A stretch of DNA of 64,000 nucleotides, from positions 177,928 through 241,927 of the forward strand of contig BDDD01002130.1 in NCBI GenBank assembly GCA_001972305.1, written 5' to 3'. The position numbers were made by a program, and so were the translations under genes. This document shows positions 1-64,000 of this stretch, one piece after another. This stretch comes from Cephalotus follicularis (Eukaryota; Streptophyta; Magnoliopsida; Oxalidales; Cephalotaceae). Each line of letters begins with the position of its first letter. Position 1 is the first letter of the stretch. The notes under the pieces are model-generated. The model did not search any database. It saw only the letters and a list, made by a program, of their open reading frames with translations, and was not told the origin of the DNA.

Positions 1-540
1 TATCAACTAGCTGCTGATGTACTAGCTTTGGGAATCTTCAAACAACCTACTTGATCTACTCTTAAGATATTCATTCCCTCAAAACGTAGGAAGTCCTTCC
101 CAAATCCTATGCGGAGAAGTTCTTGGTTAACTGCACCAAGAAAGTGATTTTTAGGTTGTCCTAATTACAATAGACATTAGGTTTATCCAATATTTGATGA
201 AATCAAAATGGATTTTTCAGCTACGAGATGCTTGCTTAAGGTCGTACACCTTTGTAGCTTGCATTATCCAAATGGATTAAAACATTGCAATTGTAGAGAA
301 AGTTCCTGTATAGTCGACCTCTTGTCTTAGCCTATACCATTTCATAATCAATTGCGCCTTTTAGGTTTTAACCTTATCCATTAACGCTTATCTTCCTCTT
401 GAAGATTTACTTGTATCTGATAGGATTTTATGCCTTCGGTTGCATTTACCAAGTCCCTACTTGGTTTACGTATATGAATCCATTTCAGATTTCATGGTCT
501 CTTACCATGCCCTGGAATCAGTGCACTTCACTGTTTCCTG
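1..540 (-). pseudogene. Ty1/copia reverse transcriptase remnant (runs off the window)
   Basis: Read on the minus strand in shifting frames, this stretch gives copia RT-like pieces: one like the N-terminal RT start (GFIYVNQVGTW, then IFKRKIS), one like the GIDYEETFSPVA block (AIDYE), and one near the window edge like the DLGEASYVLGI block (DLGRTSYVLRE). Stops and frameshifts occur every few dozen codons, and the central YVDD region is not seen, so the domain appears internally deleted as well as decayed. The element continues leftwards beyond base 1. Copia order (gag-PR-INT-RT-RH) on the minus strand agrees with the integrase and gag remnants found at higher coordinates. The family assignment is from block similarity recognised by eye. 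The lineage is not determined. Confidence 0.65.
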
Positions 541-599
541 GAAGCTGACAGGTTCGTCATTATAATTGACGATAAATTCGTCAGTGCCTTTCATTGAGA

Positions 600-1640
600 A
601 AATCTTATTTCTCAGGTACTGTCGAAATTTTGTTTGATCTCCTCTATTGAGGAATACCTTACTGAGATTCTATCTCAGATTGGGATCCTTTTCCCAATAA
701 TGTCTATAGAGGGTTTAACCTCTAATTCCTTATCATCCTGTGGGTATTCATTTAGTGTAAACTCTCTTTGTTTCACCTTACTCCCACTGCTTCCTGTAAT
801 TAGGTATTCCTTCACTAGGAATTTTGCAGTACGTAAAACAAAACCATATTTGTTTGCTGGGATGATATGAATAGTATCCTAAGCTCTCTTTAGGATATCC
901 CACAAACCGGCATCGTCTTAATTGTGCCTCTAACTTAGAAGGTTTCCACCTTCTTACCTAAGCTAGACAGCCTTAACCTTATCACCATGGTTTAGGTTGG
1001 GTTTCCTCCATTTCATTATCTCACTTAGATATGGAGTGGACGGATTTTGAAGGAATCCGAATTAGGATATGCTCTACCAACTGCAGTGCATTACCCAGAA
1101 TAAGAGCGGAAGATATATAAAAGACATAATGTACCAAACCATTTGTATAGTCTTTTATTTGTAATTCCTTGAATTGTTATGGAAATTGTATAAGACATTT
1201 ATCTCTCTTAATCGGTGTCTTGAATAATACATAACCATATTCACATTTCATAAACGCCTACATCACTCTCGATGTATTACCATGGCGTCAATCCACAGCA
1301 TTACCAGCTCTCTTAGCTGTCCAGATTCTCTTATCCTCTGAAAAGAGACATCAATGTTAGTCTCACAACCTGATCCCACAGTTCAAGTTGAACTTACATT
1401 GTAATCCAGATAAAGTATATGGAAGTACCAAACACGAGGCATTTCCTGCTTTGGACTTTGGAATACACTATATCTTCCAATGCCTTGATTTCCCACATGG
1501 AATTAGGCATACTCCTTTATAACAAAAACTTTTAGATTCCTATTAGAATGGTAACCCTATCACTAACTGCCTCTTCCTAGGGGTTCCACCTTTTGGAATT
1601 AGATTCACTTGATCTATCTCCCTTGAGATTATTCAAGTAG
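600..1640 (-). pseudogene. Ty1/copia integrase (and probably protease) remnant
   Basis: Around 790-905 the minus strand reads GYPKESLGYYSYHPS, which closely resembles the conserved copia integrase C-terminal segment (GYPKET-GYYFY-P). It is followed by NEYPQDD and by acidic sequence typical of the integrase-RT linker. From about 900 to 1,640 only short, frame-shifted matches to integrase-core and protease-region sequence remain. No intact DD35E or DSG motif can be read. The position between the RT remnant (lower coordinates) and the gag remnant (higher coordinates) fits copia order on this strand. It is non-functional. Confidence 0.55.
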
Positions 1641-1674
1641 GAAATCGACACATCACAGTTGATCTTGATCCCGA

Positions 1675-1941
1675 CTAGTCAAAATCTACCTTTACAGTCC
1701 TCGACTGGGTGCCATACAACTCCTCGAGTTGTGTAAACAAGACACACAATGTCTGTGAGTGCATAACTTGCATGTATAATTGTGGCCACATACCAACAAC
1801 TGCTAGGTTATGAGATTGATAATTGTCATCCCACCACTCATCCACACTTGCCTTGTGATGGTCGAATGCATCATTCACTAGCTCGGGGTATATCTCAGTC
1901 ATAACATGAGCAACTCTCACGCTCGTGAGAACCATATGCAT
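1675..1941 (-). pseudogene. Ty1/copia gag fragment
   Basis: An 88-codon minus-strand frame resembles the N-terminal part of plant copia gag (UBN2 type). It has a TEIYPE segment followed by a tryptophan-rich EWWDD segment, and ends with LEELYGTQSRTVK, like the LEE(L/M)YG-QSRT block of these proteins. Intact gag of this type is some 250-350 residues with a C-terminal CCHC knuckle, and neither the length nor the knuckle is present here. It lies upstream of the integrase remnant on the same strand. The gap of about 2.2 kb to the primer-binding site is unusually long for a copia leader, so something was probably inserted or rearranged between them. Confidence 0.5.
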
Positions 1942-4164
1942 AATTGCCTAGATTTTTTAGCTAATAAGGATCTAGTAGTTTAGGAGTCTCAATTGTGTTT
2001 AATTTGTTTGTGCTGTCTGTCATTTGAGTAATATATAAAGTATGTGAAAACTAGCAACCTATATGAGGAAAAAGAGAAAGAATATTAGCAGATAATTCCA
2101 TTGATGTTATTACCATAATCCATTAGACTTGTTGTAATTATGGCTCCTCCCACTATTCTAATCGTATCTCATACATCCATATGGAATTCGGGAAGCTCCC
2201 GCCTCTGAGTGGGGATCGGAATCTATCTCGCAATATCATGGTCCCGACTGTGTTCGACAAACCATAATACCAGATAGTTAGGCATTTAGCATCATATTTG
2301 CATTAGGGCCTCGCCCTTGAAATGCAAGATCCGATGCAAGTACAGCCTCACGACCCATACAATCCAACGATGTGGCACTGCCAATAGTATGAACTCGATA
2401 TAAGTCAGACCCATAATTATCAAAAAAATAAACCCATTTTGATACCCGCCCTTGTGCGTGCCATCGGTACCAAAACATGGCTACTTCCTTCCAGTACTAC
2501 CCTAGTACTGAAGCTGAACGATAATGGTCAAACAGGGGACCTCTGCTATGGCAGTAGTGGTGCTATCCCCAATATGTCCACACCCTTCAACGAAGATTAT
2601 GGAAGGCCAACGATAGGACAACCTTATGTCCTACCGCTTATAGACTTATTATTTCATTTCGGAGGAATTTAGTCTCATACACTTTTATGAATTTTAATTT
2701 TAATCATAGCCTTTAATAAAATTCCATTTTATCTTCCAATCCATTTGGAAACGGCTTAGCATGCTTGGACGTGTTTGGAAAAATTAAAATAAATTCATCC
2801 ATCTCATGCATCCTAGAAAAATATACGGCATGACTTGGGACTTTAACTATTGTAGTGATCACGTGAGCCAAACGTGACCACTTGGTCTCCTAGGTGCTTA
2901 TTATTTAATAACTACTTTATTATAGTATTCACACCATACATACATGGCCTTCACTTGGTCTTGCATTCTTCTTGATCCTCTCTTCAATCTCCATTGTATC
3001 TCTTCTTAAAATTACATCACGCGTATTACAAAAGAATATGAATACAATTATAGAGGGAGAAGATAAAAACTAAAAAATAATGGATAAGAAAAATAATGGC
3101 GCGCGCAGGAAGCCTTATTACAGACCGAATGAACACCATAGTAATAAAGAATTTAAATAACATCCACGTAAAAAACCAAAAATTCTAGGCCGAGTCCCAA
3201 GCCTACCAGCATGCATAAGAAATTCAAAAAATATACACATTATATTTAATGAATAAACACGTGGTAATTTAATATTTAATGGCTTGTCGATTTATTTACC
3301 AGCCCACTTAAAATTCTACTCCCACTAGATAAATTAAAATCTAGTCACCCTTTACGTAGGTCACTACTACATATATTCATTGATGCATCCATCGGATCTA
3401 TTAGAGTGAAAACAATGCAATTAAAATATTAGCCGCAACTAATATTAATATTCCTCTTGAATAAATTACACTATTTAAATGAACATTGTGTATAAATGAA
3501 TCGAATCTCTATCTGAACACTCCGGTACGTACCCGTCCAATCCATACAGTATTTTTGCCAGTAACTGTGCAAAGATTGCACAGAAACTGTAAAGAAAAGC
3601 TCGCCGGAAGCTTGCAGGAAACCTGCCGGTAACTAGCAGTAATCGTGCTAGAAATTATCAGTAAGTGTGCAAAAACAGCCAGTCTTTTAGCAGAAACTGC
3701 CAGAAACTGAGCAGAGCCATCTTGCACTCAGACTGTCACTAACCAGCGCAACTTTCTGCTTAGGGTAATTACCAGAAAGTCTGTACTAAATAGTACAAAA
3801 AATCTGAACAGAAATTCCCGTACGTAACCAGTTTTCGAATTAAAATTCTGACACTTTTATATAACCGTTCAATGACTTTTTAAGGTCCGTTCAAGATCAT
3901 AAATCATACATACGGATGTTGGAATGCTCCCATGCAACATCAACATACAATGTATTAATGTTTGAATTATCAAAATATCCATTAATTAGTCATTTACACA
4001 AGTTCAATCAATTGACAAAATCAACTAGAAATCACAAATTCCAATTGACTTAAAATTTGCCAAGTTCACTCTAGGGTTTTTGGGAGATAATTTCGGCCAG
4101 TGGTTCAACACATCAAAGCAAGCCACTAGACATCAAATTAAGGTCCAGATGAAGCTAATTAGAA
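1942..4164. other. Unassigned non-coding stretch inside the first copia element
   Basis: No gene is recognisable. The stretch is AT-rich except for about 2,100-2,660, which is less AT-rich and open for 66-77 codons on each strand without any family I know. It separates the copia gag remnant from the primer-binding site at 4,165. It may be a long degenerate leader or a small nested insertion. A TGTTGGAAT at 3,916 echoes the LTR start at 4,180 but the following sequence diverges. Confidence 0.4.
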
Positions 4165-4177
4165 GGTTCTGATACCA
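4165..4177 (-). other. Primer-binding site, tRNA-Met type (minus strand)
   Basis: The reverse complement reads TGGTATCAGAACC, close to the TGGTATCAGAGC complementary to the 3' end of plant initiator tRNA-Met. It sits two bases inside an LTR edge (TGTTGG on the plus strand from 4,180). That is the arrangement expected for a minus-strand copia element whose 5' LTR lies to the right. Confidence 0.7.
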
Positions 4178-4179
4178 CT

Positions 4180-5345
4180 TGTTGGAATGGCTCTATGCGG
4201 AAGTATGTGATTGGAACAATTTAGGGTTGCATTTTAAAATTTTTCATCTAACTAGTCTCCAGTCAATGAGACATTCTAAAACCCTAAACCAATAATTGTC
4301 CCAATAGGCCATTGGATCACAAATTAAGCTTTCAAATGAACTATGTTAATATTCCAAGCATCTAGGTTTCGGCCATGGAGGGATGGGAATTCATTAACCT
4401 ATCATAAACAATCATTTTCATGGACTAGGGTAACACACAAAACCCTATGTCCACAACCTCTAAAACCCGAACCCTATGCATGAAAAACCCTTAGGTTTTT
4501 CTCAAGGAAACATAAGGGATTGTCTAGGGTATACAAACCCTAGCTCAAACCCGAAATTTCCAGCCCATACAACACATATACATAAAATCTAAATTAGAAG
4601 GATTAGAAACCATCACATAAGGTCTTTAACTCCTTCCTTCAAGTGCTCCCTCTACACTTTGATCCAAGCATCTATCTCCTCCAATTTGCTCCATGAACTT
4701 GCTGCCCAAAACATGTAGAAATGATGGAGGCCAAAGTGTGTAAATCCTATACTAAAATCACTCAAGATAAAGGTTGGATGCAAAGCACAAACAACCTCCA
4801 CCTATAGTGATCATGGAGGATGAAAGGAATTTGATTTGTTCTTCACTCTTCAAGAGCACCAAGCTCCATGCTTTTTCTCTAAGATAAGAGAAGAAGATGG
4901 CAAGAGAAGGAAGAAAGAAAGAGAGAGCAAATTCGGGTTCCAAGAGAGAGAAGAATGTGTCATGTGTGTTATTAAAATATTAAGTCTAATATCTTTATAA
5001 GACTTGACCAAGTCAAGTCTAACTTTGCTTAGCCTCCAAGCTTACAAAGCAACACATTTTCTCTCCTTTTAAAACACCAAATGGCCGGCCAAAAACAAGG
5101 CAAGAGAAGCCTCAAAATTTCGGCCAAAGTGTGTTTCAAACACACCTTTGAAAAGTCCACTAAAGTGGGCTTAGCATAATTACAATTTGTGCCATTAATG
5201 AAACTACTTTGGGCCATCCTTGAACGAAGCCATATTAAGGCATAAATTCGGCCCAAATGGGATGGTGAATCCCTAGCCCAATATGTTACAAAGCCATAAA
5301 CTCTCTCCCCAAACAAATGTCCAAGTGCATTCGTTAATGGAAACA
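4180..5345 (-). repeat. 5' LTR of the minus-strand copia element (right edge approximate)
   Basis: The left edge is sharp: TGTTGG begins directly beside the primer-binding site, and TGTTGG...CCAACA are typical copia LTR termini. On the minus strand a TATAAAG box lies at 4,993-5,001, followed by CT-rich sequence and an untranslated stretch, consistent with an LTR promoter driving transcription leftwards. I could not find the matching CCAACA terminus, so the right boundary is a guess at the change of composition near 5.35 kb. No coding capacity is apparent. Confidence 0.5.
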
Positions 5346-6433
5346 AATAACCCTTTGCTCGAAATGTTTAATTATGGTGATGCTTGAACTCATTTCTAAA
5401 GAAATGATATGTTCAGCAAATAAAACATTCCCAAGCAAAGTAACATCTTCCTTAGATGTTATCCTTTCACTAAATGATATGTTACCCAACGTATCAACCT
5501 GTTCCAAAATTAGGCGGGACCCGAAAGCCAGGTTGGTTCCCGGTACAAATGATATATTTCCCAGAAATCTCAGAATTTTGGTATGACCATCCCGATAGTC
5601 CAAAACTATCTCCTATATCCCCGGTGTGATCTCCAATCACCTCCGGATCCGTGTATACCACGTCTATCATTTGTTAACCAGTTAAACCTGTACTTTATCA
5701 TTGTCATCGGTATATGTGTTGCATATCTCTCATCATCTCGGCTCCGACCGCGACTAGGGTTTGGATTAATGTCACCCCTAGGTAAAACGCGATAACTATA
5801 ACCTTCAACACAGGTGTGATGATCCCATCTTGCGCACTCGCCCATACATCTCAATGTAGCTCCCACAAGACCTAGAGATAACCCTTTTGCCAGCACGTGG
5901 CTAGTGCTGGGGAAGGCAGAAACCAAAGCCAAGCAGTTACTACACAATGCATGCCAGTCACTCAGGTTTAAGGATACAACGCGAGTCTTAAAGTACCCAC
6001 TAGTCTCCTTTGACTAAACACTACCGCGACTAATAGGAATCCTATTGACAGAGGTGTTGACTCTCCAAATAGGTAACCTATGGTGGGTCAGTTCAGTGAT
6101 GCTCTCTAGCACGCACCCTACATCAGCTTTAGGGTAAACCCAAATGGCAACGAGATGATCCATCCTCCACTTAACCCGGGAGCAAGCATAATACGACAAG
6201 TCTTTACGGTTCATCAATTGCCCTAAGAGAGTGAACCTATGACTTGGAACATTTTGTCAGAAGGGAGTAAGGATCTCATTCTCATAACTTCTCAGGCATG
6301 AGATCCAACCCCTCGAACGACAATGCACTATATGTGTATTCAGTTGACATGGTAATCAACTGATCCGATTCAACGGTTTAGGATTGTACATATAGCTTAA
6401 TGCCAATATTTCACTGAATATGCACTATAGAAC
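5346..6433. other. Unassigned non-coding DNA, probably transposon-derived
   Basis: There is no convincing gene. Minus-strand frames of 67-113 codons (5,606-5,947 and 6,014-6,217) have no recognisable domain. The base composition is more balanced than in the flanks, which suggests LTR or internal retrotransposon sequence whose family I cannot identify. Confidence 0.35.
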
Positions 6434-6877
6434 ATGAATAGAACTAAGAATGTATTGACTAAGAGTGTATCATATGTTATGAACATATGCCTGCAATCAT
6501 CTCTTCACTTGCAGGGACACCCCTATCTAACATATGCAAGGTCACACGTTCCTCTATTCCTGGGATTCCACCAGACCATCCGAATCCACGCGTCTCGAGT
6601 CGGACTCCTGGAGTTAGACACACAGGAGAAGGATATCGATGTTCCCATCGCTAGTAAGGAAATTTGTTATGTCACGATATTTGACCTTAAACTGTTTTTC
6701 GTATTGTCAAAACTTTTTTGTTATATTTTGTTATACATATTTACAGTCAAACATAACCATGTTTTTGAATCACGCTCCCATCAGCAACGGATGAGAGGAG
6801 CTAGTAGAGAGACGGACTTGCCTCCGCAGGGGATGGAGGATTCTAGACCTATTCGGTATATCAGTGCCAATGGGTAA
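6434..6877 (+). other. Open frame of 147 codons, no recognised product
   Basis: The frame is open but its middle is hydrophobic, low-complexity sequence that looks translated from AT-rich DNA. The last 30 residues (RMRGASRE, then PIRYISANG) faintly resemble the short exon joints of CACTA-type transposon proteins, and the frame is followed at once by a GGTAAGT that could serve as a splice donor. An AG-ending pyrimidine tract (CTTGCAG near 6,510) lies near its start. This is too little to call a gene. It may be an exon remnant of a DNA transposon. Confidence 0.15.
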
Positions 6878-8233
6878 GTAACTAGTAATTTAAGTATATT
6901 TTTTTAAAACTAACCTATCATATTTGTGCTAATATTTGTTTAATTGCATGCGTTTTAAAGAATTCTTCTCCACTACAAGCAATGAATGGAATTCTTCTCA
7001 TTGCATGCATTTTTTTTAACTTTGTGCAACTTTAATAAATAATTCAAATTAGTAAAAAGCTTCTAGATTACAAAGTTAGCCATATGGCACAAAGCTCCAA
7101 ACAACGAAATCTCATATTAATTTCCATCTGACCTTGCCTCCTATTTGTTGGGTTGCCTCCCATTTGTTGGGTAAACCATATAAAAAGAAATCGTCCACTT
7201 GTTCTTTCACCACACATTGTAATGGAGTTATGCAAATTAGATCCTGCTATTAATTTCACCAAAGAGCCAAGTGGCACCACAATCAGCACTTTACCTGTCT
7301 TTATGTGTTTAAATTATGCACATCTTCATGATATGTGATAATATAAAACCCGAAAGCAATGATCCTCAGAATCAACCAATCAACTTCTACATATATTGGG
7401 ATCTAATCCAGTGTCATGGATCATATACAAATCAATCCATCAGATGCCATGGCCACCAGACATTAATCTGTGTGTTGAATCAGTGCAACATAGCCAGAAG
7501 ATGAAACATACAGACTGAACATGTAAGAATTAAGATGACAATACAGACTGAACATGTAAGCATTAAGATGACAATACAGATAACACAGCTTAGCTTCCTT
7601 ATTAACTGTTGTATAAGATACTGACAAGCAAGGATTAAAACCATATTACTGCCCAATTTACATATAATGCACTTCATGACCAGAAGAGATTGCATAATAT
7701 TGACACAATAGGTGACAAACTAAAAACACTTGTGTTTTTATTACTCCAGCGACACATGATAATTGTACCCACCATTACCTCTTCTAGTATAAATTTCATG
7801 AATAAAGTAACTACACGCTTTCGGCCGTAAATAAGGGATATAACGACGAGATACTAGCGTTGTAAACGAATCAATTCCTTCTCGTGATTCGATTTGATAA
7901 TGTCTTATTTGTGTTCGTTCGATAAGCTTAATGAATGAACACGATTTTAATGTTCGGTAGCTTAACGAGTCAAACTTGAACAAGAGTAGGCTCGATTCGT
8001 TAATGATCGTGAACAATTCGATAAAAGATCGTTAATGACTCGATTATAAACATGTTGTTTACGTGGATTGACACTTTTAATTAACATATTTGTGATTAAT
8101 ATTTTATAAAGAACCAAGATAAATTTTCACCTGGTGTATGATGTATTAATTTCAAGACACTAATTAATATATTCTATTGAGTGGTGCAAGATGTGGTGGT
8201 AAATAAATTGTCACCATGACTCTTTTATAAATT
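6878..8233. other. AT-rich intergenic DNA without a recognised gene
   Basis: Nothing codes recognisably here. From about 7,800 to 8,060 the sequence is rich in repeated CGTTAATG and TTCGATAA words in both orientations. This composition is seen in some non-autonomous plant repeats, but no terminal repeats could be fixed. A short tandem duplication is listed separately. Confidence 0.4.
7510..7575. repeat. 33-bp tandem duplication
   Basis: Two adjacent 33-bp copies start at 7,510 and 7,543 with ACAGACTGAACATGTAAG and differ by one base. A third, broken start (ACAGATAACACAG) follows. There is no coding context. Confidence 0.8.
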
Positions 8234-8886
8234 TGATAAGGCAAAAAATTTATTAATACTCAGCGGGCCACGCGTCTTCTGCATCCACTGTCACGTGTGC
8301 AAGGGATTCAAAGTCTGAGTGGATAACGGTCAGAGGAAACACCTCAGCGCCAAATAAGGAAACAGGCGGGATCCTCAGCAGTTTTCCAGAGGACCTCCAT
8401 GTGAGATCCTCGGCTGTTTTGCAGAGGATCCCCTCTCCCATAATAGGATAAGGTCGCAAAATCAGCCTGTATTCCAGGGATTCACCTCTCCAAGATCAGC
8501 AAGCAGGGCGACAAATCTGGCAGAGAATCAAGGAAATCCTAAGATCCTCGACATTTCCTTAAGGGAACACAAAATACATCCGAGAATTAAGCAAAGGCAA
8601 TTACAATCCACTACTATAAATACAAGAATCAAAGACTATAAACAGGTCCGCCACTTTCATACTCAAAAGCACCTTGTGATTGTATTCTTCCTTGCCTTGT
8701 CTGACTTAAGCATCGGAGTGTCCCCGGGAGTAAACCCTCATGGACCTACGATCAGTTTGTTTATATGTGCAAGGAATACAGTCACACCATTACTCAAACT
8801 ACCTTCTCAAAGCAATCTAGCGTTTCTCTCAACAAATCAAACCTCTTTACGTCAGAGGACTGTTGAGGAGATTTTTCGCATCAACA
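8234..8886 (+). repeat. LTR of truncated Tat-like gypsy element D
   Basis: It begins TGATAAGG and ends GCATCAACA, matching the termini of the Tat-like LTRs of E (30,380-31,275) and F in this window. Shared blocks include the CGGAGTGTCCCCGGGAG sequence near the end and the final TGTTGAGG run. It is followed immediately by a TTGGTGTCGTCTGTGGGAA primer site and then gag. A transcription start region with TATAAATA lies near 8,613. No partner 3' LTR is present, because the element breaks off inside gag near 10.13 kb. Confidence 0.8.
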
Positions 8887-8906
8887 GTTGGTGTCGTCTG
8901 TGGGAA
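8887..8906 (+). other. Primer-binding site of element D
   Basis: The LTR end ATCAACA is followed by GTTGGTGTCGTCTGTGGG. Elements E and F have GTTGGCG(T/C) followed by the same (T/C)GTCTGTGGG-like sequence at this position. This is the usual plant Tat-lineage junction. I have not verified the primer tRNA. Confidence 0.75.
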
Positions 8907-8935
8907 GCGCAGTGTATCAAGATTGTGCCTCAGAG

Positions 8936-10125
8936 AAAGAATACTAACAACCTTGCAACTGATGGCAGCCAGGCTGCAACAGAAAATCAACCACATGCTG
9001 CCGATCAAGTTGCTACCATCGAGCAAGCTCCTATTACTGGGGAGCAACTCAAACAGCTGCTCCAGGAAGTAGGGTGCCTTACCAATTTGTTGGTAACCAA
9101 CCTGGACAACCAGGTACAGGTCGGACCTGCCCGACCAGGCCAGTTGCGGAGAGTCAATCGCCCCGAGGGGCAAGGCGAAACCCTCTGATGAGGGGCAGGC
9201 GCCCCCCAAGGTGGTCGGAGGTTGATACACCTCTAAGGAGGAGACCAGAGATTGATACATCTCTGAGGGCAGAGTCCTCTACTGCCAGAGACCCCAGCAA
9301 CAATCCTCGGCAAGAGAATCCAGTGCAGCAAGCTATGCAAGTGGATCACCAGGTGGATGTCGAGGAGATCCGAGTACGCTCCCACTCCTCGCACAGGGTG
9401 GTCCACTCCGCCACATTGGTGAGGCAATCTTGAGTTTCTAGAAAGACTAGAAACATCGAGGATATAGAGCGAGACATGAATCGAAGGCTTGCCGAGATGG
9501 AGAGAAGGCTCCAAGGAGCCGAGCAGGGAGGAGGGTACCTGTCAGAGGTACGCAATATCAGCTCAACCCCATTCACATCCGAGATAATGAAGGAACGCAT
9601 CCCTAGCGGATTCAGGTTCCTGAGTCTCAAGGAGTACAATGGGTCCTCGGACCCATTCCAGCACGTGCGCTACTACACACAGCTTATGTTAGTGCACCAG
9701 GCCTCGGATGCAGTCCTCTGCTGAGGGTTCCCGACAACATTAATTGGAGCAGCCCAGTCATGATATTCAACTCTGCTAGTGAATTCCGTGGTGAACTTCG
9801 AGCAGTTTACGGAACTGTTCGTAACAAAATTCCTCAACAACACCACTCAGAGGAAGAATTTAAGCCACCTGATCAACATGGTGCAGAGGAGGGATGAATC
9901 CTTTAAAGATTACCTCGCAAGGTTTAACAAAGAGTCCTTGACAGTGAAAGACTTAGAGTCATCCTTTGCTCTGGCTGCCCTGACCAACGGATTAAAGGAT
10001 AATTCACTCTTCACTTTCTCACTTATGAAGATGCCTGGTCAGGATATGGCAGATTTTTTAAGAAGGGCTGAGAAATATGTGAATGCCGAGGAGGCGATGG
10101 CAGCCAGGAAGCAGAAGACTTCCTG
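8936..10125 (+). pseudogene. Tat-like gypsy gag (element D), broken
   Basis: It encodes structural gag protein that packages retrotransposon RNA. The order of blocks matches gag of E and F: a glutamine-rich N-terminus (ITGEQLKQLLQEV), a basic linker, RNIEDIERDMNRRLAEMERR, YLSEVRNIS, then the retrotransposon-gag core (LFVTKFLNNTTQRKNLSHL, then FTFSLMKMPGQDM) and RRAEKYVNAEEAMAARKQ. A frameshift near 9.18 kb and stops near 9,433, 9,722 and 9,762 disable it. The CHHC knuckle and all of pol are missing: homology ends near 10,130, where a short AGAAGACTTCCTG word occurs twice (10,113 and 10,143), possibly a breakpoint scar. Confidence 0.8.
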
Positions 10126-10129
10126 ATCG

Positions 10130-11113
10130 GGCCATCAGGCGGAGAAGACTTCCTGCAATACACATACTTAAACATATGTCCTTAGCTTTTGCAAGTAAAG
10201 ATAATTTGTCTTAATAAATGGAGTTTGTTTCGTTATCGTCCGTTAATAGTGTTAAAAGCTCAAATCTTAATTCTATATGTTTATTAAACGTGTTACATAG
10301 ATCAATTCGTGTAACTTATTTGATATGTAGATTGAATCAAATCGAAACTCATATAATAATATGAATTTAAATTTATTTAACCCAATTAAATTTATTTAAC
10401 TAAAAGCAAATGATAATAAATTATAATTGAAATAAATATCAATCTTTGACAAACAAAAATTACTTAATTAGTGTATTAATCTACAAATTAAATAGTGTGG
10501 GAAAGAACCACCAAAACTACTAAAACAACTTAAAGAAAATAAGACAATAAAAGAAATATGCCTCAAAACTAAACTTAAAAACACATAAAAACATATTAAA
10601 AGAGAAAAAAAAATGTTGCACCCCAAAAAATTGAGTCTCGTGGAGTGCTAGAGAAAAGGTGGTTTGACGAGAGCACAATATTTTTAGGCTTTTTAATCAT
10701 ATCAACTAATCAATAAGTTTCTTCTTATTGTAATTACAACATAATATTATTTTATTAATTTCTTAATTTAGTAGTATAAATAATGTATTATGTATTATTA
10801 TTGAATTATAATCAAGTTGAATGAGATTACCTAAAATTAATATCATTATGGTAGACATGATTGATGAATACGTTAATTACGAATTAATTTCAAATTAATA
10901 TCATGTCGAGCCACATTTTATATCGTTCTCAAACTGTTAAAGACAAGTTGACCCTAAAATTAATAGCATTTTGATCCTAACATTAATCTCATTGATGGTA
11001 CACATTAGAGTTATTGAGAGAATACTATATCATATTCATACATTTGTCAAAGTCAAAATTTTCTGAATTCAATGGAGGCTGATTTGTCCAATTTTGCAAG
11101 TATTTGGAGAGAA
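10130..11113. other. AT-rich intergenic DNA, left flank of the nested composite
   Basis: No gene or transposon could be recognised. The sequence is strongly AT-rich with homopolymer runs, and resembles the right flank (57,826-58,097) in composition. The two were contiguous before insertion of element I, judging from the shared AGTAT. Confidence 0.5.
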
Positions 11114-11118
11114 AGTAT
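11114..11118. repeat. Left target-site duplication of element I (AGTAT)
   Basis: AGTAT directly precedes the LTR terminus TGTAAAG at 11,119. The same five bases directly follow the other LTR terminus (ATTACA, ending at 57,820) at 57,821-57,825. A 5-bp duplication is normal for Ty3/gypsy integration. The two copies are about 46.7 kb apart. Confidence 0.8.
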
Positions 11119-13106
11119 TGTAAAGACCCAAACCCCAAGGGTGGACCCTCAAGGCCTAGTGCGCTAAAATAGTACCATTCATTTCCAATATTTAGCAGAA
11201 ATTAAAAAATTTTAACAATATAATAATACATACGGAATAAATCCAAATAAATATCAATTGTGTGGATAAACACAGTGCTATACAATATTGTTCATAAAAC
11301 CTCTGCCACAAGCCGACGGGTCATAAAACAAAAATACAATTTCATCATTACACTCTAGGGTCGTCGAACTGCGATAAGAGGGAGGAGACTCAACCGGGGC
11401 TTCAATCAAAAATTTGCTGGAAAACTCCACATGTACATGACCCATTACATTCAATGCAATGGGTCAGAGACCACTGGTCGTGTAAGAACTACTACCCATG
11501 CATATGTGGAGTGCAATGTAGCGTGTATGCAATGAGAGATGCAATAAAAGTACAATCCATACAGTATATAATTCACAGTATAAGTATAAACATTCATAAC
11601 ATTTATTGTAACAGTAACAATCATTTGCAGTATCATTAACAATCATTTATATCCTTCATCGGCATCCCCTACTTAGGGAAGAGCGGTAAACGCACTCCGG
11701 ACGTTACAGGCAGAGGAGCCGGGAAAGGAATAAACATTACAGTTTAGGCAGACCGGTTCCTCGGGTCCGAGGCTTTAGAAAGAGCAATATACGCGCTCTA
11801 GGCGTTATAGGCAGATGAGAGGAACATAGATATTTACTATTACACTATACAATAACAGTCATTCAGTCAGTGTGGCTCAACTCGGTCGGTGATCCATTGA
11901 CTCATCTCAGTTGGTGATCCAATGGCTCATCTCAGTCGGTGATCGACTAGGCTATTTCGGTGACCCACCTAGTTCAGCTCAATTTGGTGACCCATTAGGT
12001 CATCTAAAAAATAACCATATTGGCTCATCTCGGTGGTGATCCCCGTAGGGCTCATCTCGGTGGTGATCCAGTACATTACATTACACTACGCTACATTAAC
12101 ATTACACTACGCTACATTAACATTACACTACATTAACAGTACATTACATTACATTTCATTAACATTTCACTGTGAGGTCTGCCTTTTACACTACACAACA
12201 GTGTACTATGTCCATTTATCATTTTCTATTTATACAATCCCTTTCATTTAGCATAGCAGCCGTCCTTAGGTGTGTTCCAATATACACTCTAGAGCACTCA
12301 TTCCACAATGCATGGCATGCATGGGACGTAAGCAGTAGCACTGCTCTGCGTATCACTAATATGCACAGGATGCATGCGAGGCATTGCTCATGCACCTTCT
12401 ATTTCTTGTCTAGAACATATGCAACAGAGAACTCAAGTGCTATTATTGCATGTTCAGGACATATGGCAGAGAAGAGCTTGGTGCATGCATGGCGCATCCT
12501 CAGACGCGTGGCAGAGGAGAGCTTGGGGCATGCATGGCGCATCCTCAGACACATGGCAGAGGGCAACGCATGCCTGGGACGCATAGCATTGCTTCCTCAA
12601 ACGCATGGCATAGGACGATGCATGCCTGGGACACATAGCGTTGCATCCTCGGACGCATGGCAGAGGACGACGCATGCCTGGGACACATGCTTGGGATGTT
12701 CTTAGGACAGTGCTCAATGCCATCACCGTGGAGAGCTCTGCACCTTAGGCACATGGCATGGCACCTTGGGTGCATGACATTTGGAAGCTCAGCACTATGC
12801 CATGCTAAGGACGCATGGCATGGTGGCTGATATGTCCTCCGCGCGTGTGTCCTCGAATGCAATAGCACTGGTGCGTCCTCGGCGTGTTTCCTCGGACACA
12901 ATGTCACTGGTGCGTCCTTGGCGATGGAACCTCGGCACATGCAGCTCATGGTGGGCTAGGGCGCCTCACCTTGCATGCACGGGAGCTCTGGCGTTTGGCA
13001 CCTCGGCACCTCACCATGCTTGGACGCATGAATGGTGGAACACGTCCTTGGTGCATGGAGGCCAAGACGCATCACTTTGTATGCCCGGGCATTTCACTGT
13101 GGAAGG
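11119..13106 (-). repeat. 3' LTR of element I, part 1
   Basis: It starts TGTAAAGACCC and aligns along its length with the 5' LTR from 54,865: shared blocks include the near-identical AATGCAATGGG sequence, the CTCATCTCGGTGGTGATCC repeats and the CATGGCAGAGGA repeats. It is interrupted after GTGGAAGG at 13,106 by the SIRE-like element and resumes at 20,168. Long open frames in several phases (for example 12,172-12,705 on the plus strand and 12,545-12,949 on the minus strand) come from GC-rich tandem repeats and are not genes. Confidence 0.8.
12464..12670. repeat. 45/52-bp tandem repeats within the LTR of element I
   Basis: The word TGGCAGAG recurs at 12,464, 12,509, 12,554 and (with TGGCATAG at 12,606) 12,658. 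That is two steps of 45 bp followed by two of 52 bp. Units carry GCATGCATGGCGCATCCTC. The partner LTR has one more 52-bp unit. Confidence 0.8.
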
Positions 13107-14352
13107 TGTTGGCCCTTGCCACCCCGTTAATTGCCTTAACATGTGTTATTTCGATGATTAACAAACATGTAATACCTGTATGCATAATTCTCTGAACTAT
13201 CAATTCATATACTCACTTGATTTAATGTCCAAAGTTGTGCAAAGGCTATTTCTGCAGATACAGGCAAAAATAGCCGACTGCCCAGGTTGGGCAGCCGACT
13301 ATTTTGGTTGAGCAGCCGACTGTTTGGATTAAACAGCCGACTGGTTCTTGAAGGAATCCCAGCAACTGCAGGTACACTCCACACCAGCCGACTGCATCAG
13401 GGGAGCAGCCGACTGCTAGGACAAAACAGCCGACTGCCAAAGAGGTCCAGTCGACTGTCAAGTGTGTCAAAATGAGGCAGTAGGTTTTTGAACTCCATAC
13501 CACCTCAACCAGCCGACTGAAGCAGGACACCAGTCGAATGTCAACATCTCCAGCCGACTCTCAAGTGTGTCAAAATAAGGCAGTAGCTTTTTGGAAGTCC
13601 AACCCACCTCAAGCAGCCAACTAGAACAGAGCACCAGCCGACTGCCCAGGAGAAACAGCCGACTGTCCAAAGGAAGCAGCCGACTGCCTTCACCAATGGC
13701 TATATTTGAAAAACGCTCCATCAACTCCAGCTGACTGCCCAGAAAATCCAGCGACTGGATTGTGTCAGACATTCAAAAAATAGATCCGTTGGAGCACATG
13801 TTTATAAGCCAAAGTGAAGCATTTTTCAAACATCTTCAAGCAATCAAGTTGGATAATCATTCAAGGCAACTCAAGCATCATTCTAAACACTCTCAATACC
13901 AAAAGAGATCATATTGAAGCAATTTCACACATTACAAGGCCTTCCCTTTATACATTCTCAATAACTAAAGCTTTGTTAAATTTGAGCTAAATTATAAACA
14001 AATTCGTTGAGAATTTATAAACCATTCAAACACTTTCAATTTACTTATAAACGAGAGAGGTTGTCTCTTGTATAGCTCGGAGGGAGCAATCTTGTACTCG
14101 CTTGGTTGAAGCGAAAGTCGTTGAAGCTCGGTTGGAACTTCAAGCCCGGATTGGGGCAAACTAGTGAAACACTCAAGGGGAGGCCTTGGGGAGTGGACGT
14201 AGGCGGTTTGCCGAACCACTATATATTTGTTTGCAACTCTCTCAACCCTACACTCTTTAATTTCCGCTTTTGATTGATTGTGTTTATTTTGTTTCTAGGA
14301 TATTTGCTGGTTTATTTTTATAAATCTATTCAACCCCCTTAGACTTCCTACA
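13107..14352 (+). repeat. 5' LTR of the SIRE-like element
   Basis: It begins TGTTGGCCC immediately after LTR sequence of element I and ends CCTACA two bases before the primer site. It is 1,246 bp long. It contains the phased GCCGAC array (13,273-13,756), a candidate TATA (TTTATAA near 13,801) and a CAAGTGTGTCAAAAT(G/A)AGG block duplicated about 100 bp apart (near 13,459 and 13,561). Confidence 0.85.
13273..13756 (+). promoter_or_regulatory. Phased array of GCCGAC boxes (DRE/CRT core) in the LTR promoter
   Basis: Perfect GCCGAC occurs at 13,273, 13,294, 13,315, 13,336, 13,387, 13,408, 13,429, 13,512, 13,553, 13,637, 13,658 and 13,679. Degenerate copies (GTCGAC 13,450, GTCGAA 13,533, GCCAAC 13,616, GCTGAC 13,730, and a GCGAC at 13,751) mostly fall on the same 21-bp grid. 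RCCGAC is the established core of the DRE/CRT element bound by plant DREB/CBF factors. The array lies upstream of a TTTATAA near 13,801. Function as an enhancer is inferred. Confidence 0.6.
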
Positions 14353-14354
14353 AT

Positions 14355-14366
14355 TGGTATCATAGC
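14355..14366 (+). other. Primer-binding site of the SIRE-like element
   Basis: TGGTATCATAGC starts two bases after the LTR end. It differs by one base from TGGTATCAGAGC, the usual initiator tRNA-Met complement, and this variant is common in SIRE-like elements. Confidence 0.85.
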
Positions 14367-14410
14367 TTGTGTGCTCATTTTTTGAAGATTAACATCTTGA
14401 GTCAAAGATC

Positions 14411-16160
14411 ATGGCATCCACTAGCATAAATAACCAAACTAGAAACCATGACGATGTCTCCGAATTTAAGGTACCATTTTTTAGTGGTGACGATTTTCCC
14501 TATTGGAAAAGTCGTATGGAGATTTACCTTAAGTCTAGAGACTTCAAGATTTGTCTTAGTGTAAAAAATGGTCCTCACATCCCCATGAAAATAAATGATA
14601 AAAATGAATGCGTTGCTAAAACGGAAGACGAATGGGATGATGATGATTTCAAAAAATTGACCATAGATAACAAGGCTCTAAATATTTTGCTTGTATATTT
14701 AGATAAGGCCGAATATAATCTTGTTAGGAGATGCACCTCCGCACATGAAGTGTGAAAATTGCTCATCCTTACCCATGAAGGTACCGTGCAAGTTAAAAAT
14801 GCCAAACTTGCTTTGTTGAATAGAGACTATGAATTATTTAAAATGCAACCAAACGAATCTATCAAAAATTTATATAATCGTTTGCTTGATATCACTAATG
14901 CTCTTCTTGGCCTTGGCAAGGTTTTTGGCAAAGATGAACTCGTTAGGAAATTGCTCGGGTGCTTTAATGATGAGTGGGAACCAAAGGTCATGGAAATTGA
15001 AGAGTCGAAGGACCTAAAGGTCATGGAGATCGAAGAACTACTTGGCTCCCTCATGACTCATGAGGTGAAATTGAACAAAAAAATCCGCCAACATTGTGGA
15101 GAAAAAGCCTCAAGAAGAAAGGAGGAAGGACATTGCTCTCAAAAGCACTCACAAAGAAGAAATCTCGAGTGATGAGGAGTTAGAAGAAGAAGAAGACTAC
15201 GTTCTCTTTGCAAAACGATTCACAAAATTCGCAAAGATGAATAAAGCTAGACGTTTTCAAAAGAAAAACCCCAACAAAGGAGAAGGAAGCAAGATGGATC
15301 CTCCTACTTGCTTTGAGTGCAACAAACCGGGATACATCAAGGTGGATTGTCCTCAATTGAAGAAGAACAAGCTCTTCAAGAAGAAAGCTCTCAAAGCATG
15401 GCACTTAAGTGATGACGAATCTTCCGATGATGAAGTCACCGAACAAGTTGCCAACCTTTGCTTCATGGCATCGAGTGACAACGAGGAAAGTGATAATGAG
15501 GTAGAAGATTCCTATACCTTTGGTGAATTACAATATGCTTTTGATGAATTGCTTGTAGAATTTAAAAAGAAATGCTCTCAATACTCATCACTTAAGAAAA
15601 ATATGGCTAGTATTGAAAAAGAAAAGGACTTGCTATTTATTGAAAATGAGCATTTGAAAAATGATATTAGTATCTTGGAACACGAACTTGCTAAAAAGGT
15701 TGATTGTGTAGTTCAGACTACTTCTTGTGACAATATAAATCTAGAAAAGGAAGTAGAATCCCTTAAAAAGGAAAACGTGAACCTAGAGAAGTCCTTTAGC
15801 AAATTCACACTAGGAAGCATGAAACTAGAAGAAATGCTTGCTATCCAAATACCTTACCTAGATAAAACCGGTATAGGTTATACTCCTTTAGAGGTTAAGG
15901 CAAAATTAAAGAACACTAAAACAAGACCCCATTGCACATATTGTCATAAGGTAGGACATGTTGTTGATAAATGCTTTAAAAAGATTGCTCATTATCATTC
16001 ACATACTAGACCTTCTTCAAATCACAATACTATCACAGTTAGACAAATTTGGGTTCCTAAAGGAACAATAAAACAAAAATGTAACATTAATGGACCCAAT
16101 AAAAAATGGGTACCAAGATCAAAATTATTTAACACCTTTGTAGGTGGAAAGATGTTTGCG
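14411..16160 (+). pseudogene. SIRE-like gag with two zinc knuckles
   Basis: The frame starts MASTSINNQ shortly after the primer site. The UBN2-type gag domain is visible (FSGDDFPYWKSRMEIYL, then ANLALLNRDYELFKM-like and WEPKVMEIEE blocks). A TGA ends the first segment at 14,755 and the same frame resumes directly. A frameshift near 15,085 moves the rest into another frame. That part holds an acidic segment, a first knuckle CFECNKPGYIKVDC whose histidine is replaced by tyrosine, a coiled-coil (15,560-15,830) and a second, intact CCHC knuckle (CTYCHKVGHVVDKC, near 15,936). Gag packages element RNA. This copy could not make an intact product. Confidence 0.85.
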
Positions 16161-16722
16161 AGCAAATCACAAGGAGGAAGAACCATGGTATGTGGATATC
16201 GGTTGCTCAAAGCACATGACCGGTGACAAAAGCCTATTCTTTGATCTTAAAGAAGTTGATAGAGGAAAGGTCACCTTTGGAGATAACAACAAAGCCAAGA
16301 TTGTTGGCATTGGCTCGATAGGTAACGAATTCAATATCTTAATCGAAAATGTTTCTTATGTTGTAGGGCTCAAGCATAATTTGCTTAGTGTTAGCCAATT
16401 ATGTGATAAAGGATATAAAGTTAATTTTGAATCCTCACTTTGTCACATTATTGATACTAGCACCAATGATGTAAAGTCTGTTGGTCATAGACAAGGAAAT
16501 GTGTGTGTTGTGTATTTAAAAGAAATGTTTTCCAAAAATGTTTGTTTCAATGCTAATACAAATGATAAATGGCTTTGGCATAGACGGTTGGGCCATGCTA
16601 GCATGGATATTCTTGCTAAACTTTCTAGAAAAGATTTAGTCATTGGCTTGCCTAAAATAAAATTTGAAAATGACAAACTTTGTGATGCTTGTGCACAAGG
16701 GAAACAAACTAGAACTTCGTAA
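16160..16722 (+). pseudogene. Copia protease and GAG-pre-integrase segment
   Basis: After a frameshift near 16,160 the frame reads WYVDIGCSKHMTGD. The copia protease motif is normally D-S-G-C-S, and here the serine of the DSG triad is isoleucine, so the protease is probably dead. The frame continues through NVSYVVGLKHNLLSVSQLCD and the zinc-binding GAG-pre-integrase segment WLWHRRLGHASM, then CDACAQGKQ. It stops just after this, exactly where the integrase catalytic core should begin. The next bases already belong to the RT region, so the DD35E core is deleted. Confidence 0.85.
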
Positions 16723-17583
16723 CAAAATGGATGAAAATGGGTTGGTTATTAGAAATAAAACTAGATTAGTTGCACAAGGTTATAGTCAAGAAGAAGGCAT
16801 TGACTATGATGAGACCTTTGTTCCCGTAGCTAGGTTAGAAGCTATTAGATTACTAATGGCCTTTGCATGTTTTAAAGGTTTTAAATTGCATCAAATGGAT
16901 GTCAAAAGTGCATTTTTAAATGGCGTTATAAATGAAGAAGTTTATGTTGAACAACCTTCGGGTTTTGAAAACGTACACTTTCCCGATCATGTTTTTAAAT
17001 TGTCAAAAGCACTTTATGGTTTAAAGCAAGCACCAAGAGCTTGGTATGAAAGGCTTTCTAAATTTCTCTTGGAAAATAATTTTAAAAGATGTTTAGTTGA
17101 CAAAACTCTTTTTGTAAAACCAAACTTAATGACATTTTAATTGTACAAATCTATGTTGATGATATCATTTTCGGTTCTACTAATGACTCTCTTTGTGTTG
17201 AGTTTGCTAACATTATGCAAGGTGAATTCGAGATGAGTATGATGGGTGAACTCAAGTACTTCCTTGGATTTCAAATCTCACAAGGAAATGAAGGCACCTT
17301 TATCAACCAATCCAAATACACAAAAAATCTACTCAAACGATTTGGAATGGAAAACTCAAAGTCTTGCAAGACTCCGATGAGCACTACTACCAAACTCGAC
17401 AAAGATGAAAATGGTAAAGAGGTAGATCAAAAACTCTATAGAAGCATGATAGGATCTCTCCTTTATCTTACCGCTAGTAGACAGGATATTATGATTAGTG
17501 TGTGTCTTTGTGCTAGGTTCCAATCTTCACCTAAAGAAACTCACTTAATTGCGGTTAAGCGTATCTTTAGATATCTTGCATAA
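16723..17583 (+). pseudogene. Copia reverse transcriptase, frameshifted
   Basis: Conserved RT blocks are clear: RLVAQGYSQEEGIDYDETF, VARLEAIRLLMAFA, MDVKSAFLNG, LYGLKQAPRAWYERL. A shift near 17,130 displaces the catalytic block, which can still be read as IYVDDIIFGS at about 17,150. The remainder (MMGELKYFLGFQI, and SLLYLTASR-DI) lies in a third frame. All key residues of the YVDD box are present but the reading frame is broken. The start abuts the deleted integrase. Confidence 0.9.
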
Positions 17584-18134
17584 ACTCCTTTACTAGGTTT
17601 GTTTTACTCAAATGATTCCTTGTTTAACTTGTATGCTTTTTCCGATGCCGATTATGGTGGGTGTAAACTAGATAGAAAGAGCACTAGTGGCACTTTCTTG
17701 GAAACTCTTTAGTGTCATGGATTTCTAAGAAACAAAATAGTGTTGCTCTTTCCACCACCGAAGCCGAATATGTAGCGACGGGAAGTTGTTGTGCATAAGC
17801 ATTGTGGTTAAAGCAACAACTTTGTGATTTTGTCATTCGCATTGACAATGTGTGCATAAAATGTGATAATACTAGTGTAATTAATTTGAGTAAGAATCCT
17901 ATTCAACACTCTAAGTCAAAACACATTGAAATTAGACATCACTTCCTTAGAGATCATGTTGAAAAAGGAGATATTTTTCTTGAATATATTGACACTTTGA
18001 ATCAAGTTGAAGATATTTTTACCAAGCCTTTGGACAATGAGAGGTTCTGCACGTTGCGAAGGGAGCTAGGTATGCAAAATCCTCTTGAATCTCATTATAT
18101 GCACATTTGTAATGTTTGGCTAAAAGTTGCGTGA
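17584..18134 (+). pseudogene. Copia RNase H, with stops
   Basis: Blocks of copia RNase H are visible: SDADYGGCKLDRKSTSG, SWISKKQNSVALSTTEAEYV, CDNTSVINLSKNP and the terminal KHIEIRHHFLRDHVEKG followed by DIFTKPL. Stops at the start (TAA at 17,581), near 17,712 and near 17,797, plus one shift, disable it. It follows RT directly, as is normal for copia. Confidence 0.88.
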
Positions 18135-18309
18135 ATTGGTATGAAAAATGCTTTTCAAAGTTTATCATGCATTCAACATTGAGTTTTTAACTCAATTAAA
18201 TCAAATTGCTCATGTACCTAAGTCACTATCAGTCCATAATAGCTGACTAAAGGTTTGCAAATCAAAGGGATATGCAATTTTCTGCATTTTCCAAGTTCTG
18301 TAGAAACCA

Positions 18310-18470
18310 GCCGACTGGACTCATTGTCCAGTCGACTGCCTAAACATCCAGCCGACTGGACAAAATACCCCAGTCTACTGGAGGCTCGGGAATCAGGTTT
18401 TATAAACCCGATTTCCCCTCTTTTCTCTTACCTCTTCTCTCTCAAAACCTGCCCAAAACCCTAACTCTCT
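18310..18470 (+). promoter_or_regulatory. Promoter-like module before the extra ORF of the SIRE-like element
   Basis: Two GCCGAC boxes (18,310 and 18,351) and a GTCGAC between them are followed by TTTTATAAACC (about 18,394), a pyrimidine-rich patch (18,408-18,445) and an AAACCCTAA telo-box word near 18,456. The order (DRE-type boxes, TATA, Y-patch) looks like a plant core promoter. The decamer CAGCCGACTG is the same as in the LTR array 5 kb upstream. Promoter function is inferred. Confidence 0.45.
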
Positions 18471-18539
18471 CTACAAACGAGCTGCAATCGATTCAAATTG
18501 CATCCAAGAGAAGAAAGAGTGCAGCAACAAGGCAACCAC

Positions 18540-19608
18540 GGGCATCTCAGGGCGTGATTGACTATGATGACAAACTTTTTCTCTCCAAAGAGAAAGAGAC
18601 TAGGTATCACTCCGTCCTTAATTCTGTTAAATTGCACAATGAAAAATGGCTTGCTAGTGATATTCTAATTAGTAATATTGCTGTTATTAAGTCTTGGCTA
18701 GAGCAAATGGGATGGTTTGAATATTTGTGCTCATCACACACCATTTACCCTAGACTTGTGAAACTTTTTATGCCAATCTTGATAATTCTACAACCTGTGT
18801 AGCCAAATCCTTTATCTTAGGTAATCCGGTGTCTATAACCCCGGATCTTATTGCCGAAACCTTAGGAATACCTAATTCTAGCATTACTCACTTTAATGCC
18901 ATTGAGAAATTGGAAGCAATAGGTATTTGCTTAGAATGCCCCGATTTTAACCCTATCTTGACCGTGACTAGTAGCCATCTTCCCATAGCCACCTGCATTC
19001 TCCTCTTAATAATTACAAACACTCTTTTACCTAGATAAGGCTCGCACACACTCCCATCCGAGCGAGACCTTAAACTTGTGGCTTGCATAAAAAATGGCAC
19101 TCTTGTGAACCTTCCCTATCTTATTGTTAATCATATGTTGTCTAGACCAAACCACATTCCCTACCCAATGCTTATAAGTAGGATCCTAGCATCCCTTAAC
19201 CTTGATATACCCGATGATGAGCACAAGGTTAAACCATCCCATAAGCAACTCATTAACAAAGCCGGCCTTAGAAGCTGCAATATTAAGTTCGAGGATGGTG
19301 TGTGGGTAAGACAACTGGTCGGAGGCAGAGAACTTGCGAGGGAACCAGCTATGAGAGCCGGAGGAGATGGGGATGAAGAGGAAGAAGTAGATGATGCTCA
19401 ACAATTTGAAATGAGGACAAACGTTGGTGCGAGCAGCAGCAGTGGCAGCAGACCCACTCTAGAGTCTCTTCAGGCGAGGATGGACTTGGCACAAGCGGAC
19501 ATTGAATACCTTAGAGGGAGAGTGGATCAAATCTATGAAGGCCAAGCCACTCGCATCCAGATGTTCCAAAATGCTTTTCCACAAAACCCTCCTCCCGGAT
19601 CGTCATGA
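18540..19608 (+). pseudogene. Extra ORF downstream of pol (plant transposon-protein-like), broken
   Basis: Three segments, at 18,554-18,802, 18,829-19,038 and 19,078-19,608, read as one protein with stops and shifts between them. Recognisable pieces are ISNIAVIKSWLEQMGW, VSITPDLIAETLGIP, and KNGTLVNLPYLIVNHMLS with YPMLISRILASLNLD. These resemble the 'putative plant transposon protein' domain found in SIRE-lineage and Athila-like extra ORFs. The C-terminal part is acidic, serine-rich and then predicted coiled-coil (LQARMDLAQADIEYLRGRV). There is no signal peptide or clear membrane segment, so I do not call it an envelope protein. Function is unknown. Confidence 0.6.
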
Positions 19609-20149
19609 GCTACACTGTTGCATTACATGTTTTGTTGTATTTTGAATTAAAAATGTTGAAGGTTGAAGATGTAATGCAATTCTTAGTTTGTTTATGAGAT
19701 GTTTCTATTGTAATGACATTTGAAGTTGGATTATGTACTTGCCTCTTTTCGTTTAATGAAAGTATGGTTAGTTATTCATTTTCTTGTCATTTATGTTTTA
19801 ATGCTTATCCATTTTTACTTTTCAATCTCTCTTGATATGTAAATTCAGTATGCAAATGTTGAGGGGGAGTTTTTAAATCACATGCTTGGGTTGAGGGGGA
19901 GCCTACGATCTTTTTGTTGTTTGACAAAAAGGGGGAGAAATGTTTGAGAAGTTGAATTTTGTGTAAATTGAGAAAAAGTATGAAACTTTATGAATTTTAT
20001 GAATTTTTGTGTTGTGCAAGTGTAATTTGTTATGCCTTATGCTATGAAATGCAATGATTATGACAGAACTGATTATATTGAACTTTGGGTGTTAAAAGTG
20101 TGTAGTTTGTCAAAAAGTTATGCAAAATTTGTATGTTTTGTCAATCATC
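19609..20149 (+). other. 3' non-coding region with repeated GGGGGAG tracts
   Basis: There is no gene. Polypurine-like tracts recur at about 19,860 (GAGGGGGAG), 19,893 (GAGGGGGAG) and 19,929 (AAAAAGGGGGAGAAA) before the terminal one. Serial tracts of this kind are characteristic of SIRE-like elements. Confidence 0.7.
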
Positions 20150-20163
20150 AAAAAGGGGGAGAT
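20150..20163 (+). other. Terminal polypurine tract of the SIRE-like element
   Basis: AAAAAGGGGGAGAT ends immediately before TGTT, the first bases expected of the 3' LTR. The following ATGCCATGC is already LTR of element I. It primes plus-strand DNA synthesis in intact elements. Confidence 0.8.
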
Positions 20164-20167
20164 TGTT

Positions 20168-21132
20168 ATGCCATGCTTGGTATGTGTACGCATGGTAATG
20201 CATGGCATGGTCGGCATGCATGGTGGGGGAAAGCTCGGCACACAATGTAGCATGTGCAGGTCGCATGCGTTATGGAGATCCCAGCAGCATGTCGTTGCAT
20301 GCTTGGCACAAGGGGTGCTAGGACGCACTCCCTGGGCACATGCATGCTCGGTATATACAGGTACGTGGCTCAGGCGCATGGTAATAGTGGACGCATGTGT
20401 GGTATGCTTGGGGCCAGCCATAAATTCCCTTGAACATAATACTCACTAATTCTATGCTCATCAATTACAGAGGACCATTAAACACTTATATAACATACAC
20501 ATAAAAAGTAGAGCACTGAGTAGGAAGTAGATCCTACATGGAATCCAATGGAGTCTGATTATGCTTTCCTTTGCTCTGCTCAACTGATACCATTTCTCCT
20601 TTACTCCTAGGGTGATTCTTTCCTTTGTCTTTTCCAAGGTTTGAAGTGAGAGAATCAAAAGAGAGTGGGAAGAGGGAGACAAGAAGTCTCCAGAGAAAGC
20701 CATCTCTTGGTCTCTTTCTCTCCCCAAAATATCAACAGCCGTTACCACTCAACACTTCCCCCTTTTTATAGCCACTAGTGGAAGACTCTAGAGCTCCACA
20801 CACATTTCCACCATTTCCTTCATGAAATGGGCCGAGAACTAGGGAGGTTGGTCCAACACTCCCTTTTCTCTTTTTAATCCACAATTTCAGCCCAAATCTC
20901 TTTCTCTTCCTTAATTCTAGTTCGGGCCATAAACATTTCTAAGCCCAAATACTATTTATCCATTTTAGGTCCAAAAATGTCATTTCTTTATTAATTCAAT
21001 TCCAGCCTAATAACATCACATTTTTAAGCCCAATTCTCATTTAAACCAATTTGGCCCAACATTCGGTCCGGTTCAAAGAACATTACCAGTCCAATAGTCA
21101 TTCTTTTATATTATAAAATTTCAGGGGTTACA
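20168..21132 (-). repeat. 3' LTR of element I, part 2
   Basis: It resumes the LTR after the copia insertion and aligns with 56,858-57,820 of the 5' LTR (for example the GTGTACGCATGGTAATGCATGG block). It ends ...GGGGTTACA at 21,132. On the minus strand this is the LTR start, TGTAACCCC. Related LTRs of element B begin TGTAATACCC. Confidence 0.8.
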
Positions 21133-21650
21133 ATCCTCTCCCCTTAAGAGAATCTCGTCCCGAGATTGTAGGGTCAAAACAGGTAAGGATACATTGCCCT
21201 TATATCATTCCACGCTTCCACTGCACTTTTTCACTTCCATGACATTACCGTAGCATTAACAATACACACTCATGTCATATTAACTCATCCTTCCGGTCAC
21301 AGTCTAGAGGCTAACTAGACGTATATATATTGTCCCATACCAGCATATATAAATAGTTAACCACGTACACTATCGAGACACAATATCAATACAATACGAT
21401 TCAGTAACAATACAGTCTTTAACAATGTACCATACATTCCTCAACTATCCGTTACATATCCATTCCGTATCCGTAACTGTACAATCCTTGACCATACAAT
21501 CGACAACCATTTAGTCTTAACCGTATAATCTGTTCATTCACAATCCATCCAATAGCAATCCATTCGATAGCAATTCATTTATTAACAATCCATTCAATCA
21601 CAATCCATTCATTCCCAGTCCCTTGAAGGTCCTGGTCCGATAATGATCCG
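21133..21650 (-). other. Polypurine tract and 3' non-coding remnant of element I
   Basis: The reverse complement of 21,133-21,170 contains GAATCTCGGGACGAGATTCTC and then an AAGGGGAGAGGAT polypurine tract adjoining the LTR start. Element B has the same arrangement at 38,958-38,995. The remainder matches B non-coding sequence (35,200-35,600 in reverse complement), including the word GGTATGGGAC. It stops abruptly at 21,650, where the truncated LTR of E begins. Confidence 0.7.
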
Positions 21651-21710
21651 CTAAACAAATCAAGCCCTTACACGTGGGGTACTGTTGAGGGAAGGATTTC
21701 TGTATCAACA
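21651..21710 (+). repeat. 5' LTR remnant of element E
   Basis: These 60 bp match the end of the 3' LTR (31,216-31,275) almost base for base, from CTAAACAAATCAAGCCC to TATCAACA. The upstream 830 bp or so of LTR is missing: sequence left of 21,651 belongs to element I. Confidence 0.88.
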
Positions 21711-21730
21711 GTTGGCGTCGTTTGTGGGAA
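21711..21730 (+). other. Primer-binding site of element E
   Basis: GTTGGCGTCGTTTGTGGG directly follows the LTR terminus, as in elements D and F. Confidence 0.8.
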
Positions 21731-21755
21731 ACGCAGCAAAAAGCTATCAACAGCC

Positions 21756-23252
21756 ATGCCTCCGAGGAAGAACAACAACAACCTGTTGGGAGCCTCAAGC
21801 AGCCAACAACAGGAGGTCCCTCCTCCTCTCCCGGAAGCCGTCCAGGTGGTGGCCCAAGAACAAGCCCCTGTCACTGAGGAGCGGCTTAATCGGCTCATTC
21901 AGGGGGTGGAGCGTCTCACAGATTTGTTGACGACCAACCTAGCCAACCAGGCCCAGGCCTGACCTATCCAAGCAAATAGGAGAGGACAGAGAGGCCTTGT
22001 TAGGCCAGCAGTGGAGATGGGGCACCGCTGAGGTGCCAGGTGAAATCCGCCAAGGGGAGACGAACTTCCCCCAAGGCGGTCAGGGGATAATATTCCCCTG
22101 GGGAGGTGACCTGAGATCAATGAATCTCAGAGGGCAGAGTCCTCAACAGCCCGGGATCAGCCCAACGATCCCAGGAGAGCGCGTCATGAACACCATGCCA
22201 TGGATGTGGATCCTCGGGAGGAGGCCAGAGGAGAAGAGGAGGCGCAAGTGCGCTCCAATGCACTGCGCGGAGCTGGTACGGCCCGAGGAAGCAGGGTCGA
22301 CCCCACAGCCACAGTGGCTGGAGGGTCACGTGTCTCTATCAAGGCTAGGAACATAGAGGATGTGGATCAAGCAATGAACAAAAATCTTGCTGAGCTGGAA
22401 AGAAAGTTCCGAGGAGCAAAAAAGGGGAGGGGACATCTGTCCGAGGTACGCAACATCAGCGCCCACCCCTTCACATCTGAGATCATGGCAAAGGGTGTTC
22501 CTAGCAGGTTTCGGTTCCCAAGCCTTGACAAATATGACGGGTCCACGGATCCCATCCAACATGTGCAGTCTTACATTCAAGTCATGTGGATGTACCAAGC
22601 CTCGGACGCTACCCTTTGCCGAGGATTCCCAGCGACACTGACTGGAGCTGCCCAGTCGTGGTATTTCACCTTGGAAAAAGATTCAGTAGAAAACTTCGAT
22701 CAGTTTATGGAACTGTTTGTAACCAAGTTCCTCAATAGTACCACGCAAAGGAGGAACTCCACCCACCTGATCAACGTGGTGCAGGGCAAAGACGAGTTGC
22801 TGAGAGATTACTTCACCAGATTCAACAGGGAGTCTCTCACAGTGAAAGATCTGGAGCCATCCTTTTCACTGGCAGCTTTGAATAGTAGACTGAGGAGCAA
22901 CTCGTCCTTCACCTTCTCTCTTTTGAAAAAACCGGCCAAGGACATGGCAGAGCTGCTGAGGAGAGCAGAGAGATATGTCAACGCCGAGGAAGAGATGGCA
23001 GCCAGGAAACAAAAGACACCCTGGTCAGCCCATCAGGAGGAGAAAGGGGAGCGTTCACGAAATACTCCCGAGAGGAAAGAGAAGAGGAAGGAGAGGTCGG
23101 ACTTGTCCAAGGAAGACCTCAGACATAAACTCTCTAGACGAGAGAGCTCATCCAGGGGAGGGGCACCAATACCATCCTACAACCACTTTGCCCCCCTCCT
23201 GGACACACGCACCAGAATACTTGCTGTGGAGCAAGATAAGGTCCCCATCTAG
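21756..23252 (+). pseudogene. Tat-like gag, element E
   Basis: The start MPPRKNNNNLLG lies 45 bp after the LTR. The first segment runs to a stop at 21,960 (LNRLIQGVERLTDLLTTNL). The main segment (22,200-23,252) is in another frame and holds RNIEDVDQAMNKNLAELERK, LSEVRNISAHPFTSEIM, the retrotransposon-gag core (GAAQSWYFTL, ELFVTKFLNSTTQRRN, FTFSLLKKPAKDMAELLRR) and a basic tail. Gag forms the particle that packages element RNA. Compared with F and D the core is well preserved, and the lesion is the N-terminal stop and shift. Confidence 0.85.
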
Positions 23253-23880
23253 TGGCCCGAGAAGATGAGGTCCCTGGCAGAGAAGAGGGACACAGAAAAA
23301 TACTGCCGATACCATCGCGACCATGGACACGATACTGAGGAGTGCAGGCAGTTGAAGAATCGGATTGAGGACCTGATTCAGAAGGGGCACCTGCACAAGT
23401 ATGTTGACAGAGACGCCCCATAGGGCAGAAGGGAGCAAAGGAGAGAAGAGGCTCCTCGGCAGCAAGAGGAGCAACAGCAGCGAGAACCCAGAGGTGTCAT
23501 CCACACCATCTCTGGGGGGGTCGCATCTGGTGGTGACCACAAAAATGCAAGAAATGCTTATGGGAGGCAATCCTTTGCTGTGCAACAAGTCCACCACAGG
23601 AAAAGGTTGAGGACTAGTGGAGATGAAGAGGTTATATCCTTCTCGGAGGCGGACTACGAGGGAGTACGTCTCCCTCACGATGATCCAGTGGTGGTAACTC
23701 TTCTGGTGGAGCTTTTCACCATGAAGAGGATCCTTATAGGCAGTGGAAGCTCGGCCGATATCCTGTACAAACATGCGTTTGATTAGCTGAGGATACCGGC
23801 AGACCAGCTAAAGCCCGTGAAGACCCCACTGGTCAGCTTTGCAGGCGAGATGGTCCATCCTCTAGGATCCATCAACCTAT
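23253..23880 (+). pseudogene. Gag CHHC knuckle and protease, element E, truncated
   Basis: The first part reads EKYCRYHRDHGHDTEECRQ, the C-H-H-C knuckle variant common in Tat-lineage gag. The protease part reads ELFTMKRILIGSGSSADILY. The catalytic aspartate of DSGSS is glycine here (GSGSS), so the protease should be inactive, whereas F keeps DSGSS. Stops at 23,421 and 23,784 interrupt it. At 23,881 the sequence jumps from the end of protease to the end of RT, removing roughly 1.2 kb judged against F. Confidence 0.85.
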
Positions 23881-23881
23881 C

Positions 23882-24889
23882 TCGGCAATTCAAAGCATGA
23901 GGCCTCCGCAGACCATTAGGGATGTTCAAAGGCTAAATAGGAAGATTGCAGCCCTGAGCAGGTTTGTGTCAAAGTTAGCAGAGAAGTGCCTTCCTTTCTT
24001 CAAAATACTCAGGGATCCCAAGGGATTTTCTTGGTCAGACGACTATCAAGCAGCCTTCGACAAATTGAAGGAATACCTGGCTTCTCCTCCTCTGATCTCA
24101 AAACCTAAGGATAGGTAAGACTTGTATTTGTACCTTGCGGCCACCTCGGGCGTAGTGAGTGCGGTGCTAGTCAGAGAAGAGGAAAAAGTTCAAAAGCCAG
24201 TGTACTATGTGAGCAAGGCTTTGAATGATGCTGAAGAAAGGTACCCAGAGGTAGAGAAGTTTGCATATGCTTTGATCATCTCGGCCAGAAAATTGAGGCC
24301 ATATTTCCAAGCCCATACAATCAAGGTTCTGACTGACAAACCGCTTAAACAAGTTCTTGCAAAGCCTGACACCTCGGGCAGATTGATCAAGTGGTCAGTC
24401 AAGCTAGGCGAGTATGATGTGAAGTTCAAAGCCAGACCAGCAATCAAATCACAGGTCCTGGCCGACTTTGTTGGAGATAATACACCTACGGAGTGTATGG
24501 AGGAGAACCCCTCCGAGAGTGAGAGGGGAATTTGGAAGTTATCTGTGGATGGCTCATCTTGCATCACTGACAGTGGAGCAGGACTGGTATTGATGAGTCC
24601 AGATGGTTGGACGTTAGAGTATGCCCTGAGGTTCAAATTCAAAGCTACAAACAACGAAGCTGAGTGGGAAGCTCTGATAGCTGGGCTGACGATCGCAAAG
24701 CACTTGGAGGTGCAAAAGATAGAGGCCTCCAGTTATTCTCAGCTAGTGGTTGGTCTAGCAAATGGAGAGTATCAAGCCCGAGAAGACCCAATGACGAAAT
24801 ATTTATCCCATTTTCAGAGTATGAAGTCAGTTTTCAAGTTCTTAAGAATTTTGAAAGTACCCAGAGCAGAGAATGCCCGAGCAGACTAG
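23882..24889 (+). pseudogene. RT tail, RNase H and archaeal-type RNase H, element E
   Basis: It begins with the RT thumb/connection (RKIAALSRFVSKLAEKCLPF), then the gypsy RNase H (LYLAATSGVVSAVLVREE, KPVYYVSKALNDAE, VLTDKPLKQVL). After a linker follows a second RNase H of archaeal type: LSVDGSSC with the first Asp, NNEAEWEAL with Glu, and EASSYSQLVVG where F has ASSDSQ. One catalytic Asp is therefore replaced by Tyr. A stop at 24,116 precedes the RNase H frame. RNase H removes the RNA strand during reverse transcription. The extra domain is a known Tat-lineage trait. Confidence 0.85.
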
Positions 24890-26228
24890 TTATCAAAACT
24901 AGCAACGACAGAGGAGCTAGAGAAAAATCAAACCGTGCTAGTGGACTACCTGGACAAGCCCACCATCTCTGAAGCTGATGTGATGGACATTGACATACCG
25001 CAAGAGCCAAACTGGATGACTCCTTTCATCAATTGGCTGAGGAACGAAATTTTACCCGAGGACCCAGTGGAGGCGAGAAAGCTGGTCTACAAAGCAAACC
25101 GATTTCAATTCTGAGATGCGATCCTTTATAAAAGATCTTTCTCATTTCCTTGGCTAAGATGTATGACCCCCTTAGAGGCCGATTATGCTCTGAGGGAGGT
25201 CCATGAAGGAATTTGTGGCAACCACACTGGGGGCAGAACATTATCTCATAAGCTATTGAGGTAAGGATACTACTGGTCGACTATGCATCAAGATGCTATA
25301 GACTTGGTGAGAAAGTGTGACAAGTGTCAGAGGAACGCAAACATAAGTAGAAGACCTTCTCAACCTCTGATCCTTTGCACAATTGGGAATGGACTTCGTT
25401 GGACCATTACCTATGGCGACAGGCCAGAGGAAGTTTCTCATTGTAGCAGTGGACTACTTCACTAAGCGGGTGGAAGCAGAACCTCTAGCCACTATTACTG
25501 AGAAGAACACGGAGAGCTTCGTATGGAAGTCAATCATCTATAGATTTGGAGTCCCGAGGACAATTGTCACAGACAATGGTAAACAGTTTGATTGCCAAGC
25601 CTTCCGTGACTTTTGCAAAGAGTGGAGGATAAAGCATAGGCTTGCCTCAGTAGCCTACCCCCAAAGTAATGGTCAAACCGAGGTGATCAACAGAGAAATC
25701 ATCTCGGGCTTGAAGAAGCGCCTAGAAGATAGCAAAGGAAGATGGACAGAGGAGCTACCAAGCGTGCTATGGGCATACAAAACAACTCCTCGGACTACAA
25801 CTGGTGAATCCCCATACAGTCTATGTTTCAGGGCAGAGGCTATGATACCAGTGGAGATTGGTTTACAGTCACCATGGGTTGTACATTTCACTGAAGACAA
25901 CAATGAAGAAGGTCTCAGATGCATCCTCGACTTAGTGGAAGAACTTAGAGACAAGGCCGCTATCAGAGTTGCAGCCTACCAGCAAAGGGTGGGTCGCTAT
26001 TATAACAAAAGAGTAAGCCCCATACCACTAAGGCAAAGAGATCTAGTCCTACGCAACTCGGCTGTTGCGGACCCCACTGGTACCAGAGGAAAATTAGCCC
26101 CTGCCTGGGAAGGGCCATACAAAATCAAGAGGGTCGTCCGCCCAGGAACATTCAAACTTGAAACTTTGGGTGGTAGGGAGATTGCCACAGCTTGTAATGC
26201 CGAGCGTCTGAGGAAGTACTATCAATGA
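24890..26228 (+). pseudogene. Integrase, element E (core open, zinc domain broken)
   Basis: The H2C2 zinc domain (REVHEGICGNHTGGRTLSHK, then CDKCQRNANIS) has stops at about 25,113 and 25,261. The catalytic core, 25,383-26,228, is one open frame of 281 codons starting MGMDFVGPLP. Catalytic residues of DD35E are visible as D4, D64 (VTDNGKQF) and E100 (NGQTEVINR), with exactly 35 residues between the last two. The C-terminus holds the GPY/F-like segment WEGPYKIKRVVRPGTFKLE. The integrase would insert element cDNA into chromosomes. Without a continuous pol frame it cannot be made normally. Confidence 0.88.
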
Positions 26229-27318
26229 TTGTATGATATACGGAATAAAGTTGAATTTTTTCAAAATTTGTGTTCAATATCATAGTTTCAAGCTTGCAAG
26301 GGACCGGAGGTCCAATATTCATGTCCTCAAATCTCTGAACAGTCACCGATCAACCCCCTCAGTTTTTACTCCAAGCATGTCTGACCGCGCTCCCAAGGGG
26401 GCATTCAGAGTACAGCATGGCACAGGCCTAGTGCTTTCTAAGTTCTCTTACAAAGACTAGCCCCCAAAAGAAAGCAAACACGTACCGAGGTCTCGAACAG
26501 ACTGAGGTAACAAACGTCCGAGAAAACACTCAGGGACAAGCATACAAAAGACTCCTTCCGAGGAGCACATAAAAGCCTCCTTCCGAGGAGCATACAGAAG
26601 CTTCCTTCTGAGGAACACCCCTATACTCGTCAACAAAGACTCCTTCCGAGGAGCACATAAAAGCCTCCTTCCGAGGAGCATCCTAAAGACTCCCTCCGAG
26701 GAGCATCTATATACTTATCAACTAAGACTCCTTTCGAGGAGCACCCAAAAGACTTCCAAGGAAGCACTAAGACTCCCCTGGGAGCAAATACTGGTTAGCA
26801 ATATCATAGGAACTTGACTAACCAAACCTAAAATCGTGACTTGAGAGGCGAATCCATGGGTACTCGCAATGATCAAGCTCGTCGGACTAAGCACTTTAAT
26901 ACAAGTGTCCCTATGTGGACTGCAAGCTCAGCCGACCTGTCCTAAAACCTAATGGGTCAGACGATATTCTGCTCGGCAAACCCATAGGAACTTGTTCGAG
27001 CAGATCAAGAACTTAGTCAATGAATACAACAAAACTCATAAGGACTAAGTTACTATTACTTAAGAACTTTTGAAATAAAGTGTCCTGTGAGGAGTGTTAA
27101 GCTTAAGTATTTACTTCTTCGAGGAGTCAGTAACCTGGGCAAAGTTAGAATTCCTAAGGGAACTATCAACACATACATATATGCAAAGCTCAAGCACACA
27201 ATGCAAAAAATCAAAGGAAAAATCAGAGAATGCAAAAAGGTCTTTCTTTATTTATAAATTGAAAAGATTACAAGTACAAGAAAATCTAGAAAACTATTAC
27301 AAGGAAAAAAGATAAAAG
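26229..27318. other. Non-coding region between integrase and antisense gene, with tandem repeats
   Basis: There is no gene. It includes the tandem repeats at 26,540-26,790 (separate entry). The rest is unique sequence homologous to 44,050-45,790 of F, for example the paired blocks around CCTATGTGGACTGCAAGCTCAG (E) and its complement in F. Confidence 0.6.
26540..26790. repeat. Imperfect 25-29-bp tandem repeats in element E
   Basis: Units of the form AAAGACTCCTTCCGAGGAGCA recur about nine times with divergence. The corresponding place in element F holds about twenty units of a related but different 25-26-bp repeat. Confidence 0.75.
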
Positions 27319-29761
27319 CTAGCCTATAAAACTAAGCGGCAGGAGCATTAAGTGAAGATTCATCCTCTGGAGGTGGGGGAACAAAAGGCCCAGTCTGAGG
27401 AGGTTGATGAATGACGAGATCCGAGGAGGGAGCAAATGAAGCAAGGGCAGCGCAGGATCTGACAGAGGAACAACTGTCACGGCTGACCCATCTCCTCCAG
27501 CTTCGTTGCCTTGGCCTACCACAGCTCCAGAGGCAGGTTGGATTTCCTCTCCCTTTTCCATGGCCCCTAGGCCAGCTCTTTCTTCCAAGGCTTCTTCGGC
27601 CTTCACCTCCTTGGCTTCATAACCATCAGGATAGTAGTCAAAGGCTTTGGCAGCCGAGCAGTAGGAAATTTTGCCCAATGGAACCTCGGGATGGAGAGCT
27701 TTAACCCAGTTCCGGCATGTATAGAACCCCCGACGGTAGTACTCGGTGGATTCCTTAAAGACCTCATCAGCAAAGGCTTTTGAAGCTTTTTAATCCTCCA
27801 CGGAGGCCTCCATCAAGCTCTGGAACTTGTCCGAGGACTTGAATTCCGTAAGGGCATCCTCCACTGCCTTAGCCTGCTTTTCCTCCTGCTTCTTGCCAGA
27901 GTTTTCATGTTTCCTCTGCAATGCCCGGTACTGGTCGCCGATCTTGGAAAGGTCCTTTATCATTTGGTCCCTCTCCACGATGGCTTTGTTCCTCCCCTCC
28001 ACAGCTGACTCCTGGGCCTTGAGGACTTCTTCCAGTCGAGCCTCCGCCAAGCGCGAGGTCTCCATCTCCACCATCAGCTCCTCTCTTGCTTTGTCATACC
28101 TCTCCAAGATGATCAAAAAAAATTCTACCAAGAGGTGATGATCATTCAGAGCCTGCAAGAAAGACACAGAAATGAGAAGAATGAAAGCATACTAGAAGAG
28201 GAAGGTAAAGTACACAAGAAGAGGATCCTTCTTACCGTGAAGTGGCTCTACATAGAATTATGGATTAAGTCCATGTTGGTCCAGTCCTTTTTCTCCTTCA
28301 GCTTATCAGGGAAAAGGCACAGGGAGCTGAGAGCGAATGGGACCCCGGGGTTGTCCAAGCTGGTGGACCCATTCCCAACCCCCTCCAGCTCTTCAATCAT
28401 TTTCTCCACGTCCCGAGGAGGAGGCAAAATGATGGGGTTGTTAGAGGTCCTGCCGAGAGCAGACTATACCTCGACCTCGGACACCCGTTTCCCTTTTTTA
28501 CTTGGGGGCTGAGGAGGAGCGCCAGAGGAACGCCCCCCAGCGGGACGCTTGGTTCCCTTCTCCTTGGCAGCCATAGCAGCCTTCTTCATCTGCATGGCCC
28601 TCTCGGCGGTGGCCTTCGCCCTCTGCCTGGCCCCCTCGGCAGCATCCTTCTCTTTTTTCTTGGCCGCCTCCGCGGCAGCGTTCTGCTTGTTGGCTTCAGC
28701 AGATGAAGGTTTGGTGATCTTGGTGGCATTGAAGAGAGCGTCAAATCCTCGCCGAGAAGCCATTGTTACACAAAATAAAGAGGTAAAAAGGTCAGGAATA
28801 CGGAAACAAATAGTAAGAAAGCAGAAGAAACACGAAGACAAGAACTGGAGGAGATGAAAGCTTTATACAGTTTTCCCCCAACTCTTGGGGCATGGATTTT
28901 TCTGGGGATTCCCCACCCCCTAAGGTGTCCTCGACATCTGCCGAGTATGATCCTCGAAAGGGAACTACACTTAGTCCGACTCAAAGCAGACGATCCTCAA
29001 CCACTATAGAGTTCACCTCCTCGGGCTCCAATAGCAAGAGTTTGTCGAGGTCCATGTTCTCTGCCTTTGTCAGAGGGGGATGTCCTATTAAGGGGTAGGG
29101 TTTCCATGGAATCACACCAGACAGGGGAGGTGAACCCCTCAAATTTTTTTATGAGGAAGTATCTCCTCCTCCAATTTTTGATGGATTTGGTGGGGTTCAA
29201 AAGAAGTTTCTTTACGCCAGGGAGGGACTTGAAGAAATAGCCACGCTTCCCTGGCAAAGACGAGATGACATGGAACTCTTTAAATAGTCCCACTGTCGCA
29301 GCCACCTCGGATTCAAGACACCTAACTAGGAGGCCTATGATAAAGCTCCAAGACTGAGGTTGGAAAAAAGAATGGTGGAGATGAAATGTCTCCAAGACCG
29401 AGAGGGCGAAAGAGGGCACCGGGACCCTTAAACCGTGGGAGAGCGCACCTTCAAAGATGGCAAAGAAGCCCTCCCTACTCTCGGTAACTAGTCGAGGATC
29501 CGAGGGGAGACTAAATCTCAACCCAACGGGGAAATTATACTTGCGAGAAAGTTCCAGCACCTCATCGCGAGAAAGAATACTAACACCAAAGCAATCCGGG
29601 GCTAGGGTGTCAGCCTCGGTGACGGGAGCAGCAGGGTCACCCACCGCAGCCCCTAGGCTGCCTTCAGAGGAAAGGGGACTTTTGGCGGTGGGAACCACCA
29701 TGGCTAGGGGTTCGACTTCTAAGGGAGGAGAAGGCCTAGCAGTTTGTTTAGTTCTAGCCAT
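27319..29761 (-). pseudogene. Antisense multi-exon gene of element E, N-terminus identical to the histone H3 tail
   Basis: It is transcribed opposite to gag-pol. The ATG at 29,761 opens MARTKQTARPSPP: the first nine residues equal those of histone H3. The exon continues as a plant 'gypsy type transposon' domain (GLRFSLPSDPRLVTESREGF, then FHLHHSFFQPQSWSFIIGLL, and KSIKNWRRRYFLIKK). A frameshift near 29,070 disrupts its end. A second part (28,841-28,464) is Ala/Lys/Arg-rich coiled-coil with a nuclear-localisation-like KKGKR and ends at a stop. The third part (28,152-27,319) is coiled-coil followed by YYRRGFYTCRNWVKALHPEV, conserved in F as LFRRGFYSCLNMVDFHPEL. Introns at 29,762-29,837 and 28,153-28,235 have GT-AG ends. 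Function is unknown. Nuclear action is inferred. Confidence 0.75.
28153..28235 (-). other. Spliceosomal intron in the antisense gene of E
   Basis: On the minus strand the donor is CACG/GTAAGAAG and the acceptor TTTCTTGCAG/GCTCTGAATGAT, 83 bp with a pyrimidine-rich end. Element F has an intron at the equivalent place (42,984-43,057), followed by CTAATGAATGAT. Confidence 0.7.
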
Positions 29762-29837
29762 CTATGTCAGATGAAAAAAGAAGAAGCTAGAGAAGTCCTA
29801 GATCGAACTTAGAACAACAAGAAGACTGGCAACTTAC
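29762..29837 (-). other. 5' leader intron ending exactly at the ATG of the antisense gene of E
   Basis: The donor is CTTTG/GTAAGTTGCC and the acceptor GACATAG/ATGG, 76 bp, with a pyrimidine-rich stretch (CTTCTTCTTTTTTCATCTG) before the acceptor. Splicing would join the leader directly to the start codon. Confidence 0.6.
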
Positions 29838-29966
29838 CAAAGATCTTGATGAAAGAATAGTAGGGAGATGAAGTTTTGAGGGCACTGTAAATCTCAGTAT
29901 CACACAGCAACAAGACGAAGATGAGAGTTTGAATGAGTGAAAGGTTTGCTTTGTGAAGTAGATATC

Positions 29967-29974
29967 CTTTTATA
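29967..29974 (-). promoter_or_regulatory. TATA box of the antisense gene of E
   Basis: The minus strand reads GGGCCTATAAAAGGATATC, followed about 30 bp downstream by CACTCATTCAAACTCTCATC, a plausible start region. It lies 206 bp upstream of the ATG, 130 bp after removal of the leader intron. Confidence 0.6.
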
Positions 29975-30362
29975 GGCCCATAGCTCGGATCCTGGCCCTC
30001 CACCTCGCACAGATCCAATGGCTGAGGAGTGAACCATCAAATCAGACGCGGGAGACGAAGAGACAGAGGCGGGAAACGCTCAGTTAATGCCACGTGTAAG
30101 TCGTGTTCAATACACAACTTAAATGCAAATGATTTGGCCTCGCGACACGAGACCAGTTAGCAGAGATAGATCCAGACAGAGGCAAGTTTCAATCCTCTGC
30201 TAAGGCGAGACCTGTTTTGTGTCAGAGGATCTCTAAAAGCTACACCATCAGACCTCAACTCTTTTGCACGAGGAAAAGCTAATGTAAAGCTCTGCAGAGG
30301 ACGCCAGCCTGAGCCACGGCTCCCAGCTCTGTTCCTCCTCCTCTAACCACGGTCAGAGAAGA

Positions 30363-30379
30363 AGGACCAGGGGGGCATA
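30363..30379 (+). other. Polypurine tract of element E
   Basis: AGGACCAGGGGGGCATA ends one base before the LTR start TGATATGGG. Element F has the same tract at 32,163-32,180 on the minus strand. Confidence 0.85.
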
Positions 30380-31271
30380 TGATATGGGAAAAATTAGTTT
30401 ATACCAAGAACGACACGTGTCCTCTGCGGACACAGCCAAGCGTCCAAGGGCTTTAAAGTTTACATGGATACTAGTCAGAGAAAGTTTATCAAGCCCTGGC
30501 AGGAGGAGTGGGTGAAGGCATCCTCCTCGGAATTAGGTCCGAGGAACCCCTACTTAATGGTGATGAAGAATATGGCCTTCTCGGCATAAGTGCCGAGGAC
30601 ATCCTCGGCCTAAGTGCCGAGGATCTCCCTTCCAACATCAGTACAGAGGACCTAAACCAGGGGAGTCCTCCCCAACAGCACTGTGGGAGACCTCTTCCTC
30701 GGCGGCTTGGCAGAGGACTTAATGCTTTGGGCGTCGGCCCTTTAATAAGTTGTGGAAATTGAAGACCTTGAAGTGTGTAAATAACAAGAGAACTCTCCTT
30801 GTCCTCGGCAGGACAAGGCCATAAAATCAGCCTACTTTCCAGGGATTTACCGTTTCCAGATATGGAAGTTGAGATATAATAAACTACCTACAAGGAAAGT
30901 GGTGACAAATCAGGTGGAGATAAGGGAAATCCCGTTATCCTTGGCATTTCCTTTTGGGACAGCTATCACCTCCGTATTACACGCTCAGACAGTTACACTC
31001 CTACGCTATAAATACTAGTTCAACAGTCAGAGCAAAGGTCAGCCATTTTTACTCTCAAAAGAACCTAGTTTTCTCTGTGCAAAGGCCTAACTTGAGCGTC
31101 GGAGTGTCCCCGGGAGAACATCCTCCTGGACCTTCAGCGTGTTTGCTCTTCTGTGCAGAGAAAACATTCACAACCTTCTTCTACCTTCATCTCGGAGCAT
31201 CGACACAGCGTTTCCCTAAACAAATCAAGCCCTTACACGTGGGGTACTGTTGAGGGAAGGATTTATGTATC

Positions 31272-31275
<4 letters not shown>
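30380..31275 (+). repeat. 3' LTR of element E
   Basis: It begins TGATATGGGAAAAATTAG and ends GTATCAACA, 896 bp. Conserved blocks with D and F include GGAGTGTCCCCGGGAG and AATCAAGCCCTTACACGTGGGGTACTG at the end. A TATAAATA (about 31,010) is the likely LTR TATA box. Short direct repeats of GTGCCGAGGA lie at 30,587-30,650. A (CA)n tract follows the terminus. Confidence 0.88.

Positions 31276-31310
<35 letters not shown>
31273..31310. repeat. (CA)n microsatellite at the edge of the E 3' LTR
   Basis: About 19 CA dinucleotides begin within the terminal CAACA of the LTR. They are followed by a short AT run. Confidence 0.95.
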
Positions 31311-31317
<7 letters not shown>

Positions 31318-31445
31318 GTAAAGCGGCAAAAGGAAGAAAGGAAGGTAGACAGTATAGAGCAGTAAGAGAAAGCGACATGGCAGTAGGGAGAGAAACGGCA
31401 TGGAGTGAAAGAATTCTTTGAAGAATATTGCTGCTTCCATCGTCA
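31311..31445. other. Short unassigned spacer between E and F
   Basis: Purine-rich, non-coding sequence with no recognised element. It may belong to the interior of element I or to a further insertion. Confidence 0.4.
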
Positions 31446-31606
31446 TGTCCAATATATATATATTTCAGTTATGATTTTCAAGTTTAATTGCATGTTTGTG
31501 AGACACTTTTTCTTGTTAATATATTGGAACATTGATGAGAGAGAATTTTAATGATATAAATTATGTTTTAATGTTTTAATGTTAGTAGCTCTAATTCATT
31601 TATACC
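31446..31606. repeat. First copy of a tandemly duplicated target sequence, split by element F
   Basis: From the ATATAT run through GAGACACTTTTTCTTGTTAAT to CTAATTCATTTATACC this matches 54,139-54,293 with few differences. F sits at its right end. The last five bases (ATACC, 31,602-31,606) are the left target-site duplication of F. Confidence 0.85.
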
Positions 31607-32162
31607 TGTTGATGCAAAAATCCTTCCCTCAATAGTATCCCACGTGTAAGGGCTTGATTTGTTTAGGAAAACGCTGGAATCAGTCCGAGAAAGGTTGTTT
31701 CGTGGTTGACGATCCCTGCACAATAAGAGCACAAAGATTGAAGGTCCGGGAGGTTGTTCTCTCGGGGATACTCCGACGCTCAAGTTAGTAATTGCACAGA
31801 GAATACTAGGTTCTTTAGAGTGTAAAAATGGCTGACCTGGTTGAAGTCGTTTGATTTGTATTTATAGACCTCTAATGTAACTGTTGAGCATAGAAATGGG
31901 AGTTGATGGTTGCCCCTAAGGAAAATGCCCGAGAAGCCCGGGCATTTCCCCTGATCTCCGCCGGATTTGGTGGCATTTTCCCTTTTGGACGTGGTATCGT
32001 GCACGTCTCTGGTCATGGGTTGGCAACGCCCGAGAACAACGCCGCACTAATGGTGTTTAAACTTGCATTCCCTGGCCATATGCCCAGGCCTTGGAGTGAC
32101 ATCTGTCGTGCTCTCCTGGGGGCTCGTGTCATTATGCTTAAAAAATGAATTTTCCCATATAA
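31607..32162 (-). repeat. 3' LTR of element F
   Basis: It is 556 bp and matches the 5' LTR (558 bp after removing the solo LTR). On the plus strand it opens TGTTGATGC and closes ...CCCATATAA where the 5' LTR has CCCATATCA. The element-side terminus has therefore lost its TG (read as TT on the minus strand). Confidence 0.88.
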
Positions 32163-32180
32163 TATGCCCCCCTGGTCCTA
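32163..32180 (-). other. Polypurine tract of element F
   Basis: The reverse complement reads GGACCAGGGGGGCATAT, the same as in element E, and directly adjoins the 3' LTR. Confidence 0.85.
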
Positions 32181-32798
32181 CTTCTCTGGCCTTGGCAGAG
32201 GAGGAGGAGCAGAGTTGAGAGTAATAACCCGGACATAACTCCATCGAAGGATCGACCCTGGGCTGACCAGGGGAAGAGAGGAAGTAGGCCTGTGAGGCCT
32301 CAAGCGGGGTCGTACTCTTTGTAGATAAGTCTAACCAAATCCTTCTGTGGGCCCAACCTTATAGCCCATGCCACTTGTTAATAAGATGTGGCGTGACAGA
32401 TGTCCTTTCGCGCCACACTTCTTTAATGAATTCTCATCATTGCGCCGTAACTTACGAATTTTGAGCGCCTGACGCTTTGATGCCCGCGCTCAAAACCCTT
32501 CGTTTACCGCTCGTGATCTGACAGGAGGATCTCCACCGTTAAGATCAATCAGGATCTATGGTCTGGATGCATTCCCAGAGTCTTTAAATACCCCTCTTCC
32601 ACTTTTGAGATGTTCTTTACGCATTCACAATCCCTAAAAACAAAAGATTTCTTGAATCCCTTGTTTTTCCAATCTTCAAGCTTCGTTTCCTTCTTTGATT
32701 AAGTATACAAGTGAACTTTAGTTTTCATTTACCTTTTGCTTGATTCCTATGACCACTGCGTCTTCGTCTTCATCTTCCTTTCTCTCTCTCAAAACACC
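32181..32798 (+). promoter_or_regulatory. Promoter and leader region of the antisense gene of F
   Basis: This lies between the polypurine tract and the ATG. A TTTAAATA box lies at 32,583-32,590, followed by pyrimidine-rich leader sequence. An upstream ATG at 32,749 in poor context opens a 33-codon frame ending at 32,850, overlapping the main start at 32,799 out of frame. The main ATG has A at -3 and G at +4. Confidence 0.5.
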
Positions 32799-32887
32799 AT
32801 GGCCAGGACCAAACAGACCAAGAGGCTGGTTAGGCGTTCTGAGGTGGTAGCCCGATTGTCTCCGGGGGTCACCATTGCTGAGCGCCC
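32799..32887 (+). pseudogene. First exon (5' part) of the antisense gene of F, H3-tail-like start
   Basis: The frame opens MARTKQTKRLVRRSE. Residues 1-7 equal those of histone H3 and of the E copy. Compared with E, the codons for residues 2-7 differ at five third positions, all synonymous. After 89 nt the exon is cut by element B (duplication CGCCC at 32,883-32,887 and 41,253-41,257). The remainder lies at 41,258-43,900. In its present state the gene could yield only a short N-terminal peptide running into the B LTR. Confidence 0.75.
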
Positions 32888-34613
32888 TGTAATACCCAAC
32901 ATTTTATAAATAATTGAGGAGTGGAAATTGGGCTCAAAATGCAATACTGTTATTGGACTGGAAATTGAATTAATGGATAAATGACATTTTGGGCCGAAAT
33001 GTTTAAAAGAGAATTGGGTGTAAATAGTATTAATATTGTTATTTGGGAAGAAATGGTATTTTGGGCCCAAGTGGTGTTATTTATATTGGGCCCAAGGAAG
33101 TCTCTAGAAATGCTTGTTGTTGGGCCAAGTAGTGGATTAATAGAAAAAAAAAAGGGGGAGAGAAAGAAATGGTTTTGGGCCAATTGGAATTAAGAGAGAA
33201 ATGGGAGTGCTGGGCCGACCATCAGCCCAATTTTGTAAGGAAAAATGTGGAATGGCGTAGAGAATTCTAGAGACTTCCTTGGATTGCCTATAAAAAGGAA
33301 AGTGAGAGTGAGATGATGGCTGCTAATAATTTTCAGAGAGAAAGAGACAAAGTGAAGGGAGCTCTCTGGAGGCAAATGAAGAGTGTAGCAGCTGAGCAAA
33401 GGAAAGAGCAGTGAAGGCAAAAGGAGTGTGGTAGAGCTCATCAGTTCCAGCTAGGTTTTACTATATACTCAGTGCTTGTATTTTATTGTGAATGTTAATA
33501 TATGAATCAGTGTAAGAAAGGATAGTATATGATGGTCCTCTGAGTATAGTATAACGCAATGCTAAAAGTGGAAAATGTCTCTTTACGTGTAATGCCGAGA
33601 TACCTCACGTTTAAGCGCGCCATACCCAATGCAAGCATATCATCCATGTGCCAAAGATGTGCTATGCTACTCATGCATACTTCAGAAATGGCATGCGTTC
33701 CATGTCGAGCGTTCCTCTGCACGCACACATCCGAACTCGCCATCCTCTACCACGCAACGACGCCTAACTCACCAGTGCATGCGTCCTAAGCATGCGACAG
33801 TATGTGCCCCATTGCACCATTGTGCTGAGGAACCTAGGTGCCGAGATGGCGCCGAGCGTTCCTCTACCATGCGTCACAGCAGACAATCGCGGTGAGCTCG
33901 TCCTCTGTCTCCTCTGCCATGAGCACAACGCCTGCGTTTTCCTCTGCCATGAGCACAATGCCTGCGTTTTCCTCTGCCATGCACACAACGCCTGCGTTCT
34001 CCTCTGCCATGCGCACGACGCACGCTTTGTTCTTTTCCATGCATAACAAGTATGCGCCAGGAGCTGAGCACGCACTCTGGGCACTTGCCGTCCTCTGCCA
34101 TACATGTATCACACATGAACTCTTCTCTGTCATGCTTGGTACAGTTCCGTGGATGACCCACCATGAGTCCTAATCATGGTACGGCGGATGTGCATGCGCT
34201 GAGGACACGGCAGTGTAGTGCGCCACAGCCACCGAACCATGCATGCGTCAGAGGGCACGAGGACGCACCAGTATACAGCGTCCATGCAATGTCATGCCGA
34301 GCATGCAACGTCATGCCAAGCTATCTTCTGGTAACATCAAGCTCTCTCTCTCCTCTGCATGATTTACGAGCCTACAAAGCTGGTGAGCCTTCCTCTCTAT
34401 GCGCCCGAGTAGTGATTAAGCGCTCGGGAAGAGAAGGCGCTAAGTGGGTGCATGCAGGCATCCTCTGCATGTTGAATGCCCAATAGCACCACGCATGCAT
34501 GCCTTTATAACATAGTGAGCGCTAGAGTGTATAATGAGGTACGCCGAGGATAGCCACTGTTTTATGTTAGTAAATGGTACAATGAATGTAGTGCAATGTA
34601 GTGTATTATTACA
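32888..34613 (+). repeat. 5' LTR of element B, internally deleted
   Basis: It is 1,726 bp against 2,257 bp for the 3' LTR. The two align from the TGTAATACCC start to GTGTATTA. There the 5' copy passes straight to TTACA, missing the roughly 500 bp represented by 40,748-41,247. A smaller indel lies near 33,095 (GGGCCCAA). The lost part probably includes the polyadenylation region and U5. Confidence 0.85.
33911..34030 (+). repeat. 30-bp tandem repeat in the B LTR
   Basis: CCTCTGCCATG(A/C) units start at 33,911, 33,941, 33,971 and 34,001, exactly 30 bp apart. In the 3' LTR the units start at 40,041, 40,071, 40,101 and 40,134, with a 3-bp insertion in the last step. Multi-frame open reading frames here are a by-product of the repeat. 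Confidence 0.85.
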
Positions 34614-34617
34614 GACT

Positions 34618-34634
34618 TGGTATCAGAGCCGCGG
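34618..34634 (+). other. Primer-binding site of element B
   Basis: TGGTATCAGAGCCGCGG starts four bases after the LTR end and matches initiator tRNA-Met complementarity for TGGTATCAGAGC. Element I has the same site in reverse at 54,841-54,860. Confidence 0.9.
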
Positions 34635-34639
34635 TTCTC

Positions 34640-35640
34640 ATATTCTGGATACACCAGTAAGGAGTCCTTGGCTAATAAAGTTATTGCATGCGGACAAGAT
34701 AAGTGGGTATTAACCCTTCGGAGTTATACAAAAGTGAAATTTGACGGTCGTCGAAATAAAACTGCACGAGGAGCGAGAGCCGAGCCGTCGATTTGACGTA
34801 GTCGAGCAAATAGAGATGCAGAAGGAGTGAATGTATCCTAAAAGGCTGAAGTGACAGTAAGGGTTCTAACGTATGAAATGGACAAGTGATTAATAGAATG
34901 AACCGCAATGGACAAGTGACAGACTGTATGGACTGGAATGAATGAGTGATTGATTTGATGGACCTCAAATCATAAGTGCTTGACTGAATGGATGATAATT
35001 GACTGATCGAATGACTGATTGAATAAACGGTTTAGTGGACACTAAGCTAGAACCTCGGGGACTGGCTAGTGAGTAAGTGAGTGAATGATTACATAATGGA
35101 TTGACCAAATGAATGATTGAACGTGGGACCGAGTGAATGATTGAATGATTGTTTTGATGGTTAAGTGAATGAACGATTGTTTAAATGGGGATGCGGTTAA
35201 CTACTTATATATATACTGGTATGGGACGGTATATATATTTAGTCAACCACTAGATGTTAAATATTTATATACATGTTGGTATGGGACGACATGTATATAC
35301 ATAGTCAGCTTCTAGATTCCTCGTAATGTGCTAAATGGATACGGATCGTAAGCTATCGAATCGTATCATATCGATATTGAATCGTTATGGATCATTATTG
35401 GACTAGGATCTTCGAGAGACTGGGAATGAACGAATTGTGATCGAATAGATCGTTAATGAATGGATTGATGTCCAATGGATTGCTAATGAGTGGATTGGGA
35501 TTGGATGGATGGTTATTGAATGAATGAATGGATTTAACGGTTACAGATTGTACGGTTCAGATTAAATGATTATTGATCATATGGTTATGGAATTGTTATC
35601 ATATGATTAATGGATTGATTTTTGGCACACTGTGCCTGTG
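34640..35640 (+). other. Gag-less interior of element B with displaced 3' non-coding sequence
   Basis: No gag is readable. From about 35,190 the sequence resembles the region next to the polypurine tract in element I (21,170-21,640) and in B itself (38,640-38,830), including two tandem blocks of about 71 bp with GGTATGGGAC at 35,219 and 35,280. This suggests an internal rearrangement that replaced gag. Confidence 0.55.
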
Positions 35641-35644
35641 AGGA

Positions 35645-36599
35645 TTGAGACAGGAAAGTGTAACCTTCAATGTGTCAGGACAGTCCTCATTCCAGTTTAT
35701 TGTAACTTTAGAATGTCAACCGATTCAAATGATATCCACTATGGGGATTGACAGACTGTTAAGACAAGGTCATAATGTCACCTGGCACATGTTGACGATG
35801 GCAGGAAATGGACACCAAAGTTGGTGTATGTTCCGGGATGTGTTTCCGGAGGAATTAACACCCTTACCTCCTGAGAGAGATGTGGAATGTTCTAATGATC
35901 TTCTGCCAGGGACAACACCTATATCGAGAGCTCCCTATCGAATGGCTCCCCTTAAATTGAAGGAATTAAATGTGAAATTGCTGGAGTTACTCGATAAATG
36001 TTTCATCCGACCAAGTGTTTCCCCTATGAGAAGCACCGGTCTCGTTTGTCAAAAAGAAGGACAGATCGTTGCGAATAGGCACCAATTATCGACAGCTCAA
36101 TAAAGTGACTGTTAAGAATAAATATTCACTACCGCATATCGATGAGCCATTTGATCGACTGAGGGTATCGACGGTGTTCTCTAAGCTGAATTTGAGATCA
36201 GGGTATCATTAGCTCAGAATCCAGAAGGAAGATATTCCAAAGACGGTTTTTAGATCACGATATGGACAATATGAAAATTGTAGTAATGCCGTTAGGGGCA
36301 ATTAATGCCCTGCTACGATGAATCAAGTGTGCAGTCCATATCTTGATTGCTTTATCGTAATCCTTATTAATGATATCTTGGTGTACTTAAAGATAATGAA
36401 AAAGCATGGAGAACATCTACACTTGGCATTGCAAACTTCCAGAAATCATCGGTTATATGCCAAGTTCGATAAATGGAAACTCTGGTTGTTAGGGGTAGCC
36501 TTTCTGGAACATATCATATCCAGTGCCGGATTGTTAAGTGGATCCTTCAAAGATTGAAACAGTTAAAGCCTGGAAACGACCAATGAATGTGACGGAGGT
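35645..36599 (+). pseudogene. Chromovirus-like RT (5' part), element B
   Basis: The first frame (35,645-36,103) contains MISTMGIDRLLR, DVFPEELTPLPPERDVE, GTTPISRAPYRMAPLKLKEL and LLDKCFIRPSVSP, the classic start of chromoviral RT. After frame changes come INKVTV-like [13 protein letters not shown] and LRSGYH blocks, then 36,318-36,557 with CFIVILINDILVYLK and HRLYAKFDKWKLWLLGVAFLEH. The catalytic block is normally FIDDILVYSK, and here the first Asp of the DD pair is Asn. Stops and shifts abound. It ends at NVTEV, where a foreign fragment begins. Confidence 0.85.
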
Positions 36600-37228
36600 C
36601 GGAGGGCCGATGCGTCTATGGTACCGCACGTGGCTCTCCTCTGCATGTGACAGTATCGAGCTCTCCATTTGAGCTCCACTGATAAGCACTCGAGGTGCCA
36701 AGGTGCTATTGTGTCGTTGTGCCGAGGAGACCTTGGAGCCGGGCACCAACGGCCGAGGAGCCAGGGTACCAAAATGACCAAGTACCGAGCTCTACATGGC
36801 CAGCATGCATCGAGCATTTCTCTGCCATGCATGCAGAGCCTGTGTTCCGAGCTCCTAACCCAGGCATGGAGGACACGATGGTGTGGTGCACTGTAGCTCC
36901 CTCGCATAAGAACTCTCATCTGCTACGAATAGCGTATAGCACCGAGGATGAATACCCAGTGTCCTAAGCATAGCATAGTGCCGAGCACTGTCCAGAGCCT
37001 ACATCATCTGCATGGATAGTGATGAACACTGTCTAGTGCATACCTTCCATACATACTATGGCGTCGAGCAGCCTGCAATGCCAACTGCTAGAGCTCTGCT
37101 AGGCATGCTAAGCGCTTAACGTTGTAAGCGTGCAACGCTGAGATTTCCTCTGGTAACTATGAGCTCCCCCTCCTGTGCATGCTATAATCTTGAATACTGC
37201 CTTGCATGCATGCCCAATAATGTGAATA
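36600..37228 (+). repeat. LTR-like fragment inserted into the RT gene of element B
   Basis: RT homology stops after GTGACGGAGGTC and resumes at CTTCCTTGGCGTGGCAAG without loss of RT codons. The intervening 630 bp resembles the middle of the B/I LTRs (GTGCCGAGGA words, GCATGCATGC, and TCTGGTAACTATGAGCTC compared with TCTGGTAACATCAAGCTC in the B LTR). No clear target duplication or TG-CA ends were found, so it may be a gene-conversion or repair patch rather than a transposition. Confidence 0.6.
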
Positions 37229-37600
37229 AGCTTCCTTGGCGTGGCAAGATGCTACCGACATTTTGTTGAAAGATTCTCGCGCACAGCTACTCCCCTGACT
37301 CGATTGACGCAGAAGAATGTAGCTTTTGAATGGAATAGACAATGTGAACGGAGTTTCCAGGAGCTCAAACAGCGTTTGACTTCTACGCCTATCTTGGCTT
37401 TGCTGAAAGGCAGTGAAGGTTTTATGGTGTATAGTGATGCATCAAGCAGTGACTTGAGTTGTGTCTTGATGCAAAAATGGAGGGGTGACCATATATGCCT
37501 CACAGAGTCATCCAATGACTATAAATATGAACCTAGTACCATCCAGGCAAAGGTAATGTTGTGGCGGATGTACTAAGTCGCCAGCTAGCCGCTTAACGAT
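37229..37600 (+). pseudogene. RT end and RNase H start, element B
   Basis: The frame reads RHFVERFSRTATPLTRLTQK, then FEWNRQCERSFQELKQRLTS, GSEGFMVYSDASSSDLSCVL: RT thumb/connection and the first RNase H segment with the YSDAS aspartate. The middle of RNase H is missing, and what follows (VMLWRMY, then ADVLSRQLAA-like sequence) is the RNase H end in decay. Confidence 0.8.
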
Positions 37601-37989
37601 TTCTCGTATACATGTACGCCAATGTTATTGGAAAACTCAATGTACGGATGGAATGCTGCTTAAGGCTACAATGAATGATCAAGGTGAATGGAAATGTGAT
37701 TCTAGATTCCTAGTGACGAATTAATAAGATTATGAGGCAGAATTTGTATCCTTTATAGAATTAAAAGATGAGTTGTTGTCATATGCTCACCGCTCCAGAT
37801 TTTAGGTGCGTCTGACGATTAGCAAGATGTACTGGGATCTGAAGCTTATTTTAGTTGAATGATATGAAGAAAAAGCAAGCACCGTTACCACGGGCCTGCC
37901 TTGCCCCTCAACTTACGGGATCGATGCCTACCCTGGAAGGTAAAGTATATACCATGAATCAGAAGTAGTACAATGGGAAGTGTCTTGGT
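37601..37989 (+). other. Decayed pol linker, element B
   Basis: This presumably corresponds to the integrase zinc domain. Only scattered matches (for example a KMYWDLK-like segment near 37,826) remain. There is no usable frame. Confidence 0.4.
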
Positions 37990-38275
37990 TTGCCAAGAAC
38001 AAAGACTAAACCGAATGTTATATGAATAATTGTTGATCGCTTCTCTAAAAGTGTTCTTCTCTTACAATCAAAACCATATACTCTCTTGAACGGATAGCAG
38101 CCTTGTACATTGCAGAGAATGTAAGGCTTCACAGAGTGCCAATCCACGTAATGTCTGATAGGGACCCTCGTTATTAAGTCCTGATTATGAGAAAATTACA
38201 AGCAATTCTTGGTACTCGACAGTGTCCCAACACTGTTTTCCATCCCCAGACTGATAATCAGTCTGAAAGAACCCC
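37990..38275 (+). pseudogene. Integrase core remnant, element B
   Basis: In shifting frames it shows VDRFSKSVLL, YSLERIAALYIAENVRLHRVP, VMSDRDPRY and FHPQTDNQSERT. These are the chromoviral integrase blocks holding the first and second Asp and the Glu region (normally TDGQSER). At least three stops interrupt it. Confidence 0.8.
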
Positions 38276-38979
38276 ATTTTGTTAGTTCAAAGTGGGTAAA
38301 CGGAGTCTTTTGGGACCAAAGTTGGTGCCGAAAACTATGGAAAAAGGCTGAATAATTAAGAAAAGGTTGTTACCGATGTGAAACAGAGCAGAAAAGTTAT
38401 GCGGACTACCGCATAAGGAAACTGGAAAGTACAATGCGAGACCCGGGAGGCCGAGAAATTCCCTATCGGCCTCCGATTTGATATCGGGGTGTGAAACGGA
38501 TGTGTGATAATGGAAACGGTAGGCGAAATTGAAGGAATTTTTGGAATGAATCGGTAACGGATCCACATCTTTTGAAATCAGTAAATGGATTGTATTGATA
38601 AAATGGAAATGGAAAGTGACAGAATTGTTTTGAATCGTATGGTTATGGGCCGAATGGCCCGGCATATGAGATGAATGATTGAGGAATGTACTGTTATAGA
38701 GCGTATGGCTAAGGACTGTACAGTTACTGAATAGTATTGAACTGATATTATGTCTGGATGGTGTGCGTGGTTAACTATCTATATATGCTAGTGCGGGACA
38801 GTATACGTATTTAGTTAGCCTCTAGACGATCACCAGAAGGATGAATTAACATGATACGAGTATATCGTTAATGTCACGATAATGTCATGAAAGTGTATAA
38901 GTGCAACGAAAGCGTAGAAATGACATAAGGGTGATGTATAATCACCCATTTTGACCCTAGAATCTCGGGACGAGATTCT
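38276..38979 (+). other. 3' non-coding region of element B
   Basis: No chromodomain or other gene is readable. The GGTT-AACTATCTATATATGCTAG block near 38,770 matches both element I (21,300-21,370, reverse) and the displaced copies at 35.2 kb. It ends with GAATCTCGGGACGAGATTC, an inverted-repeat word also next to the polypurine tract of element I. Confidence 0.5.
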
Positions 38980-38995
38980 TTTAAGGGGGGAGGAT
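38980..38995 (+). other. Polypurine tract of element B
   Basis: TTAAGGGGGGAGGAT directly precedes the 3' LTR start TGTAATACCC. Confidence 0.85.
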
Positions 38996-41252
38996 TGTAA
39001 TACCCAAAATTTTATAAATAAATGAGGAGTGGAAATTGGGATCAAAATTCGATACTATTATTGGACTGAAAATTGAATTAATGGATAAATGACATTTTGG
39101 GCCGAAATGTTTAAAGGAGAAATGGGTGTAAATAGTATTAATATTGTTATTTAGGAAGAAATGGTATTTTGGGCCCAAGTGGTGTTATTTATATTGGGCC
39201 CAATTTATATTAATTGAAGAAGGAAGCTTTGGGCCTGAAATGCTTGTTGTTGGGCCAAATAGTCGATTAATAGAAGAAAAAAAGGGGAAAGAAAGAAATG
39301 GTTTTGGGCCAATTGGAATTAAGAGAGAAATGGGAGTGCTGGGCCGACCATAAGCCCAATTGTGTAAGGAAAAATGTGGAATGGCGTAGAAAATTCTAGA
39401 GACATCATTAGATTGCCTATAAAAAGGAAAGTAAGAGTGAGATGATGGCTGCTGATAATTTTGGGAGAGAAAGAGACAAGGTGAAGGGAGCTCTCTGGAG
39501 GCAAATGAGGAGTGTAGCAGCTAAGCAAAGGAAAGAGCATTGAAGGCAAAAGGAGAGTGGTAGAGATCATCAGTTCTAGGTAGGTTTTACTATCTACTCA
39601 GTGCTTGTGTTTTATTGTGAATGTTAATATATGAATCAGTGTAAGAAAGGATAGTATATGATGGTCCTCTGAGTATAGTATAACGCACTGCTAAAGGAGG
39701 AAAATGTCTCTTTACGTGTAATGCCGAGATACCTCACGTTTAAGCGCGCCATACCCAATGCGAGCATATCATCCATGTGCCGAAGATGTGCTCTGCTACT
39801 CATGCATACTTCAGAAATGGCATGCGTTGCATGTCGAGCGTTCCTCTGCACGCACACATCCAAACTCACCATCCTCTACCACGCAACGACGCCGAACTCA
39901 CCAATGCATGCATCCTAAGCATGCGATGGTATGTGACCCATTGCGCTATCGTGCCGAGGAACCTATGTGCCGAGATGGCGCGGAGCGTTCCTTTACCATG
40001 CGTCAGAGCAGACAATGGCGCCGAACTCGTCCTCTGTCTCCTCTGTCATGAGCACAACGCCTGTATTTTCCTCTACCATGAGCACAACACCTACATTTTC
40101 CTTTGCCATGCACACAACGCCGCCGACGTTCTCCTCTCCCATTCGCACGACGCACACGTTGTTCTTTGCCATGTATCACAAGCATGCGCCAGGAGCTGAG
40201 CACGCACTCTGGGCACTCGCCATCCTCTGCCATACATGTATCACACATGAACTCTTCTCTGTCATGCTTGGTACAGTACCGTGGATGACCCACCATGCGT
40301 CCTGAGCATGGTACGGCGCCGAGGATGTGCATGCACCGAGGACACATCAGTGTAGTGCGCCACAGCCACCGAACCATGCATGCGTCAGAGGACACGAGGA
40401 CGCACCAGTATACAGTGTCCATTCAATGTCATGCCGAGCAAGCAATGTCATGCCAAGCTATCTTCTGGTAACATCGAGCTCTCTCTCTCTCCTCTGCATG
40501 ATTTACGAGCCTGCAAAGCTGGTGAGCCTTCCTCTCTATGTGCCCGAGTAGTGATTAAGCGCTCAGGAAGAGAAGGCGTTAAGTGGGTGCATGCAGGCAT
40601 CCTCTGCATGTTGAATGCCCAATAGCACCACACATGCATGCCTTTATAACGTAGTGAGCGCTAGAGTGTATAATGAGGTACGCCGAGGATAGCCACTGTT
40701 TTATGTTAGTAAATGGTACAATGAATGTAGTGCAATGTAGTGTATTAGTAGGGGATGCCGAGGAAGGGTTTATTGTGACTGCTAGTGACTGTCAATGATT
40801 GTAAATGGACTGTACTGTATATTGTATGGATTGTTATTACATCTCTCATTTGCATTGCATATGCTTGCTGCATCTGCATTCATAAATGCATTGTGGTAGT
40901 TCCTACACGACCAGTGGTCGCTGACCCATTGCATTTTAATGCAATGGGTCAGGTACAGGTAGAGATTGCAGCGAGCTAAGGATTGAAGCCCCGGGTGAGT
41001 CTCCTCTACAGCAGATCGAGGACACGCTTTATTATATTTATATGACCTGCCGGATTGTGGCAGAGCATCTTTGTGAACTGTATTGTACAACACTGGGTTT
41101 ATCCATATAATGTGATATTTAATTGGATTTATTTCACATGCATTATTATATTATTAAAAGTTTTTAATTTCCACTGAATATTGGATAATGAATGATACTG
41201 TTAGTAGCCCGTCAAATATTGGGGGTTGACCCTTGGGGTTTGGGGCGTTACA
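38996..41252 (+). repeat. 3' LTR of element B
   Basis: It is 2,257 bp from TGTAATACCC to GGGGCGTTACA. It retains the segment 40,748-41,247 that the 5' LTR lacks. That segment aligns in reverse with the beginning of the element I LTRs (for example AATGCAATGGGTCAG and the GGTTGACCCTTGGGGTTTGGG end). Confidence 0.88.
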
Positions 41253-42128
41253 CGCCCCCTTAACATAGAGGTGGAGATGAAGGCTTCCACCGCTGGGAAC
41301 CCCAACATGGCAGCCTGAGAAGTTGGGGTCCAAGTTGTTAGCGCCGATTTCGAACAGACCACGATGAGTGTGAAGAAACAGGATGAGCTAGTCAGGGAAT
41401 ACTCCATCCCTGGTAGCTTGGACTTGGAGATTCCCTCTGATTCTAGGATGGCCTCAGGGAGCAGGCAGGGTTATTTTGTGGTGTTTCAAGAGGCCCTGGT
41501 GCATGGTCTAAGACTTCCCCTGGCCCCCTTCGCCATCAGCATCCTCAGGCATTACCAGGTTCATCCCCTGATGTTCCAGGCCCAATCCTGGGGTTTCATT
41601 GTTGGCTTCCTGGTTTGGTGCCTTGAGGCGGGGTTGACAGCCACTGTTTGGCTTTTTAAGGAGTTCCACACTATAACTTCCTCCCCAAAGAAGCAGGGCT
41701 TCTACTTCAAGTCGCGAGTAGGTCATCATAGGTTGTTGGCGGAGAATACCAGGACAGTGAAGAACTGGAGGGAGAAGTATTTTATGGTCAAGAACCTTCC
41801 CGATTTCACTCTGAGCCCGTGGACTGACACTGTGGATACAGTGGCCCTTAGCCAAAGGGTGTTTCTGTCTAGGGAGGAGAGGGTCGACCTGGACAAGCTT
41901 CTAGCGCTTGCCCCTAAGGAGGTGCTGGTAGTGGTCTTCGAGATCAACCTGCAAACCCATGGGCTTAGCAGGACCTATAGTCACAGGGCTGGGCTGGACC
42001 TGGCTGGGGAGGTCCCCACGGGAATTAGGATTGGAGGGTCCTTGGGTGCCCGAGACGGTCCTGGTTCCTTGGCAATGGGAGATGAGAGAGGAAGGAGCAT
42101 GGGTGCCCTGGATGGACCTGAGTCCACG

Positions 42129-42240
42129 GTAACTGGCCAATGAGAGAGCTGTATTATGCTTTCCCTTGGATTTTTATTATTCTATTACTATTATTCCTTC
42201 TCGGATATTTTTCTAACCCTCTTTCCATACTCCTGTGCAG
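42129..42240 (+). other. Putative intron 1 of the F antisense gene
   Basis: Donor CCACG/GTAACT, acceptor CTCCTGTGCAG/TGATGGC, with TTCTAACCCTC near 42,212 as branch-like sequence. In E the corresponding junction also places an ATGGC two bases or so after the intron end, but with a degenerate acceptor. Confidence 0.5.
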
Positions 42241-42983
42241 TGATGGCTAATCGATAATCAGCTCTGGACGCCGTCAAGTCTACCCGGGAGCAGGTCAGGG
42301 CGCAGGACACTGAACAGTTGAGGCGGGAGGCTGAAGCGAAGAAAAAGGCCCTTCTGAGGAGGAAATCCACTTGTGGAGCAGGAAAAGGAGCTTCCAGAAA
42401 GGCCACTGACAGGGCCAGGGCGGAGGAGCGTGCCCGGAAAGGTACCGAGGAGAAGAGGGCCCGCACAGTGGAGAGAGCCCACAAAGGTGCGGAGGAGACA
42501 AGGGCCCGGGCAGCGTAGAGAGCCCGCAAAAGTGCTGAGGAGGTAGGAGCCCGGGCTGAGGAGGCCAAGCCCCGAGGTGGTACAACCGTTGATACCCAGG
42601 TAAGGGGTGTTGAGTTGGTTGGGACCACTGTGGCTGTGGAAGCCAGAGCCGAGACGAGGAGGGCTGAGATTGCCCGGGGGAAGTGGGCTACCGTAGATGA
42701 CCTCGACCACCTATCGAGGAGGCAGAGGACCGATGGTGGAGATGCTCCTAGGGCTGAACCCCTTGAGGAGGGCCCCGAGGACCATGCCATGCTATACCCC
42801 GCCAAGGAGATGGATCAAATAAACAAGATCCTTGCCAGGGTGGGTAGGACCGGGGTGAATTTGAAGACGCCTGGGGTAGCTGTTGAGCTGGGCAAGGCTA
42901 GTCTTTTCCTCCATGAAGTGGGGTTAAGGGAAGACTGGGACATTGCCCACCTATGGATCCATCTCTTCCAAAGCAGCTTCAGG

Positions 42984-43057
42984 GTTAGTGAATTTTCTCT
43001 AACTCTTGACATCATTGGCTCTTTTACTCTCCTCTGACTATACATTCTTCTTTTCAG
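42984..43057 (+). other. Putative intron 2 of the F antisense gene
   Basis: Donor TTCAGG/GTTAGTG, acceptor CTTCTTTTCAG/CTAATGAATGAT, 74 bp, with CTCTAACTC as branch-like sequence. The position corresponds to the 83-bp intron of E. Confidence 0.65.
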
Positions 43058-43900
43058 CTAATGAATGATGCCCAGCTTGCGATGGAGAGGACTGACCAGG
43101 AGAGGTCCCTGCTCAAGCAGATTGGGGCTGAGAACGTTGAGTACAAGAGGAGGGAGAATGTACTAAAGGCCCAACTCGAGGATGTGATATGTGTCCAGGA
43201 GGGCCTCACTGCTGCGAAAGACAAAGCCCTCGAAGACCTGGAGAGGGAGAGGAGAATAAGGATGGCTGCGGTTGAGAGGATCGCTCTGCTTGAGGAAAAG
43301 GTGAAGGCCTACGGCGAGAGGCTTGTGGAGTACAAGGACCTTGAGGGGGTTCGGACCAAAGCTGCCGTGGATAGGGCCATTTTTGACTTCAAGGCTTCCT
43401 TGGAGTTTCGAGAGGCACAGGATAGGGCCGTGGAGAACTACAGGACATCCAGGGAGTTTCAAGACACCATGGCCGAGGCTGTGGAGAGCTACAAGACTTC
43501 CATGGAATACCATGATGCCATGGCCGGGGCTGTGGACAACTTCGGGGCCTCAGAAGATTTCGACAAAGAGGTCTTCAAGAAGTCCTCAATCCTCTTCCGC
43601 CGGGGGTTTTACTCTTGTCTAAACATGGTGGACTTTCACCCTGAGCTCCCCCTAGAGTCTATCATCTGCGGGCCTCAGGTGAATGATTATGATTTCATTC
43701 CTGATGGAGTTGATGAACCCGAGGAGAGGGCCTTCCAAGCTGCGGACGAGGGTCAGGACCCAGCCTGGGACCTTGAGTGCACACCTGAGGGGCGCAATGT
43801 TGTCACGTTCCTGGGTGGTATCGGAGGGCCTGATGCTGAGCCCTCGGATGCGGAACCCTCTCCACAATTCTCGCTAAGAACCCTCCCCTGGATCCCTTGA

Positions 43901-44619
43901 CAGTGGAACCCTCACCTGGGCTTGTGGCTAAGGACGCTCCTTTGGGGAGCTTGGCTGAAGGTTATCCGCCCTTGCCTACTGATCCAACTCCCCTGGATCC
44001 TCCTCCTCCTCCAGTCATGTATGACGTTCCTTCCGGGGATGAGAACTTAGAGTAGATTTTTGCTTGTCTTTTGTATTTTTCTTTCTTCTCAGCGATGTAA
44101 ATTTCATATTAATCAATGAAAAAGGAGTACCTTTGCACCTCACTTGTGTATGTTTTATTTCTTTGCTTTGAAATGTCATCAAGTACTCGTGAAATACCAT
44201 CCTTTTTTACCCCGGGCTATGTTTGAGTTGTACGCTGTGTTTGAGCTCTTCCCGGGCATTCGCCATTCCCTTAGGACACTTTATTTCAAAGGCACTTAGG
44301 CAAAGAGACTAGTCTTTAGGAGTTCTGTTGTGTTCGTAGACTAAGTTTTTGGTCTGCTCGGACAAGTTCCTATGGGCTTTCCAAGTAGGATATCGTCTGG
44401 TTCATCATGTTTTGAACCAGGTCGTCTGAGCTTGCAGTCCTCATAGGGACACTTGTATTATAGTGCTCAGTCCAACGAACTTGATCGTTGTGAGTTTCCA
44501 TGGATTCGCCTCTCAAGACACGATTTTAGGTCTGGTCGAACAAGTTCCCATGGTATTGTCGACCAGAGTGTGCTCCCTGGGGAGTCTTATTGCATCCTTG
44601 GAAGTCTTTCTAGAACTGC
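43901..44619. other. 3' flank of the antisense gene and spacer
   Basis: There is no gene. An AT-rich stretch with AATCAATGAAAAAGGAG near 44,112 may be the polyadenylation region of the antisense gene. Further right it aligns with the non-coding region of E. Confidence 0.4.
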
Positions 44620-45140
44620 CCCCTGGGGGGTCTTTCCGTGCTCCCCTGGAGGAGTCTTTATATGCTCCCCTGGAGGAGGCTTTGTTGGGTGCTCCCATGG
44701 AGGAGTGTTTAAGTGCTCCCCTAGAGGAATCTTTTTGTAATGCCCCATAGGGGGTCTTTTTGGAATGCCCCCTGGGGGGTCTTTCTGTAATGCCCCCCTG
44801 GGGGGTCTTTTCGGTATGCCCCCTGGGGGGGTCTTTTTGTACTGCCCCCTGGGGGGGTCTTTTTGGTATGCCCCCTGGGGGGTCTTTTTGTTGCTCCCCT
44901 GGGAGAGGCTTTTTGTAATGTCTTTTTGGAATGCCCCTTGGGGGGTCTTTTTGTAGTGCCCCCTGGGGGGTCTTTTTGGTATGTCCCCTGGGGGGTCTTT
45001 TTGTATTGCCCCCTGGGGGGTCTTTTTGGTATGCCGCCTGGGAGGTCTTTTTGTTGCTCCCCTGGGGGGTCTTTTTGGAATGCCCCCTGGGGGGTCTTTT
45101 TGTAATGCCCCCTGGAGGGTCTTTTTGGTGCTCTCCTGGG
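44620..45140. repeat. 25-26-bp tandem array in element F
   Basis: About twenty units of CCCCCTGGGGGGTCTTTTTG with variable TGTAATG or GGTATG spacers are present. Starts of the G run at 44,965, 44,990 and 45,015 show the 25-bp step. Every unit contains a palindrome-like CCCCCTGGGGGG. Reading frames on both strands are open because the unit lacks stops. They should not be annotated as proteins. Confidence 0.9.
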
Positions 45141-45795
45141 GGTGGTTATGTTCATGGTTAGTCAAACCTTAGGTTGACTTCGCAGGTCAGGTTGGTTGAC
45201 CCTAAGCTGAGGTCTGGTGGCATCCCCGGGCATGCTCGCAGGCGTTAAGGGAGAGTAAGAAGTTTTCCTTAGTTTTGCCCGTCCTCCCGACCTCGGACCA
45301 GCTCGGTCCCTGAAGATGTTTTGTCAGATGAGCCCTGGTGGATCCTTTGGGTACCTGGCCGGGGTGAGATTCCATCTCCTTAGTGTAAGTTGAGCATTTA
45401 GGGGACCTCGGGTAGTTGTCCCTTGCTTGGCGTTTGTCCCCGGGCCCTTGTGTTGATCCCAGGCTTAGCTTATGTTAAACGTTATCGTTTCTTTGTACAC
45501 GGGCATTTCTTGTTTCTATGCCTTATGTGCGTTTGGCCTGGGGAGCGTAGCTTTCCTCGGCAACGTGTTTTAACGCCTGCCTTTAGCCTTAGTGTTAGTC
45601 TTTGTTTGTTGGGTTTTTGGTTAGGGATCCAGGTGGGGAATCCTTCCACCTGGCACGGCCGTCCTCGGGCGGGGGTGCTCGGGAACGGGGCGTGTCACCT
45701 CCGGTCCCTTGCAAACTTGGAACTATGATCTTGAACAAATATTTTGAAAAAATTCAACTTTATTGCTATCTTGAGTTTGTACAACTTACACCCAA
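45141..45795. other. Non-coding spacer between repeat array and integrase of F
   Basis: No gene is seen. On the F strand this is the start of the 3' untranslated region after the integrase stop near 45,796. Confidence 0.5.
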
Positions 45796-46960
45796 TCACT
45801 GATAGTATTTTCTTAAATGCTCGGCATTCCAAGCTCTGGCAATCTCCCTTCCCCCCAGAGTTTCAAGTTTGAATGTTCTTGGGCGGAGCACTCTTTTGAT
45901 CTTGTATGGTCCTTCCCAGGTGGGAGCAAGTTTTCCTCTGGTACCGGTTGGGTCTGCGATAGCTGAGTTGAGTAGGACTAGGTCTCCTTGTGTTAGTGGT
46001 CTGGGGCTTACCCTTTTGTTATAATAACGGCTCACCCTCTGTTGATAGGCTGCAACTCTGATAGCTGCCTTATCTCTGAGCTCTTCGACTAGATCAATGA
46101 GGCATCTGAGTCCTTCGTCATTGTTCTCTTGAGTGAAGTGTACAACCCTTGGCGATTGTACACCAATCTCCACCGGTATCATAGTTTCAACTCCGAAGCA
46201 ATGGCTGTATGGGGACTCACCAATTGTGGTCTGAGGAGTGGTTCTATATGCCCATAGTACACTTGATAGCTCCTTTGCCCATCTTCCTTAGCTGCCTTCC
46301 TAGAATTTCTTCAAACCCGAGATGATTTCTCTATTTATCACCTCTGCTTGACCGTTGCTCTGGGGGTAGGCTACTGAGGCAAGTCTATGCTCTATTCTCC
46401 ACTCTTTGCAAAAGTCACGGAGGGCCTGGCAGTCAAACTGTTTACCATTATTTGAGACTATTGTCCTCGGGACTCCGAATCTACAGATGATGGATTTTCA
46501 TACAAAGCTTTCCGTGTTCTTCTGTGTATTCATGGCCAGGGGTTCTGCTTCTATCCACTTGGTAAAATAGTCCACAGCTACAATGAGGAACTTCCTCTGG
46601 CCTGTTTCCATAGGCAGTGGTCCGACGAAGTCCATTCCCCATTATGCAAAGGGCCAGGGGGGCGTGATAGATGTCAGAGGTTGAGAGGTTCATTTGCTTA
46701 TATTTGCGTTCCTCTGGCATTTATCACATTTCCTCACCAAGTCTATAGCATCTTGATGCATGGTCGGCCAGTAGTAGCGTTGCCTTAATAATTTATGTGA
46801 CAACGTCCTGCCCCTCGTGTGGTTGCCACAAACTCCTTCGTGGACTTCCCTTAGAGCATAATCAGCCTCTAAGGGAGTCAAGCATCTCAGCCAAGGAAAA
46901 GAGAAAGATCTTTTGTAGAGGATCCCATCTCGGATCTGAAATCTGTTTGCTCTGTACACC
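45796..46960 (-). pseudogene. Integrase, element F, frameshifted
   Basis: The zinc domain is intact at 46,690-46,959 (REVHEGVCGNHTRGRTLSHK, then CDKCQRNANIS). The core is broken between 46,183 and 46,690: pieces such as the TDNG- and NGQTE-equivalent blocks are in different frames. The C-terminal part 45,796-46,182 is open and contains RDKAAIRVAAYQQRVSRYYN and WEGPYKIKRVLRPRTFKLE, closely matching E. The order and strand fit the F pol. Confidence 0.85.
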
Positions 46961-48037
46961 AGTTTCCTCGCCTCTGTTGGGTCCTCGGGTAAAATTTCGT
47001 TCCTTACCCAATTGACGAATGGGGTCTCCAGTTTGGCTCCTATGGTAGGTCTATGTCCATCACATCTACTTCAGAGACGATGGGCCTGTCCAGGTAGTCT
47101 ACTAGCACGATTTGATTCTTCTCTAACTCCTCTGCAGTGGCTAGTTTTGACAACTGGTCTGCTCGGGCGTTTTCTACTCTGGGTACTTTCAAAACTTTTA
47201 GAACTTCGAAGGCTGACTTCAAACTATGGAAGTGTGATAAATATTTTTCCATTGAGTCTCCTCAGGCTTCATACTTTCCACTTACCAGGCCAACCACTAG
47301 CTGAGAATCACTGGAGGCTTCTATCTTTTGTACCTCTAAGTGCTTTGCAATTGTCAGCACGGCTGTCAGAGCTTTCCACTCAGCTTCGTTATTTGTAACT
47401 TTAAATCCAAACCTCAGAACATACTCCAACGTCCACCCAGTTGGACTCGTTAATACAAGCCTTGCTCCACTGCCAGTGATGCAGGAAGAGCCATCCTCGG
47501 ACATCTTCCACAATTCCATCTCGCTCTCGGAGGGATACTCCTCCATACACTCCGTAGGTGTATTATCTCCAACAAACTCGGCCAAGACCTGTGATTTGAT
47601 TGATGGCCTGACTTTGAACTTCACATCATACTCGCCTAGTTCGACTGACCACTTGATTAATCTTCCTAAGGTGTTAGGCTTCGCAAGAACTTGTTTAAGA
47701 GGTTTGTCAGTCAGAACCTTGATTGTATGGCTTGAAAATATGGCCTTAATTTTCTGGCCGCTATGATCAGAGCATAGGCGAACTTCTCCACCTCTGGGTA
47801 CCTCCCCTCAACATTGTTCAAAGCCTTGCTCACGCAGTACATTGGCTTTTGAACTTTCTCCTCCTCCCTAACTAGCACTGCACTCACTGCACCCGAGGTG
47901 GCCGCAAGGTACAAATACAAGTCTTCCCCATCCTTAGGTTTTGAGATCAGAGGAGGGGAAGCCAAGTATTCCTTCAACTTGTCGAAGGCTGCTTGGAATT
48001 CATCCGACAACAAAAATCCCTTGGGATCCCTCAACAC
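46961..48037 (-). pseudogene. RNase H and archaeal-type RNase H, element F
   Basis: The first RNase H (47,711-48,037) holds YLYLAATSGAVSAVLVREEE and YPEVEKFAYALIIAARKLRPY. A shift separates it from the second, archaeal-type domain (47,262-47,624), with SEDGSSCITGSG, NNEAEWKALTA and EASSDSQLVVG, so its Asp-Glu-Asp signature is present. The tether (47,040-47,252) includes KVPRVENARADQLSKLA. The dual RNase H is a Tat-lineage feature. Confidence 0.85.
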
Positions 48038-48058
48038 CTTAAAGAATGTGAGGCACTT

Positions 48059-49708
48059 CTACGCTGACTTCAAAACAAACCTACTCAGGGCTGCTATCTT
48101 TCCATTTAGCTTCTGTACATCCCTGATGATTTGGGGATGTCTCATACTCTGAACTGCCGAGATCTTCTCTGGGTTGGCCTCTATTACTCTGATTGAGACC
48201 ATGAACCCGAGGAACTTTCCAGAGGTGACCCCAAAAATGCACTTGGATGGGTTGAGTTTCATTTTATATCTTCTCAGTATCTCAAACGTTTCCTCCAAGT
48301 CCTTAATGTGGGGACTCCTGGCTGGGGTCTTGACGAGCATGTCGTCGATGTAGACCTCCATGTTTCTCCCAATCTGAGGCTCAAAGATTTTGTTGACTAG
48401 TCGTTGGTAGGTGGCCCCTGCATTCTTCAAACCAAAGGGCATGACCTTGTAACAGTACATCCCCCGGTCCGTGATGAAAACTGTCTTGTTCTCGTCGGGC
48501 CCATACATGGGGATTTGATTGTATCCCGAGTAGGCGTCCAAGAAGCTCAACATTCTGTAGCCCGATGTCGCATCCACCAACTGATCTATCTTTGGGAGAG
48601 GGAAGTGATCCTTGGGACAAGATTTGTTGAGATCTGTGAAGTCAATGCACATCCTCCACTTGTCATTTGCTTTTTTGACTAGGACTAGGTTCGCCAGCCG
48701 GTCTGAGTAATGCACTTCCCTTATGAACCCTGCCTGCATGAGCTTGCTCACCTCCTCGACTATTGCTTGCTGCCGCTCAGGAGAAAAGTTCCTCTTCTTC
48801 TGCCTGGTCAGGGGCCTCATTGGATCCACACTTAGCTTGTGGACCATTACATTTGGGCTGATCCCAGGGACCTCCTCTGCCGACCAGGCAAACACGTCTT
48901 TGTTGTTTTGGAGGAATGTTATTAATTCCCCCTTCTCCACCTCTCCAAGCTGTGAGCCAACTTGGAAGACTCTCTCAGAGTTGCCCTTCTCTAGGGGCAC
49001 TTGCATCACGTCTTCGACAGGCTGTGGACGCTCAGGTTCCACGTCCCCCCTGAGCTCCACGTTTGCAATTGGAAGTACCGTGTCATTCCCTTTGTTCATA
49101 ACGGCAGTCTTGTAGCACTGCCTTACCACCTGTTGATCTCCTATGGCTTCCCCCACGCCAAACCTTGTGGGGAACTTCATCAACAAGTGTCTTGTTGACA
49201 CTATTGCCTCCATTAGGTTGAGCCCTGGTCGCCCGATTATTGCATTGTATGGGCTTGATGTATCAACCACCAGGAACATCATCTGCACTTGGGTCTGTCG
49301 TGGAGCCGTGCCTGCAACCACGGACAGGTTGATGGATCCCAGAGGATGGACCATCTCCCCTGCAAATCCAACTAGTAGGGTCTTCACAGGCTTCAGCTGA
49401 TCGACCGGTATCCTTAACTGATCAAATGCATGTTTGTACAGTATATTGGCCGAGCTGCCACTGTCAACAAGGATCTTCTTTATGGTGAAAAGCTCCACTA
49501 GAAGGGTAACCACCACTGGGTCATCATGAGGGAGACGTACTCCCTCGTTGTCTGCCTCCGAGAAGGATATTACCTCCTCATCTCCACCTGTTCTCAGCCT
49601 TTTACTGTGGTGAACTTGTTGCACAGCAAGAGATTGCCTTCCATAGGCTTTTCTAGCTTTTTTGTGGTTGCCACCAGATGCGACCCCCCCAGAGATGGTG
49701 TGGATCAT
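48059..49708 (-). CDS. Protease and reverse transcriptase segment of F pol (uninterrupted 549 codons)
   Basis: This is the longest intact frame in the window. The aspartic protease is seen from about residue 60, with catalytic DSGSS at 82-86 and a GRPGLN block downstream. RT follows: HKLSVDPMRPLTRQKKRNFS, IREVHYSDRLANLVLVKKAN, WRMCIDFTDLNKSCPKDHFP, SFLDAYSGYNQI, and the catalytic VYIDDMLVK (YIDD at 453-456). It ends with LSRFVLKSA at a stop where E continues through KLAEKCLPF. The ATG used for the coordinates is an internal methionine of the polyprotein, not a true start. Reverse transcriptase copies element RNA into DNA in cytoplasmic particles. Confidence 0.9.
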   Translation of the reverse strand: MIHTISGGVASGGNHKKARKAYGRQSLAVQQVHHSKRLRTGGDEEVISFSEADNEGVRLPHDDPVVVTLLVELFTIKKILVDSGSSANILYKHAFDQLRIPVDQLKPVKTLLVGFAGEMVHPLGSINLSVVAGTAPRQTQVQMMFLVVDTSSPYNAIIGRPGLNLMEAIVSTRHLLMKFPTRFGVGEAIGDQQVVRQCYKTAVMNKGNDTVLPIANVELRGDVEPERPQPVEDVMQVPLEKGNSERVFQVGSQLGEVEKGELITFLQNNKDVFAWSAEEVPGISPNVMVHKLSVDPMRPLTRQKKRNFSPERQQAIVEEVSKLMQAGFIREVHYSDRLANLVLVKKANDKWRMCIDFTDLNKSCPKDHFPLPKIDQLVDATSGYRMLSFLDAYSGYNQIPMYGPDENKTVFITDRGMYCYKVMPFGLKNAGATYQRLVNKIFEPQIGRNMEVYIDDMLVKTPARSPHIKDLEETFEILRRYKMKLNPSKCIFGVTSGKFLGFMVSIRVIEANPEKISAVQSMRHPQIIRDVQKLNGKIAALSRFVLKSA

Positions 49709-49744
49709 ACCCCTAGGCTGCTGTTGTTGTTGCTCCTCCTGTTG

Positions 49745-49960
49745 TCAAGGAGCCTCTTGCCTTTGCACCCTTCTTCCCTGGGAAGCATCTCTATCTACAT
49801 ACTTACACAGGTGCCCCTTCCGAATCAGGTCCTCAATCTGATTCTTCAATTGCCGGCACTCCTCAGAATCGTGCCCGTGGTCACGATGGTACCGGCAGTA
49901 CTTTTCTGTGTCCCTCTTCTCTGCTGGGGACCTCATCTTCTCGGGCCACTAGATGGGGAC
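49745..49960 (-). pseudogene. Gag C-terminal CHHC knuckle, element F
   Basis: The frame reads MRSPAEKRDTEKYCRYHRDH, then GHDSEECRQLKNQIEDLIRK. The C-x2-H-x4-H-x4-C spacing is kept as in E. It is separated from the main gag frame by stops or shifts around 49,940-50,140, and from protease by a shift near 49,740. Confidence 0.8.
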
Positions 49961-50138
49961 TTTATCATGCTCCACAGCAAGTATTCTGGTGCGTGTATCC
50001 AGGAGGGGCAAAGTTATTGTATGTCAGGACAGGCTTCCCTCTCCTGGGTGAATCTCCACTCCTGGATAGCTTATGTCTGAGCTCGTCCTTTGGGAGGTCA
50101 AACCTCTCCTTCCTCTTCTCCTTCTTCCCGAGAGCATT

Positions 50139-51442
50139 TCATGAATGCTCCCCTTTCTCCTTCTGATGGCCTGACCATGGTGCTTTTTGTTTCCTGGCCG
50201 CCATCTCTTCCTCGGTGTTGACATACCTTTCTGCTCTCCTCAGCAGATCTTCCATGTCCACCGTGGGTTTCTTTAAAAGAGAAAAGGTGAAGGATGAGTT
50301 GTTCCTCAGCCCACTATTCAACGCTGCCAGGGCAAAAGATGGCTCAAGGTCCTTCACTGTGAAAGACTCCCTGTTGAATCTGGTGAGGTAGTCCCTCAGC
50401 GACTCATCTCTCCCTTGCACCACATTGATCAGGTGGGAGGAGTTTCTCCTCTGCGTGGTGTTGTTGAGGAATTTAGTGACAGATAGCTCCATAAGCTGGT
50501 CAAAATTCTTCACTGACCTCTGAGCCAGGGTAGAGAACCATGACTGGGCAGCCCCAGTCAGTGTGGCCAAAAATCCTTGGTAAAGTGTGGCATCTGAGGC
50601 TTGGTATACCAACATAGTTTGAATGTAGGTGCGCATATGTTGGATGGGATTCGTGGACCCATCATATTTATCAAGGCTGGGGAGCCGGAATTCACTAGGG
50701 ATACGCTCCATCATGATTTCGGCTGTGAAGGGGTGGGCGTTAAGGTTGCGCACCTCTGACAGATACCCCCTTGGCTTTTCGGCTCCTCGAAACCTTCTCT
50801 CCACTTCAGCAAGCCTCATGTTCATCGCTTGCTCCACATCCTCAATGTTCCTAGCCCTGCTAGAAACATGTGACCCTCCAGCCAATGTGGTTGGGCGGTC
50901 AATCCTACTTGCCCGCACCGTTCCAGTTCCACTCGGAGCGTTGGAGCGCACTTGTGCCTCCTCTGCACCCCTGGCTTCCCCTTGGGGATCCACATCCATG
51001 GCTTGGTGCTCAGGACGCACACCTCTGGGATCCTTGGGCTGATCCCGGGCAGTTGAGGACTCTGCCCTCTGAGATGCATTGATCTCAGGTCTCCTCCCTA
51101 GGGGAATATTATCCCCTGACCGCCTCGGAGGAAGTCCGTCTCCCCTCAGCGGGTTTCGCCTGGCACCTCTAGGGTGCCCCTTCTCCACCACTGGCCTGCT
51201 AGGACCAGAAACTCCTCGGACAACTGGCGGAGCAGGTCCGACATTGTTGGATGGCCAAACTAGTGACCAGAAAATCAGTGAGGCGCTCCACCCCTTGGAT
51301 CAGCTGATTGAATTGCTCCCCCGTAACGGGAGCCTGCTCAATGATGGCGACAACTTGGCTGGTTTGGGCTGGGTCTTTTCTAGCTACAAGTTGGCTTCCA
51401 CCAGCTGTGGAGTGGTTGTTGATGATCTTTCTCAGAGGCATG
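50139..51442 (-). pseudogene. Gag, element F
   Basis: It starts MPLRKIINNHS at about 51,442, shortly after the primer site. The N-terminal part (PVTGEQFNQLIQGVERLTDF) is split by a shift near 51,200. The main frame 50,139-51,191 covers 350 codons with RNIEDVEQAMNMRLAEVERR, YLSEVRNLNAHPFTAEIM, GAAQSWFSTL, TKFLNNTTQRRNSSHLINVV, FTFSLLKKPTVDM and RRAERYVNTEEEMAARKQ. It is homologous to E and D gag throughout. Confidence 0.85.
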
Positions 51443-51466
51443 ATTCTGTATGGCTTTTCGTTGCGA

Positions 51467-51486
51467 TTCCCACAGACAGCGCCAAC
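51467..51486 (-). other. Primer-binding site of element F
   Basis: The minus strand reads GTTGGCGCTGTCTGTGGG immediately after the LTR terminus ATCAACA. Confidence 0.85.
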
Positions 51487-54106
51487 TGTTGATACAAAAA
51501 TCCTTCCCTCAACAGTACCCCATGTGTAAGGGCTTGATTTGTTTAGGAAAACGCTGGAATCTGTCCGAGAAAGGTCATTTCGTGGTTGACGATCTCTGCA
51601 CAATAAGAGCACAAAGGTTGAAGGTCCAGGAGGTTGTTCTCCCGGTGTAATGACCCAGATTTCCATGTAAGATATTAATTATGGAAAATGATTTCTATTG
51701 TGTATTTGGCAAATAGTTCAAGGGACCCGTAGTATGACCCTACGCTCAGGAGGTTCGGGGGTTCTGCTCTAATTGAAAACGTCGACGCGTTGAAGTCAAG
51801 TGTGTCAGTTGACCTGGACGAAGACTTAAAGCGGCGACCCTTTGTGAGAAAGCGTCAGCGCTTTAGTCGGGATAGAAGTGGAGAACTCAGGTCAAGCCCG
51901 TGACCGGCGACTCTTAGAGAGAAAACGTCGACGCTTTGAGCTACAGACAAAATGCAAAATCTGACTTTTTGGCATTTTGTGAGTAAAAATCTTTAATTTT
52001 GGACACGTGGTAGGCCAGGGGAGGATGATATGAGATGTTATCAGATGATCTAACAAGTGTCATCACTTGGATTGGTTGAATTTGAGCACATGGGCTGCCA
52101 AGAGAGAGAGTTGAGTTGTGTGAGAAGGGGAGAAGACTTGCCTCCCAAGTAACCCTTCTATTTAATGGCTAAGAGGGTTGAACTCAATCATTTTGGCTGA
52201 GAAGGAAAGTGCTCTTGCTGAGAGTGAAGTGGAGAATTCGTGGGAGAGCAAAAGAGAAAGAAATTCTAAAGAAAAGTAAGGAAATTCTATACTCATTTTC
52301 TACAAAGTATCCCCTGTTTTGCTTCCAATTTTACAGCAGATTGTTTTATTGATATCTTGCTCAATTATTGATGCTTTTTTTAATGGTTGAATGTTTTGGA
52401 AATGTTAGGATGTCCTCTTTAACTGTTATGCTTTGCATGTTTCAAGATTCTATTGATTTCTTGATGAAAATCAATGTTTTAAATTGATGTTCGGGTACTG
52501 TTTTATTCCTGGATTATACAGCAACTTCTTTAAATCATATATTGCACGATTCTTAATGAAAAATTAAATGTTTGGATGTTTTGAAAACCTTAAGATGTCC
52601 TATTTAACTGTTATGTTTTATATATCTCGAAATTCTGTCGAATTCTTGATGAGAATTGATGTTTCACTTTACTGCTCATGCCCTGTTTTCATATGGAACC
52701 AGCCACTTTCAAAAATTCATAACGGATTCAATTCTCAACCAATTGTCATGATATTAAGCTTTCTGAATTCTTAAAGATGTCTAATTTAATGTTCATGTTT
52801 TAAGTTTTCTCTGAAAATGCTTATTTCTATATGAATTATCAGTTTTAGTAAAGTTATGCAAAACTGTTTTATGAACTCATTTGAGTCAATAACTCAAATG
52901 AAGAGAAAGGATTATGAATTGTGAAAGAAATGTTATGAAATGATTTTTATGAATGCTTTGAGCTGATCACTCAAAGTAAATGATGAATGAACCGCCCTTG
53001 GATTGCGATCTAAGGGGAATGGAGCGAGATGTTCAATGTTAATAGAGCGAGATGCTCACGGACATGCATGTGATGTAAGGATAGTAGTCGGGGAGTGCAC
53101 AATGCCCAGGTGAAGCGGTGTAAAGGGTTCATTAAAGTTTTTATGACTTCTATGTTTATGAAATGTTCTAGTTACGAGTTTGTAATTAGATTACGAAATG
53201 TTCTAGTTATATGTATTGACTAGAAAATGTTACGATGAAATGTGTTTACTATAAAAACACCTTACTGAGCTATTTTGAGCTCATTCCTTTCAATGTTGTT
53301 TTCAAATAAAATGTTTTCAGGAAATGAATGAATGGAGATTACGAGCTTAGAGGAAGCTCTTAAGAAGGAATTTTTGTGAGAGAAAGGCTATGTAATGATG
53401 TTTGCATAAATGTTTTGATATGTAATAAGAACAAAGTTTTTCCGTTGTATTATATGTTTATGTAGAAGGATGATCCTGTGTATATGTAGACCAACGATAT
53501 GGTTATGACATCTTTATATAAGATGATTATGTGTAAAGTATGAATTTAAGATTATGTATTATGTTTCAAGACATGAAATTTATGATGTAATGTACTTTTA
53601 GAGAAGAGTACCAAAGGATGTAACGTTTCACACCCAACGTAATGCGACCGATCCTCGAGGTTCGCTTTGAGCTATTAGTGGGCTCGGGTCGGGGGCGTTA
53701 CACCCGGGGACACTCCGACGCTCAAGTTAGTAATTGCACAGAGAATACTAGGTTCTTTAGAGTGAAAAAAATGGCTGACCTGGTTGAAGTCGTTTAATTT
53801 TGTATTTATAGACCTCCAATGTAACTGTTGAGCGTAGAAATGGGAGTTAATGATTGCCCCTAAGGAAAATGCCCGAGGAGCCCGGGAATTTCCCCTGATC
53901 TCCGCTGGATTTGGTGGCAATTTCCCTTTTGGACGTGGTACCGCGCACGTCTCTGGTCATGGGCTGGCAACGCCCGAGAACAACGGCGCACTAATGGTGT
54001 TTAAACTTGTATTCCTTGGCCACGTGCCCATGCCTTGGAGTGACATCTGTCGTCCTCTCCTGGGGGCACGTGTCATTATGTTTAAAAAAGGAATTTTCCC
54101 ATATCA
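51487..54106 (-). repeat. 5' LTR of element F, split by a solo LTR
   Basis: LTR halves lie at 51,487-51,645 and 53,708-54,106, 558 bp together. They match the 3' LTR at 31,607-32,162. The intact 3' copy shows the uninterrupted junction (TTGTTCTCTCGGGGATACTCC), compared with TTCTCCCGG / CCCGGGGACACTCC here. It ends CCCATATCA, i.e. TGATATGGG on the element strand. Confidence 0.9.
51646..53702 (+). mobile_element. Solo LTR (gypsy, chromovirus-like) nested in the F 5' LTR
   Basis: It is bounded by TGTAATGACCC and GGGGGCGTTACA, 2,057 bp, with a perfect CCCGG target duplication on each side (51,641-51,645 and 53,703-53,707). There is no internal protein sequence, primer site or polypurine tract. 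The TTACTGAGCTATTTTGAGCTCATTCC block near 53,262 and the TGTAATGACCC start are typical of Tekay/Del-type LTRs. Solo LTRs arise by recombination between the two LTRs of one element. The CDS-like frame at 52,568-52,774 is not a gene. Confidence 0.92.
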
Positions 54107-54111
54107 ATACC
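54107..54111. repeat. Right target-site duplication of element F (ATACC)
   Basis: It directly follows the LTR terminus and matches 31,602-31,606. Confidence 0.9.
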
Positions 54112-54133
54112 ATGCAATGCTTTTTATGTGATT

Positions 54134-54320
54134 ATATATATATATATATATATCAGTTCTGATTTTCAAGCTTAATTACATGTTTGTGAGACACTTTTTC
54201 TTGTTAATGTATTGGAACATTGATGAGAGAGAATTTTAATGATATAAATTCTGTTTTAATGTTTTAATGTTAGTAGCTCTAATTCATTTATACCATGCAA
54301 TGCTTTTTATGTGATTGAAC
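54134..54320. repeat. Second copy of the target sequence of F: an unoccupied paralogous site
   Basis: It matches 31,446-31,606 and continues with ATACCATGCAATGCTTTTTATGTGATT, which equals 54,107-54,133 on the right of F. The uninterrupted site therefore reads TTCATTTATACCATGCAATG, showing what F inserted into. Confidence 0.85.
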
Positions 54321-54840
54321 CAATGACATCCTTTAACCAATCAACCTTTTGAGAGTATCAAGGTATGACAGGATAGGCTGTACCTAGGCTAAATCACTAA
54401 TTTTCTGTGTCAAACTTTTGAGAGTATTAAGGTTTGACAGGATAATTTTCTGTGCTAAATCAGAATTTGTGCCATGAATTTGAGTATATATATATGCATG
54501 AGGGGATTCTCACATCTACGGGATTGTTTTTTCACATCACTTTTCTTATTTATTTATTTTGTTAGTTTACATTAAATATTTGATTTGAATTGTTTAATTT
54601 TTCATTAAAGTAGTTTAATTTAAAACCAATCCTCTTTTCAATTCACTTTATTTGCATTGTTAGCTTAGATTAAATTAATTCAATGTTCGTATTTTCTGTT
54701 TAAGTGCACGCTAATTTCATTTATATTGCATATCATCATAGCTCTTCGTGGGAACGATCCTCACTTTCCATTTTATTAATTGTTAGTTTAGGGTAATTTT
54801 GATTCGGTTTAATGACAACCATCATATATCCTGCATAGGA
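54321..54840. other. AT-rich DNA, possibly an Athila-like LTR remnant
   Basis: There is no gene. Near 54,740-54,800 the plus strand has CTTCGTGGGAACGATCCTCAC followed by AATTTTGATTCGGTTTAATGAC, which resembles the U5 end of Athila-type LTRs (CGTGGGATCGA-like). No matching primer site was found. The last bases before 54,841 belong to the leader of element I. Confidence 0.3.
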
Positions 54841-54860
54841 GAACCGCGGCTCTGATACCA
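54841..54860 (-). other. Primer-binding site of element I
   Basis: The reverse complement reads TGGTATCAGAGCCGCGGTTC, the same as in element B, and lies four bases from the LTR edge at 54,865. Confidence 0.9.
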
Positions 54861-54864
54861 AAAC

Positions 54865-57820
54865 TGTAACGTCCCAAACCCCACGGGTGGACCCCCAAGG
54901 CCTAGTGCTCTACAACAGTACCATTCATTTTCAATATTCAGCGAAAATTAAAAGCTTTTAACAATATAATAATGCATGCGGAATAAATCCAAATAAATAT
55001 CACTTGTGTGGATAAACCCAGTATTATACAATACTGTTCATAAAAGCTCTGTCACAAGCTGGCAGGTCATAAAACAAAAATACAATTTCATCTTTATACT
55101 CTTGGGTCGTCGAACTGCGATAAGAGGGGGGAGACTCACCCGGGGCTTCAATCCTCAGCTTGCTCTCCACATGTACCTGACCCATTACATTCAATGCAAT
55201 GGGATAGCGACCACTGGTCGTGTAGGAACTACTACCCATGTATATGTTGACTACAATGCAGCGTGTATGCAATGAGAGATGCAATAACAGTACAATCCAT
55301 ATAGTATATCATTCGCAGTATCAGTATAAACATTCATAACATTTATTGTAACAATAACAATCATTTGTAGTATCATTAACAATCATTTATATCCTTCCTT
55401 GGCATCCCCTACTTAGGGAGGAGCTGTAAACGCACTCCAAACGTTAAAGGCAGAGGAGCCGGGATAGAAATAAACATTACAGTTTAGGCAGATCTGTTCC
55501 TCGGCTTTAGGAAGAGCAATATATGCGCTCTAGGCGTTATAGGCGGTGGAGAGGAACATAGACATTTACTATTACATTATACAATAACAGCCATTCAGCC
55601 AGTGTGGCTCAACTCGGTCGGTGATCCATTGGCTCATCTCAGTTGGTGATCCAATGGCTCATCTCAGTCAGTGATCCACTAGGCTATTTCGGTGACCCAT
55701 CTGGTTCATCTCAGAAATAGCCTTATTGGCTCATCTCGGTGGTGATCCCCGTAGGGCTCACCTCGGTGGTGATCCAGTACATTACATTACACTACGCTAC
55801 ATTAACATTACACTACATTAACAGTACATTACACTACATTTCATTAACATTTCACTATGAGGTCTGCCTTTATTATGTTACACTACACTACACTGTACTA
55901 TGTCCATTTATCATTTACTATTTATACAATCCATTTCATTTAGCACAGCAGCCGTCCTCAGGTGTGTTCCAATATACACTCAAGAGCGCTCAGTCCACAA
56001 TCCATGGCATGCATGGGACATAAGCAATAGCACTGCTCGACGTATCACTCACATGCACAGGAAGAATGCAAGGCATTGCTTATGCAAATTCTATTTCTTG
56101 TCTAGAACGCTTGCAACAGAGAACTCAGGTGCCATTGTTGCATGTTCGGGACGCATGGCAGAGAAGAGCTTGGTGCATGCATGGCGCATCCTCGAACACA
56201 TGGCAGAGGAGAGCTTGGTGCATGCATGGCACATCCTCAGACGCTTGGCAGAGGACAACACATGCTTGGGATGCATAGCTTTGCTTCCTCGGATGCATGG
56301 CAAAGGACGACGCATTCCTGGGACGCATAGCGTTGCTTCCTCGGACGCATGGCAGAGGAAGACGCATGCCTGGGATGCATAGTATTGCTTCCTCGGACGT
56401 ATGGCAGAGGAGGACGCATGCCTGGGACGCATGCTTAGGATGTTCTCAGGACAGTGCTCAATGGCACCACCGTGGAGAGCTCTGCACCTTGGGAGCATGG
56501 CATGGCACCTCGGGTGCATGACGTTTGGAAGCTCGGCACTATGCTATGCTCGGGACCCATGGTGGCTGATGTGTCCTCGGTGCGTATGTCCTCGGAAGCA
56601 ATAGCACCGGTGCGTCCTCGAGGTGTTTCCTCGGACGCAATGTTACTGGTGCGTCCTCAGCGATGGCACCTCGACACATGCAGCGCATTGTGGGCTAGGG
56701 CACCTCACCTTGCATGCTCAGGATCTTTGGCGTTTGGCACCTCGGCACCTCGCCAAGCTCGGAGGCATGAATGGTGGAACGCGTCCTCGGTGCATGGAGG
56801 CCAAGATGCATCACTTTGTATTCCCGGGCATTTCACTGTGGAAGGCTCAGCGTTAGGCCATGCTCGGTATGTGTACGCATGGTAATGCATGGCATTGAAG
56901 GCATGCATGGTGGGGGAAAGCTCGGAACACAGTGTAGCATGTGCAGGTCGCATGCGCTATGGAGAGCCCAGCAGCATGTCGTTGCATGCACGACACAAGG
57001 GGTGCTAGGACGCACTCCCTGGGCACATGCATGCTCGAAAATATACGAGTACGTGGCTCAGGCGCATGGTAATAGTGGACACATGCGTGGTATGCTTGGC
57101 GCCAGCCATAAATTCCCTTGAACATAATACTCACTAATTCTATGCTCATCAATTACAGAGGACCATTAAACACTTATATAACATACACATAAAAAGTAAA
57201 GCACTGAGTAGGAAGTAGATCCTACCTAGAATCCACTGGAGTCTAATTCTGCTTGCCTTTGCTCTACTCAACTGCTACCATTTCTCCTTTGCTCCAAGGG
57301 TGATTCTTTCCTTTGTCTTTTCCAAGGATTGAAGTGAGGGAATCAAAAGAGAGTGGGAAGAGGGCGACAAGAAGTCTCTAGAGAAAGCCTTATCTTGGTC
57401 TCTTTCTCTCCCCAAAATATCAGCAGCCGTTACCACTCAACACTTCCCCCTTTTTATAGCCACTAGTGGAAGACTCTAGAGCTTCCCACACATTTCCACC
57501 ATTTCCTTCATGAAATGGGCCGAGAACTAGGGAGGTTGGTCTAACACTCCATTTTCTCTTTTTAATCCACAATTTCAGCCCACATCTCTTTCTCTTCCTT
57601 AATTCCAATTCAGGCAATAAACATTTCTAAGCCCAAATACCATTTATCCATTTTATGTCCAAAAAGGCCATTTCTTTATTAATTCAATTCCAGCCCAATA
57701 ACATCACATTTTAAAGCCCAATTCTCATTTAATCCAATTTGACTCAACATTCGGTCTGGTTCAAGGAACATTACCAGTCCAATAGCCATTCTTTTATATT
57801 ATAAAATTTAGGGTATTACA
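54865..57820 (-). repeat. 5' LTR of element I
   Basis: It is 2,956 bp, plus-strand ends TGTAACGTCC and GGGTATTACA. It aligns with the split 3' LTR along its whole length, and preserves the unbroken sequence at the site where the SIRE-like element entered the other LTR (GTGGAAGGCTCAGCGTTAGG at 56,838). The outer edge is followed by AGTAT. Confidence 0.88.
56156..56412. repeat. 45/52-bp tandem repeats in the 5' LTR of element I
   Basis: TGGCAGAG-type words lie at 56,156, 56,201, 56,246, 56,298, 56,350 and 56,402: two 45-bp and three 52-bp steps. This is one 52-bp unit more than in the other LTR. Confidence 0.8.
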
Positions 57821-57825
57821 AGTAT
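57821..57825. repeat. Right target-site duplication of element I (AGTAT)
   Basis: It matches 11,114-11,118 and directly follows the LTR terminus. Confidence 0.8.
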
Positions 57826-58097
57826 TGTTATAGTTATAGTTTTCTAAATTATCCCAAGTTTTAAACATTTATTTTCTAAATTGTTCTCAATCATAATAAA
57901 ACCTAGTAATGTAATAAGGATATAATAATAACTTTATTTTAAATATTTTTTTTTGTTTTTTTTATCATCTAAAAAAACATAAATTATTCAATTCCTTTCT
58001 TTTCTTTTCTTTTCTTTTCTCTTTTAAACATCTAAAGAGAATTAAAGAAAATACTCAACTTTTCTCTTTTTTTCCTTCTCTAATCATTTATATTCTC
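57826..58097. other. AT-rich right flank with a (TTTTC)n microsatellite
   Basis: There is no gene. A TTTTC pentanucleotide repeats about five times at 57,996-58,022. Confidence 0.7.
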
Positions 58098-58112
58098 TTT
58101 TTTTTTTTTTTT
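58098..58112 (-). other. Poly(A) tail of the LINE
   Basis: Fifteen T residues on the plus strand directly precede the 3' untranslated sequence of the LINE. Confidence 0.8.
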
Positions 58113-58858
58113 GAACAAGTTCAAAGGTATGTATATTTATACCAAAATATATAAAAGAAACAAAACACCCAAACAATGGGTAAGGCCCCTCTCGTTTATA
58201 AAGACACAAGAGGAAGCCCAAAAACAGAAGTACATCGCCATGCTGGACGCATAAGTGACATCCAAAAACTGGATGCTAAAAACAACCAACAACCATATAC
58301 ATAAAAGCACTGCAACAGGCCAAACATCATGGGCCAGCAGAGACCAAGATAAGGAAGTGATAATTAAGGGATTAAAGAGCACTTACCCAACCTATAAACC
58401 TTATAAGCATCGCCTATTCACCTAACCACAAATAAATGCATTTTGACCATATAATAGGGCCAGGAAATGCACAGAACACCCACACAACTGCTTCTCAGAT
58501 TTAGCCGACAATCGCCACCCACAGAAGCCTGGAGGCTACAAAAGAAAGCAGAAACCTGAAGGGACCTGGAAGAAGGAAGTAGCAAAGCTTCTATCCCAGA
58601 GACACGCAAAGCAGACAGGACCTGCAGAGAAACCAAGTCCAGAATTATTACACTAAAGTAACCGGATGACCTGTGCAACTCACCTCTGGTACCATCCACA
58701 ACAGACCGAACAAATACATAAACCTGCGTGGCCAAGATTGCAAGGCCTTGTGTAGAAGCCACCAAGCACAGTACACCAAAGTCCACGCATACCCGGTATC
58801 TGCTTGGGAGACTCACATGAATCCACCAGTCCTCAAAACATCCAAGGCCCCAGCCAAA

Positions 58859-59500
58859 TTACCAGAGGGTAGACCCTGGCTCCAATAACCTATCCGGAAT
58901 CTGCCAACTGTTTGCAATATCTCTGTTAGTTGGAGTATCCTCAATCACCATCAGACCTAGGCATTTGTATCGGATAGTGGAACAAATACTATTTAGGATC
59001 GAGATGTTATCCTTGAACTCATTACTGAATATCCTGTTATTTCTCTCCATCCAGCAATGGTACACACATGTTACCAAGGCAATCTTGGTGATACAAATCT
59101 TAAAATCTTTACCCCGCAGCCTTTGGCTCGCCCATCATGCTTCATCATTCCAAGGCCAAACAGCCCTTCTGATCCCACACTTGGCAAGAATCTGCTTCCA
59201 TAAAGCTCATGTGAACCTACACCCAAAGAATAAATGATCTATAGTCTCCACATTTCCACAGCAAAAAATACACCGATTGTTACCCACCACACCAAACCTC
59301 TGCAGTTTGTCCATGGTTCTGTGCGCATAGAGGCAGGAGAGCCAAAGGAAGAAGCTATGCTTTGGAATGCAATTTGGATACCATACCATGTTGGCCCAAC
59401 TGACTTTCGGATGGCAGCATCGGATGGCATTCCAAGCTGCCTTGCAGGAGTAGCTCTGCCCTTTGGAAACCCAATGGATGATATCTGAACCCTGACCCAA
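58859..59500 (-). pseudogene. LINE ORF2 C-terminal zf-RVT region
   Basis: The frame at 59,207-59,500 reads WVSKGQSYSCKAAWNAIR, PKHSFFLWLSCLYAHRTMDK, and CIFCCGNVETIDHLFFGC, the cysteine/histidine pattern of the zf-RVT domain at the end of plant L1 ORF2. The frame at 58,859-59,077 (CVYHCWMERNNRIFSNEF) is its usual continuation (W-ERN-RIF). A shift separates the two. Confidence 0.85.
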
Positions 59501-59527
59501 CTGGATGCTCTGAAGTAACCCACTGAT

Positions 59528-60637
59528 TTACCGAATCTCAGCTGTGTTCATCGGCCAATCCCAAGCTCCGTTTAAACAAGGGCCAACATTTCTGAAGAAC
59601 ACCTGGCTTGTCTCCTTGTTAGGAAGAAGATCGGAGCATGAGGCGAAGGAATCCAGAATGTCCTTGAAACAGGAGATCAAACCTAGCTCAGCCTTGGAGA
59701 AGATCATGAGGTAGTCGGCATAACAAAGGTGGTTGAGCTGCAAAGATTGGCATCTGGGATGATATATAAAACCCTTTTACGTGATATTAGTGGAAAGTAA
59801 ATGGGATAGAAAATCCATCCTGATGATAAACAAGTAAGGAGAAAGTGGATCTCCCTGCCTCAACACTCTGGAGCTTTTAAAGTAGCCATATAAACACCCG
59901 TTGATCGCCACCGATAAGGAAGCTATGAACATACAAGCCTTCACCCATCTAATAACCTTTGCTGGGAAATTCAGCCGATGTAACATAGCCAAGATGAAAT
60001 CCCATCTAATGGAATCATAGGCCTTATGAATATCGATCTTTACAGCGCACCTCGGCACTCTACCCCTGGTATGGTACCCCCTAAGGACCTCGAGGGCAAC
60101 CGGGATATTGTATTTAATATGTCTTCCAGGAATGAACGCTGACTGAGCTGGGTTTATAATAGAGCTAAGCGCCTGTTTAATCTTTGCAGCTATGATCTTG
60201 GATATGGTTTTATAGATGAAGGAACAACAAGCAATGGGTCTGAAATCCTTACAGGAAGACGGGCTGCCAGATTTCAAGATGAGAGTGAGAATGGTAGAAT
60301 TCAAACCTCCCGGTAGCTTCTCGCAGAGGAAAAATGACAGGATAGCTTCAACCACATCTTCGCCCAAAATCTCCCAGGCCTCTTTGAAAAATCTACCGTT
60401 ATATCCATCAGGGCTAGGTACCTTGTCTAAATTTTGCGACCAAAGAGACTCCTCCACTTCCACCCTAGATACTGCCCTGCCCATACCATCTTCCATTACC
60501 TGGGGGATGCACTTATCATAGGAGCCCAACAGGACCGGAGCTTGACAGGTAGGCCCCTTAAACAAGTGGGAGAAAAAGGACACACCTTCCTCTCCAATCA
60601 GCCTAGGCTCTGACACCCACTGCCCTGCCTCATTCAA
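59528..60637 (-). pseudogene. LINE ORF2 reverse transcriptase
   Basis: It contains KVPSPDGYNGRFFKEAW, NSTILTLILKSGSPSSCKDF, RPIACCSFIYKTISKIIAAK, QSAFIPGRHIKYNI, AVKIDIHKAYDSIRWDFIL and LRQGDPLSPYLFI, all standard plant L1 RT blocks. The active-site block lies in the downstream frame as HLCYADYLMIFSK: the normal YADD is YADY here, losing the second aspartate. A stop at about 59,777 also separates it from the main frame. RT would copy LINE RNA at the nicked target. Confidence 0.9.
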
Positions 60638-61341
60638 AATGCGGGATATAAAATTTTTGCTATCTCACTTTGCAGACTTCGTGGAAATAAGTTGTATTGG
60701 AGACTCCCAGTTTCAACCAATGTATTCTAGATTTTTGCCTCAGGACAGCCTCTTCTACATGGCATGCATTCCTTAGCTTCTAAACCAACTCCTTCTCTAG
60801 GACCCTGAGTTACGGGTTTGTGGGATCCTTCTCCAGCCGAGCTTGAACATCCTCCACCTCCAGTCCACAACGCGACACCAAATAAGTAGGATTTTTAAAA
60901 TGATCGCTGTGCAGCCTTTGAAGAGCAGGTTTCAGCAACTTGAGTTTCTTTTGAAACCACCTCCAGAGGTGTCCCCGGAACCTCAGCAGCCCAGACCTGC
61001 CTGATTATGCCAAGGAAAGAAGGATGAGATACCCAGATGTTGAGAAATTTGAATGCCCTGCCAAGGCCATGAAGGCACGATCGAAGGTGGAGCTCTGCTG
61101 GAGAATGATCAGAGATACCTGGTGCATGAAAATGTGCCTACAAATGGCCGACCTGTTGGAACCATAGCCAATTTCCCATAACTCTATCCAGCTTCTTGGT
61201 GATTAATTCCCAGCCAGACCTCTTATTGTTCCAAGTATAGAAACATCAAGTTTGTCTGATATCTTCAATCTCACAGTCCCGGATGCAAGTCTGAAATTCC
61301 AACATGGACTTAGATAAACCCAGCTTCCCTCCCAACTGTTC
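60638..61341 (-). pseudogene. LINE ORF2 linker between endonuclease and RT, decayed
   Basis: No frame longer than a few dozen codons is open. Position and fragments agree with the endonuclease C-terminus and the linker of plant L1 ORF2. Confidence 0.6.
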
Positions 61342-61785
61342 CTAAACTGACCTGGAAACATTGAAATCTCCTAGGATAGCCCACAGTAATGAGGAAAACT
61401 TGCAAGCCACTCTTCTCATGTCCCCCCATAGCTCCCACCTAGCCATACGGTCACAGTATCCATATATAAAAGAGATGGAGACCTCCGAGTTGTCATTGAA
61501 AGAAAGCAAGCCATGAAAAGCCTGGAAGGAGTTGCTCAGAACTTTGAACCTGACCCTAGCAGGATCCCAAATAATCAATATTCTTCCAAGCAAAGATAAA
61601 TGATGATTTGTAACCGAATCCCAACCTTTAAGCAAGCCTCTAGCAACATTGGTTTTATTTACAGTTCTAACCCGAGACTCCAAAAGGCCCAAAATAGCAA
61701 TATCATATTGCCTAACAAAATTCCTAATTTCTAATTGTTTACAGGAGTCATTTAACCCCCTAACATTCCAGCATGCACACTTCAT
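61342..61785 (-). pseudogene. LINE ORF2 apurinic-type endonuclease, N-terminal part
   Basis: It starts MKCACWNVRGLNDSCKQLEI at 61,785. Key residues of the exonuclease-endonuclease-phosphatase fold are visible: Asn in WNVRGLN, Glu in ILGLLESRV, and GDFN near the end. The frame stops at 61,342, before the SDH motif. The ATG overlaps the ORF1 stop by one base (TAATG). Confidence 0.88.
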
Positions 61786-63288
61786 TACCGTTTTCTACCA
61801 GTCTTCCCTGCTCGGCCAGCAGGGGTGTTTTTTCTCTTTTTTTTCTTGCCACCACCAGCTTCCGATTCCCCAGGGGACTTTGTAACTAAAGAGTCAGAAT
61901 TTTCTCCAACAAAACCTTCCAGGTTATTAATCTCCATGGGGTTCCTGTCCAAAAAAGCCGTTTGAGGGGACTCTTCCACTCTTCCTTTCCGCTTGTCCAC
62001 CGTGGCTGGGGCCTTGGAAGAGCCCGTTTTGGCAGGTACAGATGACAGGTGCGTACTAGCATTCTCACCCTCGCGGGGCATATTAACTTTCCCTCTGTTC
62101 CTGACCTTGACCCAAACATTTGGAGCATTTGCCTTCGCCGCAAGAACAGACCCCTTAACTGAAGCTGGGGACAACGCCAGCTTCCTATCTACCAGACACA
62201 GGCGGGTGCTATGATCGAACACTTTACATTGCTCACAAACCACTGGCTTCCAACAATATTCAACCTTCACATCCATGAAAGCCCCACTGTTCCGCTTGGT
62301 TCTAATATTAATAAGGAACTTGCTAGAAGCTGACATCTCTACACATATTTGAGCAAAATTGATCTTCTGTTTAGATTTCGTGGCAGCATCCATGTGGAAG
62401 GGATTGCCTAACACACTGGCCATCTGACTTAAGCCTGCCGAGGTCCAGTATTCCATCAGGATATTCATAAGCTTCACCCAAACAGGGACCTTGGTGAAGC
62501 TACATTACAACGGGGGCATCTCTCTCTCCCAGAGTCTCACCGCAAGGTGGACACCCCACACATCCCATGGTCCATTCTCCAGGATCCATTCCCTTACAAT
62601 ACTAGACTCACATTTGAAAATATATATGCCATTTTCGGTTGTATAGATAGAGAACTTTCCTGTATTTTCCCATTTCTTGTTTAAAACGGCCTGCAGAGAT
62701 TTGAACGGGATCCGCCACCCCACACAGAACCCCACCAAAGCTATCTCCCATTCTTTCACTCCGTCCTCCAGAACCTCTTCTGGCAGTTCCACCACCAGCT
62801 CACCCTCTACTATCTGCGGTTCAAAGAAGGATAACTTTTGGGACTCGCTTTCTCTTCTTTTGGAACAAATGGGTCCAAGCTTTAGGCTGAACCTCAACAA
62901 GTCCAGGCTTTGTCACAATCCCCACTGGACAACCTTCAACAACCTTAACATTGGGTAGAGCCATAATCGACGCCACTGTAGAAGCAGCAGAAGGCTTTTG
63001 TTTGAGCTCAAGAGGCCTCACACCTCTATCATTTCTGGCTGCCGGTTCAGAAGCCGCAACCACCGGTACAACAGGCATATTGCAGAGACTCTGTTCAGAC
63101 AGAGCCTCAGGCTTGGTGGCTAAAATCTCTGCCTCCCTCCCTTCAGGCCAGCAAGGACCCACACCAAAAATGACCTCATTATCCGAAGCAGAAGGTTCCA
63201 TGGGCATCGCAACAGGGTCAGATGCCAGGCCAGTTATCGTATCTTTACTCCTCGTCTGGCAGGCAGAAGACCGCACCGGCGGTTTCAT
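61785..63288 (-). pseudogene. LINE ORF1: DUF4283-like RNA-binding protein with CCHC knuckle
   Basis: The N-terminal segment (from MKPPVRSSACQ at 63,288) is low complexity. A shift near 62,850 leads into the DUF4283-like part (IALVGFCVGWRIPFKSLQAV, NGIYIFKCES, WILENGPWDVWGVHLAVRLW). Another shift near 62,490 leads to VKLMNILMEYWTSAGLSQMA and the zinc knuckle CEQCKVFDHSTRLC, intact C-x2-C-x4-H-x4-C. The C-terminus is lysine/arginine-rich (KKKKRKN, then TGRKR). ORF1 proteins bind LINE RNA. Confidence 0.88.
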
Positions 63289-63371
63289 GTATAGGGCGAG
63301 GTAACAGGGGGTAGAAAAAAGGTAGCAAAAGAGAGAGGAAGAGGGTGAAGGAAGAAAAAGGAGGAAGAGGC

Positions 63372-63755
63372 TGTTAGAATAATATCCAATCTTAAGTGAT
63401 CTTTTGGGTTATCTCCATATTTCAAGCTCACGTAATTATTGGCCACTTAATTTACGTTTACGGTTATGGTAACATTGATGAAACCGTTACAATATTATAA
63501 GGGTATTTTTGTCAATAGCTTAATGGGAGCCTTAGGGTTTCTATCTTTGATGGGAAGACAAACCCCTATAAATACAATAGGTTTGGTCCCAGTTGTCATC
63601 TGAACATATTCTTCTCTCCTAATTGTTGAGACAAAGAAAACACCCAAAACCACCATCTTTACGGTTCAGAGAGACAATTGAAGATGAAATCCTTCATAAC
63701 GATTCCGCATCAAGATGTCTACTCTGCAAAACTGTAAGTTTTGTTATTATTTATA
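63372..63755 (+). repeat. LTR-like sequence (copia-type start, TATA box)
   Basis: TGTTAGAATAATATCC at 63,372 resembles copia LTR starts. A CTATAAATACAATAGG box lies near 63,565, followed by leader-like sequence. No LTR end with primer site is seen, because the sequence changes at 63,756. It is either an LTR truncated by the next insertion or a solo fragment. Confidence 0.4.
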
Positions 63756-64000
63756 TGTTGGAATCGGACAAACCGAGTCCAATGTCATAAATGGACAAAG
63801 GGTGTAAAGGGTGTAGAATAAAACTTAAACATACAATCATGGCAGCGGAATAACACCCTATATAACAAAAACAAGTCCATAATGATACGCCCACAAATCA
63901 CATGGATCACCACAGCATCTACTGAATTGAATTGGTGTCACCATTGCAAACAATGGTGACACACAAGCATGGCATAAGGAAGAAGGACCAAGAATTATAC
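63756..64000. repeat. Start of another LTR-like element running off the window
   Basis: TGTTGGAATCGGACAAACC begins abruptly. TGTTGGAAT is the terminus type of copia LTRs and resembles the LTR at 4,180. Nothing codes before the window ends. Confidence 0.3.

Follow-up and report, generated by a model that had tools for sequence, protein, structure and literature searches.

Antisense open reading frames (ORFs) encoding TRP28 proteins have been described for Retand retrotransposons, where they are present in 97% of the recently active clusters, i.e., in all but two of 63, and the same 2025 survey suggested a regulatory, DNA-binding role for TRP28 (PMC11963269). According to a review, the antisense protein of the element Grande is nuclear, and a promoter located upstream of the gene drives its transcription (PMC7264820). 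Analysis of a 64,000-nucleotide stretch of Cephalotus follicularis DNA (here, the window) revealed two LTR retrotransposons, E and F, with an antisense ORF comparable to those of Retand, Grande, and RIRE2 in its place between pol and the 3' LTR, its orientation, its Transposase_28 domain, and the tandem arrays nearby (PMC11963269, PMC7264820). The ORFs of E and F differ from these in that they begin with the N-terminal residues of histone H3, whereas no H3-like N-terminus was noticed in either report, and neither main text contains the word "histone" (PMC11963269, PMC7264820).

Imitation of the H3 N-terminus is known from host proteins. The PHD finger of UHRF1 binds the VRTK terminus of PAF15 and also the ARTK terminus of H3 (PMC8034647). 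Like the products predicted for E and F, PAF15 is not a histone and has a free N-terminus resembling that of H3 (PMC8034647). Unlike them, it is a mammalian host protein and not part of a mobile element, and it is alike in four residues; no common descent is claimed. In the cleft of LSD1, the SNAG domain of GFI1 acts as a mimic of the H3 tail, and the SNAG domains of GFI1 and SNAI1, which imitate the H3 tail at the extreme N-terminus of a nuclear regulator, would be comparable to the E and F peptide (PMC5896174). In contrast to the peptide of E and F, SNAG is found in transcription factors of the host. Its sequence is not known to copy that of H3 exactly.

Two systems of parasitic or mobile DNA offer further comparisons. 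VANC anti-silencing proteins of VANDAL transposons bind family-specific repeats; like the proteins of E and F, they are encoded by plant mobile elements with family-specific tandem repeats in their noncoding parts, but they come from DNA transposons, and no H3-like N-terminus was seen for them in the available part of the source (PMC10398659). The hepatitis delta antigen is said to copy a histone motif and to engage a chromatin reader (PMC6972770), and it is thus a parasite protein with histone mimicry, as proposed here for E and F, although from an animal virus. Among the best-ranked matches in the open-licence PMC literature, no title or abstract reported an H3-like N-terminus on a retrotransposon or TRP28 protein. 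The sole match with both MARTKQTAR and retrotransposon was PMC5469831, the title of which concerns H3K4me3 and H3K27me3 in xylem.

Results

Antisense TRP28 genes of elements E and F

In E, the ORFs for gag, RNase H, and integrase are distributed over several frames of the plus strand (22110 to 26228), and the 3' LTR follows at 30379 to 31275 (plus strand), its end being supported by a 60-bp repeat at 21651 to 21710 and its start being set by eye from a purine tract. These 60 bp are what is left of the 5' LTR of E and are 98% identical to the 3' LTR (31216 to 31275); a different sequence lies upstream of the remnant, which looks like the outcome of an insertion by another element. Element F lies on the minus strand, with RT and gag ORFs at 48059 to 51299 and a 3' LTR at 31607 to 32163, the borders of which were set by eye and by similarity to the LTR of E. 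Both elements contain, between pol and the 3' LTR, an ORF that runs opposite to gag, RNase H/RT, and integrase.

The first antisense ORF of E (28997 to 29761, minus strand) comprises 254 amino acids, and near 29075 its similarity to relatives continues in another frame. Residues 103 to 165 (29267 to 29455, minus strand) matched Transposase_28 (PF04195) with 26.3 bits at a cut-off of 26.2. The gene of F is broken after about 30 codons by a nested LTR element (32888 to 41252) flanked by a CGCCC target duplication (32883 to 32887 and 41253 to 41257). Past the insertion, an antisense ORF with Transposase_28 (41319 to 42143, plus strand) scored 36.8 bits; an in-frame TGA is located just before it. 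The ORFs of E and F represent the accessory gene for Transposase_28 (TRP28) that Retand-type Ty3/gypsy LTR retrotransposons carry in antisense orientation, the label "Retand-type" being assigned from the architecture and TRP28. Searching the window by tblastn revealed two TRP28 loci, E and F only. Among four pieces from the downstream part of the E gene, two matched F (E values, 4.7e-14 and 6.4e-6), and two were without a match at an E value of 1.

Protein searches revealed 16 different relatives, all from Cephalotus follicularis; in one of these searches, scoring was confined to the 8000 candidates sharing the most words, and little can be concluded from the lack of other plants. None of the 16 homologous gene models includes the MART peptide, and none reaches the N-terminus. 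Scans of viral contigs and genome contigs confirmed no relatives of TRP28 or of the integrase. A profile search of the Protein Data Bank (PDB) gave weak kinase matches only (best E value, 0.12), and two AlphaFold models had mean pLDDT values of 36.8 and 42.6, too poor to judge the flexibility of the tip.

The gag-pol regions of E and F (21651 to 26311 and 51546 to 45697) are 80 to 83% identical in DNA, with pS values of 0.44 for gag, 0.34 for RNase H, and 0.46 for integrase. In the TRP28 core, 74 of 157 residues are identical, pS is 0.858 (saturated), and pN is 0.332. Because the antisense genes are far more diverged than gag-pol, they would be older than the gag-pol backbones, or the 3' module may have been exchanged between them.

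Further repeats were observed in the window. The long LTRs of the nested element (32888 to 34611 and 38996 to 40750) are 92% identical in the alignment. A 2-kb direct repeat (11119 to 13106 and 54865 to 56845; 85% identical) is partly similar (74 to 76%, opposite strand) to the LTR end of the nested element at 40818 to 41252. A third gag-side region at 8816 to 10146 is about 66% identical to the gag of E and F, and no TRP28 copy was detected there by tblastn.

N-terminal peptide shared with histone H3

Translation of the antisense ORF of E (29761 to 28997, minus strand) gave MARTKQTARPSPPLEVEPL..., and translation of the ORF start of F (32799, plus strand) gave MARTKQTKRLVRRSEVVARL.... The sequence-only reading of this DNA had described the start at 29761 (minus strand) as identical to residues 1 to 9 of H3, MARTKQTAR, and had placed MARTKQTKR at the homologous start of F at 32799. 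Both statements were borne out: codons 1 to 9 of E (29735 to 29761, minus strand) by translation and by a match to a PDB histone H3 chain, and codons 1 to 9 of F (32799 to 32825, plus strand) by translation and a degenerate pattern search. The match of the E tip to the H3 chain extended across MARTKQTAR with an E value of 1, which alone is not significant because the query had 20 residues. The degenerate MARTKQT DNA pattern, searched with at most two mismatches in the 64-kb window, detected the starts of E and F and no third site. In shuffled versions of the window, the same pattern matched 0.06 times on average, and two matches occurred in none of 100 shuffles.

The first seven residues are common to E, F, and H3, and E agrees with H3 in all nine. 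In H3 numbering, the module common to both copies consists of A1-R2-T3-K4-Q5-T6 plus R8; position 7 is a lysine in F, and K9 is missing from both. The shared stretch covers only the K4 module, to which H3K4 readers bind, and not K9.

The centromeric histone CENH3 might be the imitated model instead of H3, since the CENH3 antigen of Chlorella sorokiniana, MARTKQTKPSPSKRGA (PMC11005252), shares its first eight residues with F. The agreement of E with H3 through residue 9 argues against CENH3, which we regard as a highly improbable model.

The peptide might also be functional and conserved in a way unrelated to mimicry, as part of a nuclear import signal, as a nucleic acid contact, or as an N-terminal processing signal, and its identity to H3 would then reflect convergence on a small basic motif. 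An import signal would be consistent with residues 7 to 13 of F (H3 numbering), where KRLVRR is signal-like by eye, and with the nuclear location of the related Grande protein (PMC7264820). In the first 20 residues, the net charge is +1 in E versus +6 in F. This difference speaks against a basic-motif function, because what the two copies share is the exact letters and not the charge, so that charge alone is no explanation. We consider such a function rather unlikely, even with the recurrence of the motif in viral contigs reported below taken into account.

Position of the start codon

The peptide could act as a free N-terminus only if the MART ATG is the start of translation. In E, an in-frame TAG is the codon directly before this ATG. 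The start codon of E is preceded at a distance of 213 nt by a TATAAAA box (29968 to 29974, minus strand), and that of F at 216 nt by the TATA-like sequence TTTAAATA (32583 to 32590, plus strand); both are sequence matches only. The leaders of E and F do not align, yet the TATA-like boxes are located at -213 and -216, and this near-equal spacing supports an N-terminal position of the peptide. In addition, a candidate 5' UTR intron of 76 nt in E (GTAAGT...ATAG, 29762 to 29837, minus strand; sequence match only) would end exactly at the ATG. From the LTR starts inferred by eye, the distance between the ATG and the 3' LTR is 618 nt in E and 635 nt in F.

The possibility was considered that the downstream Met21 of E is where translation begins, in which case the peptide would not form a free N-terminus. 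All four Cephalotus gene models extending into the linker (P0002, P0003, P0004, and P0018) start at the equivalent of this methionine, which has a strong start context in E (GCCATGG). These public starts may, however, be choices of gene modeling. Furthermore, in E no other ATG separates the TATA-like box from the MART ATG, and the MART ATG of F stands in the context ACCATGG; if the sequence were untranslated, the peptide would also not have been preserved by changes that are all synonymous. In F, two ATGs are present between the TATA-like box and the MART ATG, one 27 nt past the box, which is in frame but has an in-frame stop behind it, and another at -50, which is out of frame. Taken together, a start at Met21 appears very unlikely, and the MART ATG is preferred as the start codon.

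Selection on the ARTKQT tip

Comparison of codons 2 to 7 between E and F revealed five synonymous and zero non-synonymous differences. Five of the six third positions differ, exactly as claimed in the sequence-only reading, which had taken the pattern to suggest selection on the peptide and had stated that the sequence just downstream diverges freely. The latter holds as well: after residue 9, the linkers agree at 6 of 20 aligned residues. The probability of the pattern in codons 2 to 7 without constraint on the peptide, determined by sampling with a transition bias of 1 to 4, was 1.8e-4 to 4.2e-4. In the TRP28 core, 1 of 152 six-residue windows is fully identical (LFKEFH); the tip thus equals the most strictly conserved block of the core. 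The five synonymous changes without a replacement, at saturated synonymous distance, thus lend support to the claimed selection, and conservation of the ARTKQT tip by selection appears well supported for the two copies in the window. The pair was chosen because E resembles H3, and F, at the matching place, provides a separate check. Since both genes are broken, any selection acted on their ancestors.

Three other sources of the shared tip were considered and are not favored. Recent gene conversion between E and F is disfavored by the saturation of synonymous sites. With respect to conservation at the DNA level, the sole local match found upstream of the start spanned 23 bp close to the end of the LTR. 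For capture of a histone gene fragment, the identity ends at residue 9 and is too short to decide.

Occurrence of the motif in viral and prokaryotic contigs

A chance baseline for the H3 match was obtained from viral and prokaryotic contigs; it is a rough one, as their base composition differs from that of plants. In viral contigs, the MARTKQT DNA pattern was present at 115 loci, 33 of which read MARTKQT and none MARTKQTAR. ORFs of at least 60 amino acids followed in 22 of these 33 cases and fell into six unrelated groups (sorted by eye). MARTKQT thus heads unrelated proteins in viral contigs, and the 7-mer alone is no proof of mimicry. The six groups also favor the convergence on a basic motif considered above, as the motif can arise without chromatin.

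The longer pattern was found at 10 loci in prokaryotic genome contigs (257 Gb), nine reading MARTKQTAR and the tenth having a serine. Seven of the nine starts belong to histone H3 or H3-derived sequences, and the other two head ORFs of 28 and 19 amino acids; no non-histone ORF of at least 60 amino acids starting with MARTKQTAR was found among these contigs. The seven H3-type matches probably represent eukaryotic DNA within the prokaryotic assemblies. Full or long histone H3 frames were observed in the bacterial-labelled contigs L118, L121, L122, L123, and L125, which points to eukaryotic DNA in these assemblies.

These counts, together with the codon comparison, bear on coincidence, i.e., an ancestral start that read MARTKQT by luck and was kept without lasting selection on its likeness to H3. 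In favor of coincidence, there are just two copies, and the finding was picked for its resemblance to H3 in a scan in which many windows and motifs were read. On the other side, the five differences in codons 2 to 7 are all synonymous (P, 2-4e-4), and MARTKQTAR occurred at 0 of 115 viral-contig loci and in no non-histone ORF of at least 60 amino acids in prokaryotic contigs. We judge coincidence to be improbable.

Tandem arrays between pol and the antisense gene

At 26539 to 26751 in E and at the matching place, 44617 to 45142, in F, units of approximately 25 bp with a palindromic core are repeated in tandem. Each array has pol on one side and the 3' end of the antisense gene on the other. Palindromes with arms of at least 5 numbered 6 in the E array and 10 in the F array, compared to shuffle means of 0.5 and 1.1 and maxima of 3 and 4; these are simple shuffles, and the repeat copies are not independent. 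By eye, the units follow the common plan ACAAAAGAC-palindrome-CAT, and the arms differ between E and F. It may be speculated that TRP28 binds to these arrays.

Discussion

The antisense genes of E and F begin with the K4 module of histone H3, and the comparison of the two copies argues for selection on this tip. In the leading interpretation, which we consider quite possible though slightly less likely than not, the mature N-terminus of the antisense TRP28 protein was kept identical to the H3 K4 module and served as a functional mimic of the H3 tail. Transcription of the antisense gene would start at a promoter of its own close to the element's 3' end, and methionine aminopeptidase would remove the initial methionine, exposing Ala1. 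The TRP28 protein, presumably nuclear like that of Grande (PMC7264820), could then display a tail resembling that of H3, borne by a linker that varies. Such a tail might be offered to host proteins that read or edit the H3 N-terminus, such as PHD fingers of the UHRF1/VIM kind or demethylases of the LSD1/LDL type. These readers or demethylases would be recruited to the element or blocked there, and silencing of the element may be altered. The display of an H3 tail and the change in silencing are proposed by analogy with PAF15 and SNAG.

Several points weigh against mimicry. The readable N-termini come from two copies, both of them broken, and MARTKQT heads six unrelated groups in viral contigs, where histone mimicry has no obvious meaning. 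The peptide is present in 0 of the 16 homologous gene models, and the four extending into the linker begin at the Met21 equivalent. In addition, F has a lysine at residue 7 of H3, both copies lack K9, and the ATG at -50 in F is upstream and out of frame. N-terminal acetylation of Ala1, if it occurs, would hinder PHD binding.

A more specific version would make TRP28 a sequence-specific display of the H3 tail, in which the DNA-binding part would sit on the element's own approximately 25-bp palindromic arrays and the ARTKQT tip would engage host readers or demethylases at that site. This version has a low probability in our estimation. If true, it would constitute retrotransposon anti-silencing via histone mimicry, similar to VANC in its working and unrelated to it.

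With an N-terminus that is identical to H3 and would be free, mimicry is testable, directly and cheaply. If the peptide binds readers of the H3 N-terminus or LSD1-type enzymes, plant retrotransposons would join the viruses and host regulators that copy the H3 tail, and the role of the widespread TRP28 accessory gene would become testable.
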